Shown here piece by piece: positions 1-64,000 of a stretch of DNA of 64,000 nucleotides. Source of the stretch: Gammaproteobacteria bacterium (lineage in GTDB: Bacteria; Pseudomonadota; Gammaproteobacteria; Steroidobacterales; Steroidobacteraceae); NCBI GenBank assembly GCA_027459765.1, contig DAIDHD010000003.1:157569-221568 (forward strand). Reading direction: 5' to 3'. How positions within the stretch are numbered: the first letter of the stretch is position 1; each line of letters begins with the position of its first letter. The translations under genes were made by a program, and so were the position numbers. Below the pieces are notes generated by a model. That model had not been told where the DNA came from, did no database searches, and saw nothing but the letters and a program-made list of their open reading frames with translations.

Positions 1-546
1 CGGCTCCAGCGCGCGGTCCCCGACCGCGTCGCCGACCACGAGCGGCACGAAGCCGTGCTGGCAGCAATCCACGGCGCTCGCCCGCACGCAACCACTGGTC
101 GACAACCCCGCGATGAGCACGGTGTCCACGCGCAGCGCGGTGAGCGTGGCGGCGAGCGATGTGCCGAAGAATGCGCTCGCGTATTGCTTGCAGATCACGG
201 TCTCCCCCGCCGCCGGCGCGAGTTGCGGCACGAAGGCCGCCCACTCGGGGTGCGCACCGCGCTCGAAGCAACGCAGCGCCGGCACTTTGCGGAAGAACAC
301 ACCGCCGTCACGCCCGCCAGGCTGGTATTCGACGAAGGTGTGGCAGATCGGAATCCCGCAACTGCGTGCCGCAGCCAGCAGACGCTCCGCCGCCGCGCAC
401 GCGGATTCCACGGCAGCGTAGAGCGGCGACTCGGGCGCGAGATAGGCCTGCACGAAATCGATCATGAGCAGCGCCGGCCGCTCGCCGGGATCGAGCGTCT
501 GCCCGAAGCCGCCGCGTCGATAGTTGGCGTCCAGATTCTCGTTCAT
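1..546 (-). CDS. Isochorismatase-family cysteine hydrolase (N-carbamoylsarcosine amidase-like), C-terminus off window
   Basis: Reading minus strand from ATG at 546: MNENLDANYRRGGFGQTLDPGERPALLMIDFVQAYLAPESPLY... with LIAGLSTSGCVRASAVDCCQHGF catalytic-Cys motif; open to the window edge (absent from the ORF track). Confidence 0.85.
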   Translation of the reverse strand, partial: MNENLDANYRRGGFGQTLDPGERPALLMIDFVQAYLAPESPLYAAVESACAAAERLLAAARSCGIPICHTFVEYQPGGRDGGVFFRKVPALRCFERGAHPEWAAFVPQLAPAAGETVICKQYASAFFGTSLAATLTALRVDTVLIAGLSTSGCVRASAVDCCQHGFVPLVVGDAVGDRALEP

Positions 547-566
547 GTCGGATTGCCGTCCCAAAG

Positions 567-1127
567 TCAGCCGCGAAACCGAGCCGTCGAGGCTCGCCAT
601 TCGTCGCGGTGGATCTCATAAACGACGTTGGGGCGCGGCGGCTCCCCATGGTAGGCCACCGCCAGCTCCCCGGTGAGCCGCGCGCCGAGCTTCTCCATCG
701 CCTGCCGCGAGCGGTGATTGGCGGCGCCGACGTGGAACACCACGCGCTCCACGGCCGCGAAGGCGTGATCCAGCATGAGGGTCTTCATGGCGCGGTTGTG
801 GCCGGTCGCCCAGCAGCCGCGGGCGAGAAAGGTGTAGCCGATGGCGACCACCCGTGCGCCGGGGTCGTGGTCGTAGAAGCGGGTGCTTCCGATCAGCGCG
901 CCGGTCGCCGCGTCGTGGACCCGGTAGGCACCGCGCGATTCCAGCGCGCCCGCGAAGAAATTCTCGAACACCTCACGTCGGTAACGGTCGGGGTTCGGGT
1001 GCTGCTCCCAGATTAAGGGGTCCGAGGCCACCGCGTACAGGGCCTCGAAATCGGCCGGGGTGAGCGGTTCCAAGCGCACCTTCGAGTTGGCGAGGGGGGG
1101 TCGGGCGAGGAAATGAGACGCGCGCAT
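567..1127 (-). CDS. GNAT-family N-acetyltransferase (RimJ/RimL-like)
   Basis: VRLEPLTPADFEALYAVASDPLIWEQHPNPDRY... HNRAMKTLMLDHAFAAVERVVFHVGAANHRSRQAMEKLGA. Confidence 0.88.
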   Translation of the reverse strand: MRASHFLARPPLANSKVRLEPLTPADFEALYAVASDPLIWEQHPNPDRYRREVFENFFAGALESRGAYRVHDAATGALIGSTRFYDHDPGARVVAIGYTFLARGCWATGHNRAMKTLMLDHAFAAVERVVFHVGAANHRSRQAMEKLGARLTGELAVAYHGEPPRPNVVYEIHRDEWRASTARFRG

Positions 1128-1247
1128 GGACCATCACCATAGACTCAGATCACCCGGACAGGAACCCCCGATGTCTCGCTGTGCCAAGCAATCCGCGCCT
1201 TCATCGACATTTCCCGCCGCTGGAGCGTCCAACGCGATCTGGCCGAG

Positions 1248-4200
1248 TCACGCGACGACCAGCGTGGTCCCGTCCCGCAGGTAGGGGAACTCCTCCACCG
1301 GCTTCGGTCTCGCGATGTGATAGCCCTGCGCGAATCCGATGCCGAGGCGCGCGAGCGTTTCGAGCACCTCGGCGGATTCCACCCGCTCGGCGATGGTCTG
1401 GATCCCCATGGCGCGGCCCACCTGGCTGATCGCCTCCACCATGCTGCGGTCGATCGGATCGCGGGCGACGTTCTCGATGAACTGGCCGTCGATCTTCAGA
1501 TAATCGACCGGCAGCGTCTTTAAGTACATGAACGAGGACAATCCGCTGCCGAAGTCGTCGAGCGCGAACCGGCAGCCGAGCGATTTCAATTCGCGCATGA
1601 AATACGCGACGTTGCCCAGGTTGGCGATGGCCGCGGTTTCGGTAATCTCGAAACACATCGCGCCGGCCGGCAATGCGTACTGGTCCAGCTCGTCGATCAG
1701 GAACTCGAGGAAGCGCTCGTCATTGAGCGACGTACCCGACAGGTTCACCGCCACCGTGTACGGCTTGCGACCGAAGCCGCCCCGGTAGGCGATGCGCTCG
1801 AACGCGCGACGCACCACCCAGCGATCGATCGAGGGCATGACGTTGTAGCGCTCGGCGGCCGGGATGAACTCCACCGGCGTCACCAGCGTTCCGGTTTCGT
1901 CGCGCAGGCGCAGCATCAGCTCGAAATGTTCGCGATCGCCGGCGCCGGCACCGATCGGCACGATCGGCTGAAAATACAGCTCGAACCGGCTGTCCTCGCA
2001 GGCGCGGGTCAGGCGCGACACCCACTGCATCTCGCGGTGGCGCTCCGGCACGTCGCCCGGCCGATACAGCTGCACCCGGTTGCGACCCTCGTCCTTGGCG
2101 GAATAGCAGGCGACGTCCGCGGCGCTCATGACGTTCGCCACCGTCGGCGTGTCCGGGGTTATCTCGACGATGCCGATGCTCGCCCCGACGGCGAGCGCCC
2201 CGTCCTGCCAGAGGAAGCGATAGTCGCGGATCGCCTGGCGCAGCGTCTCGGCGATGCGCGCCGCCTGATCGAGCGCGCAGCCGTGCATCAGGATGCCGAA
2301 CTCGTCGCCGCCCAAGCGCGCCAGCACGTCGCCGCTGCGGATGCGCGACTGCAGGAGTCCGGTGATCTGCTTCAGGAGCTGATCGCCGGCCGGATGCCCA
2401 CAGGTGTCGTTGACCAGCTTGAACTGGTCGAGGTCAAGGTACAACAGAACGTAGTGACAGGTGGGATCGTGGCGCACGCTCTCCACCGCCGCGGTGAGGC
2501 GATTCTCGAATTCACGGCGATTGATGAGCCCGGTGAGGGCATCATGGCTCGCCTGGTAATGCAGCGCACGGTGTAGCCGCCGTTCGCGGCTGATGTCGTG
2601 GAACACCATCACCGCGCCGATGAGGTTGCCGGCGCGATCGCGGATCGGCGCCGCGGAGTCCTGGATCACGATGTGCTGGCCGCGCCCGCCGACGCGAACC
2701 GTGTGTTGCGCGAGGCCGAGCACCTGACCTTCCCGCAGGCAGCGGATCACCGGGTTCTCGCCCGCCTCGCGCGTGGTCTCATCGATCACCGCGATCACCT
2801 CGGAAACGAGTTTGCCCTGCGCGTCGCGGTTCTCCCACCCCGTGAGGCTCTCGGCCACCGGGTTCATGTAGTCGATGCGCCCGTCCGCGTCGGTGGTGAT
2901 CACCCCGTCGCCGATCGACTGCAGCGTGACCTGGGCCCGCTCCTTGGCCTGGAACACCGCGGTCTCGGCGCGCTTGCGCTCGGTGATGTCGGCGAGCGTG
3001 CCTTCGTAGCCCGTGATGCGTCCCGTCCGGTCGCGCAGCACGCGGCCGTTCTCGAGCACCACCAGCATGGAGCCGTCGCGGCGGCGCAGGACGAGTTCCT
3101 GGTTGCGCACCTCGCCCTCGTCGTCCATGCGGCGGATGAACGCATCGCGATCCCCGGGCGCCCAATACAGCGTGTTGGCCGGCACGTCGCGCAAGTCCTC
3201 GGCCGACCCGTACCCGAGCATGGTCGCGAAGGCCGGATTCACCATGACGATCTGGCCGTCCCGCGTGGTCCGGTACACCCCTTCCATGACGTTCTCGAAC
3301 AGGCCGCGGTACTTCGCCTCGCTCTCGCGCAGCGCATCCTCGCCGCGACGGCGCTCGATCGCGATGCCGGCGATCTGCGCCATGCGCAGGATCAACTCCT
3401 GCTCGCGCGCGGTCGGCACCGCGCTCTCGTACAGGTAGGCACCGACGGTGCCGACGATGCGTCCGTCCGAGGCCACGATCGGCGCCGACCAGGCGGCGAC
3501 GACGTGCGCCAGCAACGCGGCCTCGCGACGATGATCCCAGAGCGCGTCGGCGGCGACGTCGGCCACGATCACCGGACGCGCCAGATACACCGCCGCCGCG
3601 CACGAGCCGTTGCGGATACCGACCGGCACGCCGTCCATGGCGGCGACGAATTCGCGCGGCAGATGCGGTGCGACCGCGATTTGCAGGGATTCGCGCTCGA
3701 CGTCCAGGAGGCTCACGCTGCACGCGCTCTCCGGCACCACCCGTTCGATCAAGTCGCAGATCGCGGCGAGCGTCGGCGGCAACGGCGCATTCGCGGCGAT
3801 CTGCTCGAAGATGCGCCGTTCGCCGACGGCGATCGCGTCGGCGCGCTTGCGCTCGGTGATGTCGGTGATGCTGGCGCGCACTAGGCGGCGGTTGGAACTC
3901 GGCAGGCGCACGAAGCGCACTTCGCAGGGCATGGTCCGGTCGTGCGCATCGACGTAGGTCCACTCGAACACGGGCGCCTCCCCGGCGAGCGTACGGTCGA
4001 CGTGGTGGCGCGGCATGCCGAGGCAGTCGCCCGCGGCGAGCAGCGCGTCGCGCCGCATCTTGAAGAAGCGGCAGGCATTGTCGTTGACGTCGACGAAGCG
4101 GCCGGAATCCGCGTCGAACACCAGAATGGCCTCCGGCGCGTGCTCGACGAGCGTGCGATAGCGCGCCTCGCTGTCGCGTAGCGACCGCTCCGCAAGCTGC

Positions 4201-4862
4201 CGCTCGGTGGTGTCGCGGATACAGACGATGTAGCCGTCATGGCGGTTGAAGCGCGCCTTGCTGACGGCGATCTCGACCGCGACCCGCCCTCCCTCCTTGG
4301 TGCGGCCCCAGGCCTGATGGGCGGCGAGATCGACGTGAGTGTCCTCGATCTTGGCGGCGAGCGATTCGAGCGCGTCGCGGGGCCGTGAGGCGTCCACCTC
4401 CGGCAGGAGGAAGTCCAAGGTGCGCCCGATCACCTCGGCGGGCGTGAAGCCGAAGATCCGCTCACCGGTCGGATTGAAGGTCTCGATATGCCCCGCATCA
4501 TCGAGGGTGACGATCGCATCCTTGACGTTGTCGAGAATCGCCTGCAGGTGGGAGGCGGACTGTTCACGGATCTCGCGCGTAAGCGCCTGCGCCTCGTCCG
4601 ACATGAGCTGCATCGAGCGCACCACGCCGCGACGCTCGGCATCGATCCGATCGTAGTGCGCGCTGATCGTGCGCAGCAGCGTCGCGAGATCGAGCTGACC
4701 TAAGCGGCCGCGCGCTTCGGCGATCTGTCGCTCGAGCAGGCGGTTGTAAGCCTCGGTCGCCGGGCTCGGCTCGCCCCAGGCTGCGACGGCGTGGTCGCGT
4801 GACACGAGCGGTGTTCTCCCAAAGGTGCGACGCGGGAGGCGCTCCTGCATCCCGCCGAGCAA
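1248..4862 (-). CDS. Multi-PAS/GAF diguanylate cyclase/phosphodiesterase (GGDEF + EAL)
   Basis: Repeated PAS cores, RLGGDEFGIL, FELMLRLRDETG (EAL position), DDFGSGLSSFMYLKTLPVDYLKID. Confidence 0.92.
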   Translation of the reverse strand: MLGGMQERLPRRTFGRTPLVSRDHAVAAWGEPSPATEAYNRLLERQIAEARGRLGQLDLATLLRTISAHYDRIDAERRGVVRSMQLMSDEAQALTREIREQSASHLQAILDNVKDAIVTLDDAGHIETFNPTGERIFGFTPAEVIGRTLDFLLPEVDASRPRDALESLAAKIEDTHVDLAAHQAWGRTKEGGRVAVEIAVSKARFNRHDGYIVCIRDTTERQLAERSLRDSEARYRTLVEHAPEAILVFDADSGRFVDVNDNACRFFKMRRDALLAAGDCLGMPRHHVDRTLAGEAPVFEWTYVDAHDRTMPCEVRFVRLPSSNRRLVRASITDITERKRADAIAVGERRIFEQIAANAPLPPTLAAICDLIERVVPESACSVSLLDVERESLQIAVAPHLPREFVAAMDGVPVGIRNGSCAAAVYLARPVIVADVAADALWDHRREAALLAHVVAAWSAPIVASDGRIVGTVGAYLYESAVPTAREQELILRMAQIAGIAIERRRGEDALRESEAKYRGLFENVMEGVYRTTRDGQIVMVNPAFATMLGYGSAEDLRDVPANTLYWAPGDRDAFIRRMDDEGEVRNQELVLRRRDGSMLVVLENGRVLRDRTGRITGYEGTLADITERKRAETAVFQAKERAQVTLQSIGDGVITTDADGRIDYMNPVAESLTGWENRDAQGKLVSEVIAVIDETTREAGENPVIRCLREGQVLGLAQHTVRVGGRGQHIVIQDSAAPIRDRAGNLIGAVMVFHDISRERRLHRALHYQASHDALTGLINRREFENRLTAAVESVRHDPTCHYVLLYLDLDQFKLVNDTCGHPAGDQLLKQITGLLQSRIRSGDVLARLGGDEFGILMHGCALDQAARIAETLRQAIRDYRFLWQDGALAVGASIGIVEITPDTPTVANVMSAADVACYSAKDEGRNRVQLYRPGDVPERHREMQWVSRLTRACEDSRFELYFQPIVPIGAGAGDREHFELMLRLRDETGTLVTPVEFIPAAERYNVMPSIDRWVVRRAFERIAYRGGFGRKPYTVAVNLSGTSLNDERFLEFLIDELDQYALPAGAMCFEITETAAIANLGNVAYFMRELKSLGCRFALDDFGSGLSSFMYLKTLPVDYLKIDGQFIENVARDPIDRSMVEAISQVGRAMGIQTIAERVESAEVLETLARLGIGFAQGYHIARPKPVEEFPYLRDGTTLVVA

Positions 4863-4968
4863 TCCATGTTAGGGAGATCCCCCAACGGGGGTGTGACGGA
4901 TTTCTCGAATCCGTCAGTCATCGGTTAAATGCCGACGTGACTGCGCTGCCGCAGCGCAACCGGTGCCG

Positions 4969-6789
<1,821 letters not shown>

Positions 6790-6904
6790 GGCGAACCCTA
6801 CGGACTAAACCGCCCATTATAGGCGGATTTCGTGACCGTCGCCCACCGAAAACGGGCCTCGCCGCGGAGGGGCCGCAGCGCAGGGCTTAAGGGACGCTCG
6901 AGTG

Positions 6905-6918
6905 CCCCCCCCCCCCCC
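6905..6918. repeat. Poly(C)14 homopolymer tract between a lipoprotein gene and typA
   Basis: agtg-CCCCCCCCCCCCCC-ggcggg read directly. Confidence 0.9.
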
Positions 6919-6926
6919 GGCGGGCC

Positions 6927-7466
6927 TTACGGTGCCGCCGAGGCCGGCGCCACGAGCAGCGGGATCGCGAACGCGCGCGCTTCGACCCCGTCGTCGCGTT
7001 TGACGGTGAAATTAAGGGTGAGCAGTTGCACGCCCTCCTGGGTCGGCGTGACCTCCAGCGTCTGCGGATAGGCTTCGCTCGGCTCGACGGAGCCCAAGGC
7101 GGGTATCGGGGAGGCCCCGACCTGCAATCCGACCGACCCGGTAGCCTGGACGTCGACCTGATCGGCGAGCACGTCCGGCAACCAGGCGAGCGCGACTTTG
7201 AGCGGGGTTCCCACCACGGGGCGTCGCTCCAGCGCGAATTTGAGCTGGACCGCGAGCGAGGACTTGCCGACCGTCGTGGCCTCCACCATGCCCTGGGTGG
7301 CTTCAGCGACCGTCGGCCCGGCCTTCTTCGGTGCCGGGGCGCTCGGCGGCGCGGATCCGGCCTTGGGCGCCGCACCCGGCGCGGCATCACGCTGACAGCC
7401 GGCGGTGGCGACGGCGGCGAGGATCAGCAATCCGAGAGTGCGGCGCATCGCGCTATGATCCCGCAA
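6927..7466 (-). CDS. Hypothetical lipoprotein
   Basis: MRRTLGLLILAAVATAGCQRD lipobox after an in-frame ATG. Confidence 0.75.
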   Translation of the reverse strand: MRDHSAMRRTLGLLILAAVATAGCQRDAAPGAAPKAGSAPPSAPAPKKAGPTVAEATQGMVEATTVGKSSLAVQLKFALERRPVVGTPLKVALAWLPDVLADQVDVQATGSVGLQVGASPIPALGSVEPSEAYPQTLEVTPTQEGVQLLTLNFTVKRDDGVEARAFAIPLLVAPASAAP

Positions 7467-7516
7467 AACCGCGCGGCTTCACAACCGCCGCGCCCTTGAA
7501 CGCGTCCCGGCGCGCC

Positions 7517-7547
7517 GGGTGCCGTGATACCCAGACACCGGGCACCC
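7517..7547 (-). terminator. Possible stem-loop downstream of the srkA-like gene
   Basis: GGGTGCC (7517-7523) ... GGCACCC (7541-7547) inverted repeat; no strong U-tract. Confidence 0.3.
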
Positions 7548-7551
7548 CCGC

Positions 7552-8532
7552 TCAGAGCTCGAGCGGCGGGCCCTGCACGGCATCCAGTTGCTCCTCCAGC
7601 GAACGCTGGTGCTCCTCCCAGTACCGCGGGGTGGCGAACCAGGGAAACGCCCGCGGAAAGGCCGGATCGGTCCAACGGCGGCCGAGCCAGGCGGCATAGT
7701 GGATCATGCGCAACGCGCGCAAGGGTTCGATCCAGGCGATTTCGCGCCGGTCGAAGGGCAGGAAGCGCTCGTAGCCCGCCAGAAGATCGGTCAATTCGCG
7801 GCGCATCTCCTCAGGCCCGCCCGCGAGCAGCATCCACAGGTCCTGCACCGCCGGGCCGGTGACGCAGTCGTCCAAGTCGACGAAATGTGGCCCCTGCTCG
7901 GTCCAGAGAATGTTGCCGCGGTGACAATCGCCCAAGATGCGCAGCCCCCCCGGCCCCGACCACGCCTGTGCGGCAGGTTCGATCGCCGCGAGCAGTTCCT
8001 CGGTGACTTGCTCGTACTTTGATTCGAGGTACGGCGGCATGAACCCCGAGTCGAGCACCGCGTCGCGCGCCCTGACCCCTAGTTCCTCGGCATCGAGCCG
8101 CGGCCGCTCACGAAACCGGCCGGCACGGCCGACGGCGTGGATGCGGCCGAGGAACCGCCCGACCCACTCACGCTCCTCGGTGGTGCCGAGCTCCGGCCAA
8201 CGGCCGCCACGGCGGGGAAATACCGCGAACCGATAACCGTGCGACTCGTGCAAGGTGCGCCCGTCGTGCGTGAGCGGCGCGACCACCGGGATCTCCTGGG
8301 CGGCGAGCTCGGCGGCGTAGGCGTGCTCCTCCAGGATCGCGGCGTCGCTCCAGCGGCCGGGCCGGTAGAACTTGGCCACCACCGGTGCGGCGTCTTCGAT
8401 GCCGATCTGATAAACCCGGTTCTCGTAGCTGTTGAGGGCGAGCACGCGGCCGTCGCAGCGAAATCCAGCCGCCTCCAGGGCGTCGAGGACTCGGTCCGGA
8501 GACAGCGCGGCGTAGGGGGCGTCGATGAGCAT
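7552..8532 (-). CDS. srkA: Stress response serine/threonine kinase YihE/SrkA family
   Basis: MLIDAPYAALSPDRVLDALEAAGFRCDGRVLALNSYENRVYQIG...ILGDCHRGNILWTEQGPHFVDLDD. Confidence 0.88.
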   Translation of the reverse strand: MLIDAPYAALSPDRVLDALEAAGFRCDGRVLALNSYENRVYQIGIEDAAPVVAKFYRPGRWSDAAILEEHAYAAELAAQEIPVVAPLTHDGRTLHESHGYRFAVFPRRGGRWPELGTTEEREWVGRFLGRIHAVGRAGRFRERPRLDAEELGVRARDAVLDSGFMPPYLESKYEQVTEELLAAIEPAAQAWSGPGGLRILGDCHRGNILWTEQGPHFVDLDDCVTGPAVQDLWMLLAGGPEEMRRELTDLLAGYERFLPFDRREIAWIEPLRALRMIHYAAWLGRRWTDPAFPRAFPWFATPRYWEEHQRSLEEQLDAVQGPPLEL

Positions 8533-8593
8533 GGCCGTCGAGTGTACCTGCCACGGCGGCGCGGGCGCCTTAGGTCCGTGCGACGCTGCTAAG

Positions 8594-10072
8594 ATGACGC
8601 CCATGCGTTGGCCACGTCCGAAGTCGTTGAGCGGGCTCATGATGATCGGCCTGACGATCGTCGCGGCGCCGCTGCTCGTGGCGATCGTGAATGCCGCCGT
8701 GCAGATGAACCGGCTCTCCAACTCGAGCAAGCAACTGGTGATGCACGGCGTCGAGGGCAGCCGCAATAACCAGCGGCTCACCGAGGAGATCGGTGCGCTC
8801 GAGCGCAGCGCCCGCCTCTACCAGATCATCGGCAGCGCCGACCTGCTCGACGTGTACGCGCGCAACGAGCAGCGGCTGGTCGCCACGGTGCACGACCAAC
8901 TCGGTCTGCCGCTCGATCCGGCCTCGAGCGCCGAGGCGCGCGAGCTGCTCACCACAGCGGAGCGGCTGGCCGGAGAGATCCGGACGACGCCGCCGAATTC
9001 ACCGCACTTTTCTGAGTTGATCGGCGGCTACGCGCGGCTCGGGGAGATGGCCTCCTCCATGGCCAACCGCGTGAGCGAACAACTCGACCACGAGCTCAAC
9101 CGGTTGCAATCGGCCACCCAGGCGGCACGGCGCGCGCTGTTGATCGAGACCTCGCTCCTGGTGCCACTCACCCTCGCCGTGGTCGGCGTGTTCACCTACC
9201 TCTTTGGCCGACCGATCCGCGCCATCGACCGCGCCATCAACGAACTCGGCCGCGGCACGTTCTCGCGGCCGATCGCGATCCGCGGTCCCTCGGACCTGGA
9301 GCGACTGGCGGACCAGCTCGAGTGGTTGCGCACCCGGCTCTTGGACCTCGCGCAGGAGAAGAATCGATTTCTGCGACACATGTCGCATGAGCTCAAGACG
9401 CCGCTCGCCAACATCCGCGAAGGCACGGAGCTGCTCATGGACGGTGCGGTGGGAGAACTCGCGAGCGCGCAGCGTGAGGTCGCCGCCATCCTGCGCGACA
9501 ATTCGATGAAACTGCAGCGGCTGATCGAGAACCTTTTGTCCTTCAGCGCGTGGCAGGCGAAGAGCGTGGGCCTGGAGATCTCGGAGTTCAAGCTGCGACC
9601 GTTGATCAAGTCGGTGCTGGAGAACCAGCAGCTCACCCTGGTCGGGCAACGGGTGCGGCTCGACGTGCAGATCGAGGATCTCGCGCCGCGCGCCGATCGC
9701 GCGAAAGTGCGCTTGATCCTCGACAATCTGCTCTCCAACGCCATCAAGTTCACGCCGCGCGGGGGTACCATCTCGATCCACGCGCGCGCCGAACGGGATC
9801 AACTCGTGCTCGACGTGATCGACAGCGGTCCGGGCGTGCCGCCGGAGGAGCGCAGCCGCATCTTCGACGCGTTCTATCAGGGCAAGACCCCGCAGGGAGG
9901 CCACGTGAAGGGAACCGGCATCGGCCTGTCGGTGGTGACCGAGTTCGTGAGCGCCCACGGCGGCGCCATCGAGATCCTCGATCGTCCCGCCGGCGGCGCC
10001 CATTTCCGGGTTCGATTGCCCATGCGCCAGGCGCTCCTGCCGGTCGGTTCGCGCAGCCATGCCACGGCCTGA
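8594..10072 (+). CDS. glrK: HAMP-domain sensor histidine kinase, GlrK/QseE-like
   Basis: FLRHMSHELKTPLANIREGTELLMDG (H-box), DNLLSNAIKFTP (N-box), GTGIGLSVVTEF; followed by a lipoprotein and an NtrC-type regulator as in glrK-qseG-glrR. Confidence 0.82.
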   Translation: MTPMRWPRPKSLSGLMMIGLTIVAAPLLVAIVNAAVQMNRLSNSSKQLVMHGVEGSRNNQRLTEEIGALERSARLYQIIGSADLLDVYARNEQRLVATVHDQLGLPLDPASSAEARELLTTAERLAGEIRTTPPNSPHFSELIGGYARLGEMASSMANRVSEQLDHELNRLQSATQAARRALLIETSLLVPLTLAVVGVFTYLFGRPIRAIDRAINELGRGTFSRPIAIRGPSDLERLADQLEWLRTRLLDLAQEKNRFLRHMSHELKTPLANIREGTELLMDGAVGELASAQREVAAILRDNSMKLQRLIENLLSFSAWQAKSVGLEISEFKLRPLIKSVLENQQLTLVGQRVRLDVQIEDLAPRADRAKVRLILDNLLSNAIKFTPRGGTISIHARAERDQLVLDVIDSGPGVPPEERSRIFDAFYQGKTPQGGHVKGTGIGLSVVTEFVSAHGGAIEILDRPAGGAHFRVRLPMRQALLPVGSRSHATA

Positions 10073-10688
10073 CGTTCGGCGGGCCATGCTGCTCGCGATG
10101 GTGATCGCGAGTAGCGGATGTAGCCTGGTGCGGCCGGCCGGAGCCGAGAAGCCGCTTCCCCCCCCCCTTCCCGACCGGGCGCAATCCGAATGGCCGGCCA
10201 TCGCGCCGCTGCTCGAAATGATGAGCGTGCTGCCGCAAACGGACCCGGCACGCCAGGCCGAGATCTTCCAATCGGCCAAGGACGCCGCGAGCATCGCCCC
10301 CACCACCAGCAACCGGTTGCGCTATGCGCTGGCGCTCGGGGTGCCGGGCCATCCGGGCAGCGATCCCGTCGCCGCACAGCGACAGTTGGCGCAGTTGCTG
10401 GCGCGGCCGGAGACTCTGCTGGCCTCCGAGCGCTGGCTCGCGACCGTGGTACAGGCGGATATCGAACAACGCCTGGTGCTGCAGGCCGAGAATCAGCGCC
10501 TGCGGGACGAGGTGCCGCACGAGCCGAACGACAAGATCGCGGGCTTGACGCGGCGCCTCGCCGCCGAGAGCGACGAGAACGCGCGGTTGCGAAAGGCGCT
10601 CGAGGAGGCGCGGGCGAAGCTCGACGCGGTGACGCACATCGAGCGCGCCATCAACGATCGCAACCCCAACGGTACGCGTACGCCGTAG
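10059..10688 (+). CDS. qseG: QseG-like lipoprotein
   Basis: MLLAMVIASSGCSLVRP lipobox; position between kinase and regulator; coiled-coil C-terminus. Confidence 0.6.
   Translation: MPRPDVRRAMLLAMVIASSGCSLVRPAGAEKPLPPPLPDRAQSEWPAIAPLLEMMSVLPQTDPARQAEIFQSAKDAASIAPTTSNRLRYALALGVPGHPGSDPVAAQRQLAQLLARPETLLASERWLATVVQADIEQRLVLQAENQRLRDEVPHEPNDKIAGLTRRLAAESDENARLRKALEEARAKLDAVTHIERAINDRNPNGTRTP
10158..10167. repeat. C10 homopolymer within the 5' part of the qseG-like CDS
   Basis: gcttCCCCCCCCCCttcccg read directly. Confidence 0.85.
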
Positions 10689-10697
10689 AGTGACGCC

Positions 10698-12125
10698 ATG
10701 GACCGGAGAGATCGACCCGTGAATGCCCACTCCACCGCCGTCACGACGCCGCTGTCGTTCGGTCTCGGTACCCTGGCCCGGGAGCCTGGCTCCCCGCAAA
10801 AGCGCAAGGCACGCATCCTGGTGGTGGACGACGACCCGGGTTTGCTGCGACTGCTCACGATTCGCCTGCGGGCGGAGAACTACGAAGTGGAGGCCGTCGA
10901 GAGCGGCGCCGCAGCGCTGGCGGCCTGCGGCCGGTTTCGACCGGACCTGGTCATCACCGACCTGCGCATGGACCAGATGGACGGTATCGGGCTTCTGAAG
11001 GAGCTGCAGAGCCGCTGGCCGGGATTGCACGTCATCATTCTCACCGCGCACGGTACGATCCCTGACGCGGTGCACGCCACCCAGAGCGGCGCGTTCGGTT
11101 TCCTGACCAAACCGGTCGACAAACAGGATCTGCTCGATCACGTGCAGAAGGCGCTCAAGGTATCCGGTTTTGCGCACGCCGCCGAGGACTGGCGCGCCAA
11201 CATCGTGACCCGCAATCCCCTGATGGAGGACCGGCTCGCGCAGGCCAACATCGTGGCCGGGACGGATGCGCGGGTGCTGGTCACCGGCGAGACCGGCACC
11301 GGCAAGGAGTTGCTGGCGCGCGCCATCCACGAGGCGAGCCCGCGACGCAACAAGCCGTTCGTGGTGGTGCACTGCGGCGCCATGGCGGAAAATCTGCTGG
11401 ATGCCGAGCTTTTCGGCACCGATGCCGGCGCCGCCGGGGTGGCGGCCCGTTCGGGACTTCTCGAAAGCGCCGACGGTGGCACGTTGCTGCTCGATGAGAT
11501 CGGCGACCTGCCCATGCGGCTGCAGGTGAAGCTCCTGCGCGTGCTGCAGGAGAATCAGATCCGGCCCATCGGCCGCACCGAGTCGGTGCCGGTGAACGTG
11601 CGGATCATCTCATCCACGCACCGCGATCTTCACCAGCTCATGGTGGAGGGGAAGTTCCGCGAGGATCTCTTCTATCGGCTCAACGTGGTGCACATCGAGT
11701 TGCCGCCGCTGTCGCGCCGCCGCGAAGACATTCCGCTGTTGGTGGCCCACTTCCTCGACAAGATCAGCAAGGAAACCGGACAGCGACGCATCTACGCGCC
11801 CGAGGCGGTGGAGCTTTTGGCCACGGCCGATTGGCCGGGCAACGTGCACCAACTCTACAACGTGGTACGCCAGAACGTCGCCGTGTCCCACGGCGCGATC
11901 ATCACGGCCGAACTGGTGCAGCAGTCGCTCGGCGGATCGAGCACCCGTCTCACCTCCTTCGACGAGGCCCGCGACGAATTCACCCGCAACTACCTGTCGC
12001 AGATCCTGCAGATCACCGGCGGCAACGTCAGCCAGGCGGCGCGCCTCGCCAAGCGCAATCGCACCGATTTCTACAAGCTATTGTCGCGCCACCAGCTCGT
12101 GCCGGAAGACTTCAAGAAGCCCTGA
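10698..12125 (+). CDS. glrR: NtrC-family response regulator, GlrR-like, with altered GAFTGA loop
   Basis: Receiver (ILVVDDDPGLLRLL), Walker A GETGTGKE, LLDEIGDLPMRLQVKLLRVLQENQIRPIG, C-terminal Fis-type HTH GGNVSQAARLAKRNRTDFYKLLSRH. Confidence 0.85.
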   Translation: MDRRDRPVNAHSTAVTTPLSFGLGTLAREPGSPQKRKARILVVDDDPGLLRLLTIRLRAENYEVEAVESGAAALAACGRFRPDLVITDLRMDQMDGIGLLKELQSRWPGLHVIILTAHGTIPDAVHATQSGAFGFLTKPVDKQDLLDHVQKALKVSGFAHAAEDWRANIVTRNPLMEDRLAQANIVAGTDARVLVTGETGTGKELLARAIHEASPRRNKPFVVVHCGAMAENLLDAELFGTDAGAAGVAARSGLLESADGGTLLLDEIGDLPMRLQVKLLRVLQENQIRPIGRTESVPVNVRIISSTHRDLHQLMVEGKFREDLFYRLNVVHIELPPLSRRREDIPLLVAHFLDKISKETGQRRIYAPEAVELLATADWPGNVHQLYNVVRQNVAVSHGAIITAELVQQSLGGSSTRLTSFDEARDEFTRNYLSQILQITGGNVSQAARLAKRNRTDFYKLLSRHQLVPEDFKKP

Positions 12126-12212
12126 CGCGCAGGGGGTTCGGTACCCGGCCGCGAGAGGTGACGGACATCTACCCCGGGTGCCGTCAGCAGCCCCCACCCC
12201 CGCCTGCGGGCC

Positions 12213-13388
12213 TCAGCCAGCGTAGAACCGTGCGATGGTATCGACGACGTAGCGGAGTTGGGCTTCGGTGAGTTCCGCATACACCGGCAGCGCCAGCGTC
12301 TCCCGGGCCGCGAGTTCGGAATGCGGCAGGTCACCCACCCGATAGCCCAAGTAGCCGAAGCATTCCTGCAGGTGCAGCGGCACGGGATAGTAGATCTCCG
12401 TGCCCACGCCGTTCTCTGCCAGAAATTGGCGCAGTTCGTCGCGACGCGCGACGCGTACCACGTACTGGTTGAAGATGTGGCGCATGCCGGGCAGCGCGCG
12501 TGGCGTACGCAGATGCGCGCCCAAGCCGGGCACCGCCGCGAAGGCGGCATCGTAGAAGCGCGCGTTGCGTTGCCGCCCTTCGGTCCATCCGTCGAGGAAC
12601 TTGAGCTTCACCTCGAGCACGGCGGCCTGCAATTCGTCGATGCGGAAATTGCCGCCGATGAGGGCGTGATAGTACTTGGGCTTGCCGCCATGCACGCGCA
12701 GCACTTTGAGCCGCTCGGCGAGTTCGGGATCGTTCGCCGTGCACAATCCCGCATCGCCGAAAGCGCCGAGGTTCTTGCTCGGGAAGAACGAGAAACACCC
12801 CACGTCACCGATCGAGCCGACGCGCCGACCGTGGTACTCGGTACCGATGGCCTGCGCGGCGTCCTCGATGATCGCCAGTCCATGCGCACGCGCCAGGCGC
12901 AGCAGCGGATCCATGTCGGCGGACTGGCCATAGAGGTGCACCGGCATGATGGCGCGGATACGCCCGCCGGTGACGCGATTGACGAGGACACCACCACGCA
13001 CCCGGGTGTGTGCGTCGATGAAGGCCTCGACCGCCGCCGGCGACAAATTGAAGGACACCGGATCGATGTCGCAGTAGAGCGGCCGTGCACCAGCGCGCGC
13101 AATGGTCCCGCCGGTGGCGAAGAAGGTGAACGGCGAGGTGATCACCTCGTCCCCGGGCCCTATGTCGAGCGCCATCAACGCGAGCAACAAGGCATCCGTG
13201 CCCGAGGACACGCCGATACCGTGCTGCGCACCACAATAGCGCGCCGCATCGGCCTCGAAGGCAGTGACGTGCTTGCCGAGGATGAAGTACTGACTCTCGC
13301 ACACCTCCTCGATGACAGGCATCACGGCGGCGCGGATCTGGGCGTATTGGGCTTTGAGATCGAGCAAGGGGACGGTCGTCATAAGCAC
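12213..13388 (-). CDS. DegT/DnrJ/EryC1/StrS aminotransferase
   Basis: [27 protein letters not shown]...[32 protein letters not shown]...[15 protein letters not shown]. Confidence 0.93.
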
Positions 13389-13577
13389 TTAAGGATATCA
13401 TGCGAGATTCCGAGTTAACTTAAAGAGACCGCGATTTGACATTGCGGGACGGATTGTCGACTTCGGTCACGGTCGCTCGGCGGGGATTGTCCGATACTTT
13501 TGAGGCTGTTACGGGCATCGACGCCGCCGTTCGCGAGGGCATCCTCGTACAAGGAACCGCGGCTCCACGGACGAGGC

Positions 13578-14984
13578 ATGGCTGGACCAATCATCTACAA
13601 GCAGAGCTTCCGGGTCATGGCCATCACGGCCTTGCAAGCCGTGACGCCCGCGCTGGTGTCGGTGCTCTCGCTCCTGGTCATCATCGCCGTGTTCGGGCGC
13701 GCCTACGAGCCCTCGCCGAACGCCGTCCCCACGGTCATCTTGCTGAGCCTGCTGCTGGTGCGGGCACCGCCGGAGTTCTCGCAACAGTTGGCGGCCTCGC
13801 GGGTGAGCGTGGCGGCTGAGATCGTCATGCGCTGGCTCGCAATGCTGGGAGCGCTCCTCGCCGTGGCTTACGCCACGCACTCAGCCATCGGCGACTATCC
13901 CCGACGGGTGTTTCTCACCTGGGCGGCCGTCACGCCTTTCGCGCTCGTACTGTCGAACCTCGCGATGCGCGAGTTGTTGAGGCACTTCTGGCTGCGCGCC
14001 CTCACCCCGCGCAGCACCGTGATCGCTGGATATACCGACAGCAGCCTGCAGCTCGCACGACGCCTGCGCGCCAATCCCGCGCTGCATTTGAATCCGGTGG
14101 GCTTTTTCGACGATCGCAGCGCCGAGCGTCTCGGCAAGGAGCCGGACGCGCAGCTTCTCGGCAGCCTTACCGAACTCGCCACCTTCGTCAAGGAACGGCG
14201 CATCGACGTGATCTTCATCGCGCTGCCGATTCGGCACGTGCAGCGGGTGCTGAACCTCCTCGACGACCTGCGCGACACCACTGCATCGATCTATTACGTG
14301 CCCGACATCTTCGTGTTCGATCTGATCCAGGCACGGTCCGGCGAGATCGACGGCATACCGGTGGTCGCCATGTGCGAGACGCCGTTCCAGGGCTATCGAG
14401 GCGTGGCCAAGCGCATCACCGATTTCGTGCTGTCGCTGATCATCTTCACGTTGCTTCTGCCCCTGCTGATCTTGATCTCGATGCTGGTCAAATTGACGTC
14501 TCCGGGTCCCGTGATCTTCGCCCAGCGACGCTACGGACTCGACGGCCAGGAAATCGTCGTCTACAAGTTCCGCACCATGCGGGTCACCGAGGACGGCAGC
14601 CAGATCCGCCAGGCGTCCAAGGGGGATCCGCGCATCACGCCCATCGGCGCACTCCTACGTCGCACCTCGCTCGACGAATTGCCACAGCTCATCAACGTCC
14701 TGCAGGGCCGCATGAGTCTCGTCGGTCCGCGTCCGCACGCGGTCGCCCACAACGAGCAGTACCGGAAGCTCATCAAGGGGTACATGGTGCGGCACAAGGT
14801 GCTGCCCGGCATCACCGGCCTTGCGCAGGTGAGCGGCTGCCGGGGCGAGACGACGGACCTCAAGGACATGGAGGCCCGGGTGAACTATGACCTGGAATAT
14901 TTGCGTCGCTGGACGCCGATGCTCGACCTTAAGATCATCCTGCTCACCGCCGTGAAGGTGTTTCGCGACGACAAGGCCTATTGA
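13578..14984 (+). CDS. Undecaprenyl-phosphate glucose phosphotransferase (polyprenyl glycosyl-1-P transferase)
   Basis: N-terminal TM/CoA-binding-like region; FAQRRYGLDGQEIVVYKFRTMRV...RRTSLDELPQLINVLQGRMSLVGPRPHAVAHN. Confidence 0.93.
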   Translation: MAGPIIYKQSFRVMAITALQAVTPALVSVLSLLVIIAVFGRAYEPSPNAVPTVILLSLLLVRAPPEFSQQLAASRVSVAAEIVMRWLAMLGALLAVAYATHSAIGDYPRRVFLTWAAVTPFALVLSNLAMRELLRHFWLRALTPRSTVIAGYTDSSLQLARRLRANPALHLNPVGFFDDRSAERLGKEPDAQLLGSLTELATFVKERRIDVIFIALPIRHVQRVLNLLDDLRDTTASIYYVPDIFVFDLIQARSGEIDGIPVVAMCETPFQGYRGVAKRITDFVLSLIIFTLLLPLLILISMLVKLTSPGPVIFAQRRYGLDGQEIVVYKFRTMRVTEDGSQIRQASKGDPRITPIGALLRRTSLDELPQLINVLQGRMSLVGPRPHAVAHNEQYRKLIKGYMVRHKVLPGITGLAQVSGCRGETTDLKDMEARVNYDLEYLRRWTPMLDLKIILLTAVKVFRDDKAY

Positions 14985-15709
14985 GTCGGCGCCGTCGGAT
15001 TCGCCGCAAGCACCGCGCAACCCGTCAGCACGTGGGTATCGAGCGCGAGGAAGCGCCCGAGGAAGGAACCCGCCAACTGCGCGGCCGGTGCATCCCCGCG
15101 AACCACCTCGACGCTCCAGGCGCCTTCGCTCCGCCCCCACTCGTGTAAGCGGATACGGGCATCCTGAAAGCCGAGCCACGCCAGCGTCAGGGCGTATTGG
15201 CACTTGTAAAAGGCTTCCTTGGCCGAAAAGATCGCCGTCGCCGCGGGCAGGCGCTCGGCTTCGGGCAGGGTCTGCGTCCACTCGACTTCCGTCGGCAGTA
15301 GCACTTTGCGCCAGAGATCGGCGTGCACGACACGGGCACGCTCAGCGTCGATGCCAAGCGCCGCGACGCGATCCGTGCGCGCCACGGCCACTGCGCACAG
15401 ATCATCGGTGTGGGTGATGCTGCCGGTAAAGCCGTGCGGCCAGCGTGGCTGCCGGTCATCGCCCGGCGGGAGCGCCACCGCCGGCAGCCCGAATCGAGCA
15501 AGCGCGTGCCGTGCACAGGCGCGCCCGGCCGCGAATTCGCGCACTCGACTCGGAGCCGCCTTGGCAATATGAGCCAGTTCCTCCAATAACAACCAAGCAG
15601 GGTCGCCGGCGCCCCGCAAGCTCACCACGGCCACGCCGGGCGGGAACAGCCGCTCGGCCCGATCCGACCGGTCGAATGCGATGTCTGGTGCCTGCGTCGG
15701 GGGGGGCAT
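14978..15709 (-). CDS. 4'-phosphopantetheinyl transferase superfamily (EntD/Sfp-like)
   Basis: GSITHTDDLCAVAVARTDRVAALGIDAE...FSAKEAFYKCQY. Confidence 0.88.
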   Translation of the reverse strand: MPPPTQAPDIAFDRSDRAERLFPPGVAVVSLRGAGDPAWLLLEELAHIAKAAPSRVREFAAGRACARHALARFGLPAVALPPGDDRQPRWPHGFTGSITHTDDLCAVAVARTDRVAALGIDAERARVVHADLWRKVLLPTEVEWTQTLPEAERLPAATAIFSAKEAFYKCQYALTLAWLGFQDARIRLHEWGRSEGAWSVEVVRGDAPAAQLAGSFLGRFLALDTHVLTGCAVLAANPTAPTQ

Positions 15710-15777
15710 TGGGTCCGTCGTACGACCGTCAAGCGAGTTACTATAGCGAAGCGAGGGGGAGTGCCGGGAGGCGAGGC

Positions 15778-17121
15778 GTGAGGTCACTGCAGGATGCACT
15801 GTCGGAGCCGCCGGCAACGCCGACGGCGCGCTTTTACGGACGGGAAGGCACCGTCGCGCTCGGCGACCTGCGCGAGCGCAGCGTGCTCAAGGTCGATCTG
15901 GAGACACTGCGCGGGCGCCGGGTGGTGCTCGCCACGCACGGGCAGTTGCCGACCGCCCTCGCGCTCGTGGAACTCGACGGCGTCGCCGGCCGAATCGTGC
16001 TGTGCACGCCCGACGCCGCCGGTCATTTGGACGCCATCCGCGAGGCCGCACAGGCCGACGTGGTGTTCACCGACGCGGATATCGCCTCCGCCCCGACCGA
16101 TCGGCCGGTCAGGCGACGCACCAGTGAAACCACCGAGTGGATCCTGCTGACCTCGGGCACCACCGGCATCCCGAAGCTCGTGCTGCACTCCCTGGAATCG
16201 CTCGCCGGCGCCCTGCCGCGGGTGGCCGGCGGCCCCACCACCGTGTGGAGCACCTTCTACGACATCCGCCGCTACGGCGGCTTGCAGATCTTCCTGCGCG
16301 CCGTGCTCGGCGGCGCCTCGCTGGTGCTGTCGAGCGCCGACGAGCCGGCACCCGAATTCCTCGGCCGCGCCGCGGCAGCCGGGGTCGCCCACATCTCCGG
16401 CACGCCCTCGCACTGGCGCCGCGCGCTGATGAGCGGCGAGGCCCGGCGCATCGATCCCCAGTACGTGCGCCTCTCGGGGGAGATCGCCGACCAAGCCATC
16501 CTCGACCGGCTGTGCGCGACCTACCCGAAGGCACGCATCGGCCACGCCTTCGCCTCCACCGAGGCGGGCGTCGCGTTCGACGTCAACGACGGCCGGGCGG
16601 GATTTCCCGCACAGTATCTGCGCGAGCCGCCGAACGGGGTGCAACTCAAGGTCGAGGACGGCACGCTGCGGATCCGCTCCGGGCGCAACGCCACGCGCTA
16701 CCTTGGCGACGCCGCACCGACCTTGGCGGGCGGGGACGGCTTCGTCGACACCGGCGACCTGGTGGAACTCGTCGATGATCGCTATTACTTTCGCGGCCGT
16801 CGCGGCGGCGTGATCAACGTGGGAGGCCTCAAGGTGTTTCCAGAAGAGGTGGAATCCGTGCTCAACGCCGATCCGCGCGTGCGCATGTCGCTGGTGCGCC
16901 CGCGCCGCAATCCCATCACGGGCGCGGTGGTCGTCGCCGATGTCGTGCTCGCGGACGGCCACCGCGAGGTAGCGGACGCGCCGGCCGAAGCGGCGATGAG
17001 GGAGGAGCTGCTGGCCGCGTGCCGGCGCGCTCTCGCCGCTCACAAGGTGCCGGCCACGCTGCGCTTCGTGCCGGCGCTCGAGGTGACGCCCGCGGGCAAA
17101 CTGGTGCGCCCCGGTGCGTAA
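15778..17121 (+). CDS. AMP-forming acyl/aryl ligase (ANL superfamily)
   Basis: EWILLTSGTTGIPKLVLHS, FASTEAGVAFDVNDG, VDTGDLVELVDDRYYFRGRRGGVINVGGLKVFPEEVE; GTG start. Confidence 0.88.
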   Translation: MRSLQDALSEPPATPTARFYGREGTVALGDLRERSVLKVDLETLRGRRVVLATHGQLPTALALVELDGVAGRIVLCTPDAAGHLDAIREAAQADVVFTDADIASAPTDRPVRRRTSETTEWILLTSGTTGIPKLVLHSLESLAGALPRVAGGPTTVWSTFYDIRRYGGLQIFLRAVLGGASLVLSSADEPAPEFLGRAAAAGVAHISGTPSHWRRALMSGEARRIDPQYVRLSGEIADQAILDRLCATYPKARIGHAFASTEAGVAFDVNDGRAGFPAQYLREPPNGVQLKVEDGTLRIRSGRNATRYLGDAAPTLAGGDGFVDTGDLVELVDDRYYFRGRRGGVINVGGLKVFPEEVESVLNADPRVRMSLVRPRRNPITGAVVVADVVLADGHREVADAPAEAAMREELLAACRRALAAHKVPATLRFVPALEVTPAGKLVRPGA

Positions 17122-17848
17122 CGTCGTCATCACGGGCGGCAGCCGTGGCCTTGGTCTTGCCATGGCGCGAGAATTGGCGGCGGCGGGCTTCTGTGTCATT
17201 GCGGTCGCACGAAAGTCGACGCCGGAACTGGCCTCTGCAGCGGACGAGGCCAAGGCGGCCGGCCGCGGCGCTATCGAGTTTCGCGCGGCGGATCTCGCTC
17301 AGACCGAGCAACTCGGGGCGATCGCCCGTGACCTGCGGCGCGAGTTCGGCCCTCTCCATGGGCTCGTCAATAACGCCGGGCTAGGCACGAGCGGGGTGCT
17401 CGGGGTCATGCTGGATGTGGACATCGAGCGCCTGCTCCACCTCAATACGCTCTCGCCAATTCTGCTTACGAAATACGTGGCGCGGGGGATGATGAGCGAG
17501 CGCGCAGGCCGCATCGTGAACGTCTCGTCCATCGTCGCATCGACCGGCTATAACGGCCTGTCGGTCTATAGCGCTACCAAAGCGGCGCTACTCGGTTTCA
17601 CACGCTCGCTCGCCCGAGAGCTCGGCTCCTTCGGCATCACGGTCAACGCCGTGGCTCCCGGCTTCATAGCGACCGAGATGACGGAAGAAATGACCCAGGG
17701 GCAACGAGACCAGATCGTGCGTCGCAGCGCGCTCAAGCGCCTTGCTGAGCCGGTGGACGTCGCGCGCACCGTCGCCTTTCTGATCGGTGACGCTGGGCGC
17801 AACATCACCGGCACGGTGCTGACGGTCGACGCCGGCAACACGGCATGA
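17114..17848 (+). CDS. SDR-family 3-oxoacyl-ACP reductase-like (FabG-like)
   Basis: VVITGGSRGLGLAMARELA...NNAGLG...YSATKAALLGFTRSLARELGSFGITVNAVAPGFIATEM; overlaps upstream ligase stop. Confidence 0.9.
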   Translation: MRNVVITGGSRGLGLAMARELAAAGFCVIAVARKSTPELASAADEAKAAGRGAIEFRAADLAQTEQLGAIARDLRREFGPLHGLVNNAGLGTSGVLGVMLDVDIERLLHLNTLSPILLTKYVARGMMSERAGRIVNVSSIVASTGYNGLSVYSATKAALLGFTRSLARELGSFGITVNAVAPGFIATEMTEEMTQGQRDQIVRRSALKRLAEPVDVARTVAFLIGDAGRNITGTVLTVDAGNTA

Positions 17849-17888
17849 ACGTCATCGTTAGCGCGGTTCGGGGCAACCGGGACCGGCG

Positions 17889-19685
17889 TCAGATGCGTAC
17901 GCGGCCCTTGATGATAGCGTTCAGTAGTTCGTCGTCAATAGTCACATAGCACGCGGTCCGCGGATCGTCGAAGTAGACGGCAGTGCCAACACGCGCGGGA
18001 TCGAAACCCTGCTCAGACAACTCCTGCTTGCGAGGCTTGAAGGTACCTGTCGCGTCCAGGTACGGAACGAGGCGCAAGAACGCCGGCCGTGCATACCCCG
18101 GCAGTCGCTCGGCGAGATGGGCGCGCAACGCGCCGAAATCGAACTCGCCGTCGACCACCAGAGCCGCCATGCCGACGCGACCGTCCGCATTCGGCACCCG
18201 GACGCCGTAAACGACCCCTTCCCTGACTCCGCGGGCCGAGGTCAGGGCGGTCAGCACCTCCGCCGTTGAAACATTCTCTCCCTTCCAGCGATACGTATCC
18301 CCCACCCGATCGACGAAGTAGTAGAAACCTCGCGCATCGCGCCGCATCAGGTCGCCGGTGCGATACCAGGCGTCCCCGGGATCGAACACGTCGCGCAGAA
18401 TCTTACGTTCGGACTGCGCCTCGTCCGTATACCCCTCGAACCGCCCTTGGCGCTGTTGCCGCTCCGCCGGCATCCGCCCGACCGCCTCGCCGACCTCGTC
18501 CACGCCGCAGGTCTCGCACCGGCCATCGACGTTGCGCAACGGTTCGCCGCGCTCCACGTCGAAGCGCAGGAGTCGGATCGGCAGGCGCGCGGCGAGAAAC
18601 GGCGGGATGCGGCCGATGGCACCGACCTCCCCCTCGCAGTTGTAGAGGGAGAAGTTGCCCTCGGTGGAGGCGTAGTACTCGAGGATGCGCGGGATCTTGA
18701 AGCGCGACCGGAACGCCTGCCACACCTCCGGTCGCAGCCCGTTACCGCACGCGATGCGCAGCAAATGCGCGGTCTCGCCGGGCTGCGGCGGCGCGTTGAC
18801 GAGGTAGCGGCACAACTCGCCGATGTACTGGAAGAGCGTGCAGCGTTCCTCGCGCACGTCGCGCCAGAAGTCCGACGCGGAGAAACGCCGGCGGATCACC
18901 ACCGCTCCGCCGGCGACCAGCGTGGCGCCGGTTGCCACGACCCCGCCGACGCTGTGGTAGAGCGGCAGACAGTCGTACATCCGATCGTCCGGCCCGGTGT
19001 CGAGCATGCCGGCGAACCAGTGGCTCCACTGCATCACCCGGTAATGGCTCACCGCGGCGGCCTTCGGCAGGCCGGTCGTGCCGGATGTGTAGATGTAGAG
19101 CGCCGTGGCGTCGACCGTGGGCGCGGGGCACTCCTTCGCCGTCAACGGCGAGTCATCGAAACGCAGCAATTCCGGCTCGAGCGGCGCAAGATCGTGCTCC
19201 GACGCGCCCGCCACCCAGGCGCGCGGCGTCTCTGGCAGCGACCGTCCAATCGCCGCATAGGCGTCCGCCAATTCGGCCCCGGCGATCAACGCCCGGGGAC
19301 CGACCACCCGCACGCAATGAGCGAGCGCCGGCCCCGTCAGCTGCGTATTGAGCAGGGCCACCTTGATTCCCGCACGGGTCAAACCCAGCCACGCCGCGAG
19401 ATAGTCCGGACGGTTCGGCATCAACAGCGCCGCGGTGTCGCCGGCGCGCAGGCCCTGTGCCAGCGCCCAGCGGGCGTACCGGTGGATTCGCCGCGCCAGC
19501 TGTCCGTAGCTCATGTTCCCCTCGCGAGAGAGCAGGGCCGGCGCGTCCGATCGCTGCTCGGCGAGGCGCGACAGAAGCAAGGGCAGCGTCATCTGCGGGT
19601 CGCGGTCCACGGCGGCCGACCGTTCCAGCGCACCGAGCCAGGCCTTCCGGGCGAACGCGGCCGATTCCCTGTCGATCTCGCTCAT
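17889..19685 (-). CDS. Long-chain acyl-CoA synthetase (FATP/FadD6-like)
   Basis: ALYIYTSGTTGLPKAAAVSHYRVMQWSHWFAG...YRTGDLMRRDARGFYYFVDRVGDTYRWKGENVSTAEV. Confidence 0.88.
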   Translation of the reverse strand: MSEIDRESAAFARKAWLGALERSAAVDRDPQMTLPLLLSRLAEQRSDAPALLSREGNMSYGQLARRIHRYARWALAQGLRAGDTAALLMPNRPDYLAAWLGLTRAGIKVALLNTQLTGPALAHCVRVVGPRALIAGAELADAYAAIGRSLPETPRAWVAGASEHDLAPLEPELLRFDDSPLTAKECPAPTVDATALYIYTSGTTGLPKAAAVSHYRVMQWSHWFAGMLDTGPDDRMYDCLPLYHSVGGVVATGATLVAGGAVVIRRRFSASDFWRDVREERCTLFQYIGELCRYLVNAPPQPGETAHLLRIACGNGLRPEVWQAFRSRFKIPRILEYYASTEGNFSLYNCEGEVGAIGRIPPFLAARLPIRLLRFDVERGEPLRNVDGRCETCGVDEVGEAVGRMPAERQQRQGRFEGYTDEAQSERKILRDVFDPGDAWYRTGDLMRRDARGFYYFVDRVGDTYRWKGENVSTAEVLTALTSARGVREGVVYGVRVPNADGRVGMAALVVDGEFDFGALRAHLAERLPGYARPAFLRLVPYLDATGTFKPRKQELSEQGFDPARVGTAVYFDDPRTACYVTIDDELLNAIIKGRVRI

Positions 19686-19842
19686 GGCGCGCGACGTTAC
19701 CACACTTGGTTTTCGCGACGCAGATCACGCCCGCAAACACCGGCAACCGGTCGATGGCGCGGCTTTCGCCCGACCCCGTCGGATTCTGTAAGATACGCGG
19801 CCGGGCGTCGACGAGTCGCGATAGACTCCGCAGGCTGAACCT

Positions 19843-20748
19843 TTGGAGACCTTGGACGTGCGCATCCACTTCGGACGACGGATCTGCGGCCAGCCGGGCC
19901 TCTGGGTGGCCCTCTCCGCGCTGATCCTCGCCGCGGGCGCCGCGATCGGCCAGACGCCACCGAATACGCCCGCCGGCTCGTCCCGCGGCGACGACCAGCG
20001 GCAGCTCGACGAATTGAAGGTTCCGCTGGTGCAGCTCGGCCCGGGCGACGTGGTTGCCATCCAGGTCTACGGTCAGCCCGACATGAGCGGCACGCTCTAC
20101 GTGTCGGACGACGGGACGGTACCCGTCGCTCTCGTCGGACCCGTGGCGGTGGGAGGCCTGTCGCCGGCCGACGCGGCGTCGCGAATTGAAGCGGCGCTGC
20201 GCGACGCGAAGATCCTGAACGAACCGCACGTGACCCTGACGGTGACGACGTCGCGCAGCCAGCGCGTCTCGGTGCTGGGCGAGGTCGCCAAACCCGGACG
20301 CTACCCGGTCGAGTCGAATGCGACCGTTCTCGACGTCCTCGCCGAGGCCGGCGGCGTCACGGAGGCCGGCGGCGACACGGTGTACGTGCTGCGACCGGGC
20401 GCCGACGGCCAGGTCGCGAGGATGCCGGTGAATCTGAAGAACTTCTCGGACGGCGCCACGACCACGCAGGCCCCGCTCCTGCGCGGCGGGGATTCGGTGT
20501 TCGTTCCGCACGCACCGCAGTTCTACATCTACGGAGAGGTTACCGCGCCCGGCAAATTCAAGCTGGAAACCGGCATGACGGTCATCGAAGCCATCGCGCG
20601 TGCCGGCGGAATCACCGTGCGGGGCAGTCAGCGGCGCATCGACATCAAACGCCGAAGGGCCGACGGGACCTACGAGACCTCCGGCGCCAGACTGAGCGAC
20701 CTCGTGCGGCCGGACGACGTCATTCGCGTCAAAGAGAGCATCTTTTGA
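19843..20748 (+). CDS. Polysaccharide export protein (Wza-like, SLBB domains)
   Basis: YGQPDMSGTLYVSDDGTVPVALVGPVAVGGLSPADAASRIEAAL...VSVLGEVAKPGRYPV...YIYGEVTAPGKFKL. Confidence 0.92.
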   Translation: METLDVRIHFGRRICGQPGLWVALSALILAAGAAIGQTPPNTPAGSSRGDDQRQLDELKVPLVQLGPGDVVAIQVYGQPDMSGTLYVSDDGTVPVALVGPVAVGGLSPADAASRIEAALRDAKILNEPHVTLTVTTSRSQRVSVLGEVAKPGRYPVESNATVLDVLAEAGGVTEAGGDTVYVLRPGADGQVARMPVNLKNFSDGATTTQAPLLRGGDSVFVPHAPQFYIYGEVTAPGKFKLETGMTVIEAIARAGGITVRGSQRRIDIKRRRADGTYETSGARLSDLVRPDDVIRVKESIF

Positions 20749-22205
20749 GGTTCAATCGAAACCTGCCGGTACTCGCGCCGAGCGCCGCTCCCATGCCGGA
20801 ATCGCTCGCGCCCTCCGGGCCGGCGATCCCGGCGGAGCTCGCCACCCCAGGCTTGTCGTTGCAGCAGGTGCAGGCACTGCTCAAAGCGCACTGGAGGCAG
20901 TCGCTCCTGATCGCCGTCGGCGTATTGATGGCGACCGCGGTCATCGCAAAGTTGACCGCCAAGACTTACACGGCGACCGCGACGCTGATGGTGCGCAACG
21001 ACCAGCGTGACCCCATGGAGGTGGCCGTCGGACAGCAGCAGTCGCTCGGCACCTACATGGCGACGGAAATCCAGCTCATGCAGAGCGCGGAGGTCCTGCT
21101 GCCCGTGGTCCAGAAGCTCCATCTGACGGAGAACAAGGATTACACCGTCGGTTACCGCGGCGAAGGCAGCCTGGCCGAATGGGTCAAGGACGCACTGTAC
21201 AAGGACCTCAGCATCGAACCCGGCCCCGCCGGCAGCCAGCTGTTCTACGTGAGCGCATCGGCGCACTCCGCCTCGCTCGCGGCGGACATCGCCAACACCG
21301 TGGCCAACGTCTACCTGGAACAGGAGAAGGCGCGGGTTTCCGGGCCCGCGAGCGAGCGAGCCAAGCGCTATGCGGAGGAACTCGCGGAACTCAAGGAAAA
21401 GGTGCGCCTCGCACAAGACCAGGTGACGGCGTTTCGGCAGCGCACCGGCGTCACCGACGCCACGGCGCGCAGTAGCACCATCGAGTCCGACCTGCTCGCC
21501 ACCCTGGAGACTCGCCTGCAGGAGGCGCAGAATGCGCGGCGGGCCGCCGAGGTCAAGGCCGCCGGCGATCCGCGCTTCGCGTCCGGACCGACGGTATCGA
21601 CCTCGGTAGACACCCTGAAGACCCAGATCGACACGGAACAGGCTCAGCTCGCCCAGCTGCAGACGACGCTTGGCGCCAGGCATCCGAAGGTCCTGGAGCT
21701 GCAGAATCAGATCGCCGCGAATCAGCGGCTCCTCAACGAGAAGATGCAGCACGTCTCGGCGCAGGCCTCCGCCGAATTGACCGCCGCACGGGAAGTCGAG
21801 GCGAAACTCACGGACGCGGTGGCGCAGCAGCGCGCCAAGGTCCTCTCCATCAGCCGGATGCAGGACGAGGGCACGAAGTACGTGCTCGAGCTCGAATCGG
21901 CGCAGAGCGTCTACAAGCGGGCTCTCGACGGCTACGATCAGATCATGTTCGTCTCGGGCAACCGTTTTTCGAACATCACCCTCGTGAGCAGCGCCGTGCC
22001 GCCGCAGAAGGCGAGCAGGCCGAACAAGATCAAGATGGTCGCGATGGGCGCGTTCGCCGGCATCGGGCTCGGACTGGCGCTGCCGATCGGCATCGAACTC
22101 GTGTTCCGGCGGCGGATCCGCTGCCGTGACGATCTGGAGCGCGAGTTCTCCGTTCCGGTGCTCATGGAATTCGGCGCCCTGACGTCGCTGAAGGCGAAGC
22201 CGTGA
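20745..22205 (+). CDS. Chain-length determinant / GumC-Wzc-like protein (EpsF-like)
   Basis: Wzz-type TM1, long coiled-coil with YAEELAELKEKVRLAQDQVTAFRQRTGV, C-terminal PPQKASRPNKIK then TM; TTG start. Confidence 0.88.
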   Translation: MRFNRNLPVLAPSAAPMPESLAPSGPAIPAELATPGLSLQQVQALLKAHWRQSLLIAVGVLMATAVIAKLTAKTYTATATLMVRNDQRDPMEVAVGQQQSLGTYMATEIQLMQSAEVLLPVVQKLHLTENKDYTVGYRGEGSLAEWVKDALYKDLSIEPGPAGSQLFYVSASAHSASLAADIANTVANVYLEQEKARVSGPASERAKRYAEELAELKEKVRLAQDQVTAFRQRTGVTDATARSSTIESDLLATLETRLQEAQNARRAAEVKAAGDPRFASGPTVSTSVDTLKTQIDTEQAQLAQLQTTLGARHPKVLELQNQIAANQRLLNEKMQHVSAQASAELTAAREVEAKLTDAVAQQRAKVLSISRMQDEGTKYVLELESAQSVYKRALDGYDQIMFVSGNRFSNITLVSSAVPPQKASRPNKIKMVAMGAFAGIGLGLALPIGIELVFRRRIRCRDDLEREFSVPVLMEFGALTSLKAKP

Positions 22206-23131
22206 GCGCCACCATCCCGGAAGGACCTCCCGAGATCGACGACAAGCAATTGCGCGCGGAACTGGTGGACTTCTACCGGCTGGATGCCCGTGCCGTCGAA
22301 CGGATCTTCGAGCTCATGCAGCACAGCGATCTCGGGTTCGGCGATGCGGCGGTGCATCTGCAGCTTCTCTCCCGCAAGGACGTCGAGGAAGCGGCCAAGC
22401 GGGTCGGTGCGAGGACGCAGGCGGCCGCGCCCGGATTGATCGAGAATGCGCTCCGCCGGGTATCGACGGATCGCCGCGTGGTCGTCCGGCACGCCGATCC
22501 CGTGAAACCGGGACCGCCCCTCGGAATCGCGCACGAGCCCGACAGCGCCAGAAGCGAACGTCTGCGTGCGCTGCGTACCGAGCTGCTCCTGCTCAACGAG
22601 GGCGCCCGGGGCGCGAACTGCGTCACGGTAATGAGCGCCGATGCGGGCGTGGGGAAATCGCAGCTCGCCGCCGAGCTCGCGATCGCGTTCGCCCAGCTCG
22701 GTCGACGGACGCTGCTGGTGGATGCGGATCTGCGCAATCCGCAGCAGCATCAGCTCTTCGCCAGTTCTAACGAGCACGGACTGTCGCGCACCATCGCGGA
22801 ATTCGAGAAGCCCCACTATCATCCGGTGACCGGGCTCACCCACATGCATCTGTTGTGCGCCGGCCCGGTGCCGCCGAACCCGCTGGAACTGCTGTCCGAC
22901 GGTCGATTCGAGAAACTCGTGACCGAGTGGCGCAACACCTACGAATTCCTGGTTTTCGACACGCCCGCGGTGGCGTCGTTCGCGGACGGCCTGGCGGTGG
23001 CGACGATCGTCGGGCGCGTGCTCCTGCTCAGTCGCAGCAATCACTCGACCTATCGAACCACGCGTGAGCTCATGCGGCGGCTCGCCGCGACCCAGGCCAG
23101 AGTCCTCGGCGCCGTCCTGAACGAATTCTGA
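22202..23131 (+). CDS. CpsD/CapB-family tyrosine kinase (EpsG-like) with MshEN-like N-terminal region
   Basis: VMSADAGVGKSQLAAELAIAFAQLGRRTLLVDADLRNPQQHQLF; N-term LGFGDAAVHLQLLSRKDVEEAAKR. Confidence 0.85.
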   Translation: MSATIPEGPPEIDDKQLRAELVDFYRLDARAVERIFELMQHSDLGFGDAAVHLQLLSRKDVEEAAKRVGARTQAAAPGLIENALRRVSTDRRVVVRHADPVKPGPPLGIAHEPDSARSERLRALRTELLLLNEGARGANCVTVMSADAGVGKSQLAAELAIAFAQLGRRTLLVDADLRNPQQHQLFASSNEHGLSRTIAEFEKPHYHPVTGLTHMHLLCAGPVPPNPLELLSDGRFEKLVTEWRNTYEFLVFDTPAVASFADGLAVATIVGRVLLLSRSNHSTYRTTRELMRRLAATQARVLGAVLNEF

Positions 23132-23146
23132 GCGTCACCGGCTCTC

Positions 23147-24340
23147 GTGATCCTGCGTCCCCTCATCGAGTTTGCGGCCCTGGCTCTGGCCGTGCCGGCG
23201 GGTTTCTCGTGCGCGTATCTGCTTCTGGCGACGCTGCTGTCGGCGCCGCCGCGTGCGCCCGCCCGAGCATCCGGCAGCCGGCGCTACGACGTAGTCGTAC
23301 CTGCGCACAACGAAGCCGCGGTCATCGCGAGGACCGTGCGCAGCCTGCGGGCGATCGCGTGGCCGAAGGACCGATACCGCATCATCGTGGTGGCCGACAA
23401 TTGCGTTGATGCGACCGCACGCATCGCCCGCGACGAGGGCGCGCTGGTGCTCGAGCGTCATGACACGGCAAAGCGTGGCAAGGGCCATGCGCTCGCCTTC
23501 GCGTTCGAGCGGAGCAGCGGGGATGGCTGGGCGGACGCGGTCGTGGTGGTGGACGCCGACTCGGAAGTTTCGGCCAATTTCCTCGAGGCGATCGACGGCC
23601 GACTGGGGCACGGAGCGTGCGCCGTGCAGGTTCATTACGGCGTCCTGAACCCGCACGACTCCTGGAGAACCCGGCTCATAGCGATCGCCAAGGGGGCGTT
23701 CCACGTCGTTCGGTCGCGCGCCCGCGAGCGCCTGGGTTTATCTTGCGGCATCCGCGGCAACGGATGGTGCGTGACCCACGGGCTCCTGAGGCAGGTTCCG
23801 TACCGGGCGTTCTCGATGACCGAGGACATCGAATACGGCATCGATCTCGGTCTGGCCGGGGTGCGGGTGCACTATGCGGACGAGGCCCATTGCGACGGGG
23901 AAATGGTGTCGAACGCCAAGGCCGCCCAGAGCCAACGGCGTCGCTGGGAAGGCGGTCGATTGCAGCTCATCCGATCGCGCACTTGGCCGCTGTTGCGCAA
24001 TGCGGTCACGCGTCGCGATCCGATCACCCTGGACTTGGCATTCGATCTGATGGTTTTGCCGCTGTCCTACGTGACGTTGAACGTACTGGCGCTGACCTTC
24101 GTCGCAGGCATCCTCCGGAGCCTGGAGGGGTCTGCCGGCACGGTCTATGTCCCGGTGGCGGCCGCCTGCGGAGCCTCGATCGCGTTGTACGTTCTGCGCG
24201 GGTGGCAGCTGAGCGGAACCGGCGTCCGCGGTTTGCGCGATCTCGCCTGCGCTCCGTTCTTTCTCGCCTGGAAGGTTGCCTCGATGGTGACCCGTCCGAG
24301 ATCCGCCGGATGGGTCAAGACGGATCGCGAACGGCATTGA
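23147..24340 (+). CDS. Glycosyltransferase family 2
   Basis: YDVVVPAHNEAAVIARTVRSL...VVVDADSEVS...SMTEDIEYGIDLGLAGVRVHYADEA...QRRRWEGGR. Confidence 0.9.
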   Translation: MILRPLIEFAALALAVPAGFSCAYLLLATLLSAPPRAPARASGSRRYDVVVPAHNEAAVIARTVRSLRAIAWPKDRYRIIVVADNCVDATARIARDEGALVLERHDTAKRGKGHALAFAFERSSGDGWADAVVVVDADSEVSANFLEAIDGRLGHGACAVQVHYGVLNPHDSWRTRLIAIAKGAFHVVRSRARERLGLSCGIRGNGWCVTHGLLRQVPYRAFSMTEDIEYGIDLGLAGVRVHYADEAHCDGEMVSNAKAAQSQRRRWEGGRLQLIRSRTWPLLRNAVTRRDPITLDLAFDLMVLPLSYVTLNVLALTFVAGILRSLEGSAGTVYVPVAAACGASIALYVLRGWQLSGTGVRGLRDLACAPFFLAWKVASMVTRPRSAGWVKTDRERH

Positions 24341-24364
24341 TCCCCGTGAACGCAACCGGACACC

Positions 24365-25660
24365 ATGGCTCTCGGGCGCGGTAGGGCGCTCATCCGGCTG
24401 CTCGCGAGCGCTGTGGTCATGCAGGCGCTCGTGTCGGGCGCCAACCTGCTGGTCGGCCTGATCCTGATCCGTCGCACCAGCGACCTGCACTATGGCCTCT
24501 ACGTCCTCGTCTTCAATGCGTTCTCCCTGGCGAGCATGCTGCAAGCGACGTTCATCCAGCCGCAGCTCGTCGTGCGGATGACGCGCGGGGACGCGGCCGA
24601 TCGAGCGGATCTGATCGGAGGAGTCTATCGGGACCAACGTCGTCTCTGGCCGCTCCTTTCGGGCGTGGCGTTGACGGTGTCGTTCCTTCTGTGGAGTTTC
24701 GGCCTCGTGAGCCCCGTCGCAGCGACGGTGCTCGCCGCCGCCGGTATTGCGATCCCTTTCACGCTGTACCGCGAGTTCTTCCGCATGGTCCTGCTCGGGC
24801 TGCGCCAACCCGTCGCCGTGCTCAAGGCCGATTGCGTCTACGCGATCTGTCTGCTCGGCGGCGCGTATCTTGCCACCCGCACCACCGCACCGGCGCCGGT
24901 CGCCGTGGCGGGAATGGGCGCGGCCGCGCTGTGCGGCGGGGTGCTCGGGGCCCGCGCGTTGTGGCGCCGCGAACCGTGGAATGTGGCCGCAGCCCCGGGG
25001 ATCCTTCGTACCTTCGCGCCGCTCGGCACCTGGGCAGCCGCGGGAGCCGGCGTCCATTGGATGTTCAGTCAGGGCTACAACTATCTCGTCGCGGGAATGC
25101 TGAGCGTTCCGGCCGTGGCCGCCATCGCGGCGACCCGCCTGACGATCATGCCCATCACCCTGGTATCGGCGGGACTCGGCACCATGATGTTACCGACCAC
25201 GGCGGCCTGGATGCACTCCCACAGCGCGCACCGGGTGCTGCGACGGATGTTGCTGGCGGCCGCGGCGCTGCTCCTGGCCGCCTCGGCCTACCTCGTGTGC
25301 GTGTGGCTGCTGCGAGACTGGATATTCGTCAAGGTCCTGAGGAAGGACTTCGCCCAGCGAGACACCCTGCTCGGCCTGTGGTTCGCCGTCGCACTGGTCA
25401 CGGTCCTGCGGGATCAACTGCAGTACCTGCTGACGGTGCGGGGCAGATTCCGCCTCATGAGCACGATCACGCTGGTCTGCGCGGTCTCGTCCATGGCGGT
25501 GAGCTACTTCGGAATTCTGCGTCTCGGTATCTTCGGCGCGCTCGCAGGCATCCTGGTGGGCGAGACCCTGAATGCGCTCGGTCTGATCGCACTGTCGATC
25601 CGGGAGGCCGGGCGAGCGGAGAATCCACACGGCCCCTCGGATGCGGCTCGGGTACCCTAA
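24365..25660 (+). CDS. Polysaccharide flippase (Wzx/MATE-like), multi-TM
   Basis: Hydrophobic multi-TM ORF with oligosaccharide-flippase character (ALVSGANLLVGLILIRRTSDLHYGLYVLVFN). Confidence 0.75.
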   Translation: MALGRGRALIRLLASAVVMQALVSGANLLVGLILIRRTSDLHYGLYVLVFNAFSLASMLQATFIQPQLVVRMTRGDAADRADLIGGVYRDQRRLWPLLSGVALTVSFLLWSFGLVSPVAATVLAAAGIAIPFTLYREFFRMVLLGLRQPVAVLKADCVYAICLLGGAYLATRTTAPAPVAVAGMGAAALCGGVLGARALWRREPWNVAAAPGILRTFAPLGTWAAAGAGVHWMFSQGYNYLVAGMLSVPAVAAIAATRLTIMPITLVSAGLGTMMLPTTAAWMHSHSAHRVLRRMLLAAAALLLAASAYLVCVWLLRDWIFVKVLRKDFAQRDTLLGLWFAVALVTVLRDQLQYLLTVRGRFRLMSTITLVCAVSSMAVSYFGILRLGIFGALAGILVGETLNALGLIALSIREAGRAENPHGPSDAARVP

Positions 25661-27030
25661 CCGAGGAAACCGAGGTTCGTGACCGGGAAGTTCGCGAGAT
25701 TCGGAAACACCGTGCCGAGATCGGCACTCCCGACCCCGAACCAGGCCGCCAAGGTCGCGGCGTACTGATCCGCCGAGGTCGTCGGCAACAACCGCCCCTG
25801 ACCCATGTCATTGGCACCGCCCAGCGTCAGATCCGGCATCGTCCCGTAATAGCCGCCGACGACCGCGCCTCCCAAGACGAGATGGTGGTTGCCCCATCCG
25901 TGATCCGCGCCGTTTCCGTTCGAGGTCAACGTGCGGCCGAAATCCGACATGGTGAACAGCGTGACGTTGTTCTGCATGCCGATCTCTCCCATGGCATTCC
26001 AGAAGGCGTTCACGTACTGGCTGACGTAGCCGAGCAGCGTGCTCTGCGTGGCGAGCTGCCCGCTGTGCGTATCGAATCCGCCGATCTGGACGAAGAACAG
26101 CTGGCGGGTGTCACCGATCTGCGATTGCGCCTTGATGACGCGCGCCACTTCGTGCAATTGCTGACTCAAGCCCCAGTCGTTGGACTGCGCGGCAGGAAAC
26201 ACGGTCGTCAGATCGCCCACCGCACTCAGCGCATTGTTCACCAGCGTCACTTTGGACGCCGCGTTCTGGAAGATCGAGGAGGCGGTGCTGACCAGCAGGT
26301 TCGGATCGCTCGCAGCCTGCGTGAGCAACGCTTGCGTCGCCTGTTGCCGCAGCCCGTTGCGATAAAAGGAATTCCCGGCCGCATTGAGCGACGGGGCGCC
26401 CGACGTGCCCAGCGTGTACGGATTGGTCAATTGCCCTTGTTGCCAGGTGCTCGCGCCACCCACGGCGATGTTGAACGACAGGTTCGCGGCCATTCCCTTC
26501 GAGACGAACAGATCCGCGACCCTGCCACCCCAGCCGTACTGTTGCAGGGATTGGGGATACGCGGTTTGCCATTCCGTCGACTGGTTGTAATGCGAAAACA
26601 ACTGGGGCGGTAGCGGGATCGAACCCGCCTTGGCCTGGGCGAGCGTCGTGGGCTGTACCAGGGGCCCGACGTTCGCGACCACCGCCGCTTTGCCGGAATT
26701 GAAGAGGGCCCGGAGCTCCGGGCAGCTCGGATGAATCCCGTAGGTGACGCCATTGCCGGCCGTGCCGTTGAGCGGCAGCACGCTCGAGGACGACAGCGCG
26801 AGGTCGCCCCGCCCGGCGGCATACGTGGAGTAGGCCGAACCGGTCAGCGGAACGATGAGATTGTGTCCGTCGTTGCCGCCGTTCAGCATCAAACACACCA
26901 GCGCACGGTATCCCGACGGCCCCGTCGCCGACCGGGATTCTCGAGTGCCCGCCAGCGTGAAGACACTCGAGGTCGCGAGCGCGCCGGCGCTCATCTGCAG
27001 GAAATCTCGTCGGGACAGATCTTTTCTCAT
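25657..27030 (-). CDS. DUF1501 family secreted protein with Tat signal
   Basis: SRRDFLQMSAGALATSSVFTLAG; LVCLMLNGGNDGHNLIVPL; FTMSDFGRTLTSNGNGADHGWGNHH. Confidence 0.93.
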   Translation of the reverse strand: MRKDLSRRDFLQMSAGALATSSVFTLAGTRESRSATGPSGYRALVCLMLNGGNDGHNLIVPLTGSAYSTYAAGRGDLALSSSSVLPLNGTAGNGVTYGIHPSCPELRALFNSGKAAVVANVGPLVQPTTLAQAKAGSIPLPPQLFSHYNQSTEWQTAYPQSLQQYGWGGRVADLFVSKGMAANLSFNIAVGGASTWQQGQLTNPYTLGTSGAPSLNAAGNSFYRNGLRQQATQALLTQAASDPNLLVSTASSIFQNAASKVTLVNNALSAVGDLTTVFPAAQSNDWGLSQQLHEVARVIKAQSQIGDTRQLFFVQIGGFDTHSGQLATQSTLLGYVSQYVNAFWNAMGEIGMQNNVTLFTMSDFGRTLTSNGNGADHGWGNHHLVLGGAVVGGYYGTMPDLTLGGANDMGQGRLLPTTSADQYAATLAAWFGVGSADLGTVFPNLANFPVTNLGFLG

Positions 27031-27040
27031 GATTCCGCTC

Positions 27041-29239
27041 TCAGCGCTGCACGGAGTATTGGGGTGAGGTGACGATCAACGAAGCGGCCTCGATCACCCG
27101 GTTCGCCGGCGAGGTCGCCGGAATGGAGGACACGTAATTCACCAGCGTATTGGTCATATCGGAGGACATCTGTCCGGGCATGAACACCAGGGCGAGTTGC
27201 GCGACCAGATTGGCCGGGTTGGAGGCCAACGCTTCCCATGCGGCCGTGTGAAGCACCATGTCGCCCGGTCCGGGCTGTCCTTGTCCGCCGACCGAGTCCA
27301 CGCCGATCTCGGCGACACCCGCTGCGCTCTGAAACTTGTAGGCGGCGTACTGCAGGTCGTTCGCCGTCAGCACGATGGTGTACTCGTTGGTGATCTGAAA
27401 CTCCGGCGTCATCAGATTCGCGGCGGCCAGCGGCCCGGCGCGCTCGTACGTCGGCGTGAAGAAATTGAACACGGTGGGACTCTGGAGCACGTCCTCACCG
27501 AAATCGCTCGCGGCGTTGCCGGTGATCTGGTCGTTCACCAGGCCATTGCTCTGGGAGGCGGAAAAGGCCCGCCACAATGCCGTGAGTCGCAGGGCCGGTT
27601 CGCGCAGCTTTCCCGCTCCCGGCGCCGTGCCGAGGGTGGTCGCCTCGGGATCCGTCAGAATCGCCTTCGCCACCGCGAGCAGGTTGCCGCGAACCCCGGT
27701 GCCGTCGTTCGCGAACACCGCCGACACGCGCGCGACGTATGCGGGCGATGGATTGCTGGTCACCAGCCGCTGGATCAGCTGCCTGACTATGAACGGCCCG
27801 GTATTCGGATGATTGAAGAGGGTGTCGAGCGCCACCTGCATGTCGGACACGCAGGTACCGCCGGCGGGAATCACTACGCCGCCGATGATGGTCTTGGCAG
27901 CGGTGTCGTGGTGCGCCGCATAGCAGGCCATCGGGTGCAGGTAATCGGGCTGATCATTCTGCCAGGCCTGGCTCGCCGATTGACTGCCGAGCGCCGAACC
28001 CCATCCCGTAAATACGTGCGCGAGGCTGGTGACTTCCGCTTGTGAGTAGGTGGGAATCGGGTTGCCGTTCGCATCGAGCTTTTGCGTGCCATCGGCATTG
28101 AGCTGCCACAGGCCGACGGTGAACAGCTGCATGACCTCGCGGGCATAGTTCTCGTCCGGTTGGACCCCACTAGTGGGATTCGGCACGTCGTTCTTGTAGA
28201 AGGTCAGGTACTCGCCCATCTCGGGCGAGGTGGAGACAGCGGTCAGCAGCGTACGGAAGTTACCGAGCGCATTCGCGGCGATCTGATCGTAGTAATACGC
28301 CAGACCCTGTCCCTGGGTGTACAGGAAATTGTTGACCGATGAGGTCACGAAGATCTCCGAGAGCGCGAAGGCCATGCGCTGTCGCAACTGATCCCCGCCG
28401 TTGACGGCGTTGTACCACCACGAGGGCGTCTCGCTCGCATTCCAGGCAGGGATCTGCGGCAGCTGCAGACTGACCGGCGCTGCGGCTTGAGCCGCGAACC
28501 AAGCATCGAAGGACTCCCCGGCGGCTGTGTTCAGATCGTTGAGCGAGGCGCCCATGGTGCCCTGCATCAGCAGGCGTGCCGCCGCCGCCTGGCCCATGGG
28601 CTGGGTCGCACCCGCCCCGGCGATGGACACGGTGGCCGAAGAAGGCGTGCCGAGGGCGCCCGTGGACGGATTCGACAGAGTGACCGCGAACGACTTGAAT
28701 CCGGAGAAGCCGGACTCGCTGATCAGGGATACGGCGAAAGACTTGGCCGCGCCATCGCCGGCCGCCCAGGTGAGCATGCCGCTGGCCTTGGCATAGTCGG
28801 TACCGGCGACCGCCGTGCCGTCGGAGGTCGCATAGTTCACGCTCAGCGCCGCGCTGGTGTCACCGGATCGCTGGACGGTCACTACAACGGAACCCGCTGT
28901 TTGCGCGACGGTGTAGCTCGTCGCCGCGAAGTCGACGCTTGCCGCCGACGTGCTCGAGCCACCGCTGCTGCTGGAACCCCCGCTGCTGGAAGAACCGCCG
29001 CTGCTGGAACCGCCGCCGCTGGAACCGCCGCCCGTGGAGCCCGTCGAGCCGGTCCCTCCGCTCGAGCCACCGCCACTCGGAGTGCTCGACGACGAACCCG
29101 ATGAACCGGCCGGATTGGTCCCGGACGCCGCGGTCGCGCTCGCGGTACCCGCTGCGCTCGTAACGATGGCGTCGGATCCCGTGCCGCACCCGGCCAATGC
29201 GGCAGCAACGATTGCCGTGATGATCGATGCAGTTTTCAC
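27041..29239 (-). CDS. DUF1800 family protein with Calx-beta-like domain and Ser/Gly linker, lipoprotein
   Basis: LAGCGTGSD lipobox; AARLLMQGTMGASLNDL...NYAREVMQLFTVGLWQLN...LREPALRLTALWRAF. Confidence 0.9.
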   Translation of the reverse strand: MKTASIITAIVAAALAGCGTGSDAIVTSAAGTASATAASGTNPAGSSGSSSSTPSGGGSSGGTGSTGSTGGGSSGGGSSSGGSSSSGGSSSSGGSSTSAASVDFAATSYTVAQTAGSVVVTVQRSGDTSAALSVNYATSDGTAVAGTDYAKASGMLTWAAGDGAAKSFAVSLISESGFSGFKSFAVTLSNPSTGALGTPSSATVSIAGAGATQPMGQAAAARLLMQGTMGASLNDLNTAAGESFDAWFAAQAAAPVSLQLPQIPAWNASETPSWWYNAVNGGDQLRQRMAFALSEIFVTSSVNNFLYTQGQGLAYYYDQIAANALGNFRTLLTAVSTSPEMGEYLTFYKNDVPNPTSGVQPDENYAREVMQLFTVGLWQLNADGTQKLDANGNPIPTYSQAEVTSLAHVFTGWGSALGSQSASQAWQNDQPDYLHPMACYAAHHDTAAKTIIGGVVIPAGGTCVSDMQVALDTLFNHPNTGPFIVRQLIQRLVTSNPSPAYVARVSAVFANDGTGVRGNLLAVAKAILTDPEATTLGTAPGAGKLREPALRLTALWRAFSASQSNGLVNDQITGNAASDFGEDVLQSPTVFNFFTPTYERAGPLAAANLMTPEFQITNEYTIVLTANDLQYAAYKFQSAAGVAEIGVDSVGGQGQPGPGDMVLHTAAWEALASNPANLVAQLALVFMPGQMSSDMTNTLVNYVSSIPATSPANRVIEAASLIVTSPQYSVQR
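28940..29100 (-). repeat. Low-complexity Ser/Gly-encoding imperfect tandem repeat
   Basis: Encodes STPSGGGSSGGTGSTGSTGGGSSGGGSSSGGSSSSGGSSSSGGSS. Confidence 0.85.
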
Positions 29240-29537
29240 TACGAGCTCCAGGATGGAATGTCGCTGATCGCGTTGTTCGCCGGAGTCACCCGGCTGGCCA
29301 GTCGCGGCTCGACATAAGGCATTTGCGACTGTGACGCAGTAATAGGTGCCGGGCGCGCGGCCCGCAACATGTCGCCTATTGGCGACCCAAACGGGGCTTG
29401 AAAATTAGGGGAATTGCCGATCGCCGAGCTGCATCCACGCGAGGCCGTCGATGGGGTTCGCAAGGAACTGCATCACGGATCGCACGGTGGCGATCGTGCG
29501 CTCCCACGCACTTTCCTGGGTGGGTACGATCGCGACG

Positions 29538-31445
29538 TCAGCGCACGAAATTCGACAGCAGTTTCACGTAGCCCGATTGGTAATAGATGCCGGGCTCATT
29601 GACGACGTAGGAGTTCTCGGGCGCATTGCCATTCCAGTCGCGATAGGACTTCTGTGCGGGCTGGCCCGACGGTGGCGCCATCGACGCGGGCACGCCGGCG
29701 GCTCCGGCGTTGGCGACCGGACCTCCGGGGACGTATCCCGGAGCGGGCCCACAAGCCGAGGTCAGCGCGTCACTCCATTTGCTCCCCGGCCAGAACCAGA
29801 CATGGAACAGTTCGTTCACGGAATCCGTCGCACCGTAGGCATACATGTTCGTCAGATACACCTTGCCGAACGGATTGACGCCGTGGAAGTAGTGCAGGAT
29901 CTCCAACGCGCGGTCGCGCAGCCTTGGCGGCTCCGCCGCTGCGGCGCCATACCGGATGGCGTCCATGTTAGAGTTGCCGTAGGCCGCGCGCGGATTGTTG
30001 CTGCCCCAGTGGTATTGCGGTTCATGCATGAAACTTCGATACAAATCATCGCGTGCATCGAAGCCGTAGACGTGATTTCCCGCGGCCACGTCGCGCCGCT
30101 TGTCCTCGATGAGGGTCGCTTGCAGCGCCCTGTCCGCCCCGGCGAGCCCCGTGTAGAAGAGTAGCGCCTCACCCTGCTCGGGGTTGTAACGCGTCCAACC
30201 GAAATCCCGATACGGCCGCGTAGCCTTGTAGTTCGCCTTGATGAAATCGTCGTAGGCGGAATCGCCGGTGATGGCGAACAGATACACCGCCGCGACCACC
30301 GCCTCTCCGTCCTGATCCTCGGCGCTCCAATCCGCCTTCCCGGCATGCACGACTTGGGAATCGCATGCCGTCTGCTTCGCCGGCGCCGATCGATAGTTCC
30401 GCCACGCGGCGGCAGCCCGGCGACGCAGGTCGGCCGCCTCGGCCTCGAGAGCCGGGAAGCGCGCGAATACGAAAGAGGCGTGCGCCAGCATGCCGGCCAG
30501 CGCGATCGTCGAGGAGGTGCAGCTGGGCACGTAGAAGCGCGCGCTCTTGTCGGTGCTCGGAGGACTTGCGGCGGCGTACACGATGCTCCCCACCTTGAGC
30601 GCTGCGCTTCCGTCGTCGAATTGCATCCGCTTGAGCCAATCGGTCTCCCATTTGACCTCATCGAGGAGATCGGGAATTCCGTTGCCGGATTCCGGAATCC
30701 CGAAATCGTCGGTGAACGCCTGAGAATTTTCCTGATACGCGGTGAGCAGCTGATGGACCGGTTGCGCCGCAAAGGTCACGTACTTGTTGGTGTCGCCGGC
30801 ATCGAACCAACCGCCGCTCAGGTTCCGGACCTTGGCGGAATTCGCGCGATCCGTGACGTCGCGTGCGCCGACGTCCTGATCCGGCCTCAGGTAAGCCGGC
30901 TCGTCCGTCCAACAGGATTGCGCCTGCGGCTGGTGTTTTCCGTAGCCGCTGCGCTGATAGAAATACATCCGCACCGCCGCACGAAGTGCGTCGGAGTAGA
31001 CCCGATCGTCGATGCGGAACGTGGGTGAGCGCCGGTTCCTGGCGACGTCGTAGACGAAGTACTTGCCGGGCGCGTCGACGACGGAGAAGTCGAACCACCA
31101 TCCGGCATCGCCCGACGACGCCTCCACGGCGCCACCGCCCCATGCGGACAATTTGCCGGAAAACACCGCGGCTCCGTCATCCGCCCGCCGCACCTGATAT
31201 TCCGCGCCGGGCGCGAACCGATCCTTCGAGTCGTACCCCACGTGCGGATCCCTGACGACCGCGACCTTCGGGTCCCCGGGCCGGTAGCCGAATTGGTCCA
31301 CGAGCAAATGGTGGTCGAAAGGTGTGGCGAGACTGGCGGCGCCGGCGCTCGGGTTCACCGGGCGGTCTTGGGCGCGTGAATCGGAGCTTCCGCAGCCGCA
31401 CGTCCCCAGCACGAGCAATCCCAGCAAGAAACAGCGCGGCAACAT
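29538..31445 (-). CDS. Glycoside hydrolase family 9-like lipoprotein
   Basis: LLGLLVLGTCGCGSS lipobox; LVDQFGYRPGDPKVAVV (CelD N-term Ig-like); LSGGWFDAGDTNKYVTF; NAPENSYVVNEPGIYYQSGYVKLL. Confidence 0.88.
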   Translation of the reverse strand: MLPRCFLLGLLVLGTCGCGSSDSRAQDRPVNPSAGAASLATPFDHHLLVDQFGYRPGDPKVAVVRDPHVGYDSKDRFAPGAEYQVRRADDGAAVFSGKLSAWGGGAVEASSGDAGWWFDFSVVDAPGKYFVYDVARNRRSPTFRIDDRVYSDALRAAVRMYFYQRSGYGKHQPQAQSCWTDEPAYLRPDQDVGARDVTDRANSAKVRNLSGGWFDAGDTNKYVTFAAQPVHQLLTAYQENSQAFTDDFGIPESGNGIPDLLDEVKWETDWLKRMQFDDGSAALKVGSIVYAAASPPSTDKSARFYVPSCTSSTIALAGMLAHASFVFARFPALEAEAADLRRRAAAAWRNYRSAPAKQTACDSQVVHAGKADWSAEDQDGEAVVAAVYLFAITGDSAYDDFIKANYKATRPYRDFGWTRYNPEQGEALLFYTGLAGADRALQATLIEDKRRDVAAGNHVYGFDARDDLYRSFMHEPQYHWGSNNPRAAYGNSNMDAIRYGAAAAEPPRLRDRALEILHYFHGVNPFGKVYLTNMYAYGATDSVNELFHVWFWPGSKWSDALTSACGPAPGYVPGGPVANAGAAGVPASMAPPSGQPAQKSYRDWNGNAPENSYVVNEPGIYYQSGYVKLLSNFVR

Positions 31446-31585
31446 CACTGACGGTCCTTCGAGCCACCCGGAGGCGCGAACGCCCGGCCCATGCGGGATC
31501 TTGCGCCCACGCTCGCCGACGACGCAAGCCGGCCGACCGCAGGGACGTTCGCCGGCGAGAGCTCCCTGCCGATACGGCGCCAGAC

Positions 31586-33358
31586 CTACTGCAGGGTGAG
31601 CACCGTCATGCTCCAGGGTGGGAGGGTCACGCTGACCGGCGCCGAGACGCTCCCCAGGGACTGCGAGACCGGTGCGGTCCACGTCCCCTTCTGCGAATCG
31701 TCGTATTGCGCCTTGCCATAGGTCACGGTGCTGGCAGTGAAGGAGGCTCGGGACGTGTTGGCAACCCCGACGGTGACGGTGACGCCGTTGTTCTCATCCA
31801 GGTTGAACAACATCACCGAGTAACCGGAAGCCTGACTCGCGCCGTAGGCGCGCACGTTGGCGAGCGAAGAGTTCACGGAGGTGCTTAGCATGGAGTTGCC
31901 CGGAAGGGCGAATCGGGCCGCGAGCTGTTCCGCATAGCCGCTGGGCAGCACCGTTCCGAACGGAATCGCCTGGGAGCTCGTCGCACAGCCGCCGGCGGAC
32001 CACCCATCCGACACCTGCCCATACGAACCGAAATTCTGCCAACCGTACAGACCCGCGGCCACCGTGGCCGAGTCGCCTCCGCCATTGCACCCGGCGCCGA
32101 TGGCCATGAACCAGGTGTTGACCACGACACCGTCGTTCAACATCTCGCCGAACGCCATGCCGGTGTACAGACCGTTGACGATCGACAGGCTCTGCTTGCC
32201 GGGATTCGTATACACCGAATTGAACTCGCCCATCATGATGGGCGTACTGGCGGACTTGCCCGCGGCGACCAGTTCGCTGCGCAACGTATTGATGGCGGAG
32301 GTCAGCGCCGCAGGAGCTTTGGTCAGCAGATAGCTGTCCGACTCCGCGCCCGGTGCCTGCAGATACTCGTGCAACTCCACGAAATCGAACTGCGCATTCT
32401 TCAGTACGATGTTGTCCCAGCTTGCGTTGTCCTCGACCAGCACACCAATCTTCGCCGTCGGATCCTGAGCCTTCATGAGTTGGTAATAGCCGCCGCTCGT
32501 CGCCGTGCCGACGGCTTTCGCGTAAGTGGTCGGATCGTTCTTGGCGGCGTGCAGGTCATATTCCCACGAACCGTATTCCTCGTTGCCGACGGTCCAATAA
32601 TGCACGTTGTAGCCCTTCGCCACGACGTGCGCCACCCAGGCGGCGGCCTCGCTCGGGTCACCCCCGCCGGTGCAGGCCGCGTTCGAGCCGTAATTGACCG
32701 TGATCGCGACTTCGTCGTTGTTGGGGATCACGACGTCGTTCATGAAGTTGTCGAACGTGCTGTTGGGATTGACGTACGCCCCGCCGCAGGTCGTGTGGTT
32801 GCTCCAATGGTAGAGATCCGACAGAGAACCACCGGGCCAACGAACCACGTGCGACCCGGTCGCAGCCACCGCCGCGGAAATGCCGGGGATGGTCGCGTCG
32901 TACCAGGCACCCATGTTGGAACCGAACTGCGTGGCCACGATCGGTGCGAGCGTCTTCGACGCATCGACGGTCACCTGCCCAACGGTGCCCGCGGTGCCAC
33001 CGGAGCTGGTACCACCGCTCGAGCCGGAGCTGCTACCGGAGCCGGATCCGCCGCTGCTACCGGAGCTCGATCCGCCACTGCTACCGGAGCTGGATCCGCC
33101 GCCCGAGGAGCTCGACCCGGTGGTGCCACTGGAGCCACCACCAGAGCTCGACGAGCTGGAGGAGCTTGACGAGCTCGAGGAGCTGGACGAACTCGATGAG
33201 CCGGATGAGCTAGAGCCTCCGCCCGACCCGGAGCTGCCGGTTGCGGAGGTGGTGGCGGAGGATCCGGTCGACGTCGAATTGCCTGACCCACCTGCCCCGC
33301 AAGCCGACAGAAATCCCGCCGAGGCCAACACCCCTACCAGCAGCATCACCGATCGCAT
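31586..33358 (-). CDS. Secreted lipoprotein with Ser-rich linker and alpha-L-arabinofuranosidase-like (GH51/GH39-type TIM barrel) domain
   Basis: ASAGFLSACGAGG lipobox; VVRWPGGSLSDLYHW, YWTVGNEEYGSWEYD, IMMGEFNSVY. Confidence 0.7.
   Translation of the reverse strand: MRSVMLLVGVLASAGFLSACGAGGSGNSTSTGSSATTSATGSSGSGGGSSSSGSSSSSSSSSSSSSSSSSSSGGGSSGTTGSSSSGGGSSSGSSGGSSSGSSGGSGSGSSSGSSGGTSSGGTAGTVGQVTVDASKTLAPIVATQFGSNMGAWYDATIPGISAAVAATGSHVVRWPGGSLSDLYHWSNHTTCGGAYVNPNSTFDNFMNDVVIPNNDEVAITVNYGSNAACTGGGDPSEAAAWVAHVVAKGYNVHYWTVGNEEYGSWEYDLHAAKNDPTTYAKAVGTATSGGYYQLMKAQDPTAKIGVLVEDNASWDNIVLKNAQFDFVELHEYLQAPGAESDSYLLTKAPAALTSAINTLRSELVAAGKSASTPIMMGEFNSVYTNPGKQSLSIVNGLYTGMAFGEMLNDGVVVNTWFMAIGAGCNGGGDSATVAAGLYGWQNFGSYGQVSDGWSAGGCATSSQAIPFGTVLPSGYAEQLAARFALPGNSMLSTSVNSSLANVRAYGASQASGYSVMLFNLDENNGVTVTVGVANTSRASFTASTVTYGKAQYDDSQKGTWTAPVSQSLGSVSAPVSVTLPPWSMTVLTLQ
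32977..33235 (-). repeat. Poly-Ser/Gly low-complexity tract
   Basis: Encodes SGSSSSSSSSSSSSSSSSSSSGGGSSGTTGSSSSGGGSSSGSSGGSSSGSS. Confidence 0.9.
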
Positions 33359-33601
33359 AGTTCCTCTCCCGGTTCGAATCCGCGCGCGTGGCGCGGCCAT
33401 TCCCATGGCCACTCACGTGGAACCGCTCACACGCGGATTGAATCCGGGTGGCGATTCGCCATAACACCATGCTGAGGCCGGGCAGGTTCGCGCGGCAAAT
33501 CGTCTCCGAACGGCGACGAGCCACCACTTCGCGGAAGTACGGTAAAGATGCTTCGCACCGGCGGGAGATGGAAAATCGTGCGCCAGATCCGGAAGCAGAG
33601 A

Positions 33602-34654
33602 TCAATTTACGTGATTCGGGTCACGCACCGCCGGAGAGAATTCTGCTGATTCGAACTGTCGAGCCGAGGGTGCGTTCGTAACCGTCCCCTCGAAACCGTG
33701 AACGTAGGCACTGAGATCTACGGCGTAGAGCTGCTCCCAACCCAACCCGCGAATGTGGATGAGACCCCGATCGAAATACGGATAGCGGTGACGACTCTCG
33801 GCATCGTCGACCGTCACCTCGGTGCCGCTCTCCGCGAACAGCCTTTGAAGCTGACCGTCGATCTCCTGCAATTTTCCCCGCTGGTCAAGCGCGTCCCAGA
33901 GCCTCGCCTGCATGGGCGCCCATACCAGATGCAAGGTAAACCCGTACTGGCGACTCAGCGCGCAGAATTCGCGCATGATTGCCTGCGCCTCGGGCCTCAC
34001 GACATCGGATTCCTCGACTTTGCTGGTGAAAAGCGCCTCGTCGATCGAGGAATCCCGGAATTCATCGAGAACGGGCGATGCAGCCGGCGTCTCCGGGGCG
34101 ATCCAGATGTCGTTGCCCGGGCGGCGCAACAGACTGAACAACGGCTCCCAGATCCTGGTGGTCACCGAAAGTGCCGCAGGACGCCACGAATAATCGACGT
34201 ACCCCGGATAATTGCTCCGTAGGAACGCCTTCTCGTCCGGACGGGTGAATACGCTCCCGACGTAATATTCGAACATCGACTTGTCCATCGGATACGTGAA
34301 AACGCCGCGCGAGGCCGCAATCACGACGTGTCGGGGCCGGTGGCCGCTCTCGAGATAGCGTTTCAGCAGGAACAACGAACTGGGCAATCCCGCGAATGCA
34401 TGGGTCGTCAGGTCTGCCACCTCACCGGGCTCCCCGATGCGATATTTGTGCGCAACGTTGTGGGTCACGCTGTCACCCAACAGGACTACGGGGTAGGACC
34501 GCCCGTCGTGCAGAACCGCATTGGCCAGATCGTCCACGTTGTGCCGATGCAGCGTAACTCCACCCAACGCAGCCGCAAGCGCCTCCGCAATCAACGCCAG
34601 AAACAACGCCGAAAGGGGCAATCGTTGCAGGAAGAATCTGGTCCAGGGGGACAC
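33602..34654 (-). CDS. Membrane-anchored SGNH-hydrolase-like protein (module A)
   Basis: N-terminal TM, YPVVLLGDSVTHNVAHKY (GDS motif), C-terminal FDRGLIHIRGLGWEQL. Confidence 0.65.
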   Translation of the reverse strand: MSPWTRFFLQRLPLSALFLALIAEALAAALGGVTLHRHNVDDLANAVLHDGRSYPVVLLGDSVTHNVAHKYRIGEPGEVADLTTHAFAGLPSSLFLLKRYLESGHRPRHVVIAASRGVFTYPMDKSMFEYYVGSVFTRPDEKAFLRSNYPGYVDYSWRPAALSVTTRIWEPLFSLLRRPGNDIWIAPETPAASPVLDEFRDSSIDEALFTSKVEESDVVRPEAQAIMREFCALSRQYGFTLHLVWAPMQARLWDALDQRGKLQEIDGQLQRLFAESGTEVTVDDAESRHRYPYFDRGLIHIRGLGWEQLYAVDLSAYVHGFEGTVTNAPSARQFESAEFSPAVRDPNHVN

Positions 34655-34677
34655 GGCGGCGGTCTCCGTCAGTCAGG

Positions 34678-36165
34678 TCAGAATTGGAAATATAGGAACG
34701 TTCTCGGCTCGCCGAGCCAACCCAATGAGAGCCAGAGCATGCCCGCGCATACCATGGCGGTGCGATAGGAGGGTTTGATTGCGCCGGGATTCGCGACCGG
34801 ATTCGGCAAGAGAAGCGACAGCGGACCGAGCAATACCAGCAACGAGACGAAGTGAGCGGTGAAATTCGCCGCTTGAAAGACGTCGAAGAAGGTCACCGGG
34901 AGCCCGAGCGTACGCGCAATCCCGTCGGCCCAGAGCGGCAGGACCAACGCCCGATCCGGCATGAACATCGACTTCAGGATGGCGTGCGCCTGCGCAAGAC
35001 TGTCGGACCTGAAGTAGACCAACGTCACCAGGATGTTCAGCATCGTCAACAGCCAACCCAGCGGTTTCGGCAACGTCGGCATTTTCGCCTCCCGCCAGCC
35101 ATGATTGATGAGCAAGCCGATGCCGTTGACCAGGCCGAAGACGATGAACGTCCAACCCGCACCGTGCCACAGCCCGGAAGCGAGGAACGTAATGAACGTG
35201 GGCAAGGCAATACAAAGCGCGAAGGCCGTCACCGGCCGAATCTGGCGATCCGCGACGAACCGGTGCGCCGCCAAGGCGAGGGGCGAGTAGCAATACATCG
35301 TGAAGAAGCGCGTCATCGTGATGTGCCAGCGCTTCCAATACTCGATCATGCTGGTGGCGGCGAAGGGGATGTTGAAGTTGAAGGGCAGAACGAACCCGAA
35401 CATCAACCCGAGACCCACCGCCATGTCCGAGTACCCGGAGAAATCGAAGTACAATTGCAACGCGTAGCCGATCGCAGCGCTCCACGCCTCCAGGAACTGC
35501 AGGTGCAGAGGCCATTGGAACGCAGTGTCTACGAACTTGGCGAGGCTGTCCGCCAGGGCGACCTTTTTGAAAAGACCGTAGCAGAACAGCGCGAATCCGG
35601 GACCAAAGCTCGCGGCATTGATGATCCGCCCCGACGCCACTTCGCTCAGCTGACGGCCCATCTCCCGATGCAACACGATTGGGCCCGCGATCAGCTGTGG
35701 GAAGAACATCACGAACAGCATGTACTGCGGAAGCGGCGGAACATCCTCCTCGCCGTCAGATACATCCGTCAGATAGGTGATCTGCTGGAAGGTATGGAAC
35801 GATATGCCGAGAGGGACGAATAGAGCCGCAAGGTGGAATTGCACCCCGGTGATGACGCCGAGATTCTCGAGAAAGAAATTGCGGTATTTGAAGTAACCGA
35901 GCAGCAGGAGATTGAAGGCGATTCCGACCCACAGCAGGGTGCGGCTCTGAGTTCGGCTCAGGCCCCGCGCGAAGGCGTAATTCACCAGGATCTGCGACAG
36001 CAGCAGCGCGAGATACTTGACGCTCCAGTAGCCGTAGAAGACTGTCGACGCGACGAGCAGGAACCAGATGCCGTAACGCCCGCCGGCGAATCGCCTTATC
36101 GAATGAAACAGGAGGAGCGAGATGGGCAGGAAAGCGAATACGAAAACCGGATCCGTAAAGAGCAT
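34678..36165 (-). CDS. MBOAT O-acyltransferase (AlgI-like; module A)
   Basis: MLFTDPVFVFAFLPISLLLFHSIRRF...LQLYFDFSGYSDMAVGLGLMFGF...FITFLASGLWHGAGWTFIVFG. Confidence 0.95.
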   Translation of the reverse strand: MLFTDPVFVFAFLPISLLLFHSIRRFAGGRYGIWFLLVASTVFYGYWSVKYLALLLSQILVNYAFARGLSRTQSRTLLWVGIAFNLLLLGYFKYRNFFLENLGVITGVQFHLAALFVPLGISFHTFQQITYLTDVSDGEEDVPPLPQYMLFVMFFPQLIAGPIVLHREMGRQLSEVASGRIINAASFGPGFALFCYGLFKKVALADSLAKFVDTAFQWPLHLQFLEAWSAAIGYALQLYFDFSGYSDMAVGLGLMFGFVLPFNFNIPFAATSMIEYWKRWHITMTRFFTMYCYSPLALAAHRFVADRQIRPVTAFALCIALPTFITFLASGLWHGAGWTFIVFGLVNGIGLLINHGWREAKMPTLPKPLGWLLTMLNILVTLVYFRSDSLAQAHAILKSMFMPDRALVLPLWADGIARTLGLPVTFFDVFQAANFTAHFVSLLVLLGPLSLLLPNPVANPGAIKPSYRTAMVCAGMLWLSLGWLGEPRTFLYFQF

Positions 36166-36447
36166 TCATGTGCCTCTATCGGATTTGCGCGAACTCTTAT
36201 TGACGGCCGCGAACAGATGGCTCGTCATCTCGCCGACGTTGCCGAGTCCGTTGATGTCGCGGGCCCGCAGGCGCACGTTGAGCCTTTTCTCGCAGGCCAG
36301 GATGATCTTGATCTGCTGAAGGCTGTCCCAGCCGGGGATGTCGGCCGCCGTCGTCGTGTCGGTCAGCACCAGGGAGTCGTTGCCGAAGACCGTGCGAAAG
36401 ATGTCCTGCAGGATGCCTTGCACTTCGCCGCGCGTCAGTTCACTCAT
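36166..36447 (-). CDS. Acyl carrier protein (module A)
   Basis: MSELTRGEVQGILQDIFRTVFGNDSLVLTDTTTAADIPGWDSLQQIKIILACEKRLNVRL; intact DSL. Confidence 0.92.
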   Translation of the reverse strand: MSELTRGEVQGILQDIFRTVFGNDSLVLTDTTTAADIPGWDSLQQIKIILACEKRLNVRLRARDINGLGNVGEMTSHLFAAVNKSSRKSDRGT

Positions 36448-38255
36448 TATTTCAACCGCCTGTCGATGATGGTCATGTAATGTGGTTGCGGATCCGCGCC
36501 TTCGGCGGAGCGCCGCCACGGCGCGGATTCACCGGTACTCTCGAAGCCGAGTTGGCGAAGGATCGGCGGGAGGATGACGTTCTTCTCGGTGGGCGTATGC
36601 ACGCATTCGATCATCGTGCAACCGTGGGAGCGTGCGTTCGTCCGAAGAGTCTCCAGCATCACGTTCTCGAGTCGCCGCCCGAAGACGCGACAGCTCATGA
36701 CCCAATTGGCGACCCGTAGGATGCCGTTTCCCGGTACCGTCACCGCGATGGCGACGATGCCGTAATCCTGCAGGCGATCCGCCAGCCGAATCGCCACCAC
36801 GTCGCGCGCACCGGCGAGTATTTCCGCCTCGGAGAAGATGGACAGATTCAGCTTGAATTGATTGGTTTTTCGGATGAGCTGAACTATCCGATCGACCGTA
36901 CTGGCATCGACCGCCTCGACATGCGCCACTGGCTGCAATCCGCTGAGAAATCGATCCATGTCCGTCCCGGACTCGGCGGACGCCTCCTGCAGGGCTGCGA
37001 TGGTGCGATAGGAGGCACCACGCCCGAGATCCTCACGCGTCAACGCGCGCAGAGGAAACGCCTTGGCGGAATCCAGCGCATGGACATAATGTGCCGGATC
37101 CTCCGGCATCTCAACGACCATCACCTCAGGCAACTCCGAGCGGACGAGACTTCGTTCGACCGGGTTGTCATCGACGAAAACCAGGCTGTCCAGGCCGAGA
37201 TTGAGGGTGCGCGCGATGTGGCGCAAATTCGATGCCTTGTCCTCGAAATTCGCCACGAAACAGGCGATGTCCTCCTCCTTGAGAACCATGCCCGAATGCT
37301 CCCGGAACGGTGCTCGCGCCACCTCCTCGCGATTCTTGGAGCAAACCGCCAAGATGACCCCGCGGCCGGCGAGCTGGCGAACGTATTTCTGGAAATTCGC
37401 GAATGCCTCGCCATCTGCGGTTTCCTGGCCGAGTTCGATGCCTTGCAGACCATCGTCTCCGACGACACCGCCCCACAGGGTATTGTCGAGATCCAGCACC
37501 AACACCTTCCTGGCACGTCCCAGTAGACCGGCGAGTGCCGCAACCAGGGTGTGTGCGATCTCCGGCAGTGCATCCATGGAGTACGGCTGTTTGCACAGAT
37601 GATAGAGACGCTGGTCCAACCATTTCGCCGCGCCTACCCGGAATTGAAGCGCCTCGGCATCGACGATCGCCGTGGTCGCCGGCAGGCGGGAAGCGAGTTG
37701 CTGGTTGATCGATCTGACGTGCCAGCCTAGGCCACCGGGCGCAAGGCCGTCCTGCTCGTCCAGGATTCGGTGCGGCGGCATGTCGAACCCCATGACCACC
37801 GTCGGAACGCGGCTGCGCTCGATGAGCGATATCCAAAAATCGGCCTCGCGTTGCACCAATGCACGCGCCTCCTCGGCGGTCGACCCGATTGGCGGCGGAA
37901 ACTGGATGTCGCGGTGATCGAGGATCAGAAAGCAGGCGTCACAGTTCTCGGGGCCGAGATCGACATCGCCAAGCAGACCCCGCACCAGTCCACCGTATTG
38001 ACCGGCATTGACGGAAGCTCCAAAACCGCTGCGCAAAAGCATCAGCTTCAGGTGGTCCGCCAGATAATCCGTGGTGACATTGCCGAGCACGCGTACCCGA
38101 AGCGGCTTCAATCCGTCCACCGCCAAGAGATCCATTCGCTTGAGGGCCGCTACGATCGGGTCGACTTCCCCCTCATGAGCGCCCGGCACTCGCAGTCCCA
38201 GCGCAGCTTGAATCCACTTGTTCAATTCCGAGGAACCCGTCGCCATGCCGTACAC
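36447..38255 (-). CDS. FkbH-like HAD-IIIC family protein (module A)
   Basis: RKVLVLDLDNTLWGGVVGDDGLQGIELG, VCSKNREEVA, FVDDNPVERSLVR, C-terminal TNQFKLNLSIFSEAEI. Confidence 0.93.
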   Translation of the reverse strand: MYGMATGSSELNKWIQAALGLRVPGAHEGEVDPIVAALKRMDLLAVDGLKPLRVRVLGNVTTDYLADHLKLMLLRSGFGASVNAGQYGGLVRGLLGDVDLGPENCDACFLILDHRDIQFPPPIGSTAEEARALVQREADFWISLIERSRVPTVVMGFDMPPHRILDEQDGLAPGGLGWHVRSINQQLASRLPATTAIVDAEALQFRVGAAKWLDQRLYHLCKQPYSMDALPEIAHTLVAALAGLLGRARKVLVLDLDNTLWGGVVGDDGLQGIELGQETADGEAFANFQKYVRQLAGRGVILAVCSKNREEVARAPFREHSGMVLKEEDIACFVANFEDKASNLRHIARTLNLGLDSLVFVDDNPVERSLVRSELPEVMVVEMPEDPAHYVHALDSAKAFPLRALTREDLGRGASYRTIAALQEASAESGTDMDRFLSGLQPVAHVEAVDASTVDRIVQLIRKTNQFKLNLSIFSEAEILAGARDVVAIRLADRLQDYGIVAIAVTVPGNGILRVANWVMSCRVFGRRLENVMLETLRTNARSHGCTMIECVHTPTEKNVILPPILRQLGFESTGESAPWRRSAEGADPQPHYMTIIDRRLK

Positions 38256-38572
38256 CTGAGAGACGCCGCAACACCATGCAAGTAGTTTCTGCCATTATTG
38301 TGAAGGGTGGAGGACACGCGAGCCCTCGTCCCCGATCCCGAGAACGCCCAGGACAGGCGCCGCTCCGAGTCGACACCCCGTGCTACTCAAGAAACAATCG
38401 CCGACGCAATGATGCATGGAATGGAAGCGATTGTCGGATTTAACAGCGTTGCCGTGCCCGTGGCACCGGCCTGCAATGAAGAATCGGGCGCAATACTAGG
38501 GAATCGACGGCAGATTGTCTATGACCCCGTAGGTGCCGCACGACCACAATTCGTCAAGGTCACCAATATCTT

Positions 38573-39682
38573 ATGTCACGCACACGAGACCTATTCACCG
38601 GCATTCAGTACCTACGCGGCGTCGCCGCGCTGATGGTCGCCTTTCTCCATCTGCCCGTGCAGCTTCCCGCGTACGCGCCCTTCTTTCTCACGAATCGGAT
38701 CTTTGACACCGAGCGACTGAAAGCCGGCGTGGACGTCTTCTTCGTCATCAGCGGCTTCATCATGTACGTCACCAGTCGTGAGTCGCGGCCTTGGGATTTC
38801 GCGATCCGTCGGATCATCCGGATCGTTCCACTCTACTGGTCCTTGACCGGCCTGCTCGTCGTCGTCGCCGTGGCACGACCGGCGCTGTTTCACAGCACCG
38901 CGGTCTCAGGGGAATATATCTTCAAAAGCCTGTTATTCATCCCCTATTCCAATCCGACTCAAGGTGGGCACCTTGCACCCATCCTGGTGCCCGGATGGAC
39001 ACTGAATTTCGAGATGTTTTTCTATGCCGTATTCACACTCATCTTATTCTTTCCCGCAAGATTCCATCTTGCGCTTTCCGGATGTGTTTTTCTGCTCGTT
39101 CTGGCGGTAGAGCGAGCGCTGGCCGCGACGATTGGCCTGTCCCCGTTGTCGTTCTACGACAATCCGCAGATCCTCGAGTTTTGGACGGGGATGCTGATCG
39201 GATACACGCAGGTGCATCGACCCATCCGTCTGCCGGGAGAAGCATGCTGGCTCCTCATCCTGGGCGGGTTCTTTCTTTTAACCGCAAGCTACAACCTGCT
39301 GCCTCCAACGCTGCTCTTTCTCAAGGACTCGATCTGGAGCTATCTGATTCCGGCGACCACGATCGTCCTTGGTGTCGTGGCGCTGGAGAACACCCGCCGC
39401 ATTCGTGCATACGCATTCCCGCTGCTGATCGGCGACGCTTCGTACTCTATTTATCTGAGCCACGTATTCGCTCTCGGCGTCGTGCGCAGCCTTTGGACGC
39501 GACTGCCCGTTTATCGGATCGACTCGACTCACGCCGCGGAGTTTCTGGTGGTCGGAATGCTCTCGGTGGTAGCCGTTGGAGTACTCATCTTTCGGGCGGT
39601 GGAAAAACCGATGCTGACGCGGTTACAGTCGTGGTATCGGAACTTCGTCCTCGCTACACATAGGATGCGCGTCGTCAATTGA
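38573..39682 (+). CDS. Acyltransferase family 3 (OafA/ExoZ-like)
   Basis: IQYLRGVAALMVAFLHLPVQLP...GVDVFFVISGFIMYVTSRE. Confidence 0.92.
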   Translation: MSRTRDLFTGIQYLRGVAALMVAFLHLPVQLPAYAPFFLTNRIFDTERLKAGVDVFFVISGFIMYVTSRESRPWDFAIRRIIRIVPLYWSLTGLLVVVAVARPALFHSTAVSGEYIFKSLLFIPYSNPTQGGHLAPILVPGWTLNFEMFFYAVFTLILFFPARFHLALSGCVFLLVLAVERALAATIGLSPLSFYDNPQILEFWTGMLIGYTQVHRPIRLPGEACWLLILGGFFLLTASYNLLPPTLLFLKDSIWSYLIPATTIVLGVVALENTRRIRAYAFPLLIGDASYSIYLSHVFALGVVRSLWTRLPVYRIDSTHAAEFLVVGMLSVVAVGVLIFRAVEKPMLTRLQSWYRNFVLATHRMRVVN

Positions 39683-41043
39683 CTTCCAGGCAAGCCCTAC
39701 CCGCTCGACCCCTCAAGGTTCCGGCCGCTCAACGGTGGGTCGCGGACCAGCGCCTCGAGAAGGTGACCGTGTCGATCATCTGGATGCTCCTGATCCTAAT
39801 GACCGTCCCGAAGGACTTCGTCAGCCTGGTGGCCAATCCGCCGGCCCCCGCGCTGTCGAAGGCCGGCGCGCTGATCAACTCGGGACTTTGGGTGGCACTG
39901 CTGGCCGTCGCGAGCTCCGTCGTACTGTGGCGACTGCGGGTCGCACTGCTCCTAGTGCGGCAGATGAACCTCATGTTCCTGCTGTTCTTCGCGCTCGTGT
40001 TCGCCAGCATCCTGTGGTCCGCGGCGCCCGGCATCACCATTGACCGGTTTCGCCGGATTCTCAGCATACTCATGTGTTGCCTCGCCGTGATGGTGGTCGG
40101 GTGGCATCCGCGTCGTTTCCAGGAACTCTTGCGCCCGATCGTCACTTTCCTGTTGGCAGGATCGATCATCTACGGGATCCTGTTCCCGCAGCTTGCCATC
40201 CACCAGTCCGTACAGATTGAATTGAAGGGTGCCTGGCACGGACTCACGTTCCAGAAGAACATCCTCGGGGGCCTCGCGACCTACGGAGTCATCCTGTGGT
40301 TCCACGCGTGGCTGGGAAGGGAGACGACCTTGGCCAAGGTGGCCTTCGGGCTCGCGGTATCCGTCGCATGCCTCGTCCTGTCGCACAGTTCGACCTCGCT
40401 GTTGACCACCGCCTTCTCTGTGATTTTCCTTTTATTCAGCCTCCGCTCGCCGCCTAACATGCGGCGGTTCACGCCCTACCTCGTCGCGTTGTTCGTGTTG
40501 CTGGTCGCGGCATACTCCTGCGCCGCGTTGGGTCTCGTTCCGGCGCTCAAGTCGCTACTCGACCCCATTACGGCAGTGACCGGCAAGAACGCCGCCGACG
40601 CGAGCGGAAGGGCTCCGATCTGGGCTTTGATCAAGGCGGAAATCGCCCGGCATCCGTATCTCGGCATCGGCTACGGGGCCTATTGGACCGGCCCGGTGCC
40701 GGGCACGCCATCTTACGTTTTCGTAACAGCGATCTACTTCTACGCCGGCTCAGCCCACAACGGCTATCTGGAAGTGACGAACGACCTTGGATTCGTGGGG
40801 CTTGCGGTACTGATCGGCTACGTCGTGAACTACGTCAAGCAATCGCTGGCGATATGGCGAATCGACCGGCCGGAGGCGGCCTTATTCCTCGTGCTCCTAT
40901 TCCAACAGGGTCTCGAGAATCTCTCCGAAGCGGAGTGGTTGCAGGGTACTGCGATGAATTTCGTCATCCTGACGCTCGCGACCTGCGCAATGGCTCGCGG
41001 ACTGTTGAATCAACGTCTCGCCGTATCCCGTGTGGCGTCGTGA
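39679..41043 (+). CDS. O-antigen ligase/polymerase family (Wzy/WaaL-like)
   Basis: Multi-TM, GLTFQKNILGGLATYGVILW, HPYLGIGYGAYW...SAHNGYLEVTNDLGFVG; TTG start overlapping upstream stop. Confidence 0.88.
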   Translation: MTSRQALPARPLKVPAAQRWVADQRLEKVTVSIIWMLLILMTVPKDFVSLVANPPAPALSKAGALINSGLWVALLAVASSVVLWRLRVALLLVRQMNLMFLLFFALVFASILWSAAPGITIDRFRRILSILMCCLAVMVVGWHPRRFQELLRPIVTFLLAGSIIYGILFPQLAIHQSVQIELKGAWHGLTFQKNILGGLATYGVILWFHAWLGRETTLAKVAFGLAVSVACLVLSHSSTSLLTTAFSVIFLLFSLRSPPNMRRFTPYLVALFVLLVAAYSCAALGLVPALKSLLDPITAVTGKNAADASGRAPIWALIKAEIARHPYLGIGYGAYWTGPVPGTPSYVFVTAIYFYAGSAHNGYLEVTNDLGFVGLAVLIGYVVNYVKQSLAIWRIDRPEAALFLVLLFQQGLENLSEAEWLQGTAMNFVILTLATCAMARGLLNQRLAVSRVAS

Positions 41044-41212
41044 CGGCGTCCCTGAGGTAGGCGCGGGCGGACACCAATTCAGCGCCCATATTCGCAAACC
41101 AAGCCGCCGGCCGTTGACAAGGGAACTCGATTTCGGATGCAATCCACAGGAGGGGGCAGCCGTCGACGCTTAATCACACCCCTACCCACCCGGCTTCCAT
41201 CTCGAATCAATC

Positions 41213-42256
41213 ATGGATCAAGCATTACCAGCGAGCGATCGGCGCTCCGGCTCAATGACTTTGCCCAGCTACTGCGCGGCGTCGATCCTGCTCTTTCTCG
41301 GGTTGATGGGTGCCTTCAAGTCGATCGAGATCGGCACGGAACTGAGTTGCTGGGCGGGTGGATACTCGATGGACGCGTGGCTCGCCTACTGCAATTCCAA
41401 GCGGTACGGGGTCTACGACGTCGAAGCGGTTTGGCACCGGATCGAATCGGAAGTGGCGTCGCGGATCGAGTCGGCTCGCGTGCTGACGTTGAGCGACAGC
41501 CACCTGCAGAGCGCATTGTCCCTCGGCGGCGCCGGCGCGTGGTTCGCGGCACATGGATATCCCGCCTACTTCCTCGGTTTGCCGACCGCCGAGAGCGGAT
41601 TCGGCGAGCGATTGATCGACAACTTCCACCCGCATCCCCGAGTGCTGATCCTGGATGCGAGCCCCTATTTCACGGGCGACTTCGGCGCCTTCGAACGCGG
41701 CATCTTCGAGGACCCCGCCGCCTCGCGCGCCGCGGTCGCGGCGCTCGCGGCCTTCCAGGCGCGGCACCACGACTTCTGCGAGTCATTTCCATGGGCCTGC
41801 GGGCATACGTTCGCCTACTTTCGCTCGCGCGTCGACGGGCACTGGATCTTCCCGGCTCCCTCGAACGACATCTGGATCGGTGCGAATGACGTTCCCAACG
41901 ACGACCGGCGCTTTCCCGTGGGCAAGATGCGGAACGAACTGTCACCGCTCTATCCGAAGTACCTCGAAGCCGCCCGCCGGCTCGTGTCCAAGGTGAATTT
42001 GCCGCCACGCTGCATCGTGATCACCAACGTTCCCGCCGAGCAGGATCTTCCAGATTTGGCGGAATATGTGGGGCAGGGACTCGGGGCGACGGTGATCGTT
42101 CCCCGGGTTCAGGGTCTGGCGACCTTCGACCGGGCACACCTCACGCCGGAGAGTTCGACTCGCTGGAGCCAGGCTTTCCTTGCGGAACTGGAACCCGTGC
42201 TGCACGAATGCGGCGCGGGCGACGATTCGACCGGCCGAAGCAACGAGGGTCTTTAG
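41213..42256 (+). CDS. Membrane-anchored SGNH-hydrolase-like protein (module B)
   Basis: N-terminal TM; VLTLSDSHLQSALS (GDS-like) and C-terminal FDRAHLTPESSTRW (DxxH-like). Confidence 0.6.
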   Translation: MDQALPASDRRSGSMTLPSYCAASILLFLGLMGAFKSIEIGTELSCWAGGYSMDAWLAYCNSKRYGVYDVEAVWHRIESEVASRIESARVLTLSDSHLQSALSLGGAGAWFAAHGYPAYFLGLPTAESGFGERLIDNFHPHPRVLILDASPYFTGDFGAFERGIFEDPAASRAAVAALAAFQARHHDFCESFPWACGHTFAYFRSRVDGHWIFPAPSNDIWIGANDVPNDDRRFPVGKMRNELSPLYPKYLEAARRLVSKVNLPPRCIVITNVPAEQDLPDLAEYVGQGLGATVIVPRVQGLATFDRAHLTPESSTRWSQAFLAELEPVLHECGAGDDSTGRSNEGL

Positions 42257-42259
42257 ACT

Positions 42260-44158
42260 ATGCGCGTCCTGGACATGCTCTGGCTCAGCCCACCGCCAGC
42301 CAACCTCAGTACGGAGCTGCGCGCGCTCGCGGCCGCACCGACCCCCCCATGGAGCGACCTCGTGCGTTTGGCGAATACGCGCCTCGATTTCGTTCAGACG
42401 AATCGACTGGACAAGGCGCTCGCCCGCGCCTCGACCGAGGCTGCGGCCGGTGGTGCCTGGCGCAGCCTGAACCTCGCGGTTCTGGGATCCTCGACCGTCG
42501 ACCATCTGCTTCCGGCGCTGCGGGTGGCCGCCTTGCGCCGGAATCTGCACGTACGAACCCTCGTCGGCGACTACGGCATGTACCGGCAATCCATCCAGGA
42601 CCCGGATTCGGCCCTGTGGGCGTTTCGTCCGGACGTGCTGCTACTCGCCTTTGATGCGACTCACCTCTTCGGACGTCACGATCCGGGGCTGGGGGCGGCG
42701 GAGGCCGAGGCGCTGCTGGACTCCGTGACCGGCCGCATCACGGCGCTCTGGGAACAGGCGCGTGCGCGCATGACCGGTCAAATCATCCAGCAGACGGTGC
42801 TGCCGGTTTTCCACACGCTGATCGGCTCGAACGAGCATCGGCTGCCCGGGTCGGTCGCCACGCTGGTTTCCCGCCTCAACCGTCGCCTGGTCGAGGCGGC
42901 TGCCCAATCGGGCGTGGACATTCTCGATTTGGACGCTGCGGTGCTGCGCGACGGGCTGGCGGCCTGGCATGACCCGGTGCTCTGGCATCGCGGCAAGCAG
43001 GAAATCTCGCCGCTGGCGACGCCGGCCTACGGCGACCTGGTGATGCGGTTGGTCGCAGCCCAGCAGGGGCGTTCGGCGAAGTGCCTCGTGCTGGATCTCG
43101 ACAACACTCTGTGGGGCGGCGTCATCGGCGACGACGGCCTCGAAGGTCTGCGCCTGGGCCAGGGCAGTGCCCTCGGCGAGGCTTACGTTGCCTTTCAGAG
43201 CCATGTGCGCGCGCTCGCGCAGCGGGGCGTGATCCTGGCGGTGTGCTCCAAGAACGATCTCGAGAACGCCCGCTCACCGTTCGAAAAGCATCCGGACATG
43301 GTTCTGAAACTCGACGACATCGCCTGTTTCGTCGCCAACTGGAACGACAAGGCGGCCAATATCCGGCAGATCGCGGAGCGCCTGAACATCGGCATCGATG
43401 CGCTCGTGTTCGTGGATGACAATCCCTTCGAACGCAACATCGTGCGACGCGAGCTCCCGTCGGTCTGCGTTCCCGAAATGCCCGAGGATCCAGCCCTGTA
43501 CGCGCAATGTCTCGCCGATGCCGGCTACTTCGAGGCGCTGCGCCTGACCCAGGAGGACCTCGAACGGGGGGGACAGTATCGAGCGAATCTTGCGCGAGAA
43601 GACCTGCGCGCCTCGCATACCGATCTGGAGGGCTATCTCAAGAGTTTGGCCATGGAACTGCGCTGGCAACCGTTCGACCGGCTCGGGTTACAGCGCGTCG
43701 TCCAGCTGATCAACAAGACCAATCAATTCAATCTGACGACGAGGCGTTACACGGAAAACGACGTTCTCGCGATCATGCACACACCGGGCGCGCTCACTCT
43801 GCAGTTGCGTCTCCTCGATGCCTTCGGCGACAACGGAATCATCGGCATCGTGATCGGCAAGCCGGAAGGCCCGGTGATCCGGCTGGATACCTGGCTCATG
43901 AGTTGCCGGGTGCTCGGACGACAGGTCGAGGAGGCGACGATGAACCTCGTCGCCGCCGAGGCGGTGCGGCTCGGTGCGACGCGGCTGCTCGGCGAATATC
44001 TGCCGACGAAGAAGAACGGGATGGTGCGCGACCACTACAGGAACCTCGGCTTCGCGGAGATCGAAGCGCGCGAGGACGGCGCCACCGTCTGGTCGCTCGA
44101 CCTGACGCAATTCCGGCCGTTCGACACATTCATACGACTCACCAGGAGCGACACGTGA
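42260..44158 (+). CDS. FkbH-like HAD-IIIC family protein (module B)
   Basis: KCLVLDLDNTLWGGVIGDDGLEGLRLG, VCSKNDLENARSPFEKH, FVDDNPFERNIVRREL, TNQFNLTTRRYTENDV. Confidence 0.95.
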   Translation: MRVLDMLWLSPPPANLSTELRALAAAPTPPWSDLVRLANTRLDFVQTNRLDKALARASTEAAAGGAWRSLNLAVLGSSTVDHLLPALRVAALRRNLHVRTLVGDYGMYRQSIQDPDSALWAFRPDVLLLAFDATHLFGRHDPGLGAAEAEALLDSVTGRITALWEQARARMTGQIIQQTVLPVFHTLIGSNEHRLPGSVATLVSRLNRRLVEAAAQSGVDILDLDAAVLRDGLAAWHDPVLWHRGKQEISPLATPAYGDLVMRLVAAQQGRSAKCLVLDLDNTLWGGVIGDDGLEGLRLGQGSALGEAYVAFQSHVRALAQRGVILAVCSKNDLENARSPFEKHPDMVLKLDDIACFVANWNDKAANIRQIAERLNIGIDALVFVDDNPFERNIVRRELPSVCVPEMPEDPALYAQCLADAGYFEALRLTQEDLERGGQYRANLAREDLRASHTDLEGYLKSLAMELRWQPFDRLGLQRVVQLINKTNQFNLTTRRYTENDVLAIMHTPGALTLQLRLLDAFGDNGIIGIVIGKPEGPVIRLDTWLMSCRVLGRQVEEATMNLVAAEAVRLGATRLLGEYLPTKKNGMVRDHYRNLGFAEIEAREDGATVWSLDLTQFRPFDTFIRLTRSDT

Positions 44159-44412
44159 CCAAAGACGAGGTATTTTCGGAGGTTCGGGACATCATTGCCG
44201 ACGTGCTCGAACAGCCCGACCTGAAGCTGGATGCGGGCACCCGGGCCGATGACGTCGATGGCTGGGACTCGTTCAATCACATCAACATCGTCGTCGCCGT
44301 CGAATCCCGCTTCAAGATCAAGATCAACACGGCGGAGATCGAGGAATTGCGCAACGTCGGCGAACTGGTCGATCTGGTGGAGCGCAAGGTCAACAAATCG
44401 AAATCCAGCTGA
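44155..44412 (+). CDS. Acyl carrier protein (module B)
   Basis: MTKDEVFSEVRDIIADVLEQPDLKLDAGTRADDVDGWDSFNHINIVVAVESRFKIKI; GTG start overlaps fkbH stop. Confidence 0.93.
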   Translation: MTKDEVFSEVRDIIADVLEQPDLKLDAGTRADDVDGWDSFNHINIVVAVESRFKIKINTAEIEELRNVGELVDLVERKVNKSKSS

Positions 44413-44428
44413 ACGGTCTTTCCGCCGC

Positions 44429-46072
44429 ATGCTTTTCAATTCGAACGTATTCGTCTTCGGCTTCCTGCCGATAGCGATTCTCGGGTTCTATCTGCTCGCT
44501 TGGCGGGGCACCCCGGCGGCGAAGGTTTGGCTGTGCGCCGCATCCTTCGTGTTCTACGGCTGGTGGAACCCGGCGTTCCTGGTACTCCTGGCGGGCTCGA
44601 TCGCGTTCAACTACTCCCTCAGTCTTTTGGTCAAGGACGTCGACTCCGATCCGGGACCCGCGCAGTCATTGCTGCTCGCCGGCGGCGTGGCCGCGAACCT
44701 CGCGCTTCTGTTCTATTACAAATACCTCTTTCCGCTGCTCGGGTTTCTGCATCACCTCGGTTGGACGGCGACCGATCCGGGCTCCGTGATCCTCCCGATC
44801 GGCATCTCGTTCTTCACGTTCACGCAGATCGGGTACCTGGTGGACTGCCGGCAGGGATTGGTCAAGGAGCGCGGTCTGCTCAATTACCTCCTCTTCGTGA
44901 CGTTCTTCCCGCACCTGATCGCCGGACCCATTCTGCACCATCGGGAAATCATGCCGCAGTTCGCCGATTCGGCGACCTATCGATTCAAGGCGGCCAACCT
45001 TGCGAGCGGCGTCACGCTGTTCGCCTTCGGTCTCGCGAAGAAGGTGCTGCTGGCCGACCGGATCGCCCCATGGGCGGAACAGGGCTTCGGGCATGCCGCC
45101 GGCATGCCATTCGTCCAATCGTGGTCGGTGTGTCTCGCGTATTCGATGCAGTTGTACTTCGACTTCTCGGGCTACTCCGACATGGCAATCGGCCTCGGAA
45201 TCATGTTCGGAGTGCGACTCCCGCTCAATTTCAACTCCCCCTACAAGTCGTCTTCCGTGATCGAGTTCTGGCAGCGCTGGCACATGACGCTGACGCGGTA
45301 CCTGACGCTGCTGCTTTATAATCCAATGTCGCTCGCCGTCAATCGATGGCGCCAGTCGAGAGGCCTGCCGACGGGCCGCCAGGCCGCCGCGACCCTGGCG
45401 GGATTCGGCTCCATGCTCGCCTTTCCGACGATCACGACCATGCTGATCGCCGGGGTCTGGCACGGCGCAGGCTTCCAATTCATCATTTATGGCCTGCTCT
45501 TCGGCACGTACCTGTGCGTGAATCACGCGTGGCGAATCTGGTTTCCGCCGGCGTCCCGACAGGTGGCGCGATCAACCACAGGTGGCCTCTGGCAGGCCTT
45601 CTGGCCGGTGGCGCTGACCTATCTCGCGGTTCTGGTCACACAGGTCTTCTTTCGCGCCGACGACGCGTCTGATGCGGTGCAGTTGGTCGCGGGCATGGCC
45701 GGCATGCACGGCAGCGGCCTGCCCTTCGCGATTCCGCTAAACGACTTGAGGTTTTTCGGCCCCACCGGGCCCTGGCTGCTCGATCACGGCTGGATCAGGG
45801 TGGCGGCACGCGAGATCTACAACACGATGACGCTGCCCCTCGCGAAGAATCTCACGCTCGCGCTATGTCTGGCGGCGATCGCCTTCGCCGCCCCGAACGT
45901 CTATCAGATCATGGGAGACTGGTCCCCGGCGCTGAACAAGGTCAAGGCGAGTACCACGTGGTCCCTGCGCTGGGCACCGACGTGGCCCTGGGCCATCCTG
46001 ACCGGGGGTCTGCTGTTCGCTGCCTGCCTGCGATTCGACCATCCGGCGCGCTTTCTGTATTTCCAGTTTTGA
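44429..46072 (+). CDS. MBOAT O-acyltransferase (AlgI-like; module B)
   Basis: MLFNSNVFVFGFLPIAILGFYLLAWR...LQLYFDFSGYSDMAIGLGIMFGVRLPLNFNSPYKSSSVIEFWQRWHMTL...AGVWHGAGFQFIIYG. Confidence 0.96.
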   Translation: MLFNSNVFVFGFLPIAILGFYLLAWRGTPAAKVWLCAASFVFYGWWNPAFLVLLAGSIAFNYSLSLLVKDVDSDPGPAQSLLLAGGVAANLALLFYYKYLFPLLGFLHHLGWTATDPGSVILPIGISFFTFTQIGYLVDCRQGLVKERGLLNYLLFVTFFPHLIAGPILHHREIMPQFADSATYRFKAANLASGVTLFAFGLAKKVLLADRIAPWAEQGFGHAAGMPFVQSWSVCLAYSMQLYFDFSGYSDMAIGLGIMFGVRLPLNFNSPYKSSSVIEFWQRWHMTLTRYLTLLLYNPMSLAVNRWRQSRGLPTGRQAAATLAGFGSMLAFPTITTMLIAGVWHGAGFQFIIYGLLFGTYLCVNHAWRIWFPPASRQVARSTTGGLWQAFWPVALTYLAVLVTQVFFRADDASDAVQLVAGMAGMHGSGLPFAIPLNDLRFFGPTGPWLLDHGWIRVAAREIYNTMTLPLAKNLTLALCLAAIAFAAPNVYQIMGDWSPALNKVKASTTWSLRWAPTWPWAILTGGLLFAACLRFDHPARFLYFQF

Positions 46073-46108
46073 GCGGAGACGCGCGAGTGAGGTCGGAGAC
46101 CCCGATCC

Positions 46109-47107
46109 TTGTCAAATGTGTCAACGCAACGACAGTCGCTAACGTCCGGTTCGCTCGCTAGAATCGCGCCGGTGAAAATCACGAGCCCGCCGCGGATCAG
46201 CGTTTGCATCCCGACGTTCCGGCGCAATGACCGGCTGCGGGCCGTACTCGACGATCTGGCGAAACAGCACCGCGCGCCGGACCAGGTCGTCGTGGTCGAT
46301 AACGAACCGAACGGCGGGAGCCGGACTGTCATCGAGGCGTTTCGGGCGACCCGCCCCCCGTTCCCGATCGACTACGCGATTCAGCCGGAACCGAACATCG
46401 CGATCACTCGCAACAGGACCGTGGAACTCGCGACGGGCGACTGGCTCGCCTTCGTCGACGACGACGAGCGTGCGCCCCCCGACTGGCTGGATCGGCTTTT
46501 CGAGGCCGCCGTGCTGAACCACGCGGATGGCGTATTGGCACCCGTCGAGCCGCAGGTCCCGGAAACCGCTCCGCGATGGATCCGGCGGGGCAAGTTCTAC
46601 GATTTCCCCCACCAGCCCGAAGGCGCGGAGGTGCCGCTCAACTGCATGCGCTTCGGCAACGTGCTGCTTCGCACCGAAATGCTGCGGGCGGAGCCGGGCC
46701 CTTTCGATCCGGCCTGTGGCCTGATGGCCGGCGAGGACGTTGACCTGCTGGTTCGCTTGGCGCGCAAGGGGGCGAGAATCGTATGGACCGAGCGCGCGCC
46801 CGTTTACGAGCCGATCGAGTCGAAGCGGCTGTCGTTGCGCTGGCTGTTGCTGCGCGGTCTAAGCGGCGGGCAGTCTTTCGCCCGCTACACGTTGCAAGGA
46901 GGATTTCGTCCGATCAGCCTGGGCGGTCGAATCGCGTTCGTCCTGCGTTCCGTGCTGCAGATGTTCGTCGCTCTCGGGTTGGCGCTGCCGGCCGCCATGG
47001 CCGGCCGGCACCGCGGCGCAGCATGGCTGGTCAAGGCCTGTGCCAACTTCGGCAAGATCACGGTATTGTGGGGGTGGCGTTATCGCGCCTACGCGCGACG
47101 CGGCTGA
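46109..47107 (+). CDS. Glycosyltransferase family 2
   Basis: ISVCIPTFRRNDRLRAVLDDLAKQHRAPDQVVVVDNEPNG...WLAFVDDDERAPPDWLD; start may be a downstream GTG. Confidence 0.9.
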   Translation: MSNVSTQRQSLTSGSLARIAPVKITSPPRISVCIPTFRRNDRLRAVLDDLAKQHRAPDQVVVVDNEPNGGSRTVIEAFRATRPPFPIDYAIQPEPNIAITRNRTVELATGDWLAFVDDDERAPPDWLDRLFEAAVLNHADGVLAPVEPQVPETAPRWIRRGKFYDFPHQPEGAEVPLNCMRFGNVLLRTEMLRAEPGPFDPACGLMAGEDVDLLVRLARKGARIVWTERAPVYEPIESKRLSLRWLLLRGLSGGQSFARYTLQGGFRPISLGGRIAFVLRSVLQMFVALGLALPAAMAGRHRGAAWLVKACANFGKITVLWGWRYRAYARRG

Positions 47108-47147
47108 ACCATTGGGTCGGGCGCGGTTCTGCCCCGGGAGGTGTCGG

Positions 47148-49346
47148 GTGAAGCTCGTTTCGCGACCCATTTGGATGGCGCTGACCCTCGTGGCGGTGGG
47201 ACCGGTCCTGCAGCTGCAGGGCTGCGGCGGGCACGGCGATACGAATGGGCCCGTCACGGTCAACCCGGCGCCCTCCCTCGCCGCGATCGCGCCGATGGGC
47301 GCCGTCGCGGGTGCTGCAGCACTCACGCTCACCGCCACCGGGGCGGATTTCACCGTCGATTCGACGGTCGACTGGAACGGTGTGCCGCTCGCCACGAGCT
47401 ACGTCAGCGCCACGCAGCTCACGGCTCTCGTGCCCGGGACGGATCTTGCGACCCCGGGGGCGGCAAACGTCTCGGTGGTCACCCCCTCTCCCGGCGGCGG
47501 CACCTCGACCGTGCAGGCATTCACGATCACCGCCACCAATCCGGTGCCGTCGGTCGGCTCCATCGTGCCGTCGAATGCGGCCGCGGGCAGCCCGCAGTTG
47601 ACCCTGACGGTGAATGGCAGCGATTTCGTCACCACCTCGATCGTCGACTGGAACGGCGCGCCGCTCACGACAACCTTCGTCAGCGCCTCGCAGCTGACGG
47701 CGGTGGTGCCGGTCTCGAATCTGGCCAATGCGGGCCCAGTGAACGTCACCGTGGTGACCCCGGCTCCCGGCGGCGGCACATCGAGCGGGCAGGCATTCAC
47801 GATCACATCCACCAATCCGGTGCCGGTGCTCGCATCGATATCGCCGGCGAGCGCCGCGCAAGGCAGCCCGTCCTTCACCTTGACGGCGAATGGCGGGAAC
47901 TTCGCCGCCTCGTCCACCCTTGCCTGGAACGGCGCACCGCTGCAGACCACATTCGTCAGCGCCATGCAACTGACGGCCGTGGTGCCCGCCTCGAACCTGA
48001 CGAACGTGGGGTCCGTCAACGTGACGGTCGTGACCCCGTCCCCGGGCGGCGGCATCAGCGGCGCGCAGAGCTTCTCGGTCACCGTCACCAATCCCGTGCC
48101 GACGGTGACGGGGCTCTCGCCGGCGAGCGTCGCGCAAGGCGCCGCCGCATTTCCCATGAAGGTCAGCGGCACGAACTTCGTTGCCGCCTCAACCGTCGAT
48201 TGGAATGGCACGCCCCTCGCGACCAGCTTCCTCGGCGCCTCGCAGCTGACCGCCATGGTGCCGGCATCGGATCTCGTCACGCCCGCCACCGCCGACGTCA
48301 CGGTGGTCAATCCGGCACCGGGTGGCGGTACCTCGGCAGGTCAGACGTTCACCGTCACGGCGAGCAATCCCGCGCCGACTTTGACCTCGCTCTCCCCGAC
48401 GAGCGCAGTCCAGGGCGGCGGCCCGCTTACGGTGACCGCGAACGGCGGCAATTTCGTCGCCGCCTCGACCATCGACTGGAACGGTACACCGCTCGCCACG
48501 ACCTATGTCAGTGCGTCGCAGCTCACCGCGCTCATTCCCGCGTCCGATCTGGCTACCGCCGGCAGTGCCAGCGTCACCGTCGCGAATCCGACGCCGGGAG
48601 GCGGGACCAGCAGCGGGCTGCCGTTTGCGGTGAATTCGAGCAGCCCCAACGGCGCGTACCTGCGTCAATCCGCGCAATACATCGGTTATCCGAATGCGAG
48701 CAGCACGGATTGGACCGTGACCTTGCAGAACGTGCAGGCGGGCAGCACGATCTACGTCGTAGGGACGTGGCCAAACGCGTTCAGCAGCTACCCGACCATG
48801 GCGGTCACCGACGGGACCAACAGCTACACGTTGCTCGATCGCCACGACGACCTCACGAACTTCGCGCAAGGAGTCATGGGCACGCAGTCGATGGGGCACT
48901 GGTACGCGGTCAACGTTCAGGCCGGGACCTTCTCGGTCAACATGAGTCCGACGCCGCCAACGATCGAGGATTGGGTGGCGCTCACCGTGTTTGAGATCGC
49001 CGGCGTCTCGGCCCAGCCGCTCGATGCGCACACGCTGAATTTCCAAGCGACGATACCGCCGGGCAAGGACACGGTCCAAGCTACCGTCACCAGCACGGTG
49101 GCGAGCGGCATCGTCATCGCGATGACCTTCGACGACATCGACTTTACGGCACCGACCGCGCCTCTCGCCGGTACCGGGTACACCGACGCCGGCGCATTCT
49201 GGGATTTCACCAAAACGGGCAAGCCGGCCGCACGGGCAGCCTACGCGCCGATCGTCGGCACGGGACCCTACACAGCAGTGTTCAGTCCGCAGGAAGGAGG
49301 GTCGCAGGACCCGGACTACATGACCTGCGCAGCGATCTTCCATTGA
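47148..49346 (+). CDS. Secreted lipoprotein with five IPT/TIG-like tandem repeats
   Basis: GTG start, MKLVSRPIWMALTLVAVGPVLQLQGCGGHGD lipobox; repeats of N-P-x-P-x..SP...LTLTxxGxxF..S.V.WNG.PL.T.FVSASQLTA.VP. Confidence 0.8.
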   Translation: MKLVSRPIWMALTLVAVGPVLQLQGCGGHGDTNGPVTVNPAPSLAAIAPMGAVAGAAALTLTATGADFTVDSTVDWNGVPLATSYVSATQLTALVPGTDLATPGAANVSVVTPSPGGGTSTVQAFTITATNPVPSVGSIVPSNAAAGSPQLTLTVNGSDFVTTSIVDWNGAPLTTTFVSASQLTAVVPVSNLANAGPVNVTVVTPAPGGGTSSGQAFTITSTNPVPVLASISPASAAQGSPSFTLTANGGNFAASSTLAWNGAPLQTTFVSAMQLTAVVPASNLTNVGSVNVTVVTPSPGGGISGAQSFSVTVTNPVPTVTGLSPASVAQGAAAFPMKVSGTNFVAASTVDWNGTPLATSFLGASQLTAMVPASDLVTPATADVTVVNPAPGGGTSAGQTFTVTASNPAPTLTSLSPTSAVQGGGPLTVTANGGNFVAASTIDWNGTPLATTYVSASQLTALIPASDLATAGSASVTVANPTPGGGTSSGLPFAVNSSSPNGAYLRQSAQYIGYPNASSTDWTVTLQNVQAGSTIYVVGTWPNAFSSYPTMAVTDGTNSYTLLDRHDDLTNFAQGVMGTQSMGHWYAVNVQAGTFSVNMSPTPPTIEDWVALTVFEIAGVSAQPLDAHTLNFQATIPPGKDTVQATVTSTVASGIVIAMTFDDIDFTAPTAPLAGTGYTDAGAFWDFTKTGKPAARAAYAPIVGTGPYTAVFSPQEGGSQDPDYMTCAAIFH
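47262..48641 (+). repeat. Five tandem 276-bp (92-aa) IPT/TIG-like units
   Basis: Units start at 47262, 47538, 47814, 48090, 48366; exact 276-bp periodicity counted for the first two units and carried through the conserved NPxP starts. Confidence 0.85.
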
Positions 49347-49415
49347 GCGCAAGTCCGACCGGACTTGGCCGCCGGACCGCTCGAAGCCGCGCGTTTCACA
49401 TAAACGGGGATGGTC

Positions 49416-49655
49416 CTACTGCGGGAAGCTTTCGTAGAGCTTGACGAAATCCCCGAAGGTGACCGGGAAATCATTCGCCGCCTCGAAAGGGTCGAAGCCG
49501 AGCGCATCCTCCAGACGCGCGACCACCAGCGCGAAGCTGAGCGAATCGAGGCCGGAGTCGAGCAATTTGACATCATCGGTCAACGGCGCAAGTCTGCGCT
49601 GTTGTTCGTCGGCCACCTGCCGAAAGACCTGGTCGATGGTCGCTCTCACCGTCAT
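49416..49655 (-). CDS. Acyl carrier protein (third, standalone)
   Basis: MTVRATIDQVFRQVADEQQRRLAPLTDDVKLLDSGLDSLSFALVVARLEDALGFDPF; intact DSL serine. Confidence 0.88.
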   Translation of the reverse strand: MTVRATIDQVFRQVADEQQRRLAPLTDDVKLLDSGLDSLSFALVVARLEDALGFDPFEAANDFPVTFGDFVKLYESFPQ

Positions 49656-49826
49656 TTTTCACCCCCCTTGCGCTTCTGGTGCCGTCCTGCCGAGAACCGT
49701 CAACTCGGCTATCATTACATGAACGAGACGGCAGTATATAAGCGTCGGTCACGGTTTTGTCGTCGCCGGGACGGCGTAAGTACCCGACGGCGCGTCGTGG
49801 TCGCACCGCTCGAGGGACGGAGAGGC

Positions 49827-51629
49827 TTGTCAATCCCAGAGCAACAAACGAATTCCGACGGCCTCGTGCGGCGGGCGCTGCGGGCATGGGCGCGGGATCG
49901 GCAACTGAGCCTCATTCGGCGCATCCAGAAGGGACTCGCGCTCGTCGGACAGCTGCTACGCGCCCGGTTCGAACTCGCGCGCTGCAGCCGGGTCGGTCGC
50001 CGAGCACGCGTGGCGGGCCGCTTGCAGGTCGAAAATCTCGGCATCATCGAGATCGGTGATCACCTCAACGTGAACTCGACGTGGGTGCCGGTGGAATTGC
50101 ACGCCGGCCCGCTCGGCCGGATCGATGTCGGTCACGACGTGCTCATCAACTTCGGCACGGTGATCGCGGCGGCAAAGAGCGTCAGTATCGGCAGCGGTAC
50201 GATGATCGGGCCGCACTGCATTATCTCCGACGTCGAAATACCAGAAGCAGCCGTTTCGCTCGCGCCGACGCTCGCCAAGCCGATCGCGATAGGCCAAGGT
50301 GCGTGGCTGGCGGGGCGCGTAACCGTCCGGCCGGGGGTGAAGATCGGCGATGGCGCGGTCGTGGTGGCGGGCAGCATCGTCGAAACGGATGTTCCCGCCG
50401 GTGCCATGGCGAGCGGCATACCCGCCCGGCCGCTACCGAAGTTCGACGCGACGGCTGCCGAGCTCGCGCGAACGCGCGCGGCACTCAATCCGGGTCGATC
50501 CGTATCGGTGGCGACGCAAGCCGCCGTTTGCGCGGAGGCCGCCCCTTCCGCGGGTCCCCGCGGGAACCTGATCGCGGATTTCGTCATCGAGGAGTTGGTC
50601 CACGAGTTGGCGCAGAGCGATGCGAATCCGGCCGTGACGGCGACCGCGCTGCCCGCGTACCTGCCCGGTCAGTCCTTGGTTCCCACCACACCGTCGGCGG
50701 CGAAGGACTTCGCGGTCATCTGGACCCGACCGGAGGTCGTCGCGCCGTCTTTCACGCGACTGCTGGCAGGAGAATCGGTCCCGGAGAAATCGCTGCTCGC
50801 GGAAGTCGATGCGTTCTGCGCGCTGGTCGAACAAAGCGCGGTATTCCATCGCTTCGTGTTCGTGCCGACTTGGAGCGCGCCGCCGCACGTGCGCGGCGCG
50901 GGCCTGCTCGACACTGGGCCGGGCGGGATCGCAGCGGGACTTGCCGCGATGAATGCGCGTTTGATCGCAACGGTGGGTCGCCGCAACAACGTCTTCGTGC
51001 TGAACGCGCAACGCTGGCAAGCGACCGTCGGCGCGCGCAGCTACAACCCGCGTGCATGGTATCTGGGCAACATGGCAATGGCGCGGCCCTTTGTGGCCGA
51101 GGCCGCTCGGGACCTGCGGGCGGCGCTCGCGACGTTGCTCGGCCGACAGCGCAAGCTGCTGGTACTCGCGATCGACGACGTCCTGTGGGATGTGCCTGAC
51201 CCGGCTGCAGGCACCGACGTTGCGATTATGAGGGCCTATGCGGATTTCCAGCAGGCGCTGCGCGAGTTGCGGCGTCGCGGAGCACTGCTCGGCATCCTGA
51301 CGACTGCCACGCGGGCCGGTTCATTGCCGAGCGCCGGCGCGCATGAGGGCGTTCGCCTGCACGATACGGACTTCGTCGGCTGCTGCGAAGAGGACGGCGA
51401 TCCGGGGCGGGCTCTCGCCACCTGGCTGGCGCGACTCGGCCTCGAAGCGGATTCGGCCGTCTATGTCGACTCGCGCGAGACGCATCGCACGCGCGTGCGG
51501 GCCGCGCTGCCCGCGCTGCACGTGCCTGATTGGCCCGGCGACAAGTTCCTGTATCCGAGCGCCCTGCAGGCGTTGCCGTGTTTCGATCGCGCGCCACTGA
51601 CCCACGATCGCCTGGCTGCGGCGCAATGA
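49827..51629 (+). CDS. LbH (hexapeptide) acyltransferase fused to a degenerate FkbH/HAD-IIIC-like domain
   Basis: N-term hexapeptide region (LGIIEIGDHLNVNSTWVPVELHAGPLGRIDVGHDVLINFGTVIAAAKSVSIGSGTMIGPHC); C-term GRQRKLLVLAIDDVLWDVPDP...SAVYVDSRETHRTRVRAALP aligns with FkbH motifs; TTG start proposed. Confidence 0.75.
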   Translation: MSIPEQQTNSDGLVRRALRAWARDRQLSLIRRIQKGLALVGQLLRARFELARCSRVGRRARVAGRLQVENLGIIEIGDHLNVNSTWVPVELHAGPLGRIDVGHDVLINFGTVIAAAKSVSIGSGTMIGPHCIISDVEIPEAAVSLAPTLAKPIAIGQGAWLAGRVTVRPGVKIGDGAVVVAGSIVETDVPAGAMASGIPARPLPKFDATAAELARTRAALNPGRSVSVATQAAVCAEAAPSAGPRGNLIADFVIEELVHELAQSDANPAVTATALPAYLPGQSLVPTTPSAAKDFAVIWTRPEVVAPSFTRLLAGESVPEKSLLAEVDAFCALVEQSAVFHRFVFVPTWSAPPHVRGAGLLDTGPGGIAAGLAAMNARLIATVGRRNNVFVLNAQRWQATVGARSYNPRAWYLGNMAMARPFVAEAARDLRAALATLLGRQRKLLVLAIDDVLWDVPDPAAGTDVAIMRAYADFQQALRELRRRGALLGILTTATRAGSLPSAGAHEGVRLHDTDFVGCCEEDGDPGRALATWLARLGLEADSAVYVDSRETHRTRVRAALPALHVPDWPGDKFLYPSALQALPCFDRAPLTHDRLAAAQ

Positions 51630-52420
51630 GCCGGATTGACGCATCCCAGAGCGCGGATGAAACCGGCGTACTTCGTCGACTGCGTGGCGTCCTCGGCTTG
51701 CACGGACGCACGCGGCTGGGGCGCGGCACCATCCTCGAAGGCCGGCTCGACGTACGCAACGACGGTGAACTGATCACGGGAGCCGGGTGCCTTCTGCGCT
51801 CCCGCCCGACGCGAAGTCATTTCGTGATCGAGCGCGGCGCCAGCGTGATCATCGGCGACCGCGTAAGAATCTCCTACGGCGCGGCGGTCTCGGCCCAGCG
51901 CGAGATCGTCATCGGCAGCGACACCCGGATCGGTCCGTTCTGCACGATCCTCGACAACGATTTTCATCGGGTTGGCGACCGGGAATCTCCCGGGCTGATG
52001 GCCCCGGTGCTGATCGGCCGCAACGTGACCATCGGCGCTCGGGTGACGCTGCTGCGTGGTGCGCGAGTCGGTGATGGCGCGCGGATCATGAGCGGCAGCT
52101 GCGTCTATGGCGTGATCCAGGCCGACTCGACCGTATCCGGGGTGCCCGCGCGGGCCGCCGGGCGGGACACGACGCAAAAGCACGGCGCAATGGTGGCGGC
52201 CATCGTTCGGCGGCTCTTCGGCATGACGAGCGCGCCGGGCCCGTTGGAGGAACTTGCAGGCATCCCAGGCTGGCAGCCGCTCGGACCGCTGCGCCTGTTG
52301 CTGGCGCTCGAGGAATCCTTCCCCGCCACGCTCACGCTCGAGCACGTCGGCGCTTGCCGCACGGTGGCCGACGTCGCCAAATTGCTGAGGACCTCGCCGC
52401 CCGCTTCACGCCTCGACTGA
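51626..52420 (+). CDS. LbH (hexapeptide) acyltransferase with C-terminal ACP-like domain lacking the Ppant serine
   Basis: IGDRVRISYGAAVSAQREIVIGSDTRIGPFCTILDNDFH...IGRNVTIGARVTLLRGARVGDGARIMSG; C-term IPGWQPLGPLRLLLALEESFPATLTLEHVGACRTVADVAKLL; ATG overlaps upstream TGA. Confidence 0.78.
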   Translation: MSRIDASQSADETGVLRRLRGVLGLHGRTRLGRGTILEGRLDVRNDGELITGAGCLLRSRPTRSHFVIERGASVIIGDRVRISYGAAVSAQREIVIGSDTRIGPFCTILDNDFHRVGDRESPGLMAPVLIGRNVTIGARVTLLRGARVGDGARIMSGSCVYGVIQADSTVSGVPARAAGRDTTQKHGAMVAAIVRRLFGMTSAPGPLEELAGIPGWQPLGPLRLLLALEESFPATLTLEHVGACRTVADVAKLLRTSPPASRLD

Positions 52421-52446
52421 ACTGCCGCCGATCGCGCCGCGCTATC

Positions 52447-53472
52447 TTAAGGAGGCCCCGCGAAACGGTCGCGCAACAGGCGCATATAGCGTCGTCCGCG
52501 GCTTGCCGCGGCACGCGCTTCGGTCCAGTCCACGACGCTGTCGTGCAGGTCGAAATGCCCCAGCTGCTCGACGGGCAATGCGCCACTCTCGACGCGGCGG
52601 ATGATCTCCGGCAGGCGCCGGTAGAATTCCTCGGTGCGGTAGGGCGGGTGCAGCGACCAAAGCCCCGGCGCGACCCCCAGGAAGTCGATGCGGCAGAGAC
52701 CAAATTTCGTCAACGTGCGCGAGAGGATGTACTCTCCCTCCCGGGCCTGCGGCGGGTTCTTGAGGATGAACGCTTTGAGACGTTGCAGCGGACTCGGGCG
52801 CAGCAGCGGCAAGGCGCCGACCGACCGATCGAAACGCTGCATGTCGATCAGGAAGATGCGGGTGCTTGCGTGGTCGAATCGATACGCCAACGCGGGGAGA
52901 TTCTCCCGCTTCGGCGGCTCGCCGTTCTGCATCACCTCGTGACCAAAGATGGCGCCATCGGGGCGCGGCGGTCCCGGAAACGGGCTGACGAGGAGCAGAT
53001 CCGGCCGCGCGTCGAACAGGTCGATCGCCTCACGCATCCACTGCGTACTCCCGCCACCGAACAGCATGTCGCCGTCGTAGTGCACGATGTAGCGCGCGCG
53101 CGCCATGAACATCCCGTAGAAATAGGAATAGAAGGGGCCTCCATCCCAGGCCTTGACGGGAATGTCGTCGAGCGCGAAAAACCGCTGCGCCACCTGTCGG
53201 CGCACGTCCGGCGAGTAGTCGACATCATGGACTTCGAGCTGCGGATAGTGCTCGCGAGCCCGCTCGATGTGGTTGCGCAACGCCGCCAGGCTCGCGTCGA
53301 AGTTGGAGCCGCGATATCGCCCGGACCGGCTGCGGTGGGTATCGATGGTGATCACGATTCGATCGACCATCCCGCGCCATGTCCGGATCCAGTGCGGCAC
53401 CAGATGCTCGGCGTGCCGCGCGTCCATGGGATATGTGCTGATCTGAACCGCGGACCCGGCATCGGCGCTCAT
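52447..53472 (-). CDS. Glycosyltransferase-like protein (GT-A type)
   Basis: YSYFYGMFMARARYIVHYDGDMLFGGGSTQWMREAIDLF; DGD metal-binding-like motif; cluster context. Confidence 0.6.
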   Translation of the reverse strand: MSADAGSAVQISTYPMDARHAEHLVPHWIRTWRGMVDRIVITIDTHRSRSGRYRGSNFDASLAALRNHIERAREHYPQLEVHDVDYSPDVRRQVAQRFFALDDIPVKAWDGGPFYSYFYGMFMARARYIVHYDGDMLFGGGSTQWMREAIDLFDARPDLLLVSPFPGPPRPDGAIFGHEVMQNGEPPKRENLPALAYRFDHASTRIFLIDMQRFDRSVGALPLLRPSPLQRLKAFILKNPPQAREGEYILSRTLTKFGLCRIDFLGVAPGLWSLHPPYRTEEFYRRLPEIIRRVESGALPVEQLGHFDLHDSVVDWTEARAAASRGRRYMRLLRDRFAGPP

Positions 53473-53482
53473 GACGACCTCG

Positions 53483-54274
53483 TCACTCCCCTCTTCCGAC
53501 CCGGCGCAGGACGATCTTCGTCCTGGTCAACAGCCAGAACACGCGCGGCCCGCGCACGAGATAGCGACGCGCAAGCCGACGCGGATCCTGCGACAACCGA
53601 TACAGCCACTCGAGGGCCATCCGCTGCATCCAGCGCGGCGCGCGCCGCTCGACGCCCGTCAGGAAATTGACCGCGGCGCCTACGCAAAGGGTCATGCCGC
53701 GGGCGATGCCCCGCGACCGCAGCCGCTGCGCCAGGAATTCCTGTTGTGGGGCGCCGACCGCCAGGAGACAGAACCGGAATGGACTCATCGACTCGACGAA
53801 CCGCAGACATTCGTCCACGGCCTCCGGTACGGCGATGAATCCCATCGGGGGACTGAAATGGCGCAAGTCCTTCAATCCGTAGCGCCGCTCGAGGGCCGCC
53901 GCCTGCTCCGAACTGCCGCCGATCAGCACGATGCGATCCGCCGGTTCGATCAATCGAGAGAACAACTGTTCCGTCAAATCGCTTCCCGTGCATACCTTCG
54001 CCCGAATCCCGGCCACGAGGCGCAGCACGTACGCGAGAAAGCGGCTGTCGAGGAGCACGAAGGACGCATCCGCATAGGCCGCACGGAACCGCTCGTCGTC
54101 GTGATAGCGAATGACGTGGTCGACGTTGGGCGTCACGACATAACCAAACCGGTCATGCCCGAACTCGGCCGCGATTTTCATGAAGCCGGCCAGATCGAGG
54201 TCGTCGAATTCGTGAACGATCTGCATGTCGTCGGTGCGCGTCGCCGTGCCGGAAGGCAGTTGGCACGTTATCAT
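53483..54274 (-). CDS. WecG/TagA/CpsF family glycosyltransferase
   Basis: YVVTPNVDHVIRYHDDERFRAAYADASFVLLDSRFLAYVLRLVAG...GSDLTEQLF...LLAVGAPQQEFLAQRLRSRG...GAAVNFLTGVERRAPRWMQRMALEWLYRLSQDPRRLARRY. Confidence 0.92.
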   Translation of the reverse strand: MITCQLPSGTATRTDDMQIVHEFDDLDLAGFMKIAAEFGHDRFGYVVTPNVDHVIRYHDDERFRAAYADASFVLLDSRFLAYVLRLVAGIRAKVCTGSDLTEQLFSRLIEPADRIVLIGGSSEQAAALERRYGLKDLRHFSPPMGFIAVPEAVDECLRFVESMSPFRFCLLAVGAPQQEFLAQRLRSRGIARGMTLCVGAAVNFLTGVERRAPRWMQRMALEWLYRLSQDPRRLARRYLVRGPRVFWLLTRTKIVLRRVGRGE

Positions 54275-54346
54275 AGTCAAACATCCCGCGGACACTCGCA
54301 TGCCCACCAAGATCCCGCGCATCGGGCCCGAAAACAGGTCCGCTGC

Positions 54347-56008
54347 ATGATTCACGACGCAAACGACCTGCCGCCGGAAGGCGACGTGCGGAGCGACGTC
54401 TGCATCATCGGGGCCGGCGCGGCCGGGATCTCGCTGGCGCTCGAACTGGCGGACGCTCCGCTCGACGTTCTCCTGCTCGAATCGGGCGGTTTGAGGGCCG
54501 AACCGGCAACACAGGACCTGTATGCGGGTTTCGTCGCCGACGAGCGGCTCCACAGCCCGCCCGACCGCTACCGGCAACGGCGCTTCGGCGGCTCGACCAC
54601 GATCTGGGGCGGCCGCTGCATGCCCTTGGATCCGATCGACTTCGAAGTACGCGACTACATGCCGAACAGCGGGTGGCCGATCCGCCTCGAGGATTTGGCG
54701 CCCCATTACCCGCGGGCCAATGCGCTGTGCGAGGCCGGCGAATTCGAGTACCGCGCCTCCGCCGCGTTCCGCGAGCCGCTGCGGCCGATGATCGCCGGCT
54801 TCGAGAGCCCGAATTTCACCACCGACGCCCTCGAACGCTTCAGCTGTCCCACCGACTTCGGGGCGCGCTACGGGGCGCGACTTCGCGCGGCCCGCAACGT
54901 GCGGGTGCTGTTGCACGCGAACGTGACCGAATTGTGCCTCGATGGGACCGGCCGCACCGTATCGTCCGTCGTCGTCCGTACCCTGACGGGACGGCGCTGC
55001 ACCGTGCGCGCCGCTCGAATCGTGGTCGCGACCGGCGGCCTGGAGGCGGCCCGCCTTCTGCTGGCGAGCCGCAGCGTGCACAGGAACGGCATCGGCAACG
55101 ACCATGACGTCGTCGGTCGGTACTACATGTGTCATCTGGCCGGAACGATGGGCGATATGGTGCTGTCGGGACCGCTCGGCTCCGCATGGAACGGATACGA
55201 CGTATCCGACGAGGGAATCTATTGCCGACGACGAATCGCGCTCACGGCCGACGCGCAGCGTCGGCTCGCGGTCGGCAATTTCGTCGCCCGCCTGCACCAT
55301 CCGCGCATCACGGATCCGCGCCACCGCAATGCGGTGCTCTCGTCGCTCTACCTCGCCAAGTTCCTGATTCCCTACGAATACGGCAAGCGGCTGCACGGCG
55401 AGGAGCGTGCGGACTTCGCGACCTGGCTCGCGCACGTCCGCAACGTCGCGCGCAGCCCCTTCGACGCCGTCGGGTTCGCCTGGCACATGCTGCGGGATCG
55501 CCGGCTGGCGGAGCGCAAATTCCCCTCGATCGTCGTCAAGCCCAAGGCCAACCGATTCAGCCTCGACTTCCACGCCGAGCAGCAGCCGAATCCGCAGAGT
55601 CGGGTCGCACTCGATGCGCGCACCGATGCGCTCGGCATGCCGCGTCTGATCGTGGACTGGCGGTACACGCCGACGGATGTGGACACGGTCAAACGCGCCA
55701 TCGCACAGCTGGCGGACGATCTGCGGGGCTCAGGCGTCGGCCGTCTCGATTATCGAGAGGAGGACGTGGAGGAGGAGATGACCCGGTACGGCGCCTACGG
55801 AGGCCACCACATCGGAACGGCCCGGATGGGCACCGATCCGCGCAAGAGCGTCGTCGATGCGCAGTGCCGCGTGCACGGCGTCGACAACCTCTTCGTCGCG
55901 AGCGCGGCGGTATTTCCCACCTCGAGCCAGGCCAATCCGACGTTGACCGTGGTCGCCCTCGCCCTGCGGCTCGGGCATCACCTCAGAACCCTGGCGAGAG
56001 CCCCGTGA
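54347..56008 (+). CDS. GMC-family oxidoreductase (FAD-dependent)
   Basis: SDVCIIGAGAAGISLALELADAPLDVLLLESGG; GGSTTIWGGRCMPLDPIDFE; GGHHIGTARMGTDPRKSVVDAQCRVHGVDNLFVASAAVFPTSSQANPTLTVVALALR. Confidence 0.92.
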   Translation: MIHDANDLPPEGDVRSDVCIIGAGAAGISLALELADAPLDVLLLESGGLRAEPATQDLYAGFVADERLHSPPDRYRQRRFGGSTTIWGGRCMPLDPIDFEVRDYMPNSGWPIRLEDLAPHYPRANALCEAGEFEYRASAAFREPLRPMIAGFESPNFTTDALERFSCPTDFGARYGARLRAARNVRVLLHANVTELCLDGTGRTVSSVVVRTLTGRRCTVRAARIVVATGGLEAARLLLASRSVHRNGIGNDHDVVGRYYMCHLAGTMGDMVLSGPLGSAWNGYDVSDEGIYCRRRIALTADAQRRLAVGNFVARLHHPRITDPRHRNAVLSSLYLAKFLIPYEYGKRLHGEERADFATWLAHVRNVARSPFDAVGFAWHMLRDRRLAERKFPSIVVKPKANRFSLDFHAEQQPNPQSRVALDARTDALGMPRLIVDWRYTPTDVDTVKRAIAQLADDLRGSGVGRLDYREEDVEEEMTRYGAYGGHHIGTARMGTDPRKSVVDAQCRVHGVDNLFVASAAVFPTSSQANPTLTVVALALRLGHHLRTLARAP

Positions 56009-56910
56009 AAGGTGGCTGCATCGCGCTCATCGGGGCCTCGCAGCCGCTCGGCGCACGCATCGAGAAGGGGCTGCTCGAGGCCGGCGCCGACGTCGTGCCG
56101 GTCGACGACCGAACCGGGGCCCGCCGCGTGGACGTTCGGCATGAGCCGAACGGGATCGTCGCGATCGCCTCGGGAAGCCCGGCCGCTATCCGTGCACAGG
56201 CGCGCGTCGTCACGGCGGTGGCCCGAGCTCTCGGGCCGAACGTGCGCCTGGTGCACGTCGGGTCGATGACCGTGTACGGTGGCCGGGAGGGCGTGGTCGA
56301 CGAGGCGGCGCCGCCGCCGGCGGATCTCGGCCCATACGCGGCCGCGCACCTCGAGGCGGAGCGAACTGCCCGCGAGCACCCGAATCACGTGATACTGCGC
56401 CCGGGGTGCGAATACGGCCCCGGCTGTCCGACGTGGAGCGAACGCATCGCGAGCCTGCTGCGTGCCGGTCTGCTCGGCGACCTCGGCGCCGCCGGCGACG
56501 GGATCTGCAATCTCCTGTTTATCGACGATCTGATCGACGCGATCGACCGGAGCCTGCGCGAACCCGGCGCCGGGGGTGGAACCTTCAATCTCGCGATGCG
56601 CTCGCCCCCGACCTGGAACGAATACCTGGTCCGCTACGCGCTCACGCTGCGCGCCGTGCCGGCGCGACGCATCGGCGCGCGCCGACTGCGGCTTGAAACG
56701 CGGATTTTGGCGGCGCCCCGGCGGGCTCTCGAAATGGCTACGCGCCGCTTCGGCGTGCTGCAGAATTTGGCGGCACCCGCCGTCACCGCATCCCTCATCG
56801 AGGCGTGCGGCAGGCGCATCACCCTCGACGTCACGCGCGCGGAGACTCACCTGGGCCTACGCTGGACGTCCCTCGAGACCGGCCTTTCTCGCACCGTCAC
56901 TTCCAGCTGA
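56005..56910 (+). CDS. NAD-dependent epimerase/dehydratase family
   Basis: GTG start overlapping GMC stop; CIALIGASQPLGARIEKGLLEAG; LVHVGSMTVYGG...PYAAAHLEAER...ILRPGCEYGPG. Confidence 0.82.
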   Translation: MKGGCIALIGASQPLGARIEKGLLEAGADVVPVDDRTGARRVDVRHEPNGIVAIASGSPAAIRAQARVVTAVARALGPNVRLVHVGSMTVYGGREGVVDEAAPPPADLGPYAAAHLEAERTAREHPNHVILRPGCEYGPGCPTWSERIASLLRAGLLGDLGAAGDGICNLLFIDDLIDAIDRSLREPGAGGGTFNLAMRSPPTWNEYLVRYALTLRAVPARRIGARRLRLETRILAAPRRALEMATRRFGVLQNLAAPAVTASLIEACGRRITLDVTRAETHLGLRWTSLETGLSRTVTSS

Positions 56911-58174
56911 GACGGGCTTCGATTCCGACGATGGTATCGCTGAAATTGAACAGATAGACATCCGAAGTCCGCGACTGCTTGTTGAGGTAAGCGTGCAACT
57001 TGAGGCGACGCATGACCTGATAATTGATGTCGAGTGATTCGCTCGGCGAGTGGTCGACGCGACCGTTATCACCCGCGCCCGGTATCGATTGTCCGACGAA
57101 CTTGCTCTTGACATAGCCGGCGTTCACCGCCACTCCGATCTTGCGGGTGGCCTGCCACAGCAAACCGAGGGTAGCACTCGTGTCGATCTCAGAGGCGCCC
57201 GCGGCGAGGTAGCTATTGACCGCCCGGGCAACCTGCAGGTTGACACTGGTCTTGCCCGTAAGTTGCCGCGAGAACGCCAACGACCCTGTCACCGCGGACA
57301 CGGATTGCGCGTTGGCCGCCTGAATGCGGTTTGTATAGCCCGCGGCAGCGTTCATCGTCGTCAGTCCGCTGACGAGATAGGTAACCGTCAAAGATTCGCT
57401 GTTCTGAGTGTAGGGACCCACGCTCGGCGCATTCTCGAACTTGCCGTCCGCGCGGTCGTAGGCCACGCCGTAGGTCAGGTTGGTGGTCCCGACGTTGACG
57501 ATAGCGAGATGGGTGAGCGCTTCGCGATCGACGAAATCCGGATAGTTCTGCAGCGGTGAATCCAGTTCGTGCGCCTCCGCACTCCCCTCCAGGCGCCAAT
57601 CGGGAGCAAAATGCAAATTGAAACGACCGGTCAGCTGGGTGTCTACGTTGATCGTGAGCAATGTACTGTTGCCCAGGTAGAAAGGGGCCATCGCGGACTC
57701 GCGTCGGCCTTCGACGGTGCCGTCCCACAAGCTCGTGAGTTTCCACTTGAGAACCAAATCGGCGAGATATTCGTTGTGATTGAGATCCGAGTAATGGTCG
57801 TAATCGATTTTTCGTCCCTCGAGCTGGGCGGTTAGCGATTGCTGACTCCACTGATACGTCGCATTGAATCCGGCCACATACTTGAGGTCGGAATCGCCCA
57901 GGGTAGGGTCACCGAGGTTCAACAGATTGGCCTGCGAGTTGGGTGACCTGAACACATTCGAGTCGTGCTCGTAGTGCGAATCCACATAGGGATTCACCTC
58001 CAACTGCGCCCAGACGACCGAAGGAATCAACATCCAGCCGAAGACGGCGGCGGTCGCCCAGTACGCCACTCGACGTCTCGCCAAGACCCGTTGGGGTGGT
58101 CGGGAAAGGCCGCTTGCAAGCGCGGTCAGGTCTTCGTCATTCATTTCCGGCAAGAGAACCTTCGATGTGGCCAA
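56897..58174 (-). CDS. EpsL-like outer-membrane beta-barrel protein
   Basis: Signal peptide ending VVWAQ; NPYVDSHYEHDSNVFRSPNSQ; alternating beta-strand pattern ending in ARLSWK. Confidence 0.75.
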   Translation of the reverse strand: MATSKVLLPEMNDEDLTALASGLSRPPQRVLARRRVAYWATAAVFGWMLIPSVVWAQLEVNPYVDSHYEHDSNVFRSPNSQANLLNLGDPTLGDSDLKYVAGFNATYQWSQQSLTAQLEGRKIDYDHYSDLNHNEYLADLVLKWKLTSLWDGTVEGRRESAMAPFYLGNSTLLTINVDTQLTGRFNLHFAPDWRLEGSAEAHELDSPLQNYPDFVDREALTHLAIVNVGTTNLTYGVAYDRADGKFENAPSVGPYTQNSESLTVTYLVSGLTTMNAAAGYTNRIQAANAQSVSAVTGSLAFSRQLTGKTSVNLQVARAVNSYLAAGASEIDTSATLGLLWQATRKIGVAVNAGYVKSKFVGQSIPGAGDNGRVDHSPSESLDINYQVMRRLKLHAYLNKQSRTSDVYLFNFSDTIVGIEARLSWK

Positions 58175-58275
58175 TATTGAAGTTGGTGTCGTCTTACGTA
58201 CGTCCTCCGCCGGATGGTAGCGCCCGGACGTTCAAAAGTAGAGCGACGGTACCGCCAGGGGCATAGCGTGATGAT

Positions 58276-58351
58276 TGGCGTCCCCACGGGGATTCGAACC
58301 CCGGTTCTCACCGTGAAAGGGTGGTGTCCTAGGCCTCTAGACGATGGGGAC
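58276..58351 (-). tRNA. tRNA-Glu (TTC)
   Basis: GTCCCCATCGTCTAGAGGCCTAGGACACCACCCTTTCACGGTGAGAACCGGGGTTCGAATCCCCGTGGGGACGCCA, cloverleaf and encoded CCA. Confidence 0.95.
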
Positions 58352-58395
58352 GAAGCGAAAAAGTATCGACCGCACCCGCCCTCGGGAGAGTCGAT

Positions 58396-58471
<76 letters not shown>

Positions 58472-58509
58472 ACGAGCGCGCGGGAAGTTACCTGACGTCG
58501 CCCCCGTCG

Positions 58510-59925
58510 TCAAGGAAGCGGCGGGATCATCAGCGCCCACTCGTTCACCGCCCGCCGGAGTCGGTCGACCGACTCCTCGCGGCCGAGGATCGCCAGCGTC
58601 GCGTCGATGGGCGGCGACACCGTCCCGCCGCACAGCGCCAGGCGGACAGGCTGCGCCACTTTTCCGAGGGACAAGCCGCTGCGATCAGCTGCTCCTGAAA
58701 TCAGCGAATGCAATGCCGGTGCCGCCCACTCACCGAGGCGTTCGAGTGCGCCGGCGAGGTCCCGGAGGATATCGACCACCGCGGTCGATACATGCTTGCG
58801 CACCTGCTTCTCATCGTAGCTCGTCGGTGCACTAAAGAAAAACAGGCTCTGTGCAGCCATTTCGACCAGAGTTTTGCAGCGCTCGCGCTGCACCATGATG
58901 ATCCGCAGCAGCTTCGCTTCGTCAGCGCCAACAACGCCCAACCGCTCCAGTTGCCACCGCAGCGGCTCAGCCAATCGTTCTGGCGGCGCGCGCATCAAGT
59001 GCTGCTGATTCAGCCACGCAAGCTTCTCCGGATTGAAGGCCGACGCGGACTTGTTCACGTCCGAGATATCGAACGATCGTACCATGTCGTCGATCGTGAA
59101 AAATTCCTGGTCGCCATGCGACCAGCCGAGTCGGACGAGATAGTTGAGTAGTGCCTCCGGCAGGTACCCCTCGTCGCGGTACTGTAGAACGCTGACGGCG
59201 CCGTGACGCTTTGACAGCTTGGCGCCGTCCGCGCCCAGGATCATCGGGAGATGGGCGTAAATCGGGGGCTTGCAACCCAGCGCCTCGAGCAAATTCTGTT
59301 GGCGCGGCGTGTTGTTCAGATGATCGTCGCCTCGGATCACGTGCGTGATCCTCATGTCCATGTCGTCGACGACCACACAAAAATTATAGGTCGGAGTCCC
59401 GTCCGAACGCGAGATGATCAAATCGTCGAGTTCTGAATTCTGAAAGACCACCCGACCGTGCACCGCATCTTCCACGACCACCTCGCCGTGCAACGGATTC
59501 TTGAATCGCACCACCGGCTGCACGCCCGGACGGGAGTCCACACGATCTCGCCAGCGCCCGTCGTAGCGTGGTTTCTCTCCGCGCGCCATCTGCTCGGCGC
59601 GAAGCCGATCAAGCTCCTCTTTGGTGCAGTAGCAACGATACGCCTTGCCCTGTGCGAGCAGTAGTTCGATGACCTCCCGATAGCGAGCAAATCGCTCGGT
59701 CTGCCGAAACGGCCCTTCGTCGGCGTCTAGGCCCGCCCACTCCATCCCGTCGAGGATCTGTCGGATCGCCTCCGGGGTCGACCGCTCCAGGTCGGTATCC
59801 TCGATGCGCAGGATGAACTGACCGCCGTGTCGACGCGCATACAGCCAACAGAACAGCGCCGTTCGCAGGCCACCGATGTGCAGGAAGCCGGTGGGACTTG
59901 GCGCAAAACGGGTTCTGACGGACAT
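58510..59925 (-). CDS. gltX: Glutamate--tRNA ligase
   Basis: MSVRTRFAPSPTGFLHIGGLRTALFCWLYARRHGG...RIEDTDLERSTPEA...KLSKRHGA. Confidence 0.96.
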   Translation of the reverse strand: MSVRTRFAPSPTGFLHIGGLRTALFCWLYARRHGGQFILRIEDTDLERSTPEAIRQILDGMEWAGLDADEGPFRQTERFARYREVIELLLAQGKAYRCYCTKEELDRLRAEQMARGEKPRYDGRWRDRVDSRPGVQPVVRFKNPLHGEVVVEDAVHGRVVFQNSELDDLIISRSDGTPTYNFCVVVDDMDMRITHVIRGDDHLNNTPRQQNLLEALGCKPPIYAHLPMILGADGAKLSKRHGAVSVLQYRDEGYLPEALLNYLVRLGWSHGDQEFFTIDDMVRSFDISDVNKSASAFNPEKLAWLNQQHLMRAPPERLAEPLRWQLERLGVVGADEAKLLRIIMVQRERCKTLVEMAAQSLFFFSAPTSYDEKQVRKHVSTAVVDILRDLAGALERLGEWAAPALHSLISGAADRSGLSLGKVAQPVRLALCGGTVSPPIDATLAILGREESVDRLRRAVNEWALMIPPLP

Positions 59926-60050
59926 GGATTGGGGTCTTGCCGATCTCTTTTTGTTAAGGCCAAGGAGTGTACCAGAGCCGCACGCCCGAGACATCGGCAG
60001 TAATTGTCACGCGATCATAATTATGAGATGCTTCACGGCTAGGCGTTTCA

Positions 60051-60125
60051 GGGCGGTTAGCTCAGCGGTAGAGCACTGCTTTCACACGGCAGGGGTCACA
60101 GGTTCAATCCCTGTACCGCCCACCA
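60051..60125 (+). tRNA. tRNA-Val (CAC)
   Basis: GGGCGGTTAGCTCAGCGGTAGAGCACTGCTTTCACACGGCAGGGGTCACAGGTTCAATCCCTGTACCGCCCACCA; anticodon loop TTCACAC. Confidence 0.92.
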
Positions 60126-60161
60126 ACCCCGACCGGTGCATTCCGGTCACATGGGTAACGG

Positions 60162-60233
60162 TTATACCGGACACATGGGTAGCACCTTAGCTTCGAACGG
60201 GTTTTCGGCGCTAGGGACCCTACCGCATTCGTA
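60162..60233 (-). pseudogene. Severed 3' end of the IS481-type transposase
   Basis: Joined across the IS630 TA it continues in frame: ...DLGFFDYECGRVPSAENPFEAKVLPMCPV-stop (TAA at 60162-60164). Confidence 0.82.
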
Positions 60234-61339
60234 TTGAGTCTTGCATAACTACGTGACATTTTCAGAACATATCAACTTGCTTCCAGAAGGCCTGCACGAG
60301 GGTCGTGCGGCGCTGCATGGATCGCAGGTTGCTGCGTGCGCGGTGTGCGACGTCGCCAAGATCGCGGGCGCAGTAGTTGGGCATGGCGTGGTGCTTGAGA
60401 TATCCCCAGATGCATTCGACCGGATTCATGTCGGGGGCGTAAGCCGGCAGGTAGTCGATCATGATCTTGCCGTGCTGAGCCTCGACGTGCGTCCGGACGA
60501 GCTTCGAGCGGTGCGCCTGCAGTCGGTCCCAGATGATGAGCAGCTTCTTGCCAATGGTGGCTTGCAATGCTTTGAGGAACTCGACGATCTGGGGGCTCTT
60601 GATGGAGCCATTGAACAGCCGGAAGTAGAAGCGCCAGTAGCTCAAGCCGGCGATCACCGACAGTTGCTTCCAGCTGAAGCTGTATTGCAAGACGGGAGTC
60701 TCGCCCTTCGGAGCCCAGGTTCTTGCGCGACAAGGTCTCTCGGACAGACCCGATTCGTCGATGAAGACGATCACTCGGCCTTGTCGCGCAGCGATTTTTT
60801 TAGTTCGGGCCACCTCTTGGCCTTCCACTTGCGGACCGCTCTGTCGTCGCGCTCCCGGGCCTGGCCGGTCGGCCGCTGCACGCTCCAGCCGAGACGTCCA
60901 AGCAGTCGCCAGACTGAGGAGGCGACCATCTTCACTGCAAACTTCGCCTCGATCAGTTGCGCGATCCGCGGCAAGGTCCATAGCTCGGTGGGGAAACCGG
61001 CCGATAGCGCCCCTTCCTTGAGAAGCCGCACCAACTCCTGGCGTTGTGTTGGGCTGAGCCGCTCCGGACGTCCGAAGTGCGCCGCCCGGCGCAAGGCCTC
61101 CAGGCCACCCTCTTGTCGGGCACGATCCCAACGCATCGCGGTCTGGCGCGATACGCCGACCTGTCGGGCGACCTCGGCCTGGGTCTCGCCGGCTGCGAGC
61201 AACCTTGCGCCACGGCGACGACGCCGTTCCATCTCCTTCAGCTTCTGCGAGTGTCTCATCCTTACCTCGAATGTAACCATCCGAAGTACTTGGACCGCAA
61301 GAGCGGGAAAAGTGTCACTCACTTACGCATTTCTCAATA
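60232..61339 (-). mobile_element. IS630-family element bounded by TA target-site duplication
   Basis: Ends TATTGAGtctTGCaTAAcTacGTGACAtTTT and (reverse complement) TATTGAGaaaTGCgTAAgTgaGTGACAcTTTT; two transposase ORFs inside. Confidence 0.85.
60262..61259 (-). CDS. IS630-family transposase, two overlapping frames with likely -1 frameshift at A7
   Basis: ORF1 MRHSQKLKEMERRRRRGARLL... HTH; ORF2 VIVFIDESGLSERPCRARTWAPKGETP...IIWDRLQAHRS...LPAYAPDMNPVECIWGYLKHHAM. Confidence 0.85.
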
Positions 61340-62455
61340 GTCGAAGAACCCCAAGTCGTAGTTCATATAGCTGACCAGCCAGATTTTGTCCGCGACCTCG
61401 CGGATGCCCACGTTCTGTCCGGCGAACACGACACTCAAGTTGATTTTGCGGTCTCCCATGCAGATACGCCCGCACGTCGTCACGGTGATGGTGCGGTCGT
61501 GGAAGGGGTACTCGAGCTCGCACAGGCCCCTGTAGGGCCGTACCGAGCGCTGGTAGATCTCCCCGGGATACTTCATGCCGAGCGCCTGGTGCGGACGGTC
61601 GTGGTTGAAGTACTCGATGAACTCGTCGAACTTGCCTTGCTGCTGCAGGAAGTTCTTGGCCGCCGGTTTGGTTGCCTCCAGCTTGAGGGTCAAGTGCATC
61701 CGTTCGTGCCGGCCGTTTTGCTCAGGATGGGCGGGCTGGATGCGTTCGATGCCGATCCCCAGGCGTAACCACCAGACTGAGAGCTTGGAGAGCCCGAAGA
61801 ACGAGTTCGGGCTGGCAAAGGGCACGCCGTTATCGGTGCGGATCGACAGCGGGACACCGAAGTCCTTGAAGACCCGCTCAAACACGGTAAAGGCGTACCG
61901 CTCCTGCGTCGTCGTCAGGGCGTCACAAGCGATCAAGTAGCGACTGACCGAGTCGGTGATCGTCAGCGGGTAGCAATAGCGCCTGTCGGCCAGTTGGAAC
62001 TGGCCTTTGTAATCCGCGCACCACAGATCGTTCGGCCGGGTCGGCCGCGACAGGGTGGTGCCTTGCGCATGGTAGCGAGGCTTGCGGCCGCGGCTGACCA
62101 GGTTGTTGCGGTCCAGTACCGCGTGCACGGTACTGATGGCCGGCAAGCTGATCTGGCTGTGCTTGCGCCTGATCTTCTCGCGGATCTTGGGCGCTCCCCA
62201 GGTCGGGTGCTCCTTCTTCAGCTGCAGGATCAGCGCTTCGATCTGGAAGGGCAGCCGGTTGGCCTGCCGGTACGGCCGGCGGCTGCGATCGGTCAGCCCT
62301 TCCAGACCGCACTCCCGATACCGGTTGAAGATCTTGTGGCCTGTCTTGCGGGAGATATCAAACTCCCGGCACAGCACCGCCATCTTCTCCCCTTCCAGCA
62401 GTCGGGCAACGAATCTGAGCCGTTCGTCCACTTTGCAACACTCCTGCCACGGCAT
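61334..62455 (-). pseudogene. IS481-family transposase (5' part, C-terminus truncated by IS630)
   Basis: MPWQECCKVDERLRFVARLLEGEKMAVLCREFDISRKTGHKIFNRYRECGLEGL...NDLWCADYKGQF...IRTDNGVPFAS...HPEQNGRHERMHLTLK; ends DLGFFDY-TGA at the IS630 TIR. Confidence 0.9.
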
Positions 62456-62594
62456 TTTGCGTCTCCCGCAAAAGCCTGAAGTGTTACCTATGTGCCCGGA
62501 ATACCCCGTTATAGTAAGCGTCCGGCCAACCCATCTGTTTAGAGCGCCCTGGACATGCCTAGGATGTACCTTCGCACAAGCGCGAGGTGTACAC

Positions 62595-62975
62595 GTGAAC
62601 ACTATGACGATCGATACGGGGCGGCGTCGGCGTCGGCAACATAGCGCGTTGTTCAAGGCCGAGGCGGTAGGGGCCTGCCAGCAGGCGGGTGTATCGATTG
62701 CGGCGGTAGCGTTGGCGCGCGGGGTGAACGCGAGCCTGCTGCGGCGCTGGGTGATGCAAGCCGAGCGCGGTAAGGGGCCGATCGCGATCCGACCGACGTT
62801 GCCGAGCGCGGCGGTGACGATACCGGAGTCGTTCGTGCCGGTGCAGTTGGCGACGAACGCGACATCGAGTGCGATCCGCATCGAGATCCGCCGCCAGGGT
62901 CGATCGGTGAGTATCGAGTGGCCGGCGACCGCGGCGCGAGAATGCGCGGTGCTGCTCAAAGAGCTGATGAGGTGA
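62595..62975 (+). CDS. tnpA: IS66 accessory protein TnpA
   Basis: RRRQHSALFKAEAVGACQQAGVSIAAVALARGVNASLLRRWVMQAE. Confidence 0.88.
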   Translation: MNTMTIDTGRRRRRQHSALFKAEAVGACQQAGVSIAAVALARGVNASLLRRWVMQAERGKGPIAIRPTLPSAAVTIPESFVPVQLATNATSSAIRIEIRRQGRSVSIEWPATAARECAVLLKELMR

Positions 62976-63307
62976 TCCGCATCGATGCAGCCTGGTACGC
63001 CATCGAGCCGCTCGATATGCGCGCGGGTGCCGATACGGCCTTGGCGAGGGTAGTGAACGTGTTCGGGGAGGCCCGCGCACACCACGCCTACCTGTTCGTG
63101 AACAAGCGAGCGAACCGGATGAAGGTATTGGTGCACGACGGCTTCGGCCTCTGGCTGTGCGCGCGGCGTCTTTACGAGGGTGGCTTTATCCGCGCCGGCG
63201 TGCGCCACGATCGAGGCCTGCCGCTCTCGCACGAGCAGCTGCAAGCGATCGTAGTGGGGCTGCCGTGGGAGCGGCTCGATGAGCGCGTGAAGATCCGCGT
63301 GCTGTGA
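62972..63307 (+). CDS. tnpB: IS66 accessory protein TnpB (Orf2)
   Basis: RANRMKVLVHDGFGLWLCARRLYEGGF; GTG start overlapping tnpA stop. Confidence 0.9.
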   Translation: MIRIDAAWYAIEPLDMRAGADTALARVVNVFGEARAHHAYLFVNKRANRMKVLVHDGFGLWLCARRLYEGGFIRAGVRHDRGLPLSHEQLQAIVVGLPWERLDERVKIRVL

Positions 63308-63364
63308 AGAAAAGACCGTAAATATGGCTGTCGATTGCGCTGCCGATGTGGCAGGATCGAGGCC

Positions 63365-64000
63365 ATGGAGTTGTCGCGTCAACTCGAACAAATGACCGCC
63401 ACGCAGCTGCGGGAACTGACCGCGACGCTGCTCACGCAGCTGGCCGACCGCGACGCCGAACGCCAAGCCAACGCCGCCCTAATCGCCCAGCGCGATGCCG
63501 AGATCAAGCACAAGCAACTGAAGATCGACCAGCTCACCCATGAGTTGGCGATCCTGAAGCGCTACCGCTTCGATCGGCGCAGCGAGCAGATGGACCCGGC
63601 GCAGCGCTCGCTGCTCGATGAGAGCATCGATGCGGACATCGAGGCGATCAGCCTGGAGCTCGAGGCGCTCAAAGACAAGCCCGCCGCGGCACCTAAGGAC
63701 AAGCCCCGTCGCGTGGCGCTGCCGAGCGCCTTCCCGCGCCGGGAGATCCGTCATGAGCCCGAGCAGTCCCGGTGCAGCTGCGGCTGCGAGCTCGAGCGGA
63801 TCGGTGAGGACGTGAGCGAGAAGCTCGACTACACCCCAGGGGTGTTCCAGGTCGAGCGACACGTCCGCGGTAAATGGGTGTGCCGTGGCTGTGAACGGCT
63901 GATCCAGGCGCCGGTGGCGCCGCACATCATCGACAAGGGGATCCCGACGGCCGGGCTCTTGGCGCAGGTGCTGGTCGCAAAGTACCTGGACCACCAGCCC
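63365..64000 (+). CDS. tnpC: IS66-family transposase TnpC (partial)
   Basis: LKRYRFDRRSEQMDP...LPSAFPRREIRHEPEQSRCSCGCELERIGEDVSEKLDYTPGVFQVERHVRGKWVCRGCE; open at the window end. Confidence 0.93.
   Translation, partial: MELSRQLEQMTATQLRELTATLLTQLADRDAERQANAALIAQRDAEIKHKQLKIDQLTHELAILKRYRFDRRSEQMDPAQRSLLDESIDADIEAISLELEALKDKPAAAPKDKPRRVALPSAFPRREIRHEPEQSRCSCGCELERIGEDVSEKLDYTPGVFQVERHVRGKWVCRGCERLIQAPVAPHIIDKGIPTAGLLAQVLVAKYLDHQP

Follow-up and report, generated by a model that had tools for sequence, protein, structure and literature searches.

Two gene modules, each encoding an FkbH-family protein, a free acyl carrier protein (ACP), an MBOAT protein and a membrane-anchored SGNH-like protein, sit within a Wzx/Wzy-type exopolysaccharide (EPS) cluster in the window, that is, the whole 64,000-nucleotide stretch of DNA analysed here. 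We consider it likely that the modules are autonomous units that each O-acylate the polysaccharide of the surrounding cluster: a glyceryl group would pass from 1,3-bisphosphoglycerate (1,3-BPG) to glyceryl-ACP and on through the MBOAT and the SGNH protein to the polymer. Two donors have been described for MBOAT-SGNH acylation, acetyl-CoA and D-alanyl-DltC, and glyceryl-ACP would be the third.

Gene content of the two modules and the surrounding EPS cluster

The original prediction had called two modules with FkbH, ACP, MBOAT and SGNH-like genes, and the gene calls and families were reproduced (Table 1), by motifs in the case of the module A SGNH-like protein. The order FkbH-ACP-MBOAT, with genes overlapping or abutting, was likewise borne out in both modules by the coordinates (gaps of 0-16 bp or overlaps). 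In module A, FkbH and ACP overlap by 1 bp, ACP and MBOAT follow each other with a gap of 0, and MBOAT and the SGNH-like gene are separated by 23 bp; in module B, the SGNH-like gene and FkbH are 3 bp apart, FkbH and ACP overlap by 4 bp, and ACP and MBOAT are separated by 16 bp. The predicted Wzy-like and acyltransferase-3 (AT3) genes between the modules were confirmed by matches to PF04932 and PF01757, and the AT3 protein probably serves a separate O-acylation of the EPS. The genome encodes two full FkbH proteins, both in these modules, and three MBOATs, two of which are in the modules. The Wzx-like flippase of the EPS core was called from its translation only, and scans of promoters and terminators gave no more matches than chance.

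Table 1. Coordinates of the two modules and of associated genes in the window.
Feature	Position	Strand	Evidence and remarks
EPS core	13500-25660	+	Priming glucose-phosphate transferase, ligase, SDR, Wza, Wzz, chain-length ATPase, GT2, Wzx-like flippase
AMP-binding ligase of EPS cluster	15445-17121		Matches acyl-CoA ligase models
AMP-binding ligase inside EPS core	17889-19703	-	Matches acyl-CoA ligase models
Module A SGNH-like, membrane-anchored	33602-34654	-	350 aa; N-terminal TM; GDS and D....H motifs
Module A MBOAT	34678-36165	-	495 aa; PF03062 E 3.7e-22; WHG; C-terminal FLYFQF
Module A ACP	36166-36447	-	93 aa; PF00550 E 1e-5; own ACP profile E 1.5e-25; Ppant Ser in GWDSL
Module A FkbH	36447-38255	-	TIGR01686 257 bits, E 1.6e-76
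Acyltransferase-3 (AT3)	38573-39682	+	PF01757 E 2.1e-25
Wzy-like polymerase	39679-41043	+	Wzy_C PF04932 E 1.8e-14
Module B SGNH-like, membrane-anchored	41213-42256	+	347 aa; homologues, fold match
Module B FkbH	42260-44158	+	TIGR01686 307 bits; PF21211; PDB 3slr (FkbH-like) E 7e-72
Module B ACP	44155-44412	+	85 aa; NCBIfam ACP models; own ACP profile E 2.9e-29; Ppant Ser in GWDSF
Module B MBOAT	44429-46072	+	547 aa; PF03062; WHG; C-terminal FLYFQF; TIGR04091 164 bits
Glycosyltransferase family 2, immediately 3' of module B	46109-47107	+	PF00535 E 9.3e-21
Hexapeptide acyltransferase fused to degenerate FkbH N+HAD	49410-51629	+	FkbH profile E 4.8e-59; Hexapep; true start downstream of ORF start
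Hexapeptide acyltransferase fused to degenerate ACP	51530-52420	+	ACP profile E 2.3e-5

A recent local duplication giving rise to both modules is unsupported, as their FkbH proteins share 39% identity and are placed apart on the tree; nor do the MBOATs, at 41% identity, or the SGNH proteins, which are not alignable and whose similarity is below detection, speak for it. The unlike MBOATs and SGNH proteins suggest that the modules may act at two positions or on two acceptor sugars.

A pair of hexapeptide acyltransferases fused to FkbH and ACP relatives lies 3 kb downstream of module B. In these fusions DLDNT is replaced by AIDDV and the ACP motif GWDSL by GWQPL, and by these residues the pair is catalytically dead.

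Active-site residues of FkbH and the nature of the acyl group

The FkbH protein of module A is predicted to consist of an SGNH-like N-domain, a HAD-IIIC domain and a C-terminal glyceryl-transfer domain. The FkbH proteins of both modules retain the HAD-IIIC nucleophile/acid motif DxDxT together with K, DD and SCR, the cysteine of the last, in the C-terminal domain, being the acyl carrier of FkbH; in module A the residues are those of DLDNT, SKN, K, DDN and SCR. Among 63 MBOAT-linked FkbH proteins the HAD residues D, D, T, K and DD vary little or not at all, and the SCR cysteine is present in all 63. The same residues are kept equally well in FkbH proteins without an MBOAT, including those of PKS/NRPS type; the FkbH domains embedded in very large PKS/NRPS-like proteins form a separate clade of the FkbH tree. 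Phage records yielded two distant FkbH proteins and no more.

In tetronate clusters, FkbH and a free ACP are proposed to form glyceryl-ACP from 1,3-BPG, and in PKS clusters glyceryl-ACP is tailored into methoxymalonyl-ACP (PMC7489565). We infer that the acyl group of the modules is most simply glyceryl, and nothing points to lactyl. The tailoring in PKS clusters leaves room for a different cargo on the same machine, with glyceryl-ACP being O-methylated, oxidised or reduced before transfer, or another C3 acid being loaded by FkbH, so that the ester would not be plain glycerate. Many loci with the order ACP-FkbH-MBOAT-SGNH hold SAM methyltransferases and VOC proteins, SAM methyltransferases make up 8 of 68 neighbours in a Pfam scan of relatives' loci, and VOC proteins or a sulfotransferase lie near the modules of some relatives; the group may therefore be tailored in those relatives. 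The glycerate of suomilide, too, is methylated and sulfated (PMC13122637). We nevertheless hold such a cargo to be unlikely here, since no methyltransferase, VOC protein or dehydrogenase lies between the genes of either window module, and modules A and B have no SAM methyltransferase, VOC protein or sulfotransferase.

The ACPs might also be loaded by one of the two AMP-binding ligases of the same cluster (Table 1), some 14-18 kb away from module A, with FkbH having another role. This we regard as very improbable, because it is FkbH rather than a ligase that accompanies the ACP from locus to locus, and because the two enzymes are matched by acyl-CoA ligase models and the best DltA score in the genome stays below the cut-off.

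MBOAT acyl-shuttle motif and SGNH-like proteins

Both window MBOATs carry WHG, with the catalytic histidine, and a C-terminal FLYFQF that corresponds to the FXYXXF motif, whose tyrosine PatA and DltX use as acyl carrier (PMC12148441).

The SGNH assignment of the module B protein is good: it has homologues in the same gene order at five loci (L176, L180, L181, L120 and L153), Ser96, Asp306 and His309 are invariant in the six proteins, and its AF2 model (pTM 0.74) gave as top Foldseek match the GDSL lipase 3p94 (probability 0.99, E 5e-3). The translation of the module A protein shows an N-terminal TM, GDS at residues 60-62 and D....H (DRGLIHIRGLG) close to the C-terminus; by these motifs it is a candidate SGNH protein and the probable final O-acyltransferase. 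It has no Pfam match even at E 10 and no relative among 148 related genomes, and aligned weakly and locally, around GDS, with the SGNH protein of locus L184 (hhalign prob 20). Its fold matches were set aside, the AF2 model being poor (pLDDT 46). Among MBOAT-linked loci, 42 of 61 have an adjoining protein that bears an N-terminal TM, a Ser motif and a D-H motif under a relaxed filter, which 14 of 500 other genes also pass. Under a strict motif filter just 6 of 62 loci remained, since GSS or GNS stands in place of GDS at most of them.

Recurrence of the gene combination in other genomes

An adjacency unique to this genome had been named beforehand as a refutation of the original prediction, and the neighbourhood comparison showed instead that the adjacency recurs. 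In a 399-genome sample of the phylum, 17 of 95 FkbH matches had a same-strand MBOAT within 3 kb, against 0.23 expected, and in named genomes selected purely for their FkbH similarity, 43 of 81 had an MBOAT on the same strand and 40 of 81 an ACP as well. The combination spans several phyla, and the exact order of module B is also found in same-genus, same-family, betaproteobacterial and acidobacterial loci. Across loci the orders M-F-A-S, A-F-M-S, S-M-A-F, F-A-M-S, S-F-A-M and F-A-S-M occur (F, FkbH; A, ACP; M, MBOAT; S, SGNH-like), so that it is the gene set that is kept and not one inherited operon; the FkbH tree needs a minimum of 15 changes to account for MBOAT linkage. In the rkp-3 K-antigen region of Sinorhizobium meliloti pSymB, MBOAT, SGNH, ACP and FkbH genes adjoin polysaccharide export genes.

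On the MBOAT tree, FkbH linkage requires 8 changes, compared with 22.5 in shuffles. The closest relatives of the module B MBOAT are FkbH-linked, that of locus L180 being 65% identical. The nearest MBOATs to that of module A are FkbH-linked as well; its branch is long (1.21) and lies outside every starred set, which makes the placement of module A uncertain. The third MBOAT of the genome groups with unlinked MBOATs, and the 20 kb read at its locus holds neither FkbH nor ACP. This linkage suggests that donor and MBOAT may be matched.

These data bear on the idea that FkbH and ACP make a small-molecule block or serve a cytoplasmic step, next to an MBOAT-SGNH pair that is a chance neighbour and performs ordinary O-acetylation from acetyl-CoA, the usual donor of such pairs (PMC12148441). 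In the named set roughly one FkbH-ACP pair in two lacks an MBOAT, so FkbH-ACP has further outlets, and after one such pair in Niveispirillum comes a WcbI-type acyltransferase rather than an MBOAT. We nonetheless regard this reading as quite improbable, given the interdigitated orders, in which FkbH, ACP and MBOAT genes stand 0-16 bp apart, the several recurring orders, the tracking of FkbH linkage by MBOAT lineages, the contrasting position of the third MBOAT, and the absence of PKS or NRPS genes among those annotated in the window.

Proposed mechanism and its implications

According to the glyceryl-transfer model that we prefer, FkbH would bind 1,3-BPG, its HAD domain would take off the phosphate, and the cysteine of its C-terminal domain would load D-glyceryl onto the phosphopantetheine arm of the free ACP. 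The MBOAT would accept the glyceryl group from ACP at the cytoplasmic side and, by means of its WHG histidine, deliver it at the periplasmic face to the tyrosine within its own FLYFQF terminus. From there the catalytic serine of the membrane-anchored SGNH protein would take the group and use it to esterify a hydroxyl of the polymer or of its lipid-linked repeat with glycerate. Gene content, intact active-site residues, the shuttle motif, recurrence, linkage and the EPS context are observed; the acyl group, every transfer and the acceptor are inferred from them. The putative route of the original prediction, with FkbH in the place of DltA and transfer from ACP through MBOAT and SGNH to the EPS, is supported in that it agrees with all of the sequence evidence.

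No published description of the FkbH-ACP-MBOAT-SGNH combination was found in the literature searched. On balance, we lean towards the view that it represents a widespread, undescribed third donor class, present even in S. meliloti, that places glycerate from 1,3-BPG on exo- and capsular polysaccharides with no ATP-dependent ligase. If true, surface-polysaccharide decoration would draw directly on a high-energy glycolytic intermediate, there would be candidate genes for the glycerate esters that bacterial polysaccharides carry, many FkbH genes outside polyketide clusters would acquire a role, and the cassettes could serve to make glycerylated polymers. The S. meliloti locus opens the question to testing in a genetic model organism.

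Comparison with known systems

The predicted product resembles gellan, a Wzx/Wzy polysaccharide with a glycerate ester. Gellan bears L-glycerate (PMC9104527), whereas the D form is expected from 1,3-BPG, and for this reason gellan was set aside as a direct precedent; no gene is assigned to its glycerylation in the gellan literature searched. The tetronate and methoxymalonyl-ACP polyketide pathways share with the modules an FkbH with intact HAD and SCR residues and a stand-alone ACP, but the modules are without a PKS or a FabH-like tetronate enzyme and have an MBOAT-SGNH partner in a polysaccharide cluster. In PatA-PatB and AlgI-AlgJ/AlgX, which O-acetylate peptidoglycan and alginate, an MBOAT with a C-terminal FXYXXF likewise works with a TM-anchored SGNH partner (PMC12148441); these systems use acetyl-CoA and no carrier protein, whereas the modules add a dedicated FkbH and ACP.

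The original prediction of a Dlt-like pathway holds for the mechanism, which fits the sequence evidence, and fails for membership. The best score in the genome for DltA (TIGR01734) is 102 bits against a cut-off of 560, DltD (PF04914) has no match in the genome, with Bacillus and Lactococcus controls positive, and the window MBOATs score 152 and 164 bits with the DltB equivalog TIGR04091, under its cut-off of 375. The modules are therefore not a Dlt system. The Dlt system (DltA, DltC, DltB, DltX and DltD), responsible for the D-alanylation of teichoic acid, has in common with them a carrier-protein donor to the MBOAT, an acyl-tyrosine motif and an SGNH-type final transferase. It differs in that the carrier of the modules is proposed to be loaded by FkbH, with no ATP-driven ligase needed, that the modules lie in a Wzx/Wzy-type EPS locus, and that the shuttle motif, on DltX in Dlt, is fused to the C-terminus of the MBOAT, which would make a separate DltX unnecessary. 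The modules, though not Dlt, probably work like Dlt.

Two FkbH-ACP-MBOAT-SGNH modules in an exopolysaccharide cluster

Gene calls confirmed the originally predicted positions of all eight genes of the two modules, and gene spacing is operon-like in each. Both FkbH proteins were named by NCBIfam TIGR01686 (257 bits in A, 307 bits in B), and the NCBIfam and Pfam searches assigned the ACPs of both modules to PF00550 and the MBOATs to PF03062; a Pfam search of both SGNH-like genes gave no match at any threshold.

Features of the modules and of neighbouring regions in the window
Feature	Positions	Strand
Module A FkbH	36447-38255	minus
Module A ACP	36166-36447	minus
Module A MBOAT	34678-36165	minus
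Module A SGNH-like	33602-34654	minus
Module B SGNH-like	41213-42256	plus
Module B FkbH	42260-44158	plus
Module B ACP	44155-44412	plus
Module B MBOAT	44429-46072	plus
DUF1501, DUF1800/Calx-beta, GH9 endoglucanase, Ser-rich lipoprotein-like secreted protein (within the EPS region)	25657-33412	
Hexapeptide acyltransferase fused to degenerate FkbH N+HAD	49410-51629	
Hexapeptide acyltransferase fused to degenerate ACP	51530-52420	
Transposase genes (DDE_3, rve) near the contig end	60262-63466	

Module B comes after genes for AT3 and Wzy, which are likewise on the plus strand, and before a GT2 gene; module A is transcribed divergently. Because genes for a WcaJ-type priming transferase, Wza, Wzz, a chain-length ATPase, a GT2 and a Wzx-like protein lie upstream, the modules are placed in a Wzx/Wzy-type EPS cluster. 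The gene content between 25657 and 33412 hints that this EPS contains beta-glucan.

The genome carries only two full FkbH genes, both in these modules, and three MBOAT genes. The third MBOAT (L006:10776-13326, G000:C6) ends in FIYFQF, is followed by an SGNH-like ORF, lacks FkbH and ACP in the 20 kb read around it, and serves as the genome's own control for the acetyl-CoA type.

Distribution of the gene set

The surroundings of FkbH genes were searched with profiles made from the window proteins. In a phylum sample of 399 genomes drawn regardless of gene context, an ACP lay at most 700 bases from FkbH in 48 of 95 matches, and a same-strand MBOAT lay within 3 kb in 17 of the 95, against 0.23 expected from MBOAT counts in the same genomes. 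In a named set of 80 loci picked by FkbH similarity alone (81 FkbH), such an MBOAT accompanied 43 FkbH, and MBOAT and ACP together 40. Carriers of the gene set include Stutzerimonas, Paraburkholderia, Sphingomonas, Novosphingobium, Ensifer, Massilia and Bryobacteraceae. The FkbH-ACP-MBOAT adjacency, whose recurrence the original prediction required, is thus not unique to this genome.

Gene orders (F, FkbH; A, ACP; M, MBOAT; S, SGNH) were M-F-A-S (14), A-F-M-S (8), S-M-A-F (5), F-A-M-S (4), S-F-A-M (3), F-A-S-M (3) and others. The order of module A is also found in a locus of the same genus (L184) and two Paraburkholderia, and that of module B, with a homologous SGNH (E 5e-32 to 6e-120; Ser96, Asp306 and His309 invariant), in loci of the same genus (L176), the same family (L180, L181), Betaproteobacteria (L120) and Acidobacteriota (L153). 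By a heuristic, loose-motif criterion (N-terminal TM, [GAS][DNS]S and a late D-H motif), an SGNH-like protein adjoined 42 of 61 MBOAT loci versus 14 of 500 genes from MBOAT-less loci. The AF2 model of the module B SGNH (pTM 0.74) best matched a GDSL lipase (probability 0.99, E 5e-3).

FkbH A and FkbH B are not sisters in the FkbH tree, where MBOAT linkage changed at least 15 times; in the MBOAT tree, FkbH linkage is clustered (8 changes vs 22.5 in shuffles). The module B MBOAT falls firmly within linked MBOATs and the third MBOAT adjoins unlinked ones; the nearest rows to the module A MBOAT are linked, yet it sits on a long branch without a starred set. As these are FastTree trees with several long branches, trust is restricted to the broad pattern. 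FkbH is present in some but not all genomes of the genus, and 148 related genomes contain no relative of the module A SGNH, which suggests that the modules are accessory, exchanged units.

Degenerate FkbH, MBOAT-free loci and a phage record

The degenerate FkbH of the window has its nucleophile Asp changed to Ala, has lost SKN and lacks the C-terminal transfer domain; it is nearest to a clade of ~570-residue FkbH without MBOAT. The degenerate ACP has lost its serine position (WDSL to WQPL). Together the two fusions make up a pseudo-enzyme pair retaining both halves of an FkbH-ACP unit.

In Rhodospirillales, FkbH-ACP pairs without MBOAT (L091:10217-14521, L099:10210-14889) precede giant proteins that combine GT2 and GT9 domains with ~760-900 N-terminal residues lacking a domain assignment. 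A Niveispirillum plasmid (L168:8905-11947) carries FkbH and ACP together with a WcbI-type polysaccharide acyltransferase, which may serve FkbH-ACP as an outlet without MBOAT; a sulfotransferase gene is close by. An FkbH-like protein is also encoded in a human-gut phage record (MT835480.1:71479-73152), with 88% of the query aligned at 36% identity.

Catalytic residues and proposed mechanism

In an alignment of 146 FkbH sequences plus the degenerate window copy, neither FkbH A nor FkbH B has lost the HAD residues or the SCR cysteine, the latter being invariant across 63/63 MBOAT-linked FkbH and present in nearly all others; FkbH-like BF1531 (structure 3slr) is a solved relative. Both module ACPs retain the phosphopantetheine serine, and WHG and a C-terminal FLYFQF are found in each of the two MBOATs. 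The C-terminal FXYXXF occurs in nearly all complete FkbH-linked MBOATs and in unlinked ones, so it is a sign of the MBOAT-SGNH mechanism and not of FkbH linkage. PMC12148441 demonstrates acetylation of its Tyr in PatA and reviews an equivalent role for it in DltX.

FkbH would turn 1,3-BPG into glyceryl-ACP, as proposed for FkbH-ACP pairs (PMC7489565); following MBOAT-SGNH systems (PMC12148441), the glyceryl group would then pass to the MBOAT tyrosine, the SGNH serine and finally a polysaccharide hydroxyl. We infer the junction between the two halves from gene linkage. SAM methyltransferase and VOC-family genes occur in A-F-M-S type loci (L130:9721-10881, L147:9812-10810, L169, L170), suggesting that the glyceryl group is tailored there, for example methylated.

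On S. meliloti pSymB (CP140955.1, L173:8375-13410), MBOAT-SGNH-ACP-FkbH lies in the rkp-3 K-antigen region (described in PMC3557214) beside RkpR and ABC export genes, which supports a role of the set on surface polysaccharide. Although annotated as a TonB-dependent receptor, the SGNH-like gene of this locus shows TM, GGS and DPGH motifs. FkbH matches were found on 40 Sinorhizobium plasmid records.

In the open-access papers searched, where absence is not proof, nothing linked FkbH to polysaccharide and O-antigen, or an acyl carrier protein to MBOAT and SGNH. FkbH and MBOAT did appear together in work on cyanobacterial aeruginosin-type peptides, the two acting on different parts. PMC12148441 states that MBOAT-SGNH pathways other than Dlt have no carrier protein; the FkbH-MBOAT loci described here do have one.
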